NCBI GenBank assembly: GCA_021234155.1
Contig: JAJEKV010000094.1
Coordinates: 3,394,535 to 3,458,534, forward strand
Direction of reading: 5' to 3'
From: Isoetes taiwanensis
Lineage: Eukaryota > Streptophyta > Lycopodiopsida > Isoetales > Isoetaceae
Length of the DNA: 64,000 bases
In this document: one piece after another, positions 1-64,000 of the stretch
How the letters are laid out: each line of letters opens with the position of its first letter
Position numbering within the stretch: the stretch's first letter is position 1
Position numbers and translations under genes: made by a program
Notes under the pieces: model-generated
Told to the model about the DNA's origin: nothing
Seen by the model: the letters and a program-made list of their open reading frames with translations, nothing else
The model's database searches: none

Positions 1-1429
1 GGGCCAGCAACATTTCCGCATAACCCATGGTTTGATGCGGAAAGTAAAGCATAGCGCCCGGCTCACATCACGATGCGGATCAGTGCCAGCTTGCGATGCT
101 CGGCCCATCCGGCGAAGGGACAAAGCGGTACCTTGCCGGGCATCAGGGGAGATGTTGACACTGCTTTGGACACTCATCCTTGAACCTTTTGGCGTAGAGT
201 GCTTGAAGGCCGACCCGACCCTACGAGGGGACATCACATCCGGCGATGGGAATAGTACTTGCGGCTCTCTATGACCCACCGGGGGCCAGCGTACGCCCAT
301 ACCCCCACGGATGGCCCCCATTGGTTCTGTGCGGAGGAGGATGTTGTGGAGGGCACACTTGCGGGCTGCTAATGGGAAGGCGGTGACCTTGATGGTATCG
401 CGGTAGAGTTACTCAAATGGGCGTAGGCGGCCGGGTGCCGATCCTCACTACCACTTTCAGCGAGCATTCCCGGGGTTTCCCGACAATGGACCACAAAGCG
501 GGGTTGTCCCCATTCACAAAGGCTGCGGGTGAACCACCTTTGTCCGGCCAATTCTTAGGACGATCATGGTCGATTCAATATTTGCCAAACGCTTGTTTGG
601 CATTCTCGGCGATGTTGACCCGGGGGCGGCGAGGCAACGGATGTCGCGAGCCCTCACACAAAGCGGGCTTTAGACCAGCCACTCAACGATTGACCATATC
701 TTTACAACTGCGGGCACTGATTGAAGACAGTAGGAACCATCGGCGGGACTTGTATTCTTTGCTTTGTGGACTTCGCGAAGGCTTTTGATACGGTCCCCGG
801 GGAAAAGCTATGGGCTGAGATCAAGTCAATGGAACGCCATTTGCACATTTGCGTGAATGCCATATCTACCGGTGTATGAGAGTTGTTTTGGCGGGATCAT
901 GCGGCCGACCCAAGCATTCACCCGTAGTATCGAGGTCCGGGTAGGGCTGCCCCTCTCACCAACACTTTTGGCCTCTACATTGATCGGTTAGAGCCCCGGC
1001 TTCGCGAGCATGGGGAGATGGCATCTGACTTTTGCACCAGGTCATCCGCCGGCTCATCTATGCGGATGTTGACCCCACCCCCACCCCGGTATGCAATCTC
1101 ATCACGGATGCCCTAGACACATTGGCAGTCTGAGACATGTGAATCGGCCAAGACCGGGGTGGTTCTCATATCCTCTTCCGCCCTCCGCGCCTCCTGCACT
1201 CACATATCGGGAATGACACTGTAGAGGTCCGCCCACCTACAAGTACCCTAGGGTGGAGTTCCCCTCCTCGCTCTGTTGGGAGGGCGTCCATCCGCTGCGG
1301 TGGCGGCGGTGGAAGCGTTTTATGCCATGCGAGAACAACAAATACCAAAGCGAGCTCTATGATTGGGGCCATCGGTCACATCTGTTTGCACTTGGTGAGC
1401 ACGTCGCTTACAATGCGGTCGAGGTTTGG
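1..1429 (+). mobile_element. Degenerate LINE, 5' part (reverse transcriptase region)
   Basis: A decayed non-LTR retrotransposon, cut by the window edge on the left. Read across frames it gives, in order: an endonuclease/RT linker piece with PHNPWFDAESK near 15-50, the RT motif VDFAKAFDTVP near 764-795, and LIYADV near 1052-1069. The linker matches the better-preserved minus-strand LINE at 29.06-29.48 kb, which has FPRNRWFDAECK and ILEPFG. In LIYADV the second aspartate of the usual YADD is replaced, and many stops interrupt the frame, so it is dead. The LINE resumes at 8039 after the CACTA-like insertion. That it is a LINE is well supported; the clade is not determined. Confidence 0.85.
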
Positions 1430-1480
1430 CACAAGGCCCCCAAAAATGAACTGCCATATAAAAATAGTATCTAATAATCG

Positions 1481-1625
1481 AAAAACCATGATATACATGG
1501 TTTTTTGTACAACAATTTATTTGACAGAAGAAAACCACTTGCTATGGTGGTTTGTCAAAATGAATAGTGGTTTGCCACATGGTTATTAATGTAAGTTACT
1601 TGTAAGATAGTGGTTTGCTAAAATT
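1481..1625. repeat. Left subterminal repeat zone of the CACTA-like element
   Basis: Repeated short words AACCATG, ATGGTTT, AACCACTT, GTGGTTTG and TAGTGGTTTG occur in both orientations, including a near-perfect palindrome around 1482-1505 (AAACCATG..CATGGTTT). Similar words (AGTGGTTT, AACCATG, AAACCATAA) recur near the right end at 7740-7990. In CACTA elements such motifs are transposase-binding sites; here that role is inferred from position. Confidence 0.55.
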
Positions 1626-4600
1626 AATTGTAGTTTATGAGACCATTTCAATATAAACTAAAAAGTAGTAGTAGTTTATTAAAGCTAGTAATAGTTTTTT
1701 AAGATTAAGAGTTTTTTAGTGATTTGAAGATCAATACGTTGTGTTGAAGAATCATAGATGACAATATGGTCCTTGCAATCACTACTGATTTACTACGTCA
1801 TGGTGTATCAACAACCATCTAGCTCAACAGTTATCAATTCCTTATCTATCGTTGATGCATGTTTATTGAGATGTTATTTCACAATAAGATTTTGCGTTGT
1901 CTCGCGTGCCAACATGTAAGATGTTAACATATTTTGCTTATGCAGTAGAATATTTATAAGATATAGATTGTTGCTAGGCTTTTCGTCGGGCATAAGTTCA
2001 GAACTAATGAACATGTCGTATTTATGTTTATAGCATCTAAATGGCAAAAAGTGGTACAAGTTGAGAACTCATAAAAAATGGTCATTTTTATAAATGCATT
2101 CTTTAAGCTCTTCGTTAGGGTGCTTGACATCCAGCATCCATGTAGCTGGCAAAACCTTATTTGGTATTAGAAAGGTGCATAAAATAATAACGTTGAAACC
2201 TTAAGAAACTTTGTGGCAGGACATTGGACAACTGGATTCTACATTTGTTTGTTTTACGCTTCATTTATCTACATGCAAGAATTATGAGAGAGGTTTCCCA
2301 CCCTTAATCATCTTAAAGGAGACTCCAGAGATGATGGCCATTGCCATATTATATTATAAGACACAATCAAAAAATTATATAGATTATTTTATACTAATAT
2401 TTACATTTCATGCATTCCTTCTTTTACAACTTCGAATTATGACAAGTACAAGGAACAAAGACATGAATAAAAAATTTTCTTGAAAAAATTGAAGATGCCA
2501 AAATGGAAAATCTATGAAGACAAAAGCAATAAATTAGGAGGCCCATAAGCTAACATGAGGTATCTACATCAAGCTACATAATCATCTTGCATTGGTCATT
2601 TGGAAAAAAATATATATACATGTTTCCAGGAGATGGCCTTCTTTGTTCAGCCCAACCGCAAGCACATTAGTTGCCTATTCCAGCCGCAGCCATATAAGTT
2701 GCCTAGGAAACCTCTTTAGTCTCCTATCAAAATCTCATCATATCTATAAGACTTGGGAGTTTAGTACCATGCATTCAAGTAGTCTAAAAGCCAACTTCCT
2801 ATCCAGCAAATACAATAGCACAATAATAATATTTGAATCTTGCCCCTTTGAAATGCATTATCATTTTTGCTGGAAAGAAGGCCATTTCTTTTCTTGTCAA
2901 TGCTCTTAAATGCATTATAAAACTGAGATGATGAACCTCTAATCCTAACTTAAGTTATTGGCTGTCTATCGATTGAGTGAAATCGAGCAAGCGACTTCCA
3001 TTCTGCGTTATTGTGGAATGACAGCAAAAATACATGCTAGACAATAATACATACAAAATTTCTTTGTTGTATGTATTATTGACATTATGTATATAGTAAT
3101 AAACGAAATTTTTAAATTATAGCTACTATCTATTTCATATTGTAACACTGTATTCCTTCGTGTCTCGTGGAGTAATGCTTCTCTGACTAGCATCGAGGTT
3201 GTAGGTCCCCTTCCTCTTGCACTTTGTTGAGCCTTGTTTGATATATTTCATTTCTTTTAACCCATACGGAACAAGATAATATGCACTTTTGACGATTTGG
3301 AATTTTGAGGATATGTGATTCTTTGGAAAAAGATAGTATGCCCTTTTGTGCCCAATCTGGGATCTAGAACTGGTTGCATTCATTTTGCATGAATCTCATG
3401 GCCTCAAATTTATGCACATTTCTTCGCATACTTCATTGTAAATTGAGATTTTAACCCATAAAAAATTCCATGGATCATCATTTCCCTCTTACTGGATATT
3501 GTGTTAGCCATGTCTCTACTAAAGGCTTGGGTGACATGAACATTCCCCTTGCTGTCTTATGCCATTCATGCATTGCCTCATGTGGTGATGCCACTGAAAC
3601 TGATTAAAGGCTGGAATCTCTTCTGACTATGCATTGCCACTTTACCACAACAAACCTATTAATACGTTGTAGCGAGCGGAATTTGCCCCGTCTAAAGGTG
3701 CCACCAAAAATAATTATATATCAGAATCTCTTTCGGCCATGCATTAGCTAGTACTTTACCCACTACAACATGTGCATGCTTATTTGTATGATGTAGGAAC
3801 AACAAAATCATAATGTAATGCACACCTAGGCAGAATTACAGCATTTTTCTACCTATTTTATCTCGCGTAATTCTCTTTCCACCTTTGTATAGCGGCGCCG
3901 CCAATATTTTGTGGCTATGGCAGACTATGGCGGATCAACTGACCTTCAAATCTTCTAGCGATCAACTCTTCTGGCGACCTTCCTTCAAATCTCATCATCT
4001 GAAGCCAGCATAGGTAAGGAGAGCACTGTTGTCGGATGTTTGAAGGAGAGCAGCCTGAATAGTAAGAGATCTAGCCGGAATAGCTAGCCTCTTCATGAAT
4101 AGTCAGAGATCTAGCCGGAATAGCCTGAATAGCCAGAGATCTAGCCGAAATAGCCTGAAGCAGAGCTTCTTCATTGAGGAAAGCCAGAGAGCCAGAATAG
4201 GCAGAGATCTCTTCGTTTCAGAGATCTCTTCATTTAGGAAAGCCAGAGCTTTCTTATGCGAGTCTATTTCTTTAAGTTTTGTTTCTTTTCTGTGACGTTT
4301 CGTGCCCTTATGTTCCTGCATTTTTCCCTGTTGTGCATGCGTCAAAAGCTCCGATGGGGATGATAGAAGCATTTTGGCCATGATAGAAGCATAGATCTAG
4401 AAGCGAGATGTCATTTACGAAGCATTAGGCACCGCAAAACAAAGCTCGGCGGCCATTTCCTCGGGGCATAGCCATTGAAGGAAAATTTGTGCCATAGCTG
4501 TCAAGTTTCTCAAACATATTTTCACGTTAAATACAGTCTTAGGGTGTGCATTACGTAAAGGAATCTACTTTCCTCAGGTATCCCCCTTAGAATATTCCTC

Positions 4601-4870
4601 GACCAGCACTCAGCTGACTCCGTAAGCAAAGCACCACCTCATTTTTTGGCCGCCTAAAATTCCTCTGCGGAATACCCTCGGGGTGTAGATTCCCTATTAT
4701 GTAATGGGTGCAAGAAAAGTATTTTCCTTACCTAAGGAAAAACACAAAAAAGACTAAATTAGCTGAGGGCCAAGATCGAGTCTTGGCGGAGATGGATCGA
4801 AGGCCATGATCTGAGAGGAAAAAATTAGGGCAGAAGGGGGAGGCGGGCGGCCGATCAGGGGAGGCCGCTG

Positions 4871-7101
4871 ATGGAGATGAAGGCAATATCTACTATTCTG
4901 GTATTCATAGTCCTTTTTGTTTATTTTACATCGGCATTCTACTTGGAGCATCATCGTTCCATGTGCCACAAAGATACAATTTTACAGATCTCCCAGAGAA
5001 TTTGCTTACAGAATGATGCAACGAGCATGGAACACATTGTGGGAAGAATTTCTGAAATGTAAAGTACTCCGCATGGGCTTTAAACGAGATCTTCAAAGTG
5101 GGCGACACTTTTAGTTAGTAAGTCTTTGAATCTTAAAAATCCCGGTCTGTTCTGGCCTTGCTCCAAGTCTTATTAGATTCATAATACCAGCATTGTAGCA
5201 AGACTCTTGGCTTATTCTGTACAGGAGACTTTTATTGCTAGCATTTATATGAATATTTCTAACTCTTAACTTAACCTTCTATTTTCTGCTTTCAGATGAC
5301 ATTAACCTTCTATTTTCTGCTTTCAAATGACATTCTCAAGAATCGAGCCTCACAAAGTTCTTGCTGCCCGAAGTAACATAATACTGGAACAGGGTCTACA
5401 GTTTACATCCAATGACATATCCAGTGATGAAGCCAACACAGCGTCCCAGGCTTTAGAACTGTGCACAGTCACGTCAATCTGCAAGACGTTTTGGGCAATG
5501 AGCCTCTTATTTGTCAAGTATATGAAAGGGATAATGACATTCATGTCAACGCTGTAAATGTAAGTATATCTTTTAATGCGTTTTAGCCCTGATTTGATTT
5601 AAATGTTTTAACCCTGATTTGATTTTATTGAAGTAGCTTTTATTTATTAAACTTATATCCAACAGACTGGAAACCATGGTTGAGAATGCAATGATACAAT
5701 AACAAACGCAGAACCTGCCTAGTACCAGAGGCCGAGTCTCTGTTTTCTTCCACTTTGATTCATGAGGTAAGTTTTATGCTGTGTTGTGATGATATTTCTG
5801 AGAAGTGATCTTTGACAACTAGTTCCTCAGAATTTGGGCAGTAACAACTGATTCTTCCTCTTTTCTTTGGTATAAAAATATTTTTACAGGTTATGCATGT
5901 CTTAGGATTTGATCCACATGCCTTTGCACATTTTTCGTGACATATGGAAACGCAGGCGTAGTTAGGTATTTGTTGTACATTTGCTTATCGATGCTTATAG
6001 ACTGTACTTGGTGTTGTACAAGTTGATGTCTATACATCATTTTAACGTGGCGAAATTAATTTCATTTTTACATACATATAGTGATGATCTGCCTCTCAAT
6101 TGGGGTTTAATCAAGAGTAAGAATGGTTCCTAACAAGATGTTCATTGCATGGCAATCTTTTTCTAAGTGCCTGAAATTTAGTGAAATGGGTCTCTCATAA
6201 ATGGCTTGTTTCAAGTTGTAGTCTAGTCTCATGATGCAAACCTGGGAAGACAAGTGCCCCGTGTTGTATTGCCACGTGTTATGCATTCTCGCCAACATCA
6301 TGGGGTAGGTGCTTGCTAAAATTCTGCGGTTATGAATTGAATTTGCATCTTATTGGATATGCTTTTTAGGCTTATTCAAGTGACATAGTTGGACTAGAAC
6401 TTGAAGATGGAGGCGGTAGATGGACAGTAAGTCTGTAATAGCCTTTCTTTGTGAAAACTTTGTGAAGAAATGCATGTTAGGTGTTTAAGGAAGCTGGGTC
6501 TATTGCAAGCTTTCGTTTGGAAATGAGGTTATTAATGAACGAAATAATGACTGGATCTGTTGATACCCATTCCCTGGTGTCTGTAATGGCTCTTGTTCTT
6601 CTAGAGGATAGTGGATTGTATCGGGCCAGTTATAGTATGGCAGAACAGCTTGAAGAGCACTTAATCGGAAAATTTCGACGACATTGGCGTGTAACCTCAC
6701 GGAAGGCCATGTACTCAGCTTAAATTCTGCATTAAATTTGGGTGTACATATAATCAGGAAGCTGAAGGTTATTGACCCATTGTCAGATATACTGGGGATT
6801 TATCGATTTGGGAATGCTACTATCCGGAGTAAAACAAGGGTATGTTCTATTGATTTATTTCTGTGGTATTCTTAGGACCATGCCACTGTTCGTATAACTT
6901 TCTATTATGCAGGTGGCCACTCTTCCTTGGCAGATTATTGTGCTTACTTTGTGGCTTGCTCTGATGGCTCATGCACAGACAAAAACAGTACTCAAAGTAG
7001 CACAGTCCTCCTTCTATGAAAGTTTGAATTCTCAAGTAAATCTCACAAAAAGAGTGGAACATTTGAGTTTAGTTTCTGTTTTGGATATGGACTACCGATG
7101 A
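4871..7101 (+). pseudogene. Leishmanolysin-like metallopeptidase (M8) gene, decayed, captured in transposon
   Basis: Pieces of a peptidase M8 gene lie in order on the plus strand. A signal-peptide-like ORF at 4871-5059 (hydrophobic STILVFIVLFVYFTSAF, then a Cys/His stretch) may be the start. The zinc motif is split by an intron. The exon ends with the codons for HE at 5761-5766; after a GT..AG intron (5767-5889) the next exon reads VMHVLGFDPHAFAHF, which together gives HExxHxxGF. Then come GLELEDGGGRWT (about 6385-6425), a piece with LLMNEIMTGSVDTHS and LALLEDSG-like text (6481-6720), and GGHSSLADYC with following cysteines (6912-6990). These match the order of conserved plant M8 blocks. Frames break between the blocks, one stop follows HAFAHF, and part of the N-terminal third is missing. 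In the family the protein is a secreted or membrane zinc protease. Lying inside the TIR element, it appears to be a captured gene, not a working one. Confidence 0.85.
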
Positions 7102-8038
7102 AATAGATGCTGATATTAAGCAATATTGCTGGATTGCAAGGCTTATTAATGTGGTCAATTTCAATTCCTTGAAAGCTCTGTAACTCTTCTAGCAGCTGCC
7201 TTTGTCTAGCAATAATTGGAAATAGCTAGTTGAAGATTTTCTTATTTAAACCACTCCAATGTGTTTCTGTATGCTACTCAAAAGTAATAACGGTAAGGAG
7301 TAACTAGTTATCTTGTCTCTCTTAAAGTGGAAATGCCAGGGTTCAAATCCCTCATATATGGTGGATAAACTTGCATATACATTATGTCTTTTTGTTTCTA
7401 AAACAATAGTTGGATGTACAAGAACCTTTCTTAATCTTCTATAGAAACCAATAACAATTTCGTATGGCAAAACATTAAATGTTTGATGGAGAAACTCATA
7501 ATAATTACGTATTCTTAGTGGCAATGTTTTCAAGTTGGGTAATTTAGTAAACTAGTAGTAATTACATTGTCTAAAGCACTATTGATTTGTTCCAATACAA
7601 AGATGCAAGCCCTTACTATCTTGTTCGCAAAACCGTTACCCTTTAGCATGAAGAATTGGCACATTCCATCGCATGGAAGAACATTGATTCCTATGAAAAG
7701 ATATAAATAACTTATTTTGGAAACCACATTAGATTGCACAATCAATAAAAAAATTTTCGCCAGTGGTTTATGGTCTATATTATTAACGGTATCACATATT
7801 TAAATTATAGTAATAAAGCACTATTATCAACCAAACAAACAACCCACCATAAAGAACCATGAAGGTGAACAGTGGTAACAAACTAGAATAATAAACCATA
7901 AGTAAGAATCACACTATATAACTAGCAGGAGTTATTCAACATATTAACCCACTTAGTAATATCACTTTATTTTAGTGGTTTCATGTAAAAATTATTGTGA
8001 AAAACTAGTAATGATTTTTTTTTGGGGGCCTTGTGTGG

Positions 8039-9035
8039 GGCCCGGTCGTCTCTTTGGCGACCTGGAATGACTTGGCGAGGTCTGAAAGGCATTTTTTAGC
8101 CGCGGGCACTTAGGGTGAAACCGGTCCCCATCGTAGTTCTGCCCAAAGCCCGATTCTTCTTGCTTCAGGCAGCCCTTGATGGAACCGTCGTCTATTTTCG
8201 AGAAAAGTGGTTAATATGGGTGATGCTCGGCTCCCCGATATTACTGTGTGGCAATGGGCCAAGCAGCTCGGGCTTTGTTAAGGTAAAAGAGATTAGTGGT
8301 TCGCCGGATGGAACGTGCGAGAACCGGGTGCATCGCGGTGGACCGCAGAGGCCGATGGTGGCTACTGCGGGAGTACTGGATGCTTGCTTGGTTCCTTGGC
8401 AACTCTGGGACCGGCTCTAAAAGCGGGTCAAAACGGCCCATTACAAAGGCACATCAACCCGGAGTGTTAGGTAGGGGCCTTGTCTCTGGCGTTCCCGGTA
8501 TACAGCGGACTCATTGCCTCCATTATACGAGGTGCCCACCATCTTCGCATCAAGCGAAGGCGGTGGATTGGGAATTGCGCCGGGGCGAGCTTTGTCGGTC
8601 AGCATCAAGCGGGTGCCATTGAGGATGAGTCTCACCTTTCGGAGATGCCGGGCATTGTTGATCGGATCCCGGAGTCGGTAAGCGCTCCCTTAGTACGGTA
8701 GGACTTGCCCCTACATTTCTTTGTGGAACACCCGTCGATGCGTGCTCACGGGGTCATTACATTCGGGAGGTACTAGATACCAGCGACTCACCTTTGCCCC
8801 CCCTCATTTTGTCGTACGTCCAGGCCTCTGGTCGCGGTGCATGAGTGTATATATTTGTTGTGTTTTGCATTTTTGTATATTAGAAGCGGTTTATTGGAGA
8901 AATTTGATTCTTTGCCCGCGGTTTTTCCCTCGAAAACCACGCCCGGCGGGGGTTTTTAATCACGGGTAATGTCAAACTTCTGCGGCTTTTTGTATTGGGT
9001 CCCATAGACCGATTGGTCTCCGTGGACATAAAAAT
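8039..9035 (+). mobile_element. LINE 3' part, continuing the fragment at 1-1429
   Basis: This is GC-rich degenerate coding sequence followed by a 3' end. The last ~60 bases (about 8975-9035: TGTATTGGGTCCCATAGACC, then GATTGGTCTCCGTGGAC and an A-rich stop) are nearly identical to the reverse complement of the 3' end of the minus-strand LINE at about 26949-27010. The two copies therefore belong to the same family and share the 3' terminus. Short open stretches (8115-8420, 8296-8622) are broken C-terminal LINE sequence. After it comes a CCTTCC-rich tail in place of the ATTCT tail of the other copy. Confidence 0.8.
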
Positions 9036-9563
9036 ACCTTCCTTCCTTCCTATACAATTTACCCCAAAGACATACATAAGCACTCCCAAACTCCCCTCTT
9101 GCATATATATGTACATGAATGGTCAATCCCCCATTTTCCCTTTCCTCTTGTTTTTTTCGCCCTTCAATTTCCCCTTTCCTTTGCCCTTTTTCTTTTTCCC
9201 TTACGAGATTAAAGTATGACCAATCACGTTAGTGGGAAGTTGTGCAATAAATCTCAACCTTTAAATACAATTATATAATCTCAGCCATTCAAATTAGGAC
9301 TTACGCAACACGCTAATATAAGATGACAAGAATGCATAGCCACGTTGAAGGCCAAATTCTTTCTTAATACACTACTTTAAAGCTTCTTCCATCAGCCTTT
9401 ACAAAATAGAAGAGGCAAGATGAGCATGAGAATCATGTACAAAATAGAAGAGGCAAAATGAGCATGAGAATCATGGTTGTTTACCATCCATCCTTTATGG
9501 CATGTAAAATCAAGCATGGGCTGCTTCACCAGCAATCCCTTTACAAGACCCAGCTTAGCCACG
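9036..9563. other. Intergenic, no gene seen
   Basis: Pyrimidine-rich, then AT-rich sequence. A short direct repeat containing AAAATAGAAGAGGCAA and GAGCATGAGAATCATG occurs at about 9402-9475. This region is the downstream flank and probable 3' UTR of the minus-strand CRL gene. No coding signal was found. Confidence 0.5.
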
Positions 9564-11285
9564 TCATTTCTCGTCCAGAGTCAAACACGCCAATTCCTCT
9601 GTCGAACTTGAAGGTCTACTCGGTTTAAACTCATATGGCCCTTGTCTTACACCCCAAACCTGTAAACCACTAGCCATAACTACTCTAATACCATGAAGTG
9701 GAAAGGTTTAACCAAAATTTTACCTGCTTGCCCTCGTCATTATAGGCCCGGTCCCAACTATGGACCTCACCATCTTTATAGATTGTGAGCTCTGATGTGC
9801 ATCTACTGGCACCATTCTAAAGAAATTGAAGCAATTATTAGGTAACTTTCAGCTAGTTCAACTAGGAAAGGTAAAAAATCATACCCAGGAATTTGGAAAT
9901 CCACCAGGCGGGGTAGATCCTTCGTACAAGCAAGGCTTTCGTCGTTCGTATGATGACAAGTAAACTGAGGTTAAATGTTCTGCTATATCCTACAAATATT
10001 CAGAAGTAACACAGGATTACAGGATTACATTTTACCAACCAATTTTGCAAAATACCTCTTGAAAAAAAATATTCTTCTTACCCCCACAACTTCTTCTGGT
10101 TGCGGTCTTTGATTCTTGGGTCTGTCACAAAAGTTCCTGTATTCCTCAACATCCCTTACTGCATAAGACGCTACCTGCAAACATCATAATACTTACTAAG
10201 TTCTAAACCTGTCAATAAAGAAAAATGGTAGTTTTACCTCCACATCACACGTCATTTCTTTAGGACAAGGCTTCACAACATAGAATCTCTGATCCACAAG
10301 ACAGCCAGATGTCAGTTTAGGATAACACGGTATCTGGTAAAACTGAAGATAACATTATTAATTCTCAGCCTTTCAGAGAACTTTAACCCATACTGAATAT
10401 TACCATGCTGACCATAATATAGAAAGCGGGGCAAATTGCAACAAAGTACAATAACTGCTATAAACATTCAGAAGAACACATACCTGTCTATAAGGCCTCT
10501 CAGGTGTTCTGCTGAATGCCTGGAGTACAGGGAGATAAATTTAAAAGAATATAGGACTAAGGTACAACAAAGCCGAGTAAGAAAAAATCTAGTACCAGGT
10601 TCTTCCAAGGGGAAAAAAGAAAAGAAAAGAAGCAAAAACAATAAACCTGTTCATGGTACAAAACTTGTGATCCATCAGCAAGAATAGTTGCCGGGCAAGT
10701 AAGCAGCCTGCATGTATAAGAAGATTTCCTCAAAATTCTTCAAAACATGTTCCCACGCCAGATTTCCATCAAGTTCATCTCCTATTCTTGCAATTCTGTA
10801 TAAGAAATTGATCCATAGCAGAATCAAAGGCATGTGACTCAAGTTAATTTGTCACTTGTAGAAATATGGACGAGTAATCCCCAAGGATAACAGAGGTCAC
10901 CTTAGATTAAAATATGTCATGGGGTCCTTAGCTGCCTGTTCCTGTGAGAACTGGATAAAATGAAACCGATTTCACTATAAGGAAATAAACTGAAGTCTTC
11001 TATAACAACTGATGAATGACAAATCGATGTATTGAATTGATTTAAACAAGCATCAAATGCGACAAAATCTACAACTAAAGCTACCTTTTCACCACTGAGG
11101 GCCTTGGTCACGATATGAGCATGATCCCATCTGGTCCTACTCTTGTAAGTAAGTTTTCGAAGCAGAAAAACACCGCCTAGCAAGCAAACCGCTTTAGAGA
11201 CTAGACTTGGAACGCCATTCCATGAGACGGATGCAGGCTTCTCAGAATCGGAACCATTAGCAGAATTTGGATGAGCGCCCACCAT
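9564..11285 (-). CDS. CRL: CRUMPLED LEAF-type chromophore lyase (CpcT/CpeT family, DUF1001)
   Basis: Nine exons join in frame with GT..AG borders: 11285-11085, 10950-10901, 10707-10647, 10519-10484, 10288-10238, 10174-10082, 9989-9885, 9816-9724 and 9659-9564 (stop TGA), giving about 261 aa. The protein has one N-terminal membrane segment (SKAVCLLGGVFLLRKL, about residues 29-45). It then has the plant CRL blocks DHAHIV..LSGEKFSQEQA, LLTCPATILADGSQVLYHEQ, RFYVVKPCPKE, VEEYRNFCDRPKNQRP, DIAEHL, LYEGSTPPGGFPNSW, DRAYNDEG and GPYEFKP. CRL is a plastid outer-envelope protein needed for plastid division and cell patterning. It is related to cyanobacterial T-type bilin lyases, but lyase activity in land plants is unproven. 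The start ATG at 11285 is the first that precedes the membrane segment. It lies between two repeat blocks with no partner gene. No frameshift or stop was seen, so it is probably functional. Confidence 0.93.
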
Positions 11286-13424
11286 GTCCAGATGCTTAGA
11301 AGAAGCAATCTGAAGCCGAAATGCACAACTGCACAACCCTTTTATTCTGTTAGGAACTCCGGTAAATCTACCATGGCAAAACCAGTGTGGTTTGTGACGT
11401 TATCTACTTAACCTAAGGGCCCGGGAGCGTCTTCTCTCTGATATCTCAACCACTCTCTATTTACTGAGCAACCACTGTATATATTGATGCATTAGGGTAG
11501 AGAAGAAACTCGGAATCTGTTGAGGTAATTGTTAAAAATTTCCGTTAGATTTTTATGAAAAGGTAATACAAATTTCCCGTTGTCCTTGAGGAGGCACGTT
11601 GTTTGCATTTTTTTTCAGTGATTTATAGATTGCCACTTTCAAATATTATTCAATTATTTAATTATTGCAGGTTTATTCATAGATAGTTGGAACTTGTGAT
11701 TTATAGATTGGGGTGTGTCCATTGGCTGCGCACTTAAGCGCGGAACTAATATTGCAATCATGTAAGCATTTTAATGGCTATGCATATGAAATGGCAACAT
11801 GCCCAATAAGATTATCTATATGAAAAACTAAATCGCTTGCTAATCTAGCGTTATAAGGTATCAAAGTGGTGGGGGTACTGGTACCACCAGGGCTGAGGTG
11901 GCAGCCCCGTAGGATACCAGGGTGCCCATTGAAGGCTGCCGCGATCTTCCATAAAGAAACTTGAAGGACAAACAATATTTTTTTTAAAATAAACTTGATA
12001 AATATCCTTTAGCATCAATCTTGAATTTGACAACAATGTTTAACAATTACCAAAATGTTCCGGTAACCGTTTTAGCATAGTAAAACTGCAATTTACAAAT
12101 CTCAAGGTAATACACAGAAATGTATTATGATACTCAGAAGTTGGCTTCTACCATTACGCTTTGCTAGTTGATGAAACCGTATGTTAAGGTTTCAATGGTT
12201 TATGGGGTGTAGTGTACAGAAACGCATATGAAAATAGGGCTTTAGAGAATCTTTACCTTTGTTATATTTCGGTATTGGTTTTTTATGTGGTCGATTTGTG
12301 GTATTTGAATTTGATTTTTCTTCTCCCTCCTTCCCCCTCTCCTTTTTTGTGGGTTGGGTTTTGGGGCACTTTAGAAGGTGAAATTTATGGTGCAGGTAGA
12401 GTTATTCAAAGTTAGCAAGCGACTTTCGTCAAATTTGTGGATGCCAATTCCATAAGCTTCTAAGCTCCTAGGCAGGAATTTCTAAAAACCCTTTCATTCT
12501 TTCATGTTTTCAAGCTCGACTTGATATGAGAGGGCCGTGTTTTTCCATTTTCGCACTTTTTACATGAGCAGCTCAAGTTTTAGGTTAGGGTTTTGAAAGG
12601 TTTATATTTCTTCTGTGGCCATTATAGAAGATTCTAAGCTCTCCTATAAACATGGATTCATAAGCTTTTTGCCATGGCGACTCAGACCTAGGGAGTCGCT
12701 TCCACATGTGGCAATGCCACTTCTCTCCGATATTTCAACCTTCGGCTTCTTTTTTTAGGGCGACCACTCTTTAACTCCACTACGGCAGTGGCAATATGAT
12801 TTCAATTCAAAACAGACATCTAAGATCATGTTTTTAGCGAGAATCAATGCCAATATTTGTGTGGAATTTGGAAACGCCGTATATCTACTCCCGGATGTGG
12901 TAAACCCAAATATAACCAGGTTAACCACTGTCATGTCCGAGCTAACCATACTTTTGTCTGAGCTAACCACTGTTTTTTGGTCAAGATAACCACATGGTGA
13001 ACTGAGCATGGGACTGTGTTTTGACATGCTAATCTTTGAATAGAGCTTGCAATCAACTTCTTGAATAGTTTAATCCGGTTCAAACACGATTGGAATCGCC
13101 TTGCTAGCCCCTAAAAACCTCATTCTATCAAGAGAGCAGGAGATTTGAGCACGAATCAAGCAAGATCAGTGAAAAAACATGCAAAACCCGTTGTTTTTTG
13201 AGCTTGAAACTGAGCAACAATGGTTAACCCAAACATGTGTCTGGGTTAACCACATCCCGGAGTATATTTACGGCCATCACCCGTCAATTAAGCGAGCGTT
13301 TTGGAGTTAAAGCAACAGCATTTTTGGTTTTAGGAGGTGTTTTGGTCATTGCTAACTCTTGCAATGACCAAAACAGTGCTAGTTATTACGTGCCAGTGCA
13401 GATAGAACTGACACTCGTCTCATT
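11286..13424. other. Gene-poor AT-rich interval with AACCAC-type motif cluster
   Basis: No supported gene. The sequence around 11430-11460 (CTTCTCTC..GATATCTCAACCACTCT) recurs in diverged form at about 12715-12775, suggesting an old repeat. Between about 12895 and 13255 the words GTTAACC, GCTAACCA and GATAACCAC recur at least six times. The first ~100 bases upstream of 11285 should hold the CRL promoter, but no clear TATA element could be fixed. Confidence 0.4.
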
Positions 13425-16400
13425 TCCACGGTCGAATCTAGCTAATAACAAAACAAAACTATAACAAAACAAAACTATGTTTTCATTATGTTGCTGGACA
13501 CTTCTACTCATTACATGTCTTATTTGTAGGCCAAATATGAACGTGGCAAAAAAAACTTTTTACGTCCTAGGAAAAAGATTTCTATTCTTCCAGCAAAACT
13601 TACTTAGAAGACAGTGCTAGTTATTACGTGCCATTGCAAAATTGGTTCAGATAGAATTGACACTCTTCATTTCCACGGTCGAATCTGGCTAATAACAAAA
13701 CAAAACTATAACAAAACAAAACTATGTTTTCATTGTGATGTTGGGCACTTCTAGTCATTACATGTCTTATTTGTAGACCAAATATGAAAGTGGCAAAAGA
13801 AACTTTTTACGTCCTAGGAAAAAGATTTCTATTCTTCTAGCAAAACTTACTAACAAGTTTAAGGTAATTTTCCTTTTTGTTCCAAATAGTAAGATAATAG
13901 TTTGGCCCACTATTGAAGGAAGCCTTAGCAATAGGCTCATGGTAACCATTGGCATTCTTATATGGCCTACGAGCATTTGATTAAGCTCGGCTTCAATTTC
14001 ACTATTTATTTTGACCCTTGTGTTCCTCCCTTAGGTTAATTGTCGGTTTTTTGACAGGAATGACATCGACGCCAAGATTTTGACGTCTCAGCAATGCCTC
14101 ATTGCAACAACGTGGCAATCAAGTATTGAGAAAACCTTTTACGTCCTAGAGAAAAGACTTTTATCCAGAGCATTTTAAGGTCCTTTAAGAAACTAGTAAC
14201 AAATTTTCTAAGATACTTTTCTCCATATAGTCACATAATACTTTTAGCCCACTATGGAAGGAAAACCTAGGAATAGACTCATGGTAGTCATGGAATTCTT
14301 ATATGGCCTATAAGTACAAACAAGGGAACGACTTCAATTTCACTATATATCTTATGTTCCCTCGTTAGGTTAATGATTTTTCTTTTTGCAGGAATGACCT
14401 CGACGCCAGAATTTCGACGTGTCAGCGCTGCCTTTGATACGACTTAATGGAATTTGGGTGGTTTTATTAATCTCACAACAATTATTTCAGTTGTAGAACA
14501 AGTGACAAACAAAAATAAAGTAGATTGAGGTAGACTGTATTCCAACAGATTAACAATGAAGCACATCTAACCCACCAATTGGTCCACTGGGTTATAGCAA
14601 ATATAATAACAATGGCTCAAAGTACTGTACGGATTAATCAATCTACTCTTATTAGAATCCACGGTCGAATCTAGCTAATAACAAAACAAAACTATAACAA
14701 AACAAAACTATGTTTTCATTGTGTTGTTGGGCACTTCTAGTCATTACGTGTCTTATTTGTAGGCCAAATATGAACGTGGCAAAAATAACTTTTTACATCC
14801 TAGGAAAAAGATTTCTATTCTTCCAGCAAAACTTACTCAGAAGACAGTGCTAGTTATTACGTGCCATTGCAAAATTGGTTCAGATAGAACTGACACTCGT
14901 CTTATTTCCACGGTCGAATCTGGCTAATAACAAAACAAAACTATAACAAAACAAAACAATGTTTTCATTGTGTTGTTGGGCACTTCTAGTCATTACTTAT
15001 TTGTAGGCCAAATATGAACGTGGCAAAAGAAACTTTTTACGTCCTTTTTGTTCCAAATAGTAAGATAATAGTTTGGCCCACTATTGAAGGAAGCCTTAGC
15101 AATAGGCTCATGGTAACCATTGGCATCCTTATATGGCCTACGAGCATTTGATTAAGCTCGGCTTCAATTTCACTATTTATTTTGACCCTTGTGTTCCTCC
15201 CTTAGGTTAATTGTCGGTTTTTTGACAGGAATGACATCGACGCCAAGATTTTGACGTCTCAGCAATGCCTCATTGCAACAACGTGGCAATCAAGTATTGA
15301 GAAAACCTTTTACGTCCTAGAGAAAAGACTTTTATCCAGAGCATTTTAAGGTCCTTTAAGAAACTAGTAACAAATTTTCTAAGATACTTTTCTCCATATA
15401 GTCACATAATACTTTTAGCCCACTATGGAAGGAAAACCTAGGAATAGACTCATGGTAGTCATGGAATTCTTATATGGCCTATAAGTATAAACAAGGGAAC
15501 GACTTTAATTTCACTATATATCTTATGTTCCCTCGTTAGGTTAATGATTTGTCTTTTTACAGGAATGACGTCGACGCCAGAATTTCGACGTGTCAGCACT
15601 GCCTTTGATACGACTTAATGGAATTTGGGTGGTTTTATTAATCTCACAACAATTATTTCAGTTGTAGAACAAGTGACAAACAAAAATAAAGTAGATTGAG
15701 GTAGACTGTATTCCAACAGATTAACAATGAAGCACATCTAACCATCCAATTGGTCCACTGGGTTATAGCAAATATAATAACAATGGCTCAAAGTACTGTA
15801 CGGATTAATCAATCTACTCTTATTAGAATCCACGGTCGAATCTAGCTAATAACAAAACAAAACTATAACAAAACAAAACTATGTTTTCATTGTGTTGTTG
15901 GGCACTTCTAGTCATTACATGTCTTATTTGTAGGCCAAATATGAACGTGGCAAAAATAACTTTTTACATCCTAGGAAAAAGATTTCTATTCTTCCAGCAA
16001 AACTTACTCAGAAGACAGTGCTAGTTATTACGTGCCATTGCAAAATTGGTTCAGATAGAACTGACACTCGTCTTATTTCCACGGTCGAATCTGGCTAATA
16101 ACAAAACAAAACTATAACAAAACAAAACAATGTTTTCATTGTGTTGTTGGGCACTTCTAGTCATTACTTATTTGTAGGCCAAATATGAACGTGGCAAAAG
16201 AAACTTTTTACGTCCTTTTTGTTCCAAATAGTAAGATAATAGTTTGGCCCACTATTGAAGGAAGCCTTAGCAATAGGCTCATGGTAACCATTGGCATCCT
16301 TATATGGCCTACGAGCATTTGATTAAGCTCGGCTTCAATTTCACTATTTATTTTGACCCTTGTGTTCCTGCCTTAGGTTAATTGTCGGTTTTTTGACAGG

Positions 16401-16553
16401 AATGACATCGACGCCAAGATTTTGACGTCTTAGCAATGCCTCATTGCAACAACGTGGCAACCAAGTATTGAGAAAACCTTTTACGTCCTTGGGAAAAGAC
16501 TTTTATCCAGAGCATTTTAAGGTCCTTTAAGAATCTGATAACAAATTTTCTAA

Positions 16554-17503
16554 GGGGCAAAAGTATGCTGGTGGGGTACAAATAAACACGATGCAGCACC
16601 CAGCACCCAGCACTTTCCAGCACTTTCCAAAGACCTTTTTTTTTTTTTTTTTTTTTTTTTTCATAATCGGCCATGCAATTCGATCATACATGCAAAATTT
16701 TGTGGCCTAATTTGGGATATTGGAGCGAGCAACTAGAAAAACCCATTTCTGCAAAGAATTTTGGTAAAACAGAACAAAATTTCTTAATTCAAATTCAAAT
16801 TAAGCTAAATCGGATGGGGCTTTTCCGATTTTTCATGTCGGCCATGCACCCATATCCTACGTCCAAAATTTGAGCACCTAATTTGGGATATTGTGTGAGC
16901 AATTAGAGAAAAACCATTTCTGCGGCTTTTTGGTGCATTGAAGAATTTTTTAATTCAGCCCAAATTAAGCTAAATCATTTGGGGCTTTTAGGTTTTCATA
17001 ATCGGCCATGCACCAACATCCCTACGTGCAAAATTTGAACCTAATTTGGGATATTGAGTGAAAAATTAAAGAAAAACCATTCTTGCAATGTGGTTTTGTA
17101 AAACGATGAGAAATCTCTTAAGTCACCCAATTTAAGCAAAATTAGATGGGGCTTTTAAAAATTTGAATATGGTCCAAATGATAATCCTACCTTGGTGGAT
17201 AAGTTTTATGAAAAGATATGATGGATTGAGCAAATAATTGGAGATTCACATGCCAATTTGGAGTTTGGGTCGTTTCTGCGCACTAGTCAGACTCCAAACT
17301 AATGAAATCGATGCTAATCTGATGGAAAATTCGAGCAATGTGGAATGATTCTTGGCTAAAGAATCCTCTTAACAAATGAAGGGTGTAAAAAAACGAACCC
17401 ACCTGCACACACCAGCACCAAAAAAAAAGCAGGAAGGAGGGGTGCTAAAAGCATGCATCCGGACGCGTGCTTTTGCACCCCACCAGCATACATACTTTTG
17501 CCC
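16554..17503. mobile_element. PIF/Harbinger-like MITE (950 bp, TSD TAA)
   Basis: It starts GGGGCAAAAGTATGCTGG and ends with the inverted form CCAGCATACATACTTTTGCCC (one extra 4-bp step in the right arm). It is flanked by TAA at 16551-16553 and 17504-17506. Units 1 and 2 of the surrounding tandem array carry the empty site (TTCTAAGATA), which confirms the insertion and the 3-bp duplication. A TAA/TTA duplication with G-rich termini is the PIF/Harbinger (Tourist) pattern. It has no coding capacity. The termini closely match those of the 7.7-kb element at 40699-48408. Confidence 0.88.
16665..17150. repeat. ~155-bp tandem repeats inside the MITE
   Basis: Three diverged copies of a block containing CGGCCATGCA, AAAATTT, CCTAATTTGGGATATT, GAGAAAAACCATTTCTGC and TTAAGCTAAAT..GGGGCTTTT start near 16668, 16838 and 17000. 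A T run lies at about 16638-16661, just before the first copy. Confidence 0.7.
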
Positions 17504-18785
17504 TAAGATAATTTTCTCCAGATAGTCACATAATACTTTTAGCCCACTATGGAAGGAAAACCTAGGAATAGACTCATGGTAGTCATGGAATTCTTATATG
17601 GCCTATAAGTATAAACAAGGGAACGACTTTAATTTCACTATATATCTTATGTTCCCTCGTTAGGTTAATGATTTGTCTTTTTACAGGAATGACGTCGACG
17701 CCAGAATTTCGACGTGTCAGCACTGCCTTTGATACGACTTAATGGAATTTGGGTGGTTTTATTAATCTCACAACAATTATTTCAGTTGTAGAACAAGTGA
17801 CAAACAAAAATAAAGTAGATTGAGGTAGACTGTATTCCAACAGATTAACAATGAAGCACATCTAACCATCCAATTGGTCCACTGGGTTATAGCAAATATA
17901 ATAACAATGGCTCAAAGTACTGTACGGATTAATCGCTCTACTCTTATTAGAATCCATTCAAAGCCTTCATCAAATGGTTTAGGAAAAGAAAAGAGTCTGA
18001 TCTAAGAATCTGTATCCATTTCTACTTTTAAAAATTGGTCACTGGGCTGATGTTATGGAAATTTCCCTGCTATCACATCTGGTCATTGGCTGTAAGAAGG
18101 GGTAGCTGCTCCCTTTTCAGAATTTTGACATTGATCTCCAAACTGTTTGCAAGTCGACTGCCTTTGTCACTAATGTGATCAGAATAACAGGTTCCGATTC
18201 TGATGTCAGAGAATGCTACAGTATATTTTGGATGCCGCTATAGTATATCTTGAACCATGATATAGTAACCATCCATTTTGCCTATTTGTTGGTCGTTGCC
18301 TTCTTAAAAACTCGCAGATGCCTTTACCCTTGTTGCCCATTCCTTCTTATATAGACTCGATCCTTTCCTTTAATTTAGTAAAGGTCATGACCCCTTCTGA
18401 TACAAAGACCCTCAATAGTAATAGTAATAGTAATAGTTCTTTTATTACTAGTAATAGTGCGCAACATTGCTGGGGAATAGTTGGGAACCAAGTACAAACA
18501 TTGGTCGTCTATGAAGGATTTGTGTGCTAGGGGCTCTATGTTTGTATGAGGGTTTGTGTTATGTTGTAAGTGTTTGGGTGGAAAAGGAATTTATTGTGAC
18601 AATCATTGGTTTTGCTAACATGTAGCATATTGAAATTAATTTACCATGTGAGTGGACGTTTCAATTTACTTGTATGTGCTTGTAATTTTAGTTCATGTTT
18701 GTATTTTCAAAATATAATCATCATGTAGTACATTAAAGCTGAATTTACTATGAAACACTCAAAGTAATATCTTGTTGCACTTCCA

Positions 18786-18971
18786 TCAATCAACAACCTT
18801 GCTGCAACTTAGTGTTGGTTCATTACTGCAATGATCAATACTTTTGGAGAGGAATTTGTCCATTATGCTTTCTTTTCGTTGTGCTGGAGAAGTGGACAAT
18901 CCATACTTGTTGGCCATTTTGATTAGAAGCTCCTTATTTGGTTGAGCAACAATTTCACCTTCCTTTAACAT
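18786..18971 (-). CDS. Unrecognised exon-like ORF
   Basis: A 61-aa open stretch rich in charged residues, with NKELLIKMANKYGLSTSPAQ followed by RKESIMDKFLSKSI. It looks like a helical, possibly SAP-like segment, but no family is recognised. It shares strand with exon-like pieces at 19.5-21.0 kb and could belong to the same broken or intron-rich gene. No start codon or splice border could be fixed. Confidence 0.25.
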   Translation of the reverse strand: MLKEGEIVAQPNKELLIKMANKYGLSTSPAQRKESIMDKFLSKSIDHCSNEPTLSCSKVVD

Positions 18972-19096
18972 TTGGCTGCAAGTTTTGTGTCGAAAATAAG
19001 ATCAAGGAAATATAAGCAACCATCTAACAATGGAATAAGTCCAATGAAATTTGCTTCTAGCTTACCGACATGTATTATATTAAATAAACAACGCTT

Positions 19097-19247
<151 letters not shown>

Positions 19248-19514
19248 TGATCTAGCTCTCTTGGGGCCTAAAAGGCCATGGAGCGCTCGATACATGTTAA
19301 CATCTGAAATAGACATGTTTCTATATCAATCACACCATTATCTACTTGATATGAAAGCCAAAAATGTCACAGGCTGCAAAGATGGGCTACCTCTGCAGGA
19401 AGAGAATCCCAAAATGCACTATCTCATAATCTTGGGACTCCGAATTTCCATTTTCTAATGGTAATTTGCCAAGCTCCTCCTCATGCTTACCTTTCTTCCC
19501 ATTGTCTCATTGCT

Positions 19515-19622
19515 CATTTGAGTGTTTCTGCTTGTATTTTTCTGATGTAGCTTGAAGTCCTTTCCTTTCTTGCTTTCTTCTTTTATTTTCTTCAACATCA
19601 TCTTCCTGTTGTTCTGCAAACT
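19515..19622 (-). CDS. Possible exon, charged/coiled-coil segment
   Basis: After a possible acceptor (TTTGCAG) the minus strand reads EQQEDDVEENKRRKQERKG and continues with Gln/Lys-rich text. The composition suggests a coiled coil or nuclear basic region. Family unknown; linked to the pieces at 18.8 and 20.4-20.9 kb only by strand and distance. Confidence 0.25.
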
Positions 19623-20349
19623 ATGAAGGTCCTGGTTTTCCTCATCCCTACAAAAAGAGCACATTCAAATATCATAGCTCCTATTTTTTTCTCACGCTTC
19701 AGATTTACTACCTTGCTTTATCTTCAAAATTTTCAATATTATTTTCATATTTCTTGTACCTCATATTTTTCTCTCTCCTACACAAGACCACTTTGTGTTG
19801 TTAACAAAGCATCAGGCTTTAAATATTAGGCAAACTTTGAAGCAAAAAGACCAAATTACATGGCTTTGGTAATCCTGGGTGTTGTTTTATTTTGCTGATC
19901 ATGAAAAATGCTTTGCTTTGTTAGACCTTGTAAAGTTTCTTGCTTGGCTTTATCATCTTCGTCAAGGACTACAACACACATGTACACATGAACACATGTT
20001 TTTTTGTTCTAAGTTGAAAATCTGAGTTACAGGTCACCCAGATACAATATGGTTTTCCCAATGCTGGCTAAATGAGTAAGATTACTGGTTATAGAGTTTC
20101 TATTAGGAACAAAGACATTAGCGCTAGTCTTGTCTATGCATATATAGTCATGAAAGATAAACACATATGAATTGCCCTTTGCTTCCAATTCAACAAACAT
20201 ATTGTGCAGTCAACACAAACAAACAAATGCAGATAGGATTACATAAAGCAGTGGCGAACACAGGTATCATAACAGATCAAGGTGTCAGATCTTGGATTCT
20301 TCTGTCAAATCATAAACATCATCTGCAAAGCCATCGTCCTCATAACCTG

Positions 20350-21057
20350 GAGCTCAGAAACTGTAAATAAATGCATAGAGGAGGCTCTATCAGATGCCAC
20401 AATTCCTTCTCCTTATGGTGATCTGCCCCCACCAATACATCCAAGTCACTTAATTCGTTTTTAATCCTCATCAATGCGTTAGAATCGGGCTCTAAATTCT
20501 TGCAAACATTTAACACAATCCTAGTTGCAGTTCCAAGAGCATATTTCCAGTAATTATTTGTAAGAATATTATAGAATCATGATCTGCCAATATAACTGTA
20601 GCGTTCTATACACATCAATAGCCTGCAGAATTTTACAGAATGGAAAATCATCCACGCTAAAGATTCGAACGCTAAAGATTCTAATATCAATATTGTTGTC
20701 GAAGCTAGCCTTCTCAGTCTGGATATCGAGGCCAGTTTTATGCTGCAACTTAACATTGAGAAACTTATGCATAAGATACAGCAAATTTTCGTTAGCGGAT
20801 TGAACCTGGCAGTAGCAAATGGTATTCAAGATGCTGGATTCGGGGCTCCAAAGTTCTTCAACGAGCAAGAGCTCATTGCTGCGAGAAGTTGATCTGGTAA
20901 GCTATCTTGCAGCTATCTGGACAACGACAAAGGTCAAAGTGGGCAGAGTTGCAGAAAATATTGCTACGCTTGCCCAAACCCCATTTTGGCAGGGCAATGT
21001 TCCATCCCGAAAATCCTCTCAGCAAAACGTCGATCTGCAGGATAGAACTTCAAGCTA
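20350..21057 (-). pseudogene. Unrecognised gene fragment, several frames
   Basis: Protein-like text runs through 20.35-20.87 kb on the minus strand. It includes LVEELWSPESSILNTICYCQ and NLLYLMHKFLNVKLQHKTGL, then after a frame change ATRIVLNVCKNLEPDSNALM and NELSDLDVLVGADHHKEKEL, and ends near GFADDVYDLTEESK. Further upstream (20.87-21.06 kb) the frames are short. The leucine-rich helical look suggests a large helical protein, but no family can be named. The sequence ATTCTAACGCT..AAAGATTCGAACGCTAAAGATTC near 20660 is a small local duplication. Treat it as a decayed or partially captured gene. Confidence 0.35.
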
Positions 21058-21099
21058 GGAAATAGTAAAGGAAACAACTAGACATGAGCTAGAAAAGAG

Positions 21100-21215
21100 G
21101 TACCTTCCTACGGTAAAGATTAGCTAAAGTAGCTCCCCCATCCATCTGGCTAAAGTAGCTCCCCCATCCCCCATCCATAGTCCCCCATCCAGAGTCCGCC
21201 ATCCAGAGATTCCAT
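21100..21215. repeat. CCCCCATCC minisatellite
   Basis: Direct repeats of GGCTAAAGTAGCTCCCCCATC, then CCCCCATCCA and CCAGAGTC words, at 21122-21210. The rest of 21.2-21.9 kb is AT-rich with no gene seen. Confidence 0.7.
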
Positions 21216-22735
21216 GCAGATAGTTAATTATCCTTTGCTATTCTTAGTTTGTGGAAGTCGTTGCTGACACGAATCTTCACCTGCTCCAAATTAACAAGAT
21301 TCTAAACCCAACCTATATAAGGTAGATGTAATCTCCTGATCAAACAAGCTTTTCTACGATCATTGTGTTCGCCTAAATTGTCTTTGTGCTCTCTTTCGGC
21401 TTTGCCTCTTGTAAGCAAGAATTAATTAATTAGAGAAATTTGGAATTCTCGTTTAGCATGAAATAGGTTCTTGGTTAGCCATAGAGTGCAGAAACTACTA
21501 GCAACTGAGTAAATGTTGGCGTTTTTTAGTACAAATTCTACCAATGATTCGCTGTCTTTCAGAAATATAGTTTTTACTGCTCATGCAAAGGTCCATTGTG
21601 GGTAAAAGGTAGTAGTATGGAATGCTCGATGTTCTCGCAAGAATCGCGAACGCGATCTTTCGCAGCTGAAAATGAACAAAATAAAGGGCTTTTCATTAAC
21701 ACCATATGAGAGCATTACGTACTGGAAAGGTGCAGAGGAGTAGGTACAGCACAAACATTTCACTTTTTTAAGCTATGTATTTGCTACAGAGGATCGCGGC
21801 CGTGATTATTTTCAACATTAAACATGCATCAAGTAATAATAAAGACAAAAAGGTATAGTAAAACATATTCCTGAAACCAAAATTTCCATTGAAGGATGTA
21901 ATGTACAATGGGGATGCAATTATCATTCAAATGATTGTGTTTCAGATACACTATCAGGTATCACGCCCAATTCATTGGCTATGCGGATTACATGCGCTCT
22001 ACCCAATTCCATAGCTTGTGTTGTGTTCATCTCTGAATAACCTGTGACCTCTGGAATCTCAACGTCCATGGCCTTTGCGATGCGCTCCACATGTGCATCA
22101 GGTTGAACTTTTTCACTATCCCCTGCACTGATCACGCTTATAAATTCCTTCTCCGACTCAGTAGCAATCTCGTCTGGATGAAAGATCTTCGGCTTCTTGC
22201 AGGCACCCTGATGCTCTTGTGTCCCAGTAGACTCATCTTGGTCTGTTTCCATGTGGTCTACGCCCATGTATTCAAACCTAGATTCGCCTGTCAAGAATGG
22301 CATGTACACATCAAGCTTCTGGTTTAGTGCCCCTAGTTTTTGGAAAGTAGGTTCGAGGGCATCAATACTTTTTTCCGTCACTTCCAGTAATCGCTTTGTT
22401 TCTTGCATTCTCTCCTCATAGCCTTTAGCATCGAGGTTATCCAAAATGACATCCAACCCTGATATATCTGTCTTTTGGGTAATACTGATGTCGGGCAGCA
22501 AAGGATTAGCCTCTGCATTCTCTGCTTTCTCCTCTTCTTCAGATCCCCCAGTAGTTTGACTGGCCATTTTCTCAAGCGTTTCCAAGGACCTCAGGAAATG
22601 GCACACTTTACCTGAACTTTCAAAGGCCACACTCTTTTTCCCTTGCATAAGAGCGACACGAGAAGCTGTCCCAGCCGAACAAAAATCCAGGACACAACCA
22701 TCAGTGGGCACCAGCTGATCAACAATATAATAGGC

Positions 22736-24059
22736 CTATCCAACAGCTCTCGTTGCCTGGAGTTACCCCCCGTGTGAATATGCACCCAAACCAAAAGGGG
22801 GTTTAAGGGGGGTTTTAATTTAAATGTGTTGGACCCAATGGTTGTGTTAATTAATGTCAATGGTAGGTATGTGTTGGTTGTTAATGTCAATGGTGGTTGT
22901 TATATATTGGTTGTTATGTGTTGGTTGTCATGTGTTGGGGGATTTAATTTTTATATGTTGGATGTTAATGGTTTGTGTTGCAAAAAAAAAAAAAAAATGG
23001 CCTTCGGCCTTAGGACGCCATCACCCGGTGTGACAAAAATTTTAGAATTCAAACCAGAAAAAAACTAGAATTCATTTGAGGCTTTCATCACCTGTAGCTT
23101 TTGAATTTTATCACAATAAAACAAATAGAACATAAGTAAAAGTTATCAAAAAGATAGAGCAGATTGATCCCATTATTCTGAAAGTCATAAAGTTTGCAAC
23201 ACCCATACACAAACATTTTTCGACTGGAATTTAACAGCAGCCTTTGGCCTCCATGGATTCTTGTGGTGAGAAACCAAAGTGGGAAACTTTTCTGCTTGTT
23301 AGCACAAGGATCTAGAAGCCTTGGAATTTACTTAATAACTGCCTCAAAATCTAAAAATGCATGGTAATTTTTTGCAAGCTTCATTCGGAATGAGCCATAA
23401 AACAATATCCAATAACGCAATCCTGTATTAATCAGCTGGTAGGATGTGAAAGCCTACCAAACCCGGCCGAAAAATTGCTGTTTTAGCATAGATAACTTAA
23501 CCAAACATATCCATATCATACACTATCAAAAAGATCTCGGAGAGAGCTTTCTAACGCAATAAAAATCATCTCAAACAGAGCTCTGGATCCAAAGTTATGA
23601 TAAGAAATGTGTTGCCGGCGGGGAAACTGCACTACATGCGCCCTTCAACCCTTCATGTGCCCATTATGCACCACACACACAAAAAGAGGGCTTTGTTGTG
23701 AGCCATTGGTTGTTGACCATTATGCACCACACGCACAAAAAAAGGGCTTTTGTTGTGAGCCATTGGTTTTCAAGCCATTCATGTGCCCATTATGCACCAC
23801 ACACACAAAAAGTGGGCTTTTGTTGTGAGCCATTGGTTGTTGACCATTATGCACCACACGCACAGAAAAAGGGCTTTTGTTGTGAGCCATTGGTTGTTGA
23901 CCATTGAAAAAAAAAAGGCTAAAATCAATGGCTAAGAAATGGTGCACTCTAGATGTACGCATTAGTACATCCATTTGAATACATCACAAAATCATAGGAA
24001 AACCTTAGTGAAAAGCGTACAAAAACACAAAGAAAACCCCCTGTTATTATGCTACATAT
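22736..24059. mobile_element. 1.3-kb insertion with 5-bp target duplication, unclassified
   Basis: It is flanked by TAGGC at 22731-22735 and 24060-24064. Removing the insert and one TAGGC restores an open minus-strand frame (..TSYAYYIVDQLVP..) that aligns with ..CSYLVQKMVLP.. in copy 2 of the same gene. This is good evidence for insertion and not an intron. The ends have no clear TIR or LTR. Inside are a GGTTGTTAATGTCAATGG minisatellite (22850-22930), an A run at 22981-22996, and a ~62-bp tandem repeat at 23640-23906. No protein was recognised. Confidence 0.7.
23640..23906. repeat. Tandem repeat, ~62/125-bp period
   Basis: Four or more copies of CATTATGCACCACAC..CACAAAAA..GGGCTTTTGTTGTGAGCC, each ending ATTGGTTGTTGACC or ATTGGTTTTCAAGCC, giving alternating unit types. 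The open frames over it are repeat artefacts. Confidence 0.9.
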
Positions 24060-26854
24060 TAGGCATATGAGGTTTTCAGCTGGCATTTCAATACAAGATC
24101 TCCTTCCATTGCTGCCCATTTGTATCTTGGTTTGCTTGTAAAAAGAGTTTGAAACTTCTTTTTTATCTTTTCATCGGCATCCTCATTACCTGTAAGCGGC
24201 ATTGGAGGCAATGGTGTTTGCTTAGGAGCCTTGCTGTGTGGAGAAAGACGAAGCTCCAGCTCAGGTTGCACAGGTGCTACACGAGCGTCACTCCTGTTAA
24301 TGCACATATGACTAATATAATACTGATGCCTTCACCTTTCGTTTGCTCTCCCAGCCCATTTCTTCATAAGAACCCAAAGACAGATGCCCACCTCCCTGAA
24401 TTTGCTTCTGACTGTACAAGCAATTCGGCAAATTCACAGAGCGCATGATAATAACCAAATGATAAACTTTTGCAGTAGTCATGGTAGCTATCCTTGTAAA
24501 ACGGTCTGTGTATTTTTTGCAATCCCATACCTTGCTGATCCTTCGGATATCAATAAATATCAATGTGGCGTTATCTGACACTGGGGAGGATGTAGGGATG
24601 CCATCCTTTGTCACTGCTAGCACAATATTTTTCTTTTCCTTTCTTTTTCTAGCCTCTTCTGGCTTTAGAATATTTCTGATTGGCTCTAGAAAGGCTACAG
24701 GCAGGTTACCTAGTGTATGATCCTTGTTATAATTTGCCTTCACGTACTCTGTATCAGTATCTGATATATCAAGTATTCTCTGCTCCGTAAAATCAGGAAA
24801 AGCCTGAAGCAATTCCTCGAAGCTATCGAAATCCGTTTGTAGCAAATTAGAGGCATAAGATAAAATTTCACGCCTCATAAAAGTTAGGGTTCTGATGTCA
24901 GTTGCCCGTTGCTTGCAATCAAATCTCCCGCTATACCCTGACTGCACCTTTAAATATGTCTTGCCTTCTATAATTTCATCTAGCAGCTGTGCCACCTCTG
25001 CATTCGACATACCTCGTAGCAACCGGAGCCAGGTCTTGTTAAAGAAGTCTTTGGATGGCTTGTCCGGAAACTCACCATGGTCGTCACTGAGCTTATGGTT
25101 CACCCACATTCCGGAAACTTCCATTAACTTCTTGAAAACCTTCTCATCCATAAAGATGAATTGTTTTTCATCTTTAAGTTCCTGCACTTTCGGCCGCGAT
25201 GTTGGTGAGTAGAAAATAAAGAAATACCTTCCAAGCTGAAGTCGTTGCAGTCCCTATCGGTCCTTGTGGAGGACAACCATAAGCCTTGTGCTGATGACGA
25301 AGTTGTTGCAGCTTTTCTATTAGAGGCTCTCTGTAGACGATATTTGCAATCACTTCGTTGCATTGAATGCTCAACTCTATATATTCCTTGTCTGTAAGAT
25401 TTCCGTTGAGCACTCTCGATCTTCTTCTAGCATATACTTTAGCAAATTCTAGTTGCTGCTCCAACTGGCCGACGACCGAACAAAGGAGCTGTGCTGCGCA
25501 AATACTGTGATTGCCGGAAATAATGTAAAATTTCTTGCCCTTCAAATCCTCTGGATTGCTCCATGTCACCCTCTTCCTGAAAAAATGGGTATCCATCAAG
25601 TCAAACTTAAAGAACGAATGTCCAAAAGAAAAACAATCAGTTACCTGGTAATGGGGTCAAATGGTACGACGTCAGCAGGCGTGAGGACCTCTGTTGGGTA
25701 TGCCTTGAAGCTTTTAACCAGAGTTTGAACATGGTCATTCGAGCGCATTCGATGTGTCAGGTTTGCTGGTGCAGGTTTACAGTCAAAAAATAGAAATCTT
25801 CGTAAACCAGTTAACCCCTAAGGGGTAAAACCGTTTAAACTGTTCAAGCTTTTGAGTGGTCTACTCTGCCATCTTGCATTCCTCTTCCGGATTGAACTTC
25901 AACTCTATTGGAATGGCAAGTGCGTGTGGCCATGTCAATAACTTGGTAGAAGAGCCTTCTGTAACAGAAGGGGGTGTTTGAGAATTGCTGGGCTGTGAAC
26001 TATCGTCAGTGTTCAGATTTCGAAGGTTTATTTTGAAAGTAGTAGTTTTTTTGGGAATAAATCCACCACTAGTAGAGCTATCTGGGGCTTTAATAACAAG
26101 AGGAAGAGTAGGGTTAATAATACTGGAGGGGTTTATGGTGGATTGTGGTTCTTCAACAACTTTTTTTGATGCTGAAGGCTCTCCCAAAGTAGCAATTGGC
26201 TTCACACTTTTTTTTTTGGCCACGGCTCTGAGCCAATTGGTGTCCATCACCGAGGGCATTTTCTCGAATCCGAATCGCTTTGAGCATCGCCGCTGGGTTT
26301 CTTGTCTGTAGACAAACCTTTTCTGCATGCCGAGAAACCTACCAAGGTGTCTCTGTTTCCCTTTATACCTGACAAAGAGGGAGATTCGTAAGATGGCAAC
26401 ACCCAGCCATAACCGAGTCCTCTACTCAGATGCAGAGGAAAAGATAGACCCCAACAGCCATGGTCTTCCTTAAGACCTGCTTTGATGAATTGGCTCTGTG
26501 AGCGAATATGTGCCGCCACCCCATCTGAGTTAGATTTGATTACTACAACAGACGAAGGATGGCTAGACTTCCACTCAACTCTCATGAGAGATGCTGAGAG
26601 AGCTTTTGGGCCTCGAATGATAGAGCTAGAACCTGGAAAGATTGATTCTGAAAGGTATGCTTGGATAGATAGCAATGTATCTCGTACAACTGGAAATATG
26701 ATTCATGCGATGGCAAATTTAACTAGTCCGCACTTGAGAGAGTCTCTAAAAGATAAGGATGTGAAATGGAATACAGCTTGGACGAATCGAAAGCTTAGAA
26801 AGGAAACCCATCAACCCCCCCATCTAGTCAAGAAAGTGTTGGCACAGACTATTA

Positions 26855-26947
26855 GAATAGAATAGAATAGAATAGAATAGAATAGAATAGAATAGAATAG
26901 AATAGAATAGAATAGAATAGAATAGAATAGAATAGAATAGAATAGAA
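26855..26947. repeat. (AATAG)n tail of the minus-strand LINE
   Basis: About 18 uninterrupted AATAG (minus: CTATT) units directly abut the LINE 3' end at ~26949. It lies where a poly-A or microsatellite tail is expected, so it is read as the 3' tail of the insertion and not an independent satellite. Confidence 0.9.
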
Positions 26948-26948
26948 T

Positions 26949-29483
26949 TGTTTTTATCGTCCATGGAGACCAATCGGCCTATGGGACCCAATACAAAAGC
27001 GGCCGATCACATTCTTGCGGATTAAAAACCCCGCCAGAAGGGTTTTGAGGGAAAAACCGGCAACAATAACAACTAGCCCGACAATGATTAAATGGTTGAT
27101 GGGGGCATATCCCGCCCTGGAGTCGAGTACTCCTAAATGTATGATCCGAGTGGCGCACAAAGTCTTGCCCAAGATCATGTGTAGCGGCTCATCGAGGTCC
27201 TAATCAACTTGAGCATAGCATGTCAGAATCGATCATATCTTGCGGGGCAGCTCGGAAAGTGTGACACTCATCCTCAAGCTCTCCCGTCTGGCCAGCAGCG
27301 ACAAACCCTATCTGGCGTGGCTCCCTAATCCATCGACTGTCTCAATCCAGAGATAGTGGACACCAGTGTGAATGGAGGCGATATGCTGCGCTTTCATGGG
27401 GGGCGAGATGTGAGCGTAGGTAGCGCTGTGGGCCTCGTTCTAATGTGGGATTTATGTCTTGCTTATAATGTCTTTGTTTTGACTTGCTCCGGGGCCACAG
27501 GATCCCAAAGCTTGCTTGGAGAAACAAGCATCAAGGTAACATCTCGGTACATCGCGATGCGCCTCTGTTTCTACACGGATGCACATGTGCTCTGGACATT
27601 CCATCTAGTTAGCCATTTGCACTCTTTTATCCTTCCAACAATTCTTGAGTCATTGTGGTCCCATTGCCCTTTGCATAAGCCAAGTGTGGTAGGCGATCAT
27701 CATCCATATTTACCACCTTAAGGAAATAGGCGATGTGTCTATCAAGGGGCGCTTCATTTGTCTCTGCAACAAAATTTGATATGGGACCGTGGATTTCACT
27801 CCGAGAGTGCGCGTGCTAAGAAGGCCTATACGCACTGTTCTAAGTCACTCCAAGTAGCAAGGGACACCATTGGGCCCCGGACTTCAACCCGTTACAAAGA
27901 GCGGGCTCTACCAATACCACGAGCAGTTGCACGATGTCCTCAATCATACAGTTACGCTCGTGGTTATTGATACGCATTGCATAAAGTGCTTTCCGGCCCT
28001 TTGCTACCGCGCAATCTTATGGAAGTGTCGGCAAGATAGTGTAAAAGGAAACTCCACTCCCGGATACTTGTAGGTGGGTGTCACCTCGACTTGTTGCCCC
28101 TCGATAAGTGAATGAAGGGGCCTTGGATGGCGCGCGAGGATGAGATTAGAACCACCTTAGTCTTGGCGGTTGACGTTCATGTCCGTGGCTGGCGAGAATG
28201 TATCCGGAGAATCTAGGTGAGACTGCATATCCTGCGGAGTGTGAGATAAGAGGTCAACATCATCCGCATAGATGAGTTGCCGATGAGGAGTCGATGCAAA
28301 AGTTGGGTCCCGCCCCCCCATTGTCCATGAGCGGTATTCAACCGGGTCAATGTACGCACTAAAACAATGTTGGGGAAAGAGGACATCCTGGCGGACCCCA
28401 ATCGCTAGTGAATGGTTGTCCCGTCATTCGCGATCGACTGAACAACTCTCGTGCAACACAGATATCTTGCATTTTGCATATCCACGGGAACCTCCGATTT
28501 ACGCAATCTTTCCCACAACTTTTCGAGGCCGCGATGTCAAAAGCCTTCGCCAAAGTCAATAAAGCAACAATACAGTCCCATTGACGGTTTTACGCTATCC
28601 TCAACCAAATTCCTCAATGTGAAGATATGATCAATGGTTGAATGTTGGGGGTCAAACCACGCTATGCGTGAGAGCTCGCACACTGTTGTTTACGCCCCAC
28701 CGGTCAATCTGTTGCTCAATAATGCCCGACTAGCGGTTTGGCAAACACCGAATCCCGACCATGATTGTTCGGTAATTGGTTGGACTATGTGGATCTTACG
28801 CGCCTTGTAAATGGGGACAACTCTACTTGTGATCCATTGGCGGGGAATCCTTCTGTAGTGCTATAGGCTCCCCGCGCCCACTTGAGCAACTCTTCGCGCA
28901 TACCATCCAGTCCGTTGCTTTCCCATTGGCCAAACGCCGCACCGGGTAACATCATCCTCTGTGATTTCTAATGTCGGGCCATTTTGTGGGGGTATGAGTG
29001 CTCACCTGTCTCTTGAGGATCACAGAGTTCTTTGCCGCTTTTTCCCCTCCCAATCGCTCATTAGTGATGTTCCCCGTAGGGTTGGGTCGGGCTTTCGAAG
29101 AACCTTGTGCCAAAAGGTTCTAGGATGGCTTTCCAACATGTAAAACATTTCCCTTTGATGACGTGAATGTACTGAGATTTCTTTGCCTTTAAGAAAGCAC
29201 GATATTGTGTGGTGGTATGTGGGCGCATTGCAGGATCTGTGATCTGGCGGAGCCGGCATTTGTATTCCTTACACTCAGCATCAAACCATCGATTACGCGG
29301 GAATGTTGCAGTCCCTGTGACACTTCTCGGGCATGCTATCCCAAAACATCTTTCTGCGACAGTACCAAGTAGCTCAATCAGCTGACCCGTTTGCTGCTCT
29401 AGCGTGGGGGCCTGCAAAATTCCTGAAAGGTCATCTATGAGCATATCAGCATAATCCTTTGCCTGCTCATAATCCAATGGCAA
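26949..29483 (-). mobile_element. 5'-truncated LINE, minus strand
   Basis: On the minus strand, from high to low coordinate: an open endonuclease/RT linker piece (29483-29061) with YEQAKDYADMLIDDLSGILQ, CFGIACPRS, FPRNRWFDAECKEYKCRLRQ and ILEPFG. Next come RT pieces TLAKAFDI (~28550) and GCPLSPTLF (~28365), LIYADDVDLLSHTPQDMQ (catalytic YADD at 28259-28270), degenerate C-terminal text, and a 3' end matching the LINE at ~8975-9035. The YADD is intact, but stops and frameshifts are frequent. It lies between the two halves of the kinase-like gene and ends in an ATTCT tail. A target duplication could not be fixed. Confidence 0.88.
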
Positions 29484-30845
29484 GTGAGATATACGAGGAG
29501 CTGCCGTAGAAGGGGCAAGCGTCCTGGTGAGACTGATAAAGAGTGGGAAAAAAGAAAAAGGGCAGATGCCAAGACTATATGGTTTGCAATGGTGGATTCC
29601 TCTCAGATAATCAACAGGACCAGAATTGGTTCAGGAACATATGGAACGGTGTACAAATGCAATATCTTGGATTCTAGTTTTCTTAAAGACGAACCCTATT
29701 GTGTTAGATTTCAGAATGATGATGTGCTGTTAGGTACGGTGAGGCCTGATGTGATAGTAAAGGCCATGATGAAAAACATGAGGGAGTCGCAAATGCAGGT
29801 TAGACATGGCTCTATCATACGCTGCATTGGTCGTACAACTGGATTGGAAAGAACAGGGTTGATATTTCCTTACTGGAATGGGGGTTCTTGTGCATCTCTT
29901 TTTGTGCATCATGGAGATAATGAGTTTACGAGGCATGCATTTAAAAGATTAGGGTATAATCCTAGTGTCGAGGTCGACATTCATAAGCTTGAGCAACGGA
30001 GGAAGCAAGAGTTATATGTTGCTCAAAGAGTGGGTGATCTAACTATGTCGTTTTTAAGCGGCTTGCTGAAGCTTCATAAAGAGCACCATTTACACATGGA
30101 CTTGCACTCAGGCAATGTCTTGCTTCATTTTGAATTTGGGAAAGAGAGAGGATGCACGGACCCCCAGGCTATTTATATTGGTATATGTGATTGGGGAGAA
30201 GAACGGCTAATAGGTGAGCCTGTGGAAGTGAAGCAGTGGGCATACAAAGGCATGGATGGTGCTGCCAAAAAGGCGATGGTGCCTGCAAGGGTAGATTTCG
30301 ACCTCTTAGGGGCAGCCTACTTTATCTATTACCTTGTTGATTTTGCACGGAAGCATTCTTTCTTGGAGGCGATGGGTACCACTGAACAAAGCTAGAGGTT
30401 TCGAAACATGTGCGATTATTTGAAGCACTGTGTGGAATCCCCAATACGAGACAAGGCACGCAAGTTTGATCTGAACCAGCTACTGAACACCATGCGGAGC
30501 ACTTGGAATTGCTCTTCAACACATTGCACAAGATCCCAAATGGAATCAGATTGGATTCCTCAAGTTGGGTTAGGTGCAGACGATGCTGACCAAGTGGACC
30601 AAGTCACGCTTAGCGTGCCATTTATGAGCTCTCTTGTATGCAACCAAAAAAAATTATTGATTGAACAATTGCTCTAGACACATTTAATAAAACCTCTTTG
30701 GCATTCTTATGTATTTATTTTTGTTTCACTTGATTTTTTTTATAATTAAAAAGTCATATTGAGTTATTTTTTATTTTGCGCAGTTAACATAAAGCGTATC
30801 CGCAAGAAAACGAACAAACAACTTACCGCGTACCAAACAAAAAGA

Positions 30846-32294
30846 ATGTCTCAACAACCGAGTTCGTCTCATCAGCAAGATACTATTTCTCGTCAGACGA
30901 GAGAAGGGGCTGATGAAACTGGGCAAGAAGCCAACTTCTCCTTCCCGTCCTCTTTGAGAACTCCAGATGGCTTTGTATTCCCTTCTCTACCTACATTGTC
31001 GGAGGTTAGGGCACAACAGCTATAGAGAGCAGAGGAACATGCTAGAATAAATGAAGCGTGTGCAAAAGAGCTGTTGAGGTTGAGGCAATGGCAGAAGTGG
31101 CCAAGAAAGAAGGTGTCACAATTACAGAGGTGCATGAAGTTGCATGTGACATGGGCTTGGGTTGTTGCCCGCTTGGAGCGGATTATGAGGATATCGAGGC
31201 CAATATAGACGCCAAACAGTTTGACGTCGATTGGCCAAGCAGGAGAGCAGGTAAGTATAAGGCATACGACTGCAAGATCCCTGAAGTCCGAGCTAAAGCT
31301 TTGGAGAGGTGGGTCCAAGTGAAAGGAACGATGATAAAAAACCATGAATTCAGTAACGTTTGTCAAACAAGTGTACTATGAGATTGTGAAAAGGGAGCCC
31401 GTAAATTATGCTAGTAAAAAATAGAAACAAGGAAGCGGTATAGTGGTAGCAGCATCGCGAACGATTCTGAAAGCGCTCTTGGTGATGAACCCGTGACTAT
31501 AACCTATTTGCTTCAAGATTGCCATAAAACTTTTAGATGTGGCGGGGGTTGCAGCAGCAGGTGCAGTGACAGAAGAGGTAGATCTGAAGGCTCAGTTAGA
31601 GAATGAAAGAAGTCGAAATCTTACTCTGTCAGAGAAAAACTTGCGCTTAAAAGACCATGCAAATGCTCACGACAAGATGGCTGCGGAATTACTAGACACG
31701 AAGAATCAACTTACAGCTTTGGGTAGGGAAAACACGGTGTTGAGAGTAGACAATGAGCATATGCGCACCCTGACTAGAGCCTTAGATTCTGATCCCCTTA
31801 GAGTCTTGAAGGAGCAGGGTATTGCATACCTCCCCCCCGAATACCTATATCAGAGCCAGTGGGAGGATGTAAAGAATGGGGACTTCAGATATTATCACGG
31901 GTGTGGGGACAATCTGACTCAAGTTGGTTGGTATGCCTTGGGATGTGGACATCGTCTGCATTTGAGGTGTTTGTTGGATTGGATGATGGGCAGTAGGTTC
32001 CATCCAGCAGAGAATGGATATATTATACCAGAGCGCCAGTATGTCGTGCTCAACATGCAATCACGCATGCCATCCTTCCCACCTCTGATTGCTTGCAGGA
32101 AGGATGGAATGGCTCACGCGTTCCATACCCAACATGAAATGGACCTTTGGAGGGGGGTGGAAGAACTGCGTGAAGGTGAGGAGGTACCAGACATTAACCA
32201 GTGCCTGCCTCCCACTCCTGGGCCAGCAGGGGATTGGGTGAACTCTGGTGCAAACGTGGTGATGGAGGATCAGGACGATTACTTAAACCCATGA
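30846..32294 (+). pseudogene. Coiled-coil protein with RING-like Cys/His cluster, broken frames
   Basis: An ATG at 30846 opens MSQQPSSSHQQDTISRQTRE, then RTPDGFVFPSLPTLSEVRA. A TAG at 31023-31025 interrupts; the frame then shifts near 31080 to VEVEAMAEVAKKEGVTITEV (to ~31381) and again before 31539. The last part (31539-32294) is open: a coiled coil (LKAQLENERSRNLTLSEKNL and LLDTKNQLTALGRENTVLRV), then GCGDNLTQVGWYALGCGHRL and HLRCLLDWMM. The C-x-H-x2-H-x2-C spacing resembles the second half of a RING-H2 finger; the first Cys pair is incomplete, so the call is tentative. It follows the kinase-like gene on the same strand and may have functioned with it. No family name can be assigned. Confidence 0.5.
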
Positions 32295-32509
32295 GCTTCG
32301 AATACACTGCTATCTACATTATTTTTTTGATATTTTTCCCGAAGATCTCAGATGCACATGAATGAACCAACGTTCGCTGACAAGGATTTGTTTGTCTTAA
32401 TAAAATTTTGGGGGTTGGGTTGCCGCATTGAGTTGTTTGTGTAATAGTTAAGTATGTGAATGAGTTAAAACATCTGCACACGCAACATATTTGACATCTG
32501 GACCTCATG

Positions 32510-32577
32510 TCAGGCCTTCTTTTCTTTGAACATCATAGTTGATAAAACCATGGTGATCACTGAAAAGAAGGGCCTGA
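32510..32577. repeat. Inverted repeat between convergent gene ends
   Basis: TCAGGCCTTCTTTTC (32510-32524) pairs with GAAAAGAAGGGCCTGA (32562-32577), one bulged G, loop ~37 nt. It lies between the end of the plus-strand RING-like gene and the end of the minus-strand DUF7869-type gene. It could be a foldback relic or a shared 3'-end structure. Confidence 0.7.
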
Positions 32578-33208
32578 TATAGAGGGACAGATGCCAATTA
32601 GGATTAGTGGACTAACTGTCATCTTTTTCACCCTGGCTTAGTCTCTTTTGTTTGTCGACCAACAGGCATCCACCATGATACATAAATGTGACCATAATTG
32701 GTAGACTCTGGATCTAGGATGGCATCTTCTTCTGTAAAGCCCAACCACGTTGGAGTTTCATCGTCTCCAGGTCGGACTAAAACAAACATACCTTTCGTAA
32801 CATGTGCATGAGGATCGAACTCATCCATAGGCAACACTGGACGCCCATCTGCTGGCCCACAATACGTAGGCAAAGGTCTTACAAGCACAGCGGCTTCATC
32901 GACCTCTGGAGTAAATGCAGCTTGTAGAGGTTCTTGCCTTGTACGCAACCAAAAGTTATCATTTTGAGGTCGTTCTGGAGATACATCTTCCAAACACAAA
33001 AGAATCTCGTTCCAGTAATCCATAGTTGCTTTGTACTGTCGTGCAAACACACTATCTTCTTGATTTTTGCAGAAGGAATTCCATAATGCTATGTACTTGC
33101 TGATGCTGTCTGCCAGGCCAGGGAGATCTTTCAATGTCTTCCTTGGAGGGATATTTTTAGGCACCCCTGTTGGTAATGTTGGCTCACCATTTTCATCCTC
33201 CTTCCAAA

Positions 33209-33774
33209 TGATGAAACAAATGAAGTTCCCTTAGTCACAATAACAATCTAGATAATGATTTCGATATATCTCCTTCAAAACCAATCAAACTATGCTTAGA
33301 CAATCATGCAACTAGAACCATAAGCCAAATATTTGAATGTTACTGTTCATAAGGGTATTGACCCGATTACTGTAGTTTAGTTGACCCAAAACCTTCACGA
33401 CTCAAACCGAACTTAGATCCAACTTTGAACGATGATACAAGACTGAATTTTTGCCGAATTTCCTCTCACTATTATGTTCAAGGTCTGAGTATTATATACA
33501 GTGCAATCCCGGGCTTCTGATCGACGGTTAAGCCGTTAGGATAGGCCGACAATGAGTTGGCCTTATTTAAATGGTTTTGGCTCCATTTCGGTAGCCACGA
33601 CCTTCTCTTCAACTTTAGAAATATTTCAATGTACAATAATGGTTGGAAAACCATTGAATAATTTACTCACATGTAGACCTAGGTTTGTTAATCATAATAA
33701 CCTAGGTTAATGAGACTGTGAGTGCACGCATACCTTATAAGCAATATATGATGAACAACTTGTCAATTCCAACA
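33209..33774 (-). repeat. Copia 3' LTR (566 bp)
   Basis: In element orientation it starts TGTTGGAATTGACAAG and ends ..TTTCATCA. It differs from the 5' LTR by only a handful of substitutions and small indels, the largest cluster at 33499-33525. A polypurine tract lies at 33775-33785. Confidence 0.95.
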
Positions 33775-33858
33775 CTCCTCCTTCATCATATATTCCTGTA
33801 TTTTCCTGATCATTGCTGAATGTGAAGTTTTAGCAAACTGAACTGTCCTGATCATTGC

Positions 33859-36800
33859 TTAATGTGAAGTTTCAGCAAACTGAACTGTCTTCTTAACTGA
33901 ATATGCAGTGCATGTATTTCCTGTAACATTCATAGACTCTCTGAACTTGATAAACTTATTCTCAACAAGAGCCTTAGTGAATATATCTGCTGTTTGGTCT
34001 GCTGTATTGACATAAGTCATTTGAATATACCCTTTTGCAGCTAAATCTCTTATGAAATGAATGTTTAACTCAATGTGTTTGGTCCTCTCATGATCAACTG
34101 GATTTTTGACAATAGCCATGCAGCTTTGGCTGTCAGTAAAAATCTGTGTGGGATTTTCTTGCAAACAGTCTAACTCATTAAGTAGCCTTCTTGACCAAGC
34201 AATTTCCTTAGCAACTAATGATGCAGCAGAATATTCTGCTTCTGCTGTGGACATGGCTATAGCACTTTGTTTTTTTGTTCTCCAGGCTATTGGACCTCCT
34301 CCTAACATTATAACATAACCTGAAGTTGATCTCCTGCCACTGAGATCACCTCCCCAATCAGCATCACTAAATGCTTCCAAGGTTAGATTTTTTGAACTGA
34401 AATTTATACCATGATCTGATGTCCCTTTTAAGTACCTCAGTACTCTTTTCCCAGCTGTCCAATGTAGCTTACTAGGATTATGGTTTCTTCTGCTGAGTAT
34501 GTTGACTGCATAGGCAATTTCAGGCCTTGTATTATTAGCCAAATAGAGCAGACAGCCTATAAGAGATCGATAAGGTATTTCTTCCATCTCTTTCTTTTCA
34601 ACTTCTGAGATTTCCATATCTGCTGTAAGTTTATGTCCTGAAACTATAGGAGTTTTAGCTGAGTTGGCATGCTCAAGATTAAATCTTTTCAGCATGTTTT
34701 CGATATGCCTGTGTTGTGTGAGCTTCAAACAACCTTTCCCTCTATCTCTAGTTACTTCTATTCCAAGAAAATGCCTCAATTCTCCAAGATCTGTCATTCT
34801 AAATCTGTTCTTGAGAATTTTCTTACACTGATCTAAACAAGAAGTGCTATTTGCTGCCATAATGCAATCATCCACATAAAGTGCAATGATGCAATATTCT
34901 TTTCCATTTCTGAACCTGTACAAGTTACCATCATTTTGTAATTTTTCAAAGCTTTGTTCTTTGAGAAACTAATCAATGCAGTTGTACCATTTCCTTGGTG
35001 ACTGCTTGAGTCCATAGACAGCTCTATTTAACTTCCATATTTTGTTTTTCCCTTGTTCAAAACCAAAAGGTTGTCTTAGGTATACAGTCTCCTCTAATTT
35101 TGCATTTAGAAAGGCAGTCTTTACATCCATATGATGTAACTCGAGGTCTAAAGCATTTGCTATGCTTAACAACATTCTGAGGCTTGTCAATTTGACAATT
35201 GGGGAGTAGGTTTCATCATAATCCTTTCCCTTTTTCTGACTAAACCCCTGAGCCACCAATCTGGCTTTATATTTCAGACTTCCATCTGCATTTGTTTTCA
35301 GTTTATATAGCCATTTGCTTCCTATTATATGCTTGTCTGCTGTATGCTCCTCTAACTCATATGTGTGCGTATCCTTGAAAGATTCCATCTCTTCATTCAT
35401 TGCTTCCATCCATTTTTCCTTTTCTGGTGAATTCAACACCTCTTCAAATGTTCTGGGAACACAAGAGTCTTCTGTTATACTCAAAACTTGATCATGGTCT
35501 ATGTATCTATCTTGTATTCTTTTGCTTCTCTCTGCCTCTGTTCTACCATACTGATTTACATCAATTTGAGTGTCTTCAAGAAGTTTTGCTGCTTGTGTCC
35601 TTCTTTTGCTGATTTGATTATGATCAGACATCTCCATTTGCTTATCTACTTCTGTTTCATTTGTACCAGCATGTTCTGACCTGTCATCATCATCAGAATC
35701 TGAATTTGTTATGTCATCAACCTGCTTATGCATTTGCTCGATTTCTGCTTGGTCTTTAGTACCTATTTCTGCTTTAGTAACATCATTGTTTTTCATTCTG
35801 TCCCTGTAAAGTGCATCCTCATGAAACAAGACATCCCTGCTTATAATTATTTGTTTCTTGAGAGGGTTGTATAACCTGTATCCCTTTGACTCCTCATCAT
35901 AGCCTACTAGGTAGCCAACTTCTGCTTTGTTGTCCAATTTTCTCCTTAACTCATTAGGTACATGAATGTATGCCAAACAACCATATACTTTAAACATATC
36001 ATAATTAATAATTTTGTTACTATTAGACCATAGATTCTCAGGCACATTACCTTTTATAGCTGCTGTTGGCAGTTTGTTTTGAACAAGTGTGGCAGTCTTC
36101 AAAGCTTCTTCCCAAAGGTAATTTGGCAGTCCACTTTGTTTGATCATGGATCTCACAGCATCCATGAGTGTTCTATTTTTCCTCTCGGCTACCCCATTCT
36201 GTTGAGGGCTGAACCTGCAAGTTAATTGTCTTCTTATGCCATTGGCAATACAAAAAAGCTTTAATTTTGTTGACAAATACTCTCCTCCTCGGTCAGATCT
36301 TAGGCATTTCAATTTGTGGCCAGTTTCTCTTTCTACTTCAGCTACATATTGTTTAAAAGCTTGCAATGCTTGTGACTTTCTTTCAAGACAATAAATTTTG
36401 CATTTTCGAGAGTAATCATCAATAAATGTGATGAAGTACCTCTTATTTGTCCTGCTTTTGATATTTAGAGGACCACAAATGTCAGAATGCACAAGTTCAA
36501 GAACTTGATTTGCTCGATTTCCTGATTTTTTGAAGGGCAACCTATTTATCTTCCCAAGCATGCATCCTTCACACATAATCCCATCTGTTTTAATGTTTTT
36601 GCATGATATCCAACCCTTTTCAGCCAAAAACTTTATATTGTTGCAATGTGTATGAGCCAACCTATTATGCCATAATTCTGTTTCAGATTTAGTTATGCAA
36701 TTTATACTGCTATTGACAATGCCTTCTAACTGAAAAAGATTTCCAAATCTCTTTGCATAAAATTTCAATTCATTGTCAAGAAAAATACTACAACCTTGGG

Positions 36801-38115
36801 AATCAAAATCAATCTTGTATCCCAAGTCAACAAGTTGACTAACTGAAATCAAATTCTTAATCAGAGTAGGAACACATAAGACATTTTCTATGTCTACTAT
36901 GTTTCCATTCAAGTCTATTAGCTGCAGCAATCCAGACCCTTCAGCATATTGAACTTCTCCATTCCCAACTTGGATTCTGCTTTTTCGTGTGGCATCAATG
37001 TTCTTGAGTAGATCAGTAGTCTGTACTACTGATCTCTCAGCTCCACTATCAACTACAACAACATCAGATTTATTAGTTTCATAATTTTCATGTTTGCCAA
37101 TCAACAATTTTTTTACCTCATTTTCATCTTGATCTTCTTCCTTTGCATTATCTTCTGCTGCCTTTGTGATATGTACTCCTGCTGGTTTGCTTCCTTCCCT
37201 TTTTGCAAATCCTCTTCCTCCTCTTGGATTTCTTTCCTTTCCTCTCCCTTGATTATAATCTTTGGGAGTTGAGCATTTAGCTGCTACATGTCCTCTTCCT
37301 CCACAATTAAAGCAATTGAATTCTTTTTTAAGCTTGGGACATTCACTTTTGAAGTGGCCAATCTCATGGCAATAGTAGCATGTAACTTTCTTTTTAGTAC
37401 TAGTAAGAAGTATCTCAGCAGATTCCTCTCCTTCTTTTAGTTTCTTCTGCTCAAATTCAGTTCTCAAGACCTTCTCTGCCTCTTCTCTTGTTTTACACAT
37501 GTTTCTCACAAACATGCCTAATTGTTCATTATCGCTAATAGCTCTGGAAATTTGTAACACTTGACTTCTGTATGATATATTGACTCCAGCTGCTGCTAAA
37601 TCAGCAGCCATATTGTCAAAATGATTAAAATATTCTGATACATCTCCATCAACATGAAGCTTAAGCCCTCTGAGCTCATTCTCCAAGAGTTCTATTTGGG
37701 ACGAAGTTTTTTCTTCATAGTTTTTCAGCAAAAAGATCCACATTTGTCTAGGACTCTTTTCCCTCAATTTAAGTCTGATGGTAGAACTTACCTTGCACGA
37801 AATTATTCCCTGTGCTTCCTTGACTCGTGCATATTTTGATCTTCCTGCCACTCCACCTTGGCTGATCACTGTTTCCCTGGCACTTGTTTCCCCTGCATTT
37901 GCATTAGTAACATTTGCATTTACAGATCCTTCTGATCCAGACCTTTCTATGGTGTTAACTGGACTGCTCAAATCCACACCTTCAGGATCTACAAGATCCC
38001 ACAACTCTTCTACTTCAAGAATGTGTTTAATAGCATCTTTCCATACCTGAAAGCCTGCTCCTCCTTTGAATACTTCAACACTGCTCAACAAACTAGCACC
38101 AAACCTGCTTGACAT
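33859..38115 (-). CDS. Copia gag-pol polyprotein with one in-frame stop
   Basis: ATG at 38115. Domains in order: Gag (UBN2-type, to ~residue 235); two CCHC knuckles, CYYCHEIGHFKSEC (~244-257) and CFNCGGRGHVAAKC (~264-278); protease VVDSGAERSVV (~352); pre-integrase LWHNRLAH (~478); integrase with HSDICGP, LRSDRGGEY and QQNGVAERKN (D, D, E; ~545-640). Reverse transcriptase starts near residue 930 (KWLYKLK, KARLVAQGF), with LYVDDC downstream of the stop. RNase H has EAFSDADWGGD and STAEAEY, ending at 33859. A single TAG at 34969-34971 lies inside RT; the frame on both sides is the same, so it is a point change and not a frameshift. About 1,400 codons, usual for Copia. The order protease-integrase-RT-RNase H fixes the superfamily. 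Confidence 0.96.
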
Positions 38116-38158
38116 CTTCCTTTAAAAATGAACAAGCACAACCTGCTCTGATACCAAA

Positions 38159-38730
38159 TGATGAAACAAATGAAGTTCCCTTAGTCACAATAACAATCTA
38201 GATAATGATTTCGATATATCTCCTTCAAAACCAATCAAACTATGCTTAGACAATCATGCAACTAGAACCATAAGCCAAATATTTGAATGTTACTGTTCAT
38301 AAGGGTATTGACCCGATTACTGTAGTTTAGTTGACCCAAAACCTTCACGACTCAAACCAAACTTAGATCCAACTTTGAACGATGATACAAGACTGAATTT
38401 TTGCCGAATTTCCTCTCACTATTATGTTCAAGGTCTGAGTATTATATACAATTGCAATCCCTAAGCTTACGATCGGCCGGTTAAGCCGTTAGGATAGGCC
38501 GACAATGAGTTGGCCTTATTTAAATGGTTTTGGCTCCATTTCGGTAGCCACGACCTTCTCTTCAACTTTAGAAATATTTCAATGTACAATAATGGTTGGA
38601 AAACCATTGAATAATTTACTCACATGTAGACCTAGGTTTGTTAATCATAATAACCTAGGTTAATGAGACTGTGAGTGCACGCATACCTTATAAGCTCCAA
38701 TATATGATGAACAACTTGTCAATTCCAACA
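38159..38730 (-). repeat. Copia 5' LTR (572 bp)
   Basis: Partner of 33209-33774. The primer-binding site TGGTATCAGAGC reads on the minus strand at about 38145-38156, two bases inside the LTR. The near-identity of the two LTRs indicates a recent insertion. Confidence 0.95.
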
Positions 38731-41039
38731 TCCACATTCTTATTCCATTTTCTGGAATCCACTCTTTATGGGTTGGCCGCATCTTATATTGCATAATGGG
38801 AACCCATCCATTTTAAATCGGAATAGCAATGGGTCGGTATGGCCTGTTAGACGTTGGCCCTTATCAGGGATATATCCCTTGACAAAGCCTTTCCAATCTG
38901 GAACTTCATCCACAAAATATGGAACAGGAGACTTTGCATTGCACTTGCTAAACAAGTAAAGCAACTCAGACAAAGTTAGAGCATCCGATGAACTCATTAA
39001 CGTCAAAAAGTTCCCAAACAATGCATCAATATCGTCATGAGTATGCCCAACTATCATGAAGCCAACCTGAATCTCATCGAATACCTTAAGCCATGTCAAA
39101 TAAGAGAGGTAGGAGAACACATATCTATTTTTATTTTGACCCGATGCATTATCCAACTGTAAGTAGAGATTTCGAGGAAGAGGATTGAAGCCTTCTAAGT
39201 AGGCACCAGAAGATGAAGGCATCTTCTCTTGTGTCTGCGCTAGCTTATGCTGCAGTGGTCGAGTGGCTTGCATCAATTGATGCAGTGGCTTGCATCAATT
39301 TGCAATTTGCAATCTGTAGTTCTGCTTCCACACAGATCACCACACTTGTTTTCTTCTGGCAACTCAAGATAGTGTAGGATTCTAGAAAGTGATCCAACAT
39401 GAAAGTTTGAGTCATCCTTCCAAAGATCAAGAGAGAAATGGCCATAAGCCCGTCCACCATGACCATGTGCCAATGCTCTGTCAAAGCCGCTCTTCAAGCG
39501 ATCTCCTCTCCAAACGGACTTTGCGAGATGGTGACTTCTTGGTGTGAGTGTTTTGACCTGATCCATCTTATCATGTATTATGCAAAGGTGACTTTTCGGC
39601 GACGATGTGATAATGCACGCCAATGCCAATATTGACTCCCTCTACAGAACGTTGTTCCAACATATGTGCCCGTCGTTGAATTGAAAGGTTAAGCCTCTCC
39701 CTTGTATCTTTTGTTCTTTCCAATTTGCTGATGACTACACATATGTTACACTTGGAGAATGTTTGTATTTTTGCTATCTTGCCGACGCCTGAAACTCTTT
39801 CTTCCAAATATTGTAAAAAGAGGGCAAGGTTACACTCTTTCCCCACAATTCTTCCACCACGGCACCCACTTCCTTATGTATGCTCTTCTTATTAAGGATG
39901 GAAGGAAGTTTGTGAACATTCTCCCTTATATCATCCTTTCCTTTTTGCTTCTATGTGGAATGCTCTCCAAATTCTCACTAATGAAGGTATCAAGCACACT
40001 TTTACGTAGCTAGTGTCCGGATCTAGGCTTCTTAGAGCATGTATTACCATGCTCAAGCCCATTTTCCACCTAACTTTCGAACCTCTTCCTCCAACTATAA
40101 AGCGTAGACTGAGCAACTCCTAAAGCCACGCCCATGCGGAATTGACACTCCACTGCGAGACCACTACTTTTTCGCCTCCAGACCGCCCTGTATAAGTTAC
40201 ACTCAACACATCAAAACAAAAGCGTAATCCTCGCATTTGCTTGATTGAGAATAAAATTCTTTTCTTAAGGCACATACTTGCTCTCGGCTCAGTTTTTTGA
40301 CACATTTGTCCTTGCAGCATGTTGATTTTGGAGCACTCTTGATTGACTTGGAAGCGCACATCCTCTCCTCCTTGCTATCCCCCTTTGGTTCCCTCCTGAC
40401 CCTCTTCACATATGTATATTTCCTTTTCCTCTTGAATTGCTTCTCAACATCAGCTTCCAAGCACTCAACTTCTAAGTCATCCTGTTCGAGGAGCAGCTCG
40501 AGCTTGTAAATGTTATTGAAACTGTCCTACCATCATGAAGCAAAACATCATGGGTCTCCCCTGTGTTACTAGGCTCGTTAGCTAGAGGCCTCTCAAAGCC
40601 TAAGCATGACATGACCTGATATTTTGGTTTCCCGTTGGATCTATTATGTTACCCAACTGAAAGCCGACCTTTGATTCACCCAAGAACTCATCGTCTATAG
40701 GGTGAAAGTATCTTTGGTGGGTAGCAAAAAAAAGCGACCCAAAGACCCAAAGACCAAAGACCCTTCACACTACTTTTCCACCCTTCACCAATTGAAGTGT
40801 AACCTATGCTATGCCCGTCACTTCACATAGGGGCGTGCGTTTCAATCATAACCTTCTTACAGCCCACCGTAACTAATGGTGTGACCGAAAAGGGTAGCGA
40901 ACTTTAATTTGTAATTTCGAACCGTGCTCCCCACCTTTTGCTACTCGGCCATATAGCCCGGGAGAAGAAGCTCTAAATTTCGGGGATTCACTCCAAGCTT
41001 AGTATTCCAAAACTCAAACGCCAAAAACTATGGTGAAGA

Positions 41040-43100
41040 AGGTTGTTAATCCGCCCATTTCAGCCGGCAATTCCAATGGATGCCATCGCGGGGGTAAAGC
41101 AAAATGCAAATCAATTTTGATGGCTTATGGTGCCACGTTAATTTGTTTTCTTGATTTCTTTCAGCCCGAAGGAGCGTGCCCCTAAGACCCGACACGGGCG
41201 ATTGCCGAAAAAGCGAGGAGGACTTCCATGCCTCTGGCGGGTCTATCAAGCGAGGGTGTGCATCCCTCTCAATTTCGAAACGGATGTGATATCTCGCAGT
41301 GAGAATATAATGAGGTTTGGGATACCAATGGTGTCATTCGAACAAGACATCCATCGACAAAATAAGGCGGAGCACGAAGAAGCTCTAATTGAGTTTTGTT
41401 GAGCAAGATATACCGGAAGGATTGAAGAAACAGAGAAGTAAGGAAGACGGTTTCCTTTTTATTTGCATTCAACAAGCGCAAGAGGGCCAAAGCGGGGATC
41501 CAGAAAATTTCAAGGTCAATTGGGCAGCGGTGGCGACAAAAGCGAGAGCCTATTCGAGCAAGGTCAAGAGTGAACCCGGCACCGGTGGCCACCATGAACC
41601 GCAAAGAGCCCCGACAAATCCGCGCCGGAACAACGGCACACGAAAGCATTGCGAGAAAAGCCAGCCTCGGCGAACGCTGCTGTAAAATTAGAAGGGAGGT
41701 TGTCATTCGGGAGTACTTCAATGTGTCCAGCAGCATTCGGCTTATGGGGAAAATATTTCCCGTCACGGAAAGCATGATCAAGATATCACGAGGAAGCCCT
41801 AAAATTGCGGCCGAGAATGACCTAGTGTCAAAGAAGGAGCAGGCTGTCGAATCGCGAGGCAAAGGGAAGCTTCTTCTCGGCTGCGAGAGGGAAGTTGAAG
41901 ACCATAAAGGATAATATTGCGTCTTCAAGCCTTTGCGCGGATCTAATGTAGGTGTCTCTGCTTGAGATTCATATTTTTTGGAGAGGGAGAAAGATATGGC
42001 GAGAATATATGTTGAAGTCCCTACTTGAAATGGGGGTGGGCCAATAGATCAAACACATGTGTAGAAAAGGTGGCTGCACTAAGCTGGCGAGATTGCCAAC
42101 AACGAGTCCCTCCTTGCAAAAAGCCAGCTGACACTTAAAAGAATGTCACCCGGTGAGGGAGATGACCAAGAGAAATGATCACTTGAGTCGGCATCACTCC
42201 AATACCATTCAGATTGCCAATTGGAGATGAGGAGAGATGCTCCACGTGGTCTTGCATTCGGGATGATTACACCCTCGGCTTTCTGGGATGAAATGTGGAC
42301 ATCATTATCACGTTAAGCTTGCACCGGTTGCTCATGGAAAAAGGATCTTTCCTCGAGTGCACGAGAGACCATTCCCTCTTGGCTTAGTGCGGGAAATAGG
42401 TAAGCTTAATCTGATGCGGGAAGTGTTGCATCTTTGGAACAGCTCACAAAACCGAGAAGAAGATAATTGATGTTGATGAGCATGTAGACACAACTCACGG
42501 TAGCGGCGGGGAAAAGGAAACAAAGAAATCACACCAAAAAGTAAAAAGGACCCGGGATCAGCCAAGCACAAGTCCACAAGGGTTCACACCCACGTAAAGA
42601 CATGGGAAAAAAGGTACATGCTGTTTTTGGGGCTCGATTTTGAATTGATAGCATCGAGAAGGTCTTTGTAGACATTGGACAACAAACTACCGGCCTCTTG
42701 ACTGCTACGCGACACTTGGCGGCCGCATCTTTGGAGACACCAAAGCATCTTGAATCAAAGGGAGATTCAAGTAGTAGTGATGGTGCCAACAACTATAGTA
42801 TAGTTCCAAATTCTGCATTTGCCTCTACAAAGGCCTCCTCTAACACATTGTTCTTTGCGAGGGAAGGAAAACGATGGCGAAGATGTCGGCAATCAGTTTC
42901 GAGCGGTCGTTAAGCGGTGAAACAGTTGACCACGGTCAAGGGCCGGGAAGGTTGTGGAAGAAGAAAGTGAGGGTGAGTCGAGAAAATGACCTTGATGAGG
43001 GCGTCCCCATAGAAGTAGCATTTGGAAAGAAAAACATGGCTAATGTAAGTTTGCCTTATGTATTTCGGGCAAGCAAACCTTGATTTTTGCAAGACAACCC
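41040..43100 (+). other. Open, low-support coding-like stretches inside the TIR element
   Basis: Overlapping open frames on both strands (plus: 41570-41914; 42874-43083; minus: 41928-41269) have no recognisable motif. Plus-strand text such as ESMIKISRGSPKIAAENDLV is the most protein-like, but no family is recognised. It may be the remains of the element's own genes. I do not call a gene here. Confidence 0.25.
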
Positions 43101-43822
43101 TAAACCATCAGCCAAAAGGTTTTTGTTCAAACAATTAATATATTTGATCCTGTTTTATTCCACCTTTAATGTGCAAATTTTGGTTTGGATTATTCAACTT
43201 AGGATTACGTAAAAACTTGTGCTTGAGAAAAAGAAGGCAGCCAATGGTTATACTTAGTGAATCGATGAAGAAGACAATCTGAGATAAAGAAGTGCCGGCA
43301 CAAACTCTAACATACAAAAGGTGCACATTATCTGTTATATTTCAGAATGTGTTTTGAATTTCAGTTGTTAATTGCGACTCATCCTTGCATGCGAGGAGAA
43401 CAAGGCAATCGTGAATGAATGAAAAGCGGGGACAAAAGGCAAAGCAAGGGTTCTTGATAGCGGGGGAAACACCCATACATTGGGGGCGGGGAGATACCAA
43501 TAAGGATGAATCGACTATGGCTATCGGCACTCTCCATCATCTGGTAGCAAAGATAAAGCGAGTCCGGCGGGTTGCGGCCTTGTCCGGCCCTCCCGATAGC
43601 ACTTCCCGTGAGTCCGGCACACATTGCGGCCGGAGACAAGCACGATGCGGCACACATCGGCGGTGGTTGCAAACGTCCAAGGATGGACACCCAGGGCGGA
43701 AGTTGATGGTGCTTTGGGCGTAAATGGTGTCTTGGCACGAACACAACGAGAGGAGAATGAGCGGGGAAAATCTTGCCTCCACCACAAACCAAGCATGTTG
43801 TAAAAAACTGCAAATAAGTACC

Positions 43823-44363
43823 TCATTTGCGGACCCGGGGGTATCATGAGTTTGTGGAGTGGAGCCTTTCTGCAGAGGTTTGATATTGTTATTTGGAGTG
43901 CTTCTCTACTTGAATACAAAGGGATATGGTGGATGCATTGTTCCCTGATTTGCGGACCAGATTCTTGAAGGTTTATGGTCAAGAGCATTGCTATGCATGC
44001 AAGCATCCAAACAGCGAAAAAAGCGATTTTTTCAAGGAGTTGAAGGTTGTACTTGAGGATTTTCCTCAAAATCATGGTATGATTTTCTTGGTTGATGACA
44101 GCCTACACAAAGGGTTTCTAAACCCTGCACACACAACCCTTCCCATTATGCCTTTCAAGGGGCAAGAAGAGGACAACTTCTTGCAGAAGTTTGTGTGTCC
44201 AACTTTGGAGTACTTGTCTTCCCATCTTTGTACGAGGAAAGCGATCTCACGCGAGGTTGACATCAGCGATGCATGGTTGGAAGAGGAGACAGGTTGTAGT
44301 CTTTGGATTCTTGCCTCAACAACTATCTTGTCTCGGCCTACTATATCCTCAATGCTCCATTAG
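43823..44363 (+). pseudogene. FCP1/NIF-like HAD phosphatase fragment (captured)
   Basis: Across two frames the plus strand reads RTRGYHEFVEW, then FLQRFDIVIWSASLLEY, then (43926-44363, open) LFPDLRTRFLKVYGQEHCYA. Next are FKELKVVLEDFP, MIFLVDDSLHKGFLNPAHTT and ..EEDNFLQKFVCPTLEYLSSH. These correspond to the middle and C-terminal blocks of the FCP1-homology domain: the IWSA strand, the VDDS..K..NP motif and the final helix. The catalytic DxDxT block that should lie upstream was not found, so only a partial gene is present. In the family these are Mg-dependent protein phosphatases. Its place inside the TIR element suggests gene capture. Confidence 0.75.
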
Positions 44364-44761
44364 AAGTACAAAGGCAGCTGCTGGGCACCCTTCCTGGCGA
44401 CCAGCATGACTCTGAAGACTTCGATGACTCATGAAGTAACCATTGTACAGTACTTTTTTGTAATATATATGTATGATTACTTTGTCTTATCTTCAGTATT
44501 GAGTGATATTGAGTGATGTTCTAATCTTGAGTGTACAATTTTCTGTAATATATATCAAGCTTACTCTCAATACTACAAGCATTGTTTCCAATACTAAGAT
44601 ACTCCAATAATTCAAACCAATACTACAAACATTGTCTTAGGGGCATTGTCTCCAATACAATGATCAAAATTTGAGACAAGTACACAAGTAACTACAGATT
44701 TGTTACAATGATAAAACAACTAGGCCAAGCATATTCAACCTTCATATGGCGGTGTCAAGGA

Positions 44762-45120
44762 TCATCGGTGAGTAGCTTTGTTCAAGGGAAAATCTGTTGG
44801 TGCGAGGAATCGATTCATCTCAAACTTGATAGGCGATCGTGATGGTATCTTTGGAAAGTCGGGGCCTTTGTCTTCAAGTAGCTCCCAACTACCATCTGGC
44901 TGGGCAGCATAGTACAAACCAGCCAACACATGTTCATCCACATTGAAGGTCTGACCCCAGCTATCCTTGACAATTCTGTCAAGGATATGCCTCGGCTTAA
45001 CACATTTGACCACATAGAAATCTGCATTCTCCTCGATTTCCTGCTTTCGGCTACTAACAACAAAGTTATCACCTTCCTCTACGTTTCCGGGATAGCCATT
45101 CTCCATCACCTTCAAAAATG
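44762..45120 (-). CDS. Unrecognised ORF, DUF7869-gene-like C-terminal region?
   Basis: An open stretch of 117 aa with GDNFVVSSRKQEIEENADFY, VVKCVKPRHILDRIVKDSWG, HVLAGLYYAAQPDGSWELLE and IKFEMNRFL. The pattern (a beta-rich module with 'WG..F..dE.v..G.YY') resembles the C-terminal modules that accompany DUF7869-type transposase-like proteins, but I cannot confirm it. Upstream pieces (45.15-45.6 kb, minus) include RTDYRIVLWWKGPSKYTK in a different frame. It is internal to the 7.7-kb TIR element. Confidence 0.35.
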
Positions 45121-46158
45121 CCTCATCGATTTAGATCTTGATACCTTCACCCGTGACTTATCGGCTTTAGTGTAACATATTTCCAATTCTTCAATCGTGC
45201 TTGTTCACACAAGATGACCGGTTTCCTTTCAAAGCGGTTACCACCGAAATAACTTAAACCTCTATGAGCCACCCTTGTGCTTGATTTGGCCAAGTATGTC
45301 GGATCTTTGTGTATTTGCTTGGTCCCTTCCACCACAGCACGATCCGGTAGTCTGTCCTATCAACATCATCCTTTCCAATTACCCGGAAGTACGCAAGGAA
45401 ACAATGTATTGCATCTCACGACGCGACATAATCTGGCACTACTCATCCAAGATCTGGCAGTTCCGCGAGACAACACTTAAAGCGGATGAAAGCACTATTC
45501 AGGCACATTCTGGCGGTTCTGAGGCGGCACTACTCAGCGAGAATACGGCGGATGAAAGCATAATACCTTTTGATGTCCCCGTTGTTGGTACCTTCATTCC
45601 AGCCGAGTTCGCGAATTCACATGCATCGGCCCGACACCCCTAAATCTCACCCCATCATACTTGAGGCTGCTCTCTAGTGAATGCCCCTTTAAGGGCTTGC
45701 CCTTGCCCATCGTGCTCTCCCTTACCATGGGCTGTCCCAAAGAAATTCCATACTATTTCCTTCCCTAGCTCATGGTGATATCTTGGTAGGAAATAGAATG
45801 GCGAACAGGATTTGAATTGGCTAGAACAACCATCGACCAAACTATATGCACGGAGAAATCTACACCATTTGATACAAGCCATGAATTGTGCTTTCTAAGG
45901 CAGTCTTTGCACAAAAAGAGTGTCATGAAGCTTGTCATCACTCAAGTAAAATGGGTTTCCTTCAATAGCTTTTCGATCCCGAATTGATGTCCATCCTATA
46001 TATGTGATGTGGGCGAGAATTGTTATCGGTCATTGTGCCAATCTTTGGCTTTGAACCTCCCTTTGTATTTTTATCTTTGTAATTCTGCAAAATCAATTCT
46101 GAAACAATGGTGTCATCTTGGATATTGTCCAGCAACTCCTAATTGCATGGCACGCCAT

Positions 46159-46632
46159 CTAGCCAACAAATTGTGTGGCGAATATCTTCAATGTGGAACA
46201 CGGATATGAAATGAAATCCTTCAATGGCGTTCTCTTGTAAGACAATCGAGGGGGCGGCTTTGGTCCTTTCTTTTTTTCCCTTGCCATTTGAGGTCTCATC
46301 TTGTCTTTGCGGCTTCGGTATGTGTCCCACCAGGCTTGCTTGGATTTCTTACTTTTGTTTCCCTTCTTCTCAACTTGTCTTTTTTGGCTTGGGTGTGTCC
46401 CACCAGCTACCTTGGATTTCTTACTTTTGTTTCCCTTCTTGGTGGCATTGGCTCTTTTCTTTCTGCTGCTGCCACAGGCACCTCCTTGGTAACTTGTCTG
46501 CAACTCCACCGACCTCTTACGTCTCCACTTTGGAATGCAGTAACAAGGTGCGTAGCATAAAAGCGAAAGATTAAGCGCCAAGTTGAAAGCACAAAAGCGG
46601 TTTTCGGCGGATGGCCCGGCACATATCGGCAT
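46159..46632 (-). CDS. Lysine-rich repeat ORF, unrecognised
   Basis: A 157-aa open stretch with an internal duplication: KKGNKSKKSKVAGGTHPSQK followed by KKGNKSKKSKQAWWDTYRSR. Highly basic, probably nuclear if expressed. A second minus-strand piece at 47839-48033 (EKERIRLRNKMRKANAERED) and one at 47629-47826 may belong to the same broken gene. Function unknown; it lies in the 7.7-kb element and may be part of the element's own coding region. Confidence 0.35.
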   Translation of the reverse strand: MPICAGPSAENRFCAFNLALNLSLLCYAPCYCIPKWRRKRSVELQTSYQGGACGSSRKKRANATKKGNKSKKSKVAGGTHPSQKRQVEKKGNKSKKSKQAWWDTYRSRKDKMRPQMAREKKKGPKPPPRLSYKRTPLKDFISYPCSTLKIFATQFVG

Positions 46633-48731
46633 GTTGCGGCATGCAATGAAGAGAGTATTACCTTTTCAAGCGTCTTCCATTCAAGCAAGAACTCATGATT
46701 CTCTCTCTCTCTTGGACATATAGGAAGAGTTTTTATGCCACGCCGACATATATGCATCAGCGGTCATGTTTATGCCATTCTTCACCCTCGCTCTTGTTGC
46801 AAACCCACGACCCTCAAAGCTTCGTTGGTTGAGTCATACATATATTGGCTGGCGGAACCGTCTCACCGGTCCACGGACCTCGCGGTGCACTTGCACTCTT
46901 CACCATGAAATCCGGTTTTATTTGACCTTAATGCATTCGGGGCTACCACGGCATACTCAACTTCATATGGTATATGCAACAACGGGTTTCCCTTTACGAT
47001 ACTTTCTTTACATAAATAGGCTTCAACTTCTCCGAAAGCCTTTAAGCAAAGCGGGGTGTTCGGGATGTGCCTTTTTGTATTGTTGAAATAGCTCGGTGAA
47101 TGGTGGCCGTTGGTTAGAAATATTTATGCAACAATAGCAAAGAAAAATTTGTATGGAAACTTATACACATGTGACCTCCATAAGGTGCAAGGGATAAGAA
47201 ATTCGAAGCTTGACTCTCCAACGGTGTTCACAACATCTTTCTTGCAAGGAGAGACTACGCTATTTTGTTTCGAATTACGGTATGCTTTGCTTGCAAGCGG
47301 GGGTGAAGAATCACACCTCAACCTCCTTTGGAAGCTAGACCACGGACCATTTCAAAGGGCGGCTTCGATTTTTCTTAATCACGGCGGTTTGCAATTGTTG
47401 ACCTCATGCAACCTATCATAAGAAATATTGCACATTAATCAATGAACATATCTCATCCGGCATCACTTTCGGCCGGATACAAGCACTTAAAAGCACTTAA
47501 AAGCACGAAGAAGCACGGGCATGAAAGCAAGAATTAGATGCACCTAACAGCCACTGCCATAGTGGAATTGCATCTCGATTTTGTGGAAGAAGCCATCACC
47601 CGGTGTCGAGGTTACGGCTCTCCAAACATCATGGTTCCTTTGCCTCTTTGTGGCTGCCATTGTCTGTTTCAAGTTGTTGAGCGGCACCCCCACGCCTTGC
47701 ACTCCTTTGGATTTGGCAAAATTCAGGTTCACGAGATTCCCATTTTAGGTGGTGATGAACCACCCTCTTCATCACATCGGCCTTGAGTTGGGTGAATGTT
47801 TTTGGTGAGCTTATTGAAGTAATCAACTACTTGCTTGGCTATTTCTTGCTTTTGCGTCTCATGCTTTCGAGATCCTCCCGTTCAGCATTTGCTTTTCTCA
47901 TCTTATTCCGTAATCGTATTCTCTCTTTCTCGGCGCATCCAATTTCTTGTAAATTGCGAGGAAACTGGATCTTCCGTGATATTTCTGTGTTGCATTGACA
48001 TCCAACAAATCGGAACAACGTATTGGGATTCATCGGGCCGAAAATCCAATGCTAAGCGTGTGATTGCCTCGGGGCGGTATCGAGGGGCGCCATGAAATTC
48101 ACGAGAGAGGGAGGGATAAGTGAATTGGAGGGAGAAATTTCAAGCGGGCCATGACGAAGTAATCAATTTACAGCGTACTACCACACCACTTTCGGCGAAA
48201 ATCCAGCCGGAAGCCCACAATCATTTTCCCCTAACGGCTCGTTAGGTAGAGGTGGGCGTCGCAGTACATGAAGGCGTAAAAGAAATGACGGGCGATTCGC
48301 CCATCGGCGCAGTTAAGCAAAAGCGGGGGGTGCTGATAGCGGGGGCTAAAACACCTATAAGCATCGTCCGGGCGCATGCTTTTGCTACCCACCAGCATAC
48401 TTTCACCCTATAGCATCCCCGAGGATCACTAAAGACTATATTAAGCCTCCGGTCCACTTAGATCCAATGCAGGAGTGAAGAATGTAGCATGGCAAACCTA
48501 GTAGATCTGTTCTAGAGTAGTAGACATCTCATCTTCGGGGCTTAAACAACCCGAGACCAAGGCGGGCAACTAGATTCTCATGACCTCAATCTCCTCTACT
48601 ATCTCGTCTTCTTCATTTGTTCTTTGTGTTGCTTGGTTCACCACAGTGAGCAAGAAAAGCTAATGTCCGTGAGACTCTTGACGGATGGACTACTAGATGA
48701 ATCCTCTTACAAGAGGGCAAATTGAGGGATC

Positions 48732-49622
48732 TCAAGGCGTATCTTCAATTGAGGGGCACTCAACATGTTTTACATCCCTCTTAGGCCACCAATGAATGTG
48801 CCCTCTTGCTTCACCAATGTTATCTGCCCCTCCGCAGGGGACTGGAAGCTCTGTCGATGGGATCACGGACTCCGTGACCTCAATTGCTACATTTAAAGGA
48901 TCTATTTCCCTCCCATGAAGAGTGGTTCTCTTCAAAATATGGCCCCGGGCAACAATTGTCCTTCCGACGAATAGGTTATAGAGGGGAAAATTGAACCTGT
49001 TTCAATCAAGCAAGGCGACACTTTTTAGAACATATGAATTAGACGAAAAATAAGCACTAAACAAGCAAAAATGGCGCCATTTAGTACAAAAGAATAAATT
49101 TTGGTGTAAATTTGGACATAAATGGCGCCATGGCGCCATTTGGTAGAAATGGTGAACACTTGGATCAAATGGCACCATGGCGCCATTTGTTCCAAATTCA
49201 TACATATGAATTTGCCATAGGTGTGAATTTGGAACAAATGGCGCCATGGCGCCATTTGATCCAAGTGCACCATTTCGACCAAATGGCGCCATGGCTCCAT
49301 TTGGCTCCAAATTTACATTTCGACCGTACACCATTTCAACCGAATGGCGCTATGGTGCCATTTAGACTAAAACCCCATTTTAGTGTATTTGGACCAGAAT
49401 GGCGCCCTGGCGCCATTTGATCCAAGTGGGTGCCATGGAGCAATTTGGCTTAGCTCCATCACAAAATCTACACGAGGTGTCTATGCTATGCATTCTTGCT
49501 CCCATTGCTGTATATGTGTCAATAAGAGCAGGCATGAATAACATGGGCACCCCATGCCAACTTTGCAATTGAAACCAAGGTTCTTCAGCATTAATGTCGG
49601 CATTTGAACACGCTATACACAT
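48732..49622 (-). pseudogene. Fragment of a plant transposon-type protein (DUF8039-like), with palindrome-filled gap
   Basis: The stretch 48960-48732 (minus) reads GRTIVARGHILKRTTLHGRE, then VAIEVTESVIPSTELPVPCG, then GEARGHIHWWPKRDV. The pattern 'G..vA.G.v....H...l......V.V.....~..lP.P.......A.G..i.WP' is that of a domain found at the end of plant CACTA-type ORFs (DUF8039-like). A separate open piece at 49622-49455 (minus) reads CIACSNADINAEEPWFQLQS then WHGVPMLFMPALIDTYTAMG. If both belong to one gene, the ~490 bases between them would be an intron filled with the GGCGCC palindrome array. This linkage is inference. Confidence 0.45.
49120..49418. repeat. Array of six 22-bp palindromes (core TGGCGCCATGGCGCCA)
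   Basis: Copies at 49120-49141 and 49236-49257 are perfect palindromes (AAA + core + TTT). Copies at 49167-49188, 49281-49302, 49342-49363 and 49397-49418 have one to four changes. Spacing is 45-69 bases; the spacers contain further half-sites and words such as CCAAATTCATA and CCATTTCGACC in inverted order, so the whole block can fold on itself. Confidence 0.95.
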
Positions 49623-49859
49623 GGCAGCAATAGAACAGAATTCATACCAGAAATAGTGGACTTACTTGATATTAGATAGATCCATAGTGGTATGTCCTGG
49701 AGCAGTAGATGGAACAGGAAAATCAAGCTGATCCCAGCAGATAAATTCGCAGAAGAATGCGCCAAGAAGAAAGCGTCAAGAATCACCTGGGATTTCGTAG
49801 GCTAAGAAGAAAGCGCTGACAAAGACGCATGCGCAAAGTTTCGCCTAGGCGCTGAGAAA

Positions 49860-50340
49860 AAGAAGCCTGCCTTTCATGGCGGCGGTAAATGCGAGCGGTG
49901 GATTCGGCGCTTTGAACCGCGGTACCTCTAAAACGTCTGCGTCGTGCCATGGTCGCTTTAAGAGGGAGAACGGCGACAAAGAGGGAGCTTTAAATGCAAA
50001 GCACAATTTTAAAAGCGGATGATTCAAATTTGAACAGGTGGCAGTCAAATTTCAATTTACGGGCAGGAATTTTGACTTTTATGTTAATTGGCGGGGGATT
50101 TTTGAATTTTATGTTCAAATTTGGGCGGGGTGTTAGAAGGGAAATATTCAATTTCAAAATTCAAATTTAAGGCGGGCATGGGCGCCCGGGACCGCCGATG
50201 CATGGCCGAGGCATAGGCGCTGGACCCACCTGGCATGGGCGGGCATGGACGGCTGGGCGGGCATGGGCGCCTGGACAACCACGGGCCCTAGTTGGCGCTT
50301 TGTGGTACAACGGATGACCCGCCGACAAAGTTAGTTATGC
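49860..50340. repeat. GC-rich region with GGGCATGGGCGC repeats
   Basis: GGCGGGCATGGGCG and CATGGGCGCC words recur at 50170-50280. The rest is AT/GC patchwork with no supported gene. Confidence 0.5.
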
Positions 50341-50407
50341 CTAATTGTTTTTCTGAAGCACCTCATTCGGTTTTTTCGTTTTCGATTCTAGCTCCTAGCG
50401 TCTCGAC

Positions 50408-50462
50408 CTTAGCCACCAGCGCCCAGCGCCTAGTCGCCAGCGCCTAGCGCCCAGCGCCTAAA
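50408..50462. repeat. CAGCGCCTAG minisatellite
   Basis: Five or more 9-11-bp copies of (CC)AGCGCC(T/C)AG in a row, including AGCGCCCAGCGCCTAG and AGTCGCCAGCGCCTAG. Confidence 0.85.
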
Positions 50463-50699
50463 GCAACCCATTTTGGTCCTTTGTTTTCACAGTTCAGCGC
50501 CTCAACGCATCAAGCTACACACTAGTTTTCGGACCAAATTCAAAGGCTCAAAATGGAAAGCGACAATTGGAGCTCCTCGAGAATGTGGAGACAATGGCTA
50601 AGCGCACCTCAAAGGAGACGGTATGTCATCTACTTGCATTGTTTTGTTTGGGCTAAATGGCCCGGTAGCGCCATTTAGATGCTATTAACCCGGTTTAGG

Positions 50700-51011
50700 G
50701 TCTTATAGTTGACAAATGGCGCCATGGCACCATTTGGATGCCTGAGCGCACTTTAGGAGTCTATTAGCTTACTTTAGGATGCCTGATAGCTTACTCTAGG
50801 GAGTCTTGTTGTTACCAAATGGTGCCATGGCGCCATTTGATGTCTATTAGCTTACATTAGGGCCTTGTTGTTGGTAAATGGTGCCATGGCGCCATTTGAT
50901 GTCTATTAGCTTACCATAGGGCCTTGTTGTTGGCAAATGGCACCATGGTGCTATTCGATGTCTATTAGCATACATTTGGGCCTTGTTGTTGGCAAATGGC
51001 GCCATGGCGTC
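50700..51011. repeat. ~60-bp tandem repeat, each unit headed by a TGGCGCCATGGCGCCA-type palindrome
   Basis: Regular 59-60-bp units start at about 50817, 50877, 50935 and 50994. Each is a palindrome variant followed by GATGTCTATTAGCTTAC, then GGGCCTTGTTGTTGG. Earlier, more diverged units lie at 50640-50816. The array ends 58 bases before the foldback at 51069. Confidence 0.93.
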
Positions 51012-51068
51012 CAGTCCATAAACACTAATGGAGTCATTCGCATATGTATTGCTCCTCCTACGAATCGC

Positions 51069-51168
51069 AGGTGCCTCTACCCAGTCAGAGCCACTCTCCT
51101 TCCAACCATCTTCCGCGAATATTGCGAAGGGGAGGGGCTCGGACTGGGTGGAGGCCTCTGCGAACAAA
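51069..51168. repeat. Foldback (inverted repeat), ~45-bp arms
   Basis: The left arm GCCTCTACCCAGTCAGAGCC then ACTCTCCTTCC pairs with the right arm GGGGAGGGGCTCGGACTGGG then TGGAGGC. The centre CTTCCGCGAATATTGCGAAG is itself palindromic (about 51109-51128). It lies ~130 bases upstream of the ATG of the second ParB/MTase-like copy. Confidence 0.9.
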
Positions 51169-51292
51169 CGCAGGGAAATGCATACGAACTGCTTCCATGT
51201 GCTTATGCACTGGACTCAGATGCAAATGGCACCACGACGCCATTTGCCTACCACAACTGATTGTATGCCTGCTTGTTATTCTTCGCAATCAT

Positions 51293-54192
51293 ATGAACGA
51301 GTCGAAAAACTCGCCTTCATTCGTTGTCAAGGCATTAGCCCAACAGAAACTACCCGTCATTGTGGACACGGCCTGGCTAAAAACAGTTAGCAAGAAGAAG
51401 ACAAGACAAACTAAGGAGACACCTGCAGCTGAAAAAGACTCCTCATCTTCTACTGAGGATGTTGGCCAGGAAACTGACGAAGGAAAGGCGGCGGGCAAGC
51501 GGAAAGTTAAGAGAAAGGATCACAAAGATCCAGAGAAGAAAAAGAAGGAAAAGAAGGAAGAGAAGGAAAAGGAAGAGAAGGAAGAGAAGGAAAAGAAAAA
51601 GGAAAAGAAAGAGAGGGAAAGGGATGGCAAGGGGCAGAAGGAAGGAAAGGCGAGACAGGAAAAGGAGGGAAAGGAAGTGGAGACAGAGGAAATGGAAGGG
51701 AAAAAGAAGAAGAAGAAGCACAGGCTGGAGACCTCCGAGAAGGATAGGACACCTAAAAAGCAAAGAAGGCAGACTCATACTCCTAGTCCTGCTGGAAGTC
51801 CAAGAAGTGGTGGTGAAAGTCCAAGCCCATCGCATAGCCAGGATCCTGCGGGCACACCGGCCAAAAGGGTCACCATTCAGAAGCCAGAGTGCAAGCTTAC
51901 CTTAAGAATTGCTCAGCACTTGCTAGAGGTGCCTGCAAATCTTAAGGTGGAAAGGTCAGAAGAGGAAAAGACGGCAGAGAATACACTGCAAAAAATTTAC
52001 GATCACCGGCATCTGTTTCCTCTGGGTGTCACATTTATAAAAAAGATAGACGTGTTCAAACTATATCAAGGGCCAGCAAATCTGACATCTAGACCAAGGA
52101 ATATGGAGCACGTCAAAACGTTAGTGGAGTCCTTTCAGAGAGACCCACATCCAGTGTTCACTCCCGCTGATGTGATTCCATTCAATCCCCTCACAAACAA
52201 ACTGGTCCCTTGGAAAACCGAGGATGACCTCATGGGGATGCACTATTATATAGTGAATGGCAAGCATTCAGATTATGGTGCTTTCGGCTTGTATGTAGAA
52301 GACTTCGGCACAAAGAAAGTCCCAAGAGCAAATGTCAAAGATTTATCTTCAACGGAATTGCCGAAGTCTTATCCGCACAGTCAACGAACAAGAATGCCTG
52401 CAGCTCAGTTGTGAAGTCAATGATATCACTGCGAAGACTATTTTCAAAGAGCCCTTCATTGAGAACATAACCCACCTGCGGCAGCAATATGCTCTATGCG
52501 GTAAGCCTGATCCATCGGGACGCGGGCAGTCACGCTCAGAACCATACAAGGTACATACTGTTGTAATTGTTGGCAAGATTAGCAAATGGCGCCGCGGCGC
52601 CATTTAGTGAGGAAATGGCGCCGTGGGGCCATTTGATCATTAAATGGCGCCGTTGCGCCATTTCTTCACTAAATGGCGCCGCGGCGCCTTTTGCTCATTA
52701 AATGTCATTCAAGGCTAATTTCTTGTTGTTTCCAGCGTTATCTGGCTTTGGCTGAAGTTACCATACGTGGTAAGCATCCAAAAGATTTCAACCAGTGGGT
52801 CTTCATGCCAGAGGATATTTTTCAGTTATTCATGTCCCTATGGAACTTGTAGAAATCTGGCAAGCTACAAGATAACAAGGGACAAACTATTACTTGTAAC
52901 AGGGCGTCTGGATGGGAAGACCTTTGTCAAGGTCACCAGTGATTATACAGGTAAGCAATTCTTCAAGGCAAGGGCAAAGACACTACGATCTATATCGTTC
53001 TTGAAGAAGGAGATTTTTGAATATGTGAAGGATAATTTTCCGAGGAAGTTCAAATCCTTCACTGATCTCAGTACTGCCGTGGCGGGCTTCGAGGATACCG
53101 ACCTGGTTTCCATGGCCACCTTGCATAGTAAGTGGGTTGAACTTGGAGTGACCAAGGAAGGAGTTTTCGGTAACGTGCCACCTGCCTTGGCAAGATATAT
53201 ACGCAATGCTGTCTTGCAGAGAGAGGATACTGAAGACTTCCGTTGCGAGTTGAACTAACTGACAGCAGGGGGCAAGTTGTTTGCACTCCTGTACCAGCAT
53301 CCTTGATAGCCCTGGACACTAGAGGCATAATTCCAATGTGGGACAAAACCACACTATCCAATTTCTTTAATACAGCTGTAAAGAACACCACAGCTGATTC
53401 TTTCTGGATAGTGGTCTTTGCAAGGCCAGAGCATAACTTTTTGATTTCATCTGTGTTGGATGATCTGGATTCCAGATCCAGAGTTTTTATTGGCATGTAT
53501 GAGGACGAATACAAGAATCCGCCTGCCCCAGGAGTTCAGGAGCTCCATGCACTAGTGTACGCCACAAAAATTCAGGCCACTCAAGGTCATCCTGTCGATG
53601 AAATTGACCTCAAATTCCCGTTTGCCGATTATCCTCAAGAACTGCCACCAGTTCCTGTACCTAATGAAGAAGACAAAGACGGGGAGACCGAGACTATGGC
53701 CGGGAAGCTCTGCAACAGCAGATTCAGATACAGCTGGCAAGGCTTGCCAGGGGACATAATCATGACAAACCAGCTGGGGCCTGCCACATGCTCCTATCTC
53801 GTGCAGAAAATGGTACTGCCAGGAACAGGAGTGTTTGATTACTTCTCCTGTGGTTCGTTTGGCCGGGCTTCATTGATGAATAAGAGGACCCGGTTAAGTA
53901 GGAGTGCCTAAATGGCATTCTTGGTAGGCTTGACCGCCTCCTGAATCCTACCATCGCAGCAGTTCCTGTGACAGAGAGACCAACTGCTGTAGTTGAAGAA
54001 GCTGTAGATCCACCAAATCCAGTGATACCTGAAGCTCAACCCGATGTGGACTATGACGTGATCAGGAATACACAATTCAATCTTGATGATCCCAATTTTA
54101 CAGCCACAACGTTCGAGAGCTTTCAAGGAGATCCTATGGGTGCTTCTTCTAGCCATGGCACTGGCGATGCAGAACCTGATTCTGCTGCATAG
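51293..54192 (+). pseudogene. ParB/Srx-like + amino-methyltransferase-like protein gene (copy 2), broken
   Basis: ATG at 51293. The N-terminus has LPVIVDTAWLKTVSKKK (same block as copy 1), a ~100-residue Lys/Glu repeat, then PANLTSRPRNMEHVKTLVES, FTPADVIPFNP, and the ParB-like GMHYYIVNGKHS (~52.25 kb). A frameshift near 52.27-52.33 kb leads into IVREPL-like text (FKEPFIENITHLRQQYALCG). A phase-0 GT..AG intron is at 52551-52735. After it, a stop at 52850 and shifts near 52.86 and 53.24 kb follow. The MTase-like half has LIALDTRG (catalytic-motif position), SFWIVVFARPEHN, LHALVYATK, RFRYSWQGLPGDI and the SAM-like VFDYFSCGSFGRASLM (53.83 kb). Another shift then precedes the acidic C-terminus ending at 54192. 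Same architecture as copy 1, with at least five disablements. Confidence 0.72.
52584..52692. repeat. Four ~29-bp units of GGCGCC palindromes inside an intron
   Basis: Units at 52584-52605 (perfect, core TGGCGCCGCGGCGCCA), 52613-52634, 52642-52663 and 52671-52692, with 7-8-base spacers. All lie within the 52551-52735 intron of the second ParB/MTase-like gene. On the transcript each unit can form a strong GC hairpin. Confidence 0.95.
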
Positions 54193-54240
54193 CCTCAATC
54201 TGTTTTGTGATTATAATGTAAATTGTACAAAAATATTTTT

Positions 54241-54325
54241 GTAAACAAACAAAGTTTAAAATGAAACGCACTAATTTGCTCAAAACGCACTTCAAAAGGA
54301 ATCTTTGAAAGATTCCCTAAAATCC
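54241..54325 (+). repeat. Inverted-repeat arm, left
   Basis: GTTTAAAATGAAACGCACT then ATTT..GCGCACTT-type and TTTGAAAGATTCC words match the reverse complement of 62235-62320 with few changes. It also contains the palindrome GGAATCTTTGAAAGATTCC. Partner arm is 8 kb away. The stretch 54.33-54.80 kb between the arm and the next array has no gene. Confidence 0.75.
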
Positions 54326-54820
54326 CCCCAAAAAGGTCCCTTTTCATGGTATATTTGTGACAAGTGTGACAATTTGAAAATTTTAGGCATCATTTTTGAG
54401 GGGGGGGTGTGAACTTAGCTTCCATTCAAAATTGTTTGACATCCCTTTTTGGCCCCCCTAGTTTGGTTTGAGAAATAGTAATATTTTCAAAAACTAAACA
54501 AAATAGACATTGAAAAAAACAGCAAGCACACTAAAGTGCCAAAAAGATATTTTATTCAAAGTTTTCAAAATCAGTACAAAACTATGAACAAAACTGTAAA
54601 AAATGCAACACATTTTGACATTGCCTCATTGAAGCAAACATTTTCACATGGAAGTATGCCTCATTGAACAAACTTACACTTTGAAGCGCAAGTTGGAGTC
54701 GAAGACGCTCGCTCTTCGTCTTATATACTTGCTCTTATTTGCTCATCCGTCTTGCTATAGACTTATGTATACCGCGAGGACAATGCGTGGACATAACGTC
54801 TTCAAAATAAATTTCTGGGT

Positions 54821-55102
54821 GGTATAAATTTATACCACAATAGGTAGTGCTTTGTCTGGGATATAACATGCCGGAGAGTTCGCATGGTATAAATTTATAC
54901 CGCAAAAATGGACTCGAAAGTGGTATAAATTTATACCGCTAAGAGGACTCGAAATGGTATAAATTTATACCGCGAGCTCTCTCGATTCATCATGGAGCTC
55001 CCACGGTATAAATTTATACCGTGAGAGCTCCCTCGTTATACCGCGAGAGCTCTCTCGGTATAAATTTATACCGCAACAGCTCTCTCGGTATAAATTTATA
55101 CC
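54821..55102. repeat. Array of seven perfect GGTATAAATTTATACC palindromes
   Basis: Copies at 54821-54836, 54886-54901, 54922-54937, 54956-54971, 55005-55020, 55057-55072 and 55087-55102, all identical. The spacers vary in length and carry GAGAGCTC(C/T)CTC words, also partly palindromic. An eighth perfect copy is at 59745-59760 and an imperfect one at 59722-59737. Confidence 0.97.
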
Positions 55103-55254
55103 GCAGATAACCTTCAGACAATCAATTTATACACATATATGGGTATCAAATGATATATCTATAGGTATATCGGATGGGGGGCATCGCCTTTAGTGTATAT
55201 AGACACCAATCCTGGCCATCCAAATCTTGAGGTGGCGCAATTATGGCCCTCAGA

Positions 55255-55302
55255 TTTTATGGGGGCATGCATGGGCATGCATGTGGTCATGCCCCCACAT
55301 CC
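55255..55302. repeat. GGGGGCATGCATG..CATGCCCCC inverted repeat
   Basis: GGGGGCATGCATGGGCATGC then ATGTGGTCATGCCCCC forms a hairpin with 9-10 paired bases at the base. Local structure only. Confidence 0.6.
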
Positions 55303-55499
55303 CTGGACCGTCGGATCCAAAGAGGGTGGGAAAATCCTATGCGTCAATTTTTTTTTTTGAAAATGCTAGGAAGCTGCAATTTTAGGGCATTTGATCTAAG
55401 CCCTTCAAATTGGGGCATCAGATCTACACCCTTGATTAAAAAGACCATCAATTAAAAAGGTGCCGGTTAGTTGGCACTGGGCATTTATTTCACTCCGGA

Positions 55500-57190
55500 T
55501 ATTTCGATGATGTGGCATTCGTTCACATAGTTCGTGTTTTCAGAAAGGTCGATTCGCTCCTCTTAAAGGAATGCAATGAAGCACAAGATTTTGATATCAC
55601 GGACTTTGATTATTCGTGGCTCCCTCGATCACCACCTTTTGGCGATGGTGGAGTTCTGCAATCGGATTTTTCGGCCTTTTGATCCGTCTTTTTATTATTA
55701 GATAGGAAAGTTTGTGGAAGACATAACTCGGCATTCAACAAACTGATTTCGTTTTTGGCAAGATCTTTGGTATGCAACAGCTGGTTCCGTTCGTTCTATT
55801 TTGGTGCCGAATTTGTCCGGGAGAAGTGGATAGACATGCAAATACCGCGTGACCAGTTGTGGTAGGTTTTGATGGGGCGGCATGGCCTAGGCTTCAATCC
55901 CCGAACCCCGCAAAAAGGCAGAATTTTGTGGAGATCTTGGGCACAAACATTACCGGTTGATCTTAAAGACAAGCTTGAGTCCTTTGTTGAGCTCATCTAT
56001 AACAGGGGGAATTATGAAGCGAATACCACGAGCACTCAAAGGCTTATTCAAACCAACATTTGATCGTTTAGGTCTTCTCAAGACACCGGCTATAGGGCAA
56101 TGATCTGCGGCTTCAATGTATGAAATGTCGGTTGAAGCCCGGCTTAAGGAATTAATCGACATCCATGGCAGCTCAAGGGATCGATTTGGGATAGCCCTTT
56201 GGGCGCCACTTAAAAAAAAAACCGTTGAGCAAATATTTAGTTCCGGAACTTACGGCGGGGGTTTAGGTGAATACCCGAGATTCCGCTTCTCGCCAAAATC
56301 TCCTTTAGCAAAAAGCTCTTGGTTGTGTTACTCGTTAGCCACGATGGCCGACCGTTTTTGATCTAGAGATCTTAGTGCGGCGTTCATGTCCGGCTTCTTT
56401 GGTGATGTTACATTTAAAATCTATCATTTGGTTGTGTTTTCTCGAATGCATGACGGCTTTTTTTTTATTTCTTCTTTTTGTTGCACGCATTTAGTCGAGT
56501 CACTTTAACCGGAGAATTCATCTTTGAATCTTACTCTCATGTTTTGTTGTCGTGTTTAACCTGGACGAAGAGTGTCTTAAGTAAAGTTGCTTTCGCTTTG
56601 TCATTGGTGCAAAACCCGGAGGAGGTATGTACCTAATCTCTTCAAGTTAATATGCGGTTTTATCGAATTGACATATAATCGATTGCATTATTCAATGATT
56701 ATAAATCATATAGTATCACTAGGGTTGCCAAATTTTTGTTGTTGCACATTTTAAAGAAAGGCTTGAAGTTGTGCATCTTCCCCTTAAGCTTGAATGCGGT
56801 TCAACAAGGAATGCATAGGCTTTAGTGTAGGTCTCGTCGCCCTTCCTAATTATGTTCTTGGTTTCACATTGTACAAAGCAACCAAAGTAGTAGAGCATTT
56901 AATCCAAACGTTGGCGGTCAAGCAAAGCGAGCGGAATCCGGTTGCACAAGGGAATAAACGGCTGTTGCCTAGTTGATTTTTGGATCCGGCACCTTGGTGG
57001 CTCATGTGCCTCTTGCCTTAATCCGGCACCTTGGTGGCTCATGTGCCATTGCCATTCTTTGCCGCTAAGCGTCGGTCCCATTTTCCACTATGAAAGCATC
57101 ACCCTCCCGGATATTTATAGCCTCATTAAGGGTTTTGCAGAATCTATAATAAAGGTGTTGCAAGTTGATCTGCCTTGCCTTTCCTAAATT
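55500..57190 (+). other. Unrecognised coding-like remnants
   Basis: The plus strand has discontinuous protein-like text: DFDITDFDYSWLPRSPPFGD at ~55.59-55.65 kb, and MYEMSVEARLKELIDIHGSS, DRFGIALWAPLKKKTVEQIF at 56116-56361. No family is recognised, and stops separate the pieces. A short duplication CCGGCACCTTGGTGGCTCATGTGCC occurs at 56986-57055. It could be another captured, decayed gene. Confidence 0.3.
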
Positions 57191-59600
57191 GGCGTCTAGC
57201 CACTATACCTTTTCGTTCTATATTTTTCTTCCATTTTGTTTGTGATTTCTAGAGATAATATTTTTGTTCAATTCTTCTATTAGACTGTGGTGCAGGTTGC
57301 AATAATATCGATTTGACCCATAAAAGAACAATTGGGATTGCAAGAAGTTGTCTGAGTTTACTGCTGTATGAAATTATTAAGTTCACCAGGTATGTTGCCT
57401 TGATTTGTCTCACTACTTTGATTGTTGTTTGGCTGCTTTATGAGTCTTTCAGATTAAAATTCACTGCTATAGGACATTAGTTTGCCTTATACACGTTGCA
57501 TGCCAACTATTCCAAATGCATGCCAACTATTCCAAATGCATAAGGGATAATGTCCAGTTTTTTTCTGCCTCATGCAGTAGTAGTTGGACTGCATATGTGT
57601 ATATTGCTATTGTGCCTTATTCATGAACTGAATTATGCAACCCAATTATTTTCTACTATGTAGGAGGATAAGCTCAGGCCATGGTACGAATGTTACTAGG
57701 TGAAGGTAATGATTTTTCTTAATGGCCATGTACGTGTACTGCTATTTGTAGAGATAATAGTACTTTTCTCTTTTTTTTTCTCATAATTATTTTTACAGTC
57801 CTTGGGGAAACACGCACTTTTCCTTCATTGAAGCTAAACCGTGTAAGCTGTCAATTTGTATCAGCATAATTGTTTTGAGACCCCTTGCAATGCTCTTGCA
57901 TATAATAATCTATAATAAACTTATATAGTTTTTGAGCGTCCCATATGTTATCTTTTTCTGTCATGTTGTGAAGTTAACAATACCAGTGAGTATATATTTG
58001 TGTTGACTTGGGCTTTGCAAGTGATTTTTTTTTTGTATTAAAGCCTCAATGTGCGTCAATGTTCTATGAATTCTTTTTTCCGTACTTACAAGTTAAGAAA
58101 CCAGTTTCAGTTTGTGAGCTCAGTCATAAAAGCTGCCCTGTTAGATTTGTCCCTGAATGTCATCTTCCAAACCCGCCTTGCGTTAAGACAATATGATGGG
58201 CAGTCTATGAAATTACAATGTCATGCCAGGCCATTTTTAAAGGCATTGCTAGCAAAGGGTTCTTGCACGGTTGTTCCGAATGGGAAACCAATATATGGCA
58301 GCACAATAATGTTCACATGCTGGATCTTCTTCAAATTCAAATTTGGTTTATTTTCTGTTGCCAAAGAGTTAAATTAGTTAGGCATATTGGATAATTCAAA
58401 CTTTTGAGGCAATCATTACGTGTATGCAAGAAAGCTTGCCATTGATTTACTTCGTTTTTATGTACAATGATCTAGCGGCTGGAGAATGTGCTTTAAATGA
58501 TTAAATTAATGGGTTCGATAATGCATATCTATCGAATTTTGAACTTTTTGAGCGGGACCATGTTCAATTAACTGCAATGTAACATCTCCAAGCTAAAACT
58601 TTCTCTAAGGCATAACATTTTTTTAACTGCAATGTAACATCTCCAAGCTAAAACTTTCTCTATTTTATTTTTTACTGTATGCTTGTGATAAAAAAAATAA
58701 AGATCTGTGATATGCACACTAGGAAATGAAAGAATAAAAGATGTCATAAATATAATATTTTTTTCGTAAATTCACTTGCTTGAGCAATTAACCGGATTTG
58801 GCCTTTCACTCATAACTTCAAGCCATGTGATAGACCTTTTCCTTAAACCTATGGCTATATAACAAGGCACCCTATAATAGTTGGTAAAGCAGTTTTCCCT
58901 GTTGTGTTAATGAGAACTCAAGACAATGGACTTCAAAAGAATAAAGTTCGCCTGTGGCGACGAATAAACTGCAAATGAATAACGGCAGTGGTCATGATAA
59001 CTTTAAGATTAAACCGCTTGGGGAGGCTTTTGCTTAAAAACCCAAGGCCATATAACAATGCATCCACCTTAGAATAATATGTGAAACCTCTGCCATTTAT
59101 CTAGCTTGGAGCAAGCAGACCTTGCTCCCTAAGTTATAATAGGATCATGAAGCTGTGGCCCTGGACCCATGGAATAACGGTTTATGCTTGGTGATTAAAT
59201 TTATAGGGTTTGAAAATACATGTCTATGTGATTGAATTATTGAGTGTGATCGATTTAAACTAACTACTATGCGGGGGAACTTGATGAATAAGGCACCTAA
59301 GGTTTGTGTTGTACTAAACTTATGTATGCTTTTTGGGATCTATACTCTCTCAGCCACGAATAATATACCATTGCCATAATTGAATCTAAAAGGGAGATTA
59401 GGGAATTTAGCTTCTTTGTGTTAATACAATGAAGAATTGGGGAAATTAGGGAACCTTTTGCATTAGGGAACTTTCACATGGAATCTCACAGTGCTTTAGA
59501 TAACAATATTGAGTGAACAACTCTAGCTTATAATTCAAATTTAGCTTTGCTTTTTTTATGTGTTTATGCTAAGATCCTTGTTGTAAATTCCTTATATATA
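57190..59600. other. AT-rich interval, possible Cys-rich exon near 58.1 kb
   Basis: Mostly AT-rich non-coding sequence. At 58085-58195 the plus strand reads VKKPVSVCELSHKSCPVRFV then PECHLPNPPCVKT, preceded by a possible acceptor; five cysteines suggest a secreted domain, but no family is recognised. A ~45-bp direct repeat (AACTGCAATGTAACATCTCC..) occurs at 58570-58660. A small duplication (GCATGCCAACTATTCCAAAT) is at 57496-57535. Confidence 0.3.
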
Positions 59601-59721
59601 AATTTCGATCACAAATGACCAGTCGACTTGATACACTCCATCATAGTACAAAGACTTGTATATATATAATAATATATATACATACTTACATATATATATC
59701 CGAAGAAAAGAGAACTCTTGC

Positions 59722-59760
59722 GGTATAAATCTATACGGAGAAACGGTATAAATTTATACC
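59722..59760. repeat. Outlying GGTATAAATTTATACC palindromes
   Basis: A perfect copy at 59745-59760 and a decayed one at 59722-59737, flanked by (AT)n stretches at 59655-59700 and 59766-59810. Same element as the 54821-55102 array. Confidence 0.95.
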
Positions 59761-59839
59761 GAATTGCATATATATATAAAATGTTTATATATATCAATCA
59801 TATATATGTTCTTATGTTTGTCGCGCTTATCCGACCGTC

Positions 59840-60235
59840 CGTTCGAGATCCGACGGCTCACGTTGCTTGGGGACACATCCTACGGCCCAGATGGCTTGGG
59901 AGTTTACATACGGCCCCATATAGACCGTCCTACGGTCCCAGTTGATCTGATCCCGATCGTGGATCCGAGATCCTACGACTCCGTGGCTTTGGGACGTATC
60001 CTAAGGCCCGATGGGTTGGGGTTCTTATATAGACTATATGTAACGATCCTACGGTCCATGTTGATTTGATCCTGATCGTCGATCCGAGATCCTACGGCTC
60101 AGGTGGCTTGGCACATATCCTACGGTCCACATGGCTTTAGGAATTATATGTGACAGATCCTACGGCTCATATTGCTTTTATATGGTGAGATCTTGATCGT
60201 TGATCGAGTCTAAGATCCTAAGGCTCATGTTGAAT
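59840..60235. repeat. ~180-bp degenerate tandem repeats (GATCCTACGGCTCA)
   Basis: The order GATCCGAGATCCTACGGCTC..GTGGCTTGG..CATATCCTACGGTCC..TTGATYTGATCCTGATCGT recurs about three times with loss of similarity. The open frames over it are repeat artefacts. Confidence 0.8.
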
Positions 60236-60269
60236 GCTCGTCCCTTAAGGAAAGGCTTTTAAATTTTTT

Positions 60270-60345
60270 AAGTTTTTGGGGGGATTCGAACCCTGGTCCT
60301 CAACCCCCCAAACCCCCCACTCTAACCACTAGACCACGCATTAAA
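60270..60345 (-). mobile_element. tRNA-derived SINE head or tRNA relic
   Basis: On the minus strand an A box, TGGTCTAGTGG (60326-60336), and a perfect B box, GGTTCGAATCC (60282-60292), are spaced as in a tRNA. The bases that would form the acceptor stem do not pair, and the anticodon region is G-rich, so it is not a working tRNA. It is followed by ~45 bases (AAAAACTTAAAAAATTTAAA..) that could be a short SINE body. Pol III promoter boxes are seen directly; SINE identity is inferred. Confidence 0.7.
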
Positions 60346-60416
60346 TCAATGAATAATTTATGTTTCAAATATACTTAAGGGTAATATTGCCATTAAGATA
60401 AAATAGCCTATAATAT

Positions 60417-61080
60417 TCTAGCTAGTTCAAGAAGGCTCTAGAATGTTCTGGAAGGCTCTAGAAAGTTCTAGAATCTTCTAGAAAGTTCTAGAACATAAGA
60501 GAATCTAGTGGGGATCTAAGAAAATTCTTCCAAAAAGTTCTAAATTGTTCTAATAAGTTTTAGAATGTTCTAGAATGTAGGGGAATCTACGGGAATGTAA
60601 GGAAATCTAGGAAAATACTTCCAGAAAGTTCTAGAATATATTGAAAGTCTTAGAATGTTCCAGAAAGTCTTAGAATGTTCTAAAAAGTTCTAGAATGTAA
60701 AGGAATCCAGAAGAATCTAATAAAATGTAAGAAGAGAATCTAGAAAAATATTTACAAGCCTAAGGGAATCTCTTAAAATTTGGGGGATCTAAAGGAATCT
60801 TCATAAAATCTAAGGGAATCTAAGAAAATGTTGACGAAATCTTAGAGTATGTAAGGGAATATTTATAGAATCTCTTTGAATCTCATATAATGTAAGGGAA
60901 CCTAGGGCAATCTCATAAGATCTAAATGAATCTAAGAGAATCTAAGGGGATCTTCATAAAATCTTGGAAAATCTAGGGAATCTTATAAAATTTGGAGAAC
61001 CTTGGTAGAATCTTAGAGAACCTTGGTAGAATCTGAAAGAACCTTGGTAGAATGTTAGATAATCTATGAATTTAGAGTAT
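60417..61080. repeat. Degenerate TTCTAGAA / GAATCTAAGG repeat field
   Basis: The palindrome TTCTAGAA occurs exactly at 60466, 60476, 60486, 60568, 60629 and 60688, amid variants (CTCTAGAA, TTCTGGAA). To the right it grades into GAATCTAAGGGAATCT-type ~10-bp repeats up to about 61075. TTC-nn-GAA is the heat-shock-element half-site pair, but a regulatory role is not shown. Confidence 0.85.
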
Positions 61081-61084
61081 TTTC

Positions 61085-62230
61085 AAGAGATTCTTTTATA
61101 AGAACTTGCACGTAGGAACATGCTAAAATTGGAACAATGCGCCGTAGGACGTATTAATTTTCTTGTATGTATATATATATATATGCAAATTGCAGGTAAA
61201 AGTATATATATCGTGTAAAATCTTTTGGGGTCTTTCTTACTCGCCAAAGGGTTTGGCAACTCAAAACTACTAAAGTAACACACAAAGGGATAATTTTACA
61301 CACTTTTCTTAGTTTTTTAGTCTAAAAAGTTCTAAAACGGTTCTAAAATTTCTGAGCTTGTAATGCAATGTTAGAGGATAAAGTAGTCGAATCATGTTGT
61401 TATTTCTACTTTTTTTTCTCTACATACATGCGAACTTCACTTCAGGGTGCTAAAAAATTGCTACTAAAGGCAAAGAACTCCAAAATATTATGGTGACACA
61501 GTGTTTGACTAGAAGGAAACCCGCGTGGTTTATCCAGAGGGGAGGCGAGGAGTAGGAACCCCTCGAAGTTTACCTATTTATTTACAAAATATTTAGGAAA
61601 GGGTAAAGCATTTAATACTTCACTTTGCCGAGAGAAATGTGCATGGTGCCCATTGCTACGAGATGACGAATTGTGATGAATATGCTCAACATTGCTAAGG
61701 AGATTGACTATCTCCTGAGCATCACCATGTTGTAGATTGGTATGTGCATTCAAAAATACATCTCCGAGAATAAAAAAGGAGGGCATGTAATCACATGGCT
61801 TCATTACTTCAACTTTTGTATCCTCGATATAAATTTAAAACTTCAGCTTAACTACAAAATATCGTGGATGTATTGGTAATTGTAACACTATGTGATGCAA
61901 AAACAATGGTTTGTCATTCAAGAAGTTTGTTCAACTGCCTCCCAATGTGTTTTAAGGTCCATTAGGATGTTCAGCCAAAATGGTTGTGAAATAACAAATT
62001 TCCTGTCTTCTAAAACAACTAATATAAACATTTTCAGGGACACATCTAATTTCTTCATACGAATTTGCCCCATAGTAAATCTTTGAATTTCATTGTAGTT
62101 CTTTCCCCCTCTACAATGGGATTTTTTGGGTGTGTGTGTTTTTCCTTAATACTATGTCTTCTTAAAATGTCTGTTTTCACGAGCAATTTTATAAATCTTT
62201 GGACTAAAGGTAATAAAAAGGCCCTTTTTA
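61085..62230. other. No gene seen
   Basis: AT-rich. A (AT)n run lies at 61170-61185. Frames at 61574-61804 (minus) and 61892-62086 (plus) are short and have no recognisable motif. Confidence 0.4.
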
Positions 62231-62234
62231 GAGG

Positions 62235-62320
62235 GATTTCAGAATTTTATAAATTTTCAGAAGGAATCTTTCAAACGCACTTCTTAAATAAGTGCGTTTC
62301 ATTTTAAACCTTGTTAACAG
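62235..62320 (-). repeat. Inverted-repeat arm, right
   Basis: Reverse-complement partner of 54241-54325, sharing GTTTAAAATGAAACGCACT and TTTGAAAGATTCC. It also holds its own palindrome AACGCACTTCTTAAATAAGTG then CGTT. Confidence 0.75.
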
Positions 62321-62451
62321 ACTACCTCTTCCGATTCCTTACCTGTTGTGGCAAATTTATGGATATGCAAATCTATGAATTTAGAAATTTTTACTGATTT
62401 TGTGATCTTATGTTTCTTTAGCTTCATTATATATGCACTGTTAGTATTTTT

Positions 62452-62530
62452 AATGGCGCCAATAAATGGCCTTTTTAGTTGTATTTTTTTGCTAAATGGC
62501 GCCATAATTGCTCAAAAAAACGCCATAAAA
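62452..62530. repeat. Decayed GGCGCC palindrome repeats
   Basis: AATGGCGCCAATAAATGGCC, then AAATGGCGCCATAATTGC and AACGCCATAAAATGG are diverged members of the family arrayed at 49.1, 50.8 and 52.6 kb. Confidence 0.75.
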
Positions 62531-62937
62531 TGGACTAAAAATGATTTTCGTTCCTAATTGGAATCACAAAATTTCTCATTTTAATGAAATTGTGCTTATA
62601 AGTACGGAAGCTTCAGTTATGGCATCTGATCCATGTGGGATTTTTGTACTTAATTTTTATTTGATCCCGGATCATTATTTGTGATAATATTTCCAATCTT
62701 ATGAATATAAAATTTTCTTTCTTTCAAAAAAAAAATAATAATAAAAAAAAATAGAGAGAATGAAAACGATGGTTGTGCCCTATCTGAGAGATTTCTCAAA
62801 ACAGCACCAGTGCTTGTGTGGACAATAGGCTGGACCTTGATAATATAACGGGCCAACAACATGTAGCAGGCATGTAACGGGCCATCGGTAGCTTTTGATA
62901 ATCCTTATGCACTTGAAAAGCTATAAATATACAAGAA

Positions 62938-63330
62938 ATTTATCGCGACGGCCAAGGTCGCCGCGAACATTTCTCTTCCCTGGCGAACCGAGTCAGAAGA
63001 AGGGAATACTCTTGGGGCAAATATTTCTCTCTAATGATCCATCTGGTGATAGTGGATGCCTGTCAGTCTAGGAATAAGCAGGATTGGGACCTATGCTAGT
63101 GCCTATGTCTATAGAGTACAGATTCATTTCTCATAACCACCATGGGATTGCCACTATTGACCTCGTTTTTCCTCTGAGACCTCAAACCCTCAACTTTTTC
63201 CATTGACACTCCACCCAATGGTAGCTAGTGGGCTTTGAGTCTGGGTGTCTCGGAGATTACCTTACTTGTTCTAATTTTTATTAAATATAAAGAAATTTAT
63301 CGCGACGGCCAAGGCCGCCGCGAACATTTT
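62938..63330. repeat. Direct repeat of a GC hairpin, 356 bp apart
   Basis: AAATTTATCGCGACGGCC, then AAGG and (T/C)CGCCGCGAACATTT, occur at 62938-62976 and 63293-63331. The hairpin arms CGCGACGGCC and GGCCGCCGCG have one mismatch. Between them is unique AT-rich text. The pair may be the ends of a small element or two copies of a mobile hairpin. Confidence 0.8.
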
Positions 63331-63339
63331 CTTTGGTTC

Positions 63340-63480
63340 CAAGCTTGAGGGGTTACCCCCACTATTAACGTAACATTTCATAATTCTTTGGTTCCAAACA
63401 TGTGGGCATCATAATTCTTTGGTTTCAAGCATGTGGGGTTACCCCACTATTAACATAACACTTCATAATGCATTGCATGC
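63340..63480. repeat. Short direct repeats (TTCTTTGGTTYCAARC)
   Basis: TTTGGTTCCAAGC..GGGGTTACCCC.ACTATTAACGTAAC and two further copies follow in 63329-63470. The rest of the window to 64000 is AT-rich with no gene seen. Confidence 0.7.
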
Positions 63481-64000
63481 TTAATGACATATTTGTGATC
63501 AAGTTAATTTTTAGCCGTAATACTCAAAATTTAAGTGCTACATGCCATGCATTAGGTTGCAGTTGTCAACTAAGCATGACGACTCAGACCATTGAAAATG
63601 GATTAAAGATTGTGATACATGATGTTCCACTAATTTGAATCTCATTGAGAGAGTGCATGAACGTTATTTCTCTTTATACTAAGATTTAGAAGAAACTATG
63701 TTCTTAAGACTACACATGTCAAGACGTAATAATAGTGAGGCTTAGAGACTTTTAACCATCATTCAATTAAATTGGGATTATGTCTTAATTTTGGGACAAA
63801 TTTCATATTGCATGTTTTTAGTAGCATATTCAAATTCACACATTTCACCTCAAAATTATGAAAACGTAATATCATGTTATTTACAAAATAGTCAATATTT
63901 CACAGTATAGCACCATATCATAAAAACGTGATAACAAAAATTTACATAGTTATTCAACTTTCTTCAAGCACCCCCAATGATATCATAGCCTTCTTCCTGA

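Follow-up and report, generated by a model that had tools for sequence, protein, structure and literature searches.

The ParB-like/methyltransferase-like gene present in two diverged copies in a 64,000-nt stretch of the Isoetes taiwanensis genome (in the following called the window) belongs not to the host but, as the second of two genes, to a very abundant DNA transposon with terminal inverted repeats (TIRs). New here are the 16-bp palindromes of one transposon family (family A), the different palindromes of a second one (family B), and the placement of both in the non-coding parts of the elements. Because these palindromes are family-specific, they suggest that the protein recognizes the DNA of its own element.

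A two-gene DNA transposon in two diverged families

Each of the two window copies belongs to a TIR DNA transposon. Candidate copies in the 1.66-Gb genome run into the thousands: a first look gave 4,589 and 2,387 candidates, and the scored matches numbered 128 and 153. A first-pass annotation of the window had described a plant gene family, a reading we reject because of the thousands of candidate copies and the ends with TIRs and target-site duplications (TSDs). The four complete family-A copies are 10.2–10.5 kb long and all possess 24-bp TIRs, matching at 20–21 of 24 positions. Exact 4-bp TSDs flank three of them (TTTT, TATA, AATT), and in the fourth the 4-bp TSD is off by one base. All four contain two divergent genes, one for a DUF7869 protein, the presumed transposase, and the ParB-like/methyltransferase-like gene. 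The best explanation for this structure is a cut-and-paste-type DNA transposon. A retrocopy or LINE origin, considered for the truncated window copy, was abandoned because complete copies with TIRs were found. Sola elements generate 4-bp TSDs, and the duplications of family A have the length expected for Sola1. Sola elements are already known in land plants, as shown by a review that records Sola1 in Physcomitrella and Sola in Capsicum (PMC9033089). Our literature search, conducted mostly at the level of titles, returned no account of this element, of DUF7869 or of the palindromes.

The two window copies are homologous beyond chance, as the first-pass annotation had proposed. BLASTP aligned the exon following the GNHS block with 27% identity over 97 aa (E 1e-14) and the motif-IV block with 33% identity over 43 aa (E 6e-5). 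Pieces of the complete family-A copy L023 matched the plus-strand window copy with E-values from 4e-4 to 3e-21 and the minus-strand copy with E-values down to 3e-144. Between the families, identity is 39–41% in the ParB-like region and 23–26% in the methyltransferase-like region. In seven close pairs dN/dS was 0.12–0.39, which we read as purifying selection; in four distant family-A pairs dS was saturated, and the A-site was nonetheless retained.

Both window copies are broken. Copy A (21413..26414, minus strand) is a left-truncated family-A fragment, the right half of an element with its ParB-like/methyltransferase-like gene. Its boundaries at 26414 and about 21413 are common to most of eight close copies (L009–L016) compared by blastn. 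The span assigned previously (21923..26328) needs correction, since the copy ends at the right TIR (21413) and at the left cut (26414). The right TIR (21413..21431, plus strand; AAGCAAGAATTAATTAATT) has three mismatches to the family TIR, a match that also arises in 5 of 100 shuffles; other copies end at the same place. Read along the minus strand, one or more exons (25645..26414) encode DTNWLRAVAKKK, a linker and the PANLTHR and PADVVPFDP blocks, followed by a probable GT-AG intron (about 25577–25644) and an exon with the ParB-like block FYIISGNHS (25227..25576, approximate ends). About 60 bp have been lost at 25191 compared with other copies. The next exon part (24312..25202) encodes the middle helical region and the motif-IV block IFIDIRRI, whose fourth motif position is R in this copy, and the last (21923..22735), defined by its ORF and by alignment, encodes the putative methyltransferase motif I (VLDFCSAGTASR) and the C-terminal tail. 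The gap at 22739..24055 is a foreign insertion whose flanks overlap by about 12 bp; its interpretation as an intron was ruled out, as it is missing from the eight aligned close relatives. Two degenerate family-A palindromic sites, AATCGCGAACGCGATC (21642..21657) and GATCGCGGCCGTGATT (21792..21807), lie between the gene and the right TIR.

For the second copy, reported at 51.3–54.2 kb, the presence was confirmed and the extent was not: copy B is part of a larger element with a DUF7869 gene and a right end at 62597. The DUF7869 gene (38732..40129, minus strand) was identified by Pfam (PF25273, E 1.2e-33 over 38740–39294) and by tblastn to a complete copy. Its C-terminal part (32628..33230, minus strand; tblastn E 6e-16 to the complete copy), which alone gives no Pfam match, lies beyond a Copia LTR retrotransposon (33204..38730, minus strand, approximate ends) recognized by its frames and by direct repeats (297, 218 and 33 bases) that are identical at its two ends; the gene thus runs from 40129 to 38732 and from 33209 to 32733, with the Copia element between the pieces. 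A family-B palindrome array (ATGGCGCCATGGCGCCAT with variants; 49122..51243, 12 at ≤3 mismatches), partly arranged as 45-bp and 59-bp tandem units, separates the divergent genes. In the plus-strand gene, one or more exons (51278..52280) encode DTAWLKTVSKKK, a charged linker, PANLTSR, PADVIPFNP and YYIVNGKHS. Its frame is broken near 52280, and the ParB-like region continues in another frame (52299..52553, plus strand). Four palindromes in 29-bp tandem units follow in a presumed intron (52584..52704), with sites at the same place in six of nine distinct B copies. The remaining exon or exons (52746..53908, plus strand) encode the middle helical region and the methyltransferase-like domain (IALDTRG, VFDYFSCGS), with the frame broken after LMNKR. 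An unrelated 8-kb element (about 54251..62310) is inserted into the 3′ part, where six distinct B copies are uninterrupted across 54247/62311. Beyond it lies the right end with its TIR (62311..62597, plus strand; reverse complement of AAGCACAATTTCATTAAAATGAGAAATTT). A search for the left end of copy B did not find it.

Domain resemblances of the encoded protein

The methyltransferase-like module of the first-pass annotation was supported by structural comparison. With an AlphaFold2 model of the C-terminal half, all 31 Foldseek matches in the PDB at E ≤ 1e-3 were known or putative DNA amino-methyltransferases, among them CcrM, RsrI and MboIIA (best E 7e-6, query TM 0.22–0.27); mean model pLDDT was only 48.6 and the superpositions were loose (rmsd 8–14 Å). 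The best PDB sequence match of the corresponding profile was again RsrI (E 0.005), and it falls on the motif-I-like loop (DFFSAGTASR / DYFSCGSFGR), a candidate for the SAM-binding motif I of FxGxG type. These results support a resemblance of the predicted fold to beta-class DNA amino-methyltransferases, with which the model appears to share the permuted fold and a motif-I-like loop located towards the C-terminus of the domain. Unlike CcrM, RsrI and MboIIA, the protein lacks the DPPY/SPPY catalytic motif, has long N-terminal regions fused to the domain and is encoded by an intron-containing gene. In active DNA amino-methyltransferases the catalytic motif IV reads [DNS]PP[YFW]; it was found in none of the 14 aligned copies, all of which have D-x-R-[GS] instead. 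Scans of the exons against Pfam and PHROGs gave weak or stray matches only.

The proposed ParB/Srx-like module drew no support from profile or structure searches: the region had no Pfam ParB match, a PDB profile search was null, and its structure model gave nothing significant with Foldseek and nothing usable with VIA-align 2. With hhalign the probability against F-plasmid SopB was 3%, and a PDB search started from SopB provided no wider ParB-N sequence set. The ParB-like identity is an unproven assignment, to which only the pattern of motifs and the precedent published for algae point. The profile of this region matched two short environmental proteins, P0001 (E 1e-65, 675-base contig) and P0002 (E 1e-63, 650-base contig); both run uninterrupted through the place where A copies have a short intron.

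A prokaryotic or viral source was rejected, as no relatives appeared at the thresholds searched: neither for the C-terminal frame of copy L003 (E ≤ 1e-3, among the best 7,996 candidates) nor for the methyltransferase core (E ≤ 0.1), nor for the ParB-like region in IMG/VR or GTDB genomes. Phages yielded only two matches, at E~9.

The combination was flagged as unusual, and so it is, but ParB-plus-methyltransferase transposon accessory proteins have already been reported from algae, in Ectocarpus Sola1-1_Ec32 and in green and red algal relatives (PMC12477816). As far as the description of Sola1-1_Ec32 goes, the likeness extends to an accessory gene opposite to the (presumed) transposase gene in a large DNA transposon, to a length of about 1,100 aa (1104 aa; copy L042 here has one frame of 581 aa and one of 564 aa, which include some intron read-through) and to a domain of DNA amino-methyltransferase type, assigned here by fold resemblance (PMC12477816). 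Differences are the non-canonical motif IV, a ParB-like region unseen by Pfam and the family-specific palindrome arrays found here, and the element size (21.5 kb versus 10 kb for complete A elements). Binding of the algal protein to its own element is only suggested in that account (PMC12477816).

Family-specific palindromes and their possible readers

The family-A palindromes are 16 bp long and of the type GATCGCGGCCGCGATC, whereas those of family B read AAATGGCGCC-NN-GGCGCCATTT; both are placed in intergenic, intron and terminal stretches. The 20 A loci hold 132 A-sites, compared with at most 3 for each of 60 composition-matched palindromes. Around the right TIR, in the 15 of 20 A loci with a recognizable right end, we counted 133 A-sites (≤4 mismatches) in 119,494 bp to its left and one in the 30,506 bp beyond. 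Motif anchors, all present in 11 of the 20 loci, allowed counting by region (≤3 mismatches). No A-site fell in exons 1, 2 and 4 (33.7 kb); density was highest in the intergenic region (38 in 9.4 kb), with 12 sites in 5.9 kb containing introns 2–3 and exon 3 and 12 in the 14.4 kb of the 3′ terminal region. Two A copies, L024 and L025, had a single A-site each in the stretch examined. Elsewhere in the window, outside copy A, further A-sites occur at 11931 (≤3 mismatches) and 28521 (4 mismatches).

B-sites numbered 16 in window positions 38732–62600 and 19 in nine distinct B copies (after merging L030 with L041 and L033 with L044), with at most 2 for the 60 controls. All but one of the 19 lie in the upstream region or intron, the remaining one being without mapped position. 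Two of the nine copies, L032 and L043, had no B-site in the stretch examined; the upstream sequence of L043 does not match the element. Among the loci examined each site is confined to its own family, with no B-site in the A loci and no A-site in the nine distinct B copies.

Clustered palindromic sites are also a feature of bacterial ParB/parS systems. The resemblance, an analogy together with the ParB-like GNHS block, stops there, as profile searches detected no homology and nothing indicates a partition function. A precedent for the arrangement is provided by the VANC anti-silencing proteins of Arabidopsis VANDAL transposons (PMC5735166, PMC10398659). According to the VANC account, these too are non-transposase proteins encoded by the element, their short motifs recur in non-coding DNA of the element (introns, intergenic and terminal parts) and in tandem units, and related families differ in motif (PMC5735166). 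The VANC21 target is a 9-base motif, YAGTATTAY, compared with a long palindrome here, and binding and demethylation are proven for VANC, whereas our candidate sites come from sequence alone (PMC5735166).

With confidence about evenly balanced, we propose that the catalytically altered methyltransferase-like protein is a sequence-specific self-recognition factor, either a VANC-like anti-silencer or a regulator of element genes or transposition. The protein, whose gene is transcribed divergently from the presumed transposase gene, would consist of an N-terminal beta-rich region, a putative ParB-like region, a helical middle and, at its C-terminus, a fold resembling beta-class DNA methyltransferases. 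With D-x-R-[GS] in place of motif IV, it may have lost methylation or may perform it unusually. We infer that it binds the family-specific palindromes of its own element, which lie in the promoter region, in introns and at the 3′ end. Bound there, on the model of VANC, it would shield the element from host silencing or control element genes and transposition; self-recognition perhaps serves escape from silencing.

Alternatively, the DUF7869 protein or a host factor could read the sites. CACTA transposases use subterminal repeats for binding and synapsis, and the DUF7869 transposase might likewise read the palindromes while the accessory protein does other work such as bridging or recruiting. 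The presence of sites in the terminal region and towards DUF7869 as well, and the joint presence of both genes in the four complete elements, are consistent with this, but transposases usually bind terminal repeats, and the densest arrays lie between the genes and in introns of the accessory gene, not at the element ends; we consider it unlikely. It seems improbable, too, that an active N6-adenine or N4-cytosine methyltransferase marks its own palindromes, the mark protecting or labelling the element: palindromic sites suit dimeric methyltransferases, the predicted fold has a motif-I-like loop and the same was proposed for the Ectocarpus Sola1-1 protein (PMC12477816), but the motif-IV change in every aligned copy argues against it. 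A purely autoregulatory role at the two divergent promoters, unconnected to silencing, fits the intergenic density peak, but introns and the 3′ end hold sites as well, as in VANC targets (PMC5735166), and we regard it as doubtful.

Under the self-recognition reading, we tentatively suggest that a dead or altered methyltransferase fused to a ParB-like region, adopted by a eukaryotic transposon and co-diverging with a palindromic target, forms an anti-silencing system with an origin separate from that of VANC and built from other protein parts. If the palindromes are its targets, they would offer a test bed for how transposon proteins recognize their own DNA; with two diverged families and two different palindromes, domain swaps are possible. 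They would also indicate candidate target sites for the algal ParB/methyltransferase accessory proteins as described so far (PMC12477816). If this holds true, sequence-specific self-recognition by transposons would have evolved, besides in VANDAL elements, from bacterial-type modification enzymes.

Two families of a terminal-inverted-repeat transposon

The two window copies recognized in the first-pass annotation (copy A, 21413-26414, minus strand; copy B, plus strand, gene from 51278, right end at 62597) proved homologous when compared with each other and with a complete family-A copy, and a search of the source genome (1.66 Gb, 1110 contigs) showed that both sit within repeats. The middle exon of copy A gave 4,589 first-look candidates (127 scored; at least 128 matches listed) and the methyltransferase part of copy B gave 2,387 (150 scored; at least 153 matches listed), numbers that are candidate counts and not full copy numbers. 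Among the matches listed, identity to copy A clusters at about 90%, 74% and 62%, and many copies found with this query have intact frames of 500 to 700 amino acids. The two groups of copies were named families A and B.

Four complete family-A copies, taken from contiguous stretches, are 10.2-10.5 kb long. The left terminal inverted repeat (TIR) is AAGCAYGATTTCATTAATT and the right end its near inverse (20-21 of 24 bp matching); the 4-bp target duplication is exact in three of the four. The left half holds a leftward gene with a Pfam DUF7869 product, the right half the rightward ParB-like/methyltransferase-like gene. In Pfam scans of six pieces, two from A loci and one from the window hit DUF7869 with E-values of 5e-18 to 1e-33, a fourth reached 0.15 and two window pieces had no match. 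Because it is the product of the element's other large gene, we presume this protein to be the transposase. L036, a deleted B copy, fuses matches to window positions 40399-40700, 48408-48483 and 52099 onward, which links both B genes to a single element. At its right end, family B carries a TIR of the A type. A 4-bp target duplication is a trait of Sola elements, which makes membership in Sola1 plausible. Sola1 is on record in Physcomitrella, according to one review (PMC9033089).

In two A left ends (L037, L038), two related plus-strand frames of ~80 amino acids lie between the DUF7869 gene and the TIR. The leftmost ~500 bp are 88-98% identical between A copies, including those of otherwise distant subfamilies, which suggests that elements exchange sequence.

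Neither window copy can be working. Copy A is truncated at 26414, lacks about 60 bp at 25191 and contains a foreign insertion (22739-24055); in copy B the reading frame is broken near 52280 and again past about 53890, 8 kb of foreign DNA is inserted at about 54251-62310, and the DUF7869 gene (40129-38732 and 33209-32733, minus strand) is interrupted by a Copia element. Copies with long open frames are present elsewhere in the genome among the matches listed.

The flanks of the copy A insertion overlap by about 12 bp, and related repeats inside it are spaced 56-70 bases apart. The Copia LTR retrotransposon (33204-38730) is apparently young, since its LTRs are identical over the ungapped stretches compared (297, 218 and 33 bases). 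The ends of the 8-kb element share GTTTAAAATGAAACGCACT in inverse, and parts of it also occur at two other loci (L018, L021). A different palindrome, GGTATAAATTTATACC, occurs in it eight times, at 54821-55087 and 59745, so that this could be a third type of element equipped with a site array. A protein-kinase-like and a RING-like frame (29427-30395 and 31503-32294, plus strand) separate copy A from the DUF7869 gene of copy B, the former matching PK_Tyr_Ser-Thr above cut-off (30.1 bits), the latter weak and below cut-off; they may be B-element cargo or have no connection with it.

The ParB-like/methyltransferase-like protein

The protein consists of an N-terminal region, beta-rich in a low-confidence model, followed by a variable linker, the ParB-like region, a helical middle, the methyltransferase-like domain and a tail. 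In L042, a typical B copy, it is encoded by two long frames (581 and 564 amino acids) separated by a short presumed intron that contains a B-site, the family-B palindrome.

Families A and B share 23-26% identity in the methyltransferase-like region. Motif IV of DNA amino-methyltransferases is normally [DNS]PP[YFW]; here it is D-x-R-[GS] in all 14 aligned copies, and D-I-R-R in the broken window copy A. The module's assignment in the first-pass annotation is supported by the predicted structure, as all 31 Foldseek matches at E ≤ 1e-3 are known or putative DNA amino-methyltransferases, for a model of low mean confidence (pLDDT 48.6; 65-73 at residues 241-300, 65-72 at 411-450, lower between). 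The best matches were CcrM (7e-6) and RsrI (2.5e-5), with a query TM of 0.22-0.27 and an rmsd of 8-14 Å. In the strand-helix order of the model, the motif IV strand comes first and the motif I strand last, which is the arrangement of beta-class enzymes. A profile search of PDB sequences had RsrI as top match (E 0.005, located at motif I); its other matches were unrelated proteins at 0.07 or worse. The gene is evidently under purifying selection, because dN/dS is 0.12-0.39 in seven of 11 pairs, those with computable dS; the remaining four, all pairings of A copies further apart, have saturated dS and a dN of 0.21-0.37.

The ParB-like region is 39-41% identical between the families after removal of a short GT-AG intron, and two environmental proteins read through the same junction. 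The ParB/Srx module proposed in the first-pass annotation is a putative assignment, made from motif resemblance and published precedent. A transposon protein of this kind is already known and is described, from Ectocarpus, by Dinatale et al. 2025 (PMC12477816); the literature listings searched showed no land-plant form, no target palindromes and no motif IV change.

Family-specific palindromes

The palindrome GATCGCGGCCGCGATC (A-site) recurs in family-A introns, where it was first spotted. The complete A copies contain 9, 13, 12 and 11 A-sites (≤4 mismatches), where a first-order Markov model predicts 0.1-0.2, with none in the flanks read alongside them. Fifteen of the 20 A loci have a recognizable right end; 133 sites lie in 119,494 bp to its left, a stretch that may include flank or insertions, versus one in 30,506 bp beyond. 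For the 11 of 20 loci in which all exon anchors were found (≤3 mismatches), we counted 38 sites between the genes (9.4 kb), 12 in the segment of introns 2-3 plus exon 3 (5.9 kb), 12 at the 3′ end (14.4 kb) and 18 on the DUF7869 side (29.7 kb). Exons 1-2 (14.5 kb), exon 4 (19.2 kb) and the DNA past the right end (16.9 kb) had none. The highest count among 60 composition-matched control palindromes in the 20 A loci was 3. The A-site is retained across subfamilies despite unalignable intergenic DNA and saturated silent sites.

No A-site occurs in nine distinct family-B copies (37 kb). Family B has its own palindrome, ATGGCGCCATGGCGCCAT (extended form AAATGGCGCCNNGGCGCCATTT), with 16 B-sites at window positions 38732-62600 and none in the rest of the window or in the 20 A loci. 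Seven of the nine B copies contain it, with 19 sites altogether, 18 of them upstream of the gene or in its intron and one in an unmapped upstream end; again, 60 composition-matched palindromes reached at most 2. The window sites are arranged in tandem units of 45, 59 and 29 bp. A shorter ATGGCGCCAT lies close to the right end in copy B and two other B copies (L042, L044), with none listed there for L041 and L043.

A possible anti-silencing role

The A- and B-sites resemble those of the VANC anti-silencing proteins in class, in their intronic, intergenic and terminal positions, in forming tandem units and in differing between related families; for VANC these features are proven in Arabidopsis VANDAL elements (PMC5735166, PMC10398659). 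The ParB-like/methyltransferase-like protein, not being the presumed transposase, would be the natural candidate reader. A palindrome would suit a dimeric methyltransferase-like or ParB-like protein. One alternative is that this protein actively methylates the sites, and the missing catalytic motif argues instead for putative binding without methylation. The sites could also be read by the DUF7869 protein. Plain autoregulation through the sites is a further alternative. By analogy, VANC-like working appears the most likely mode for these Isoetes elements.
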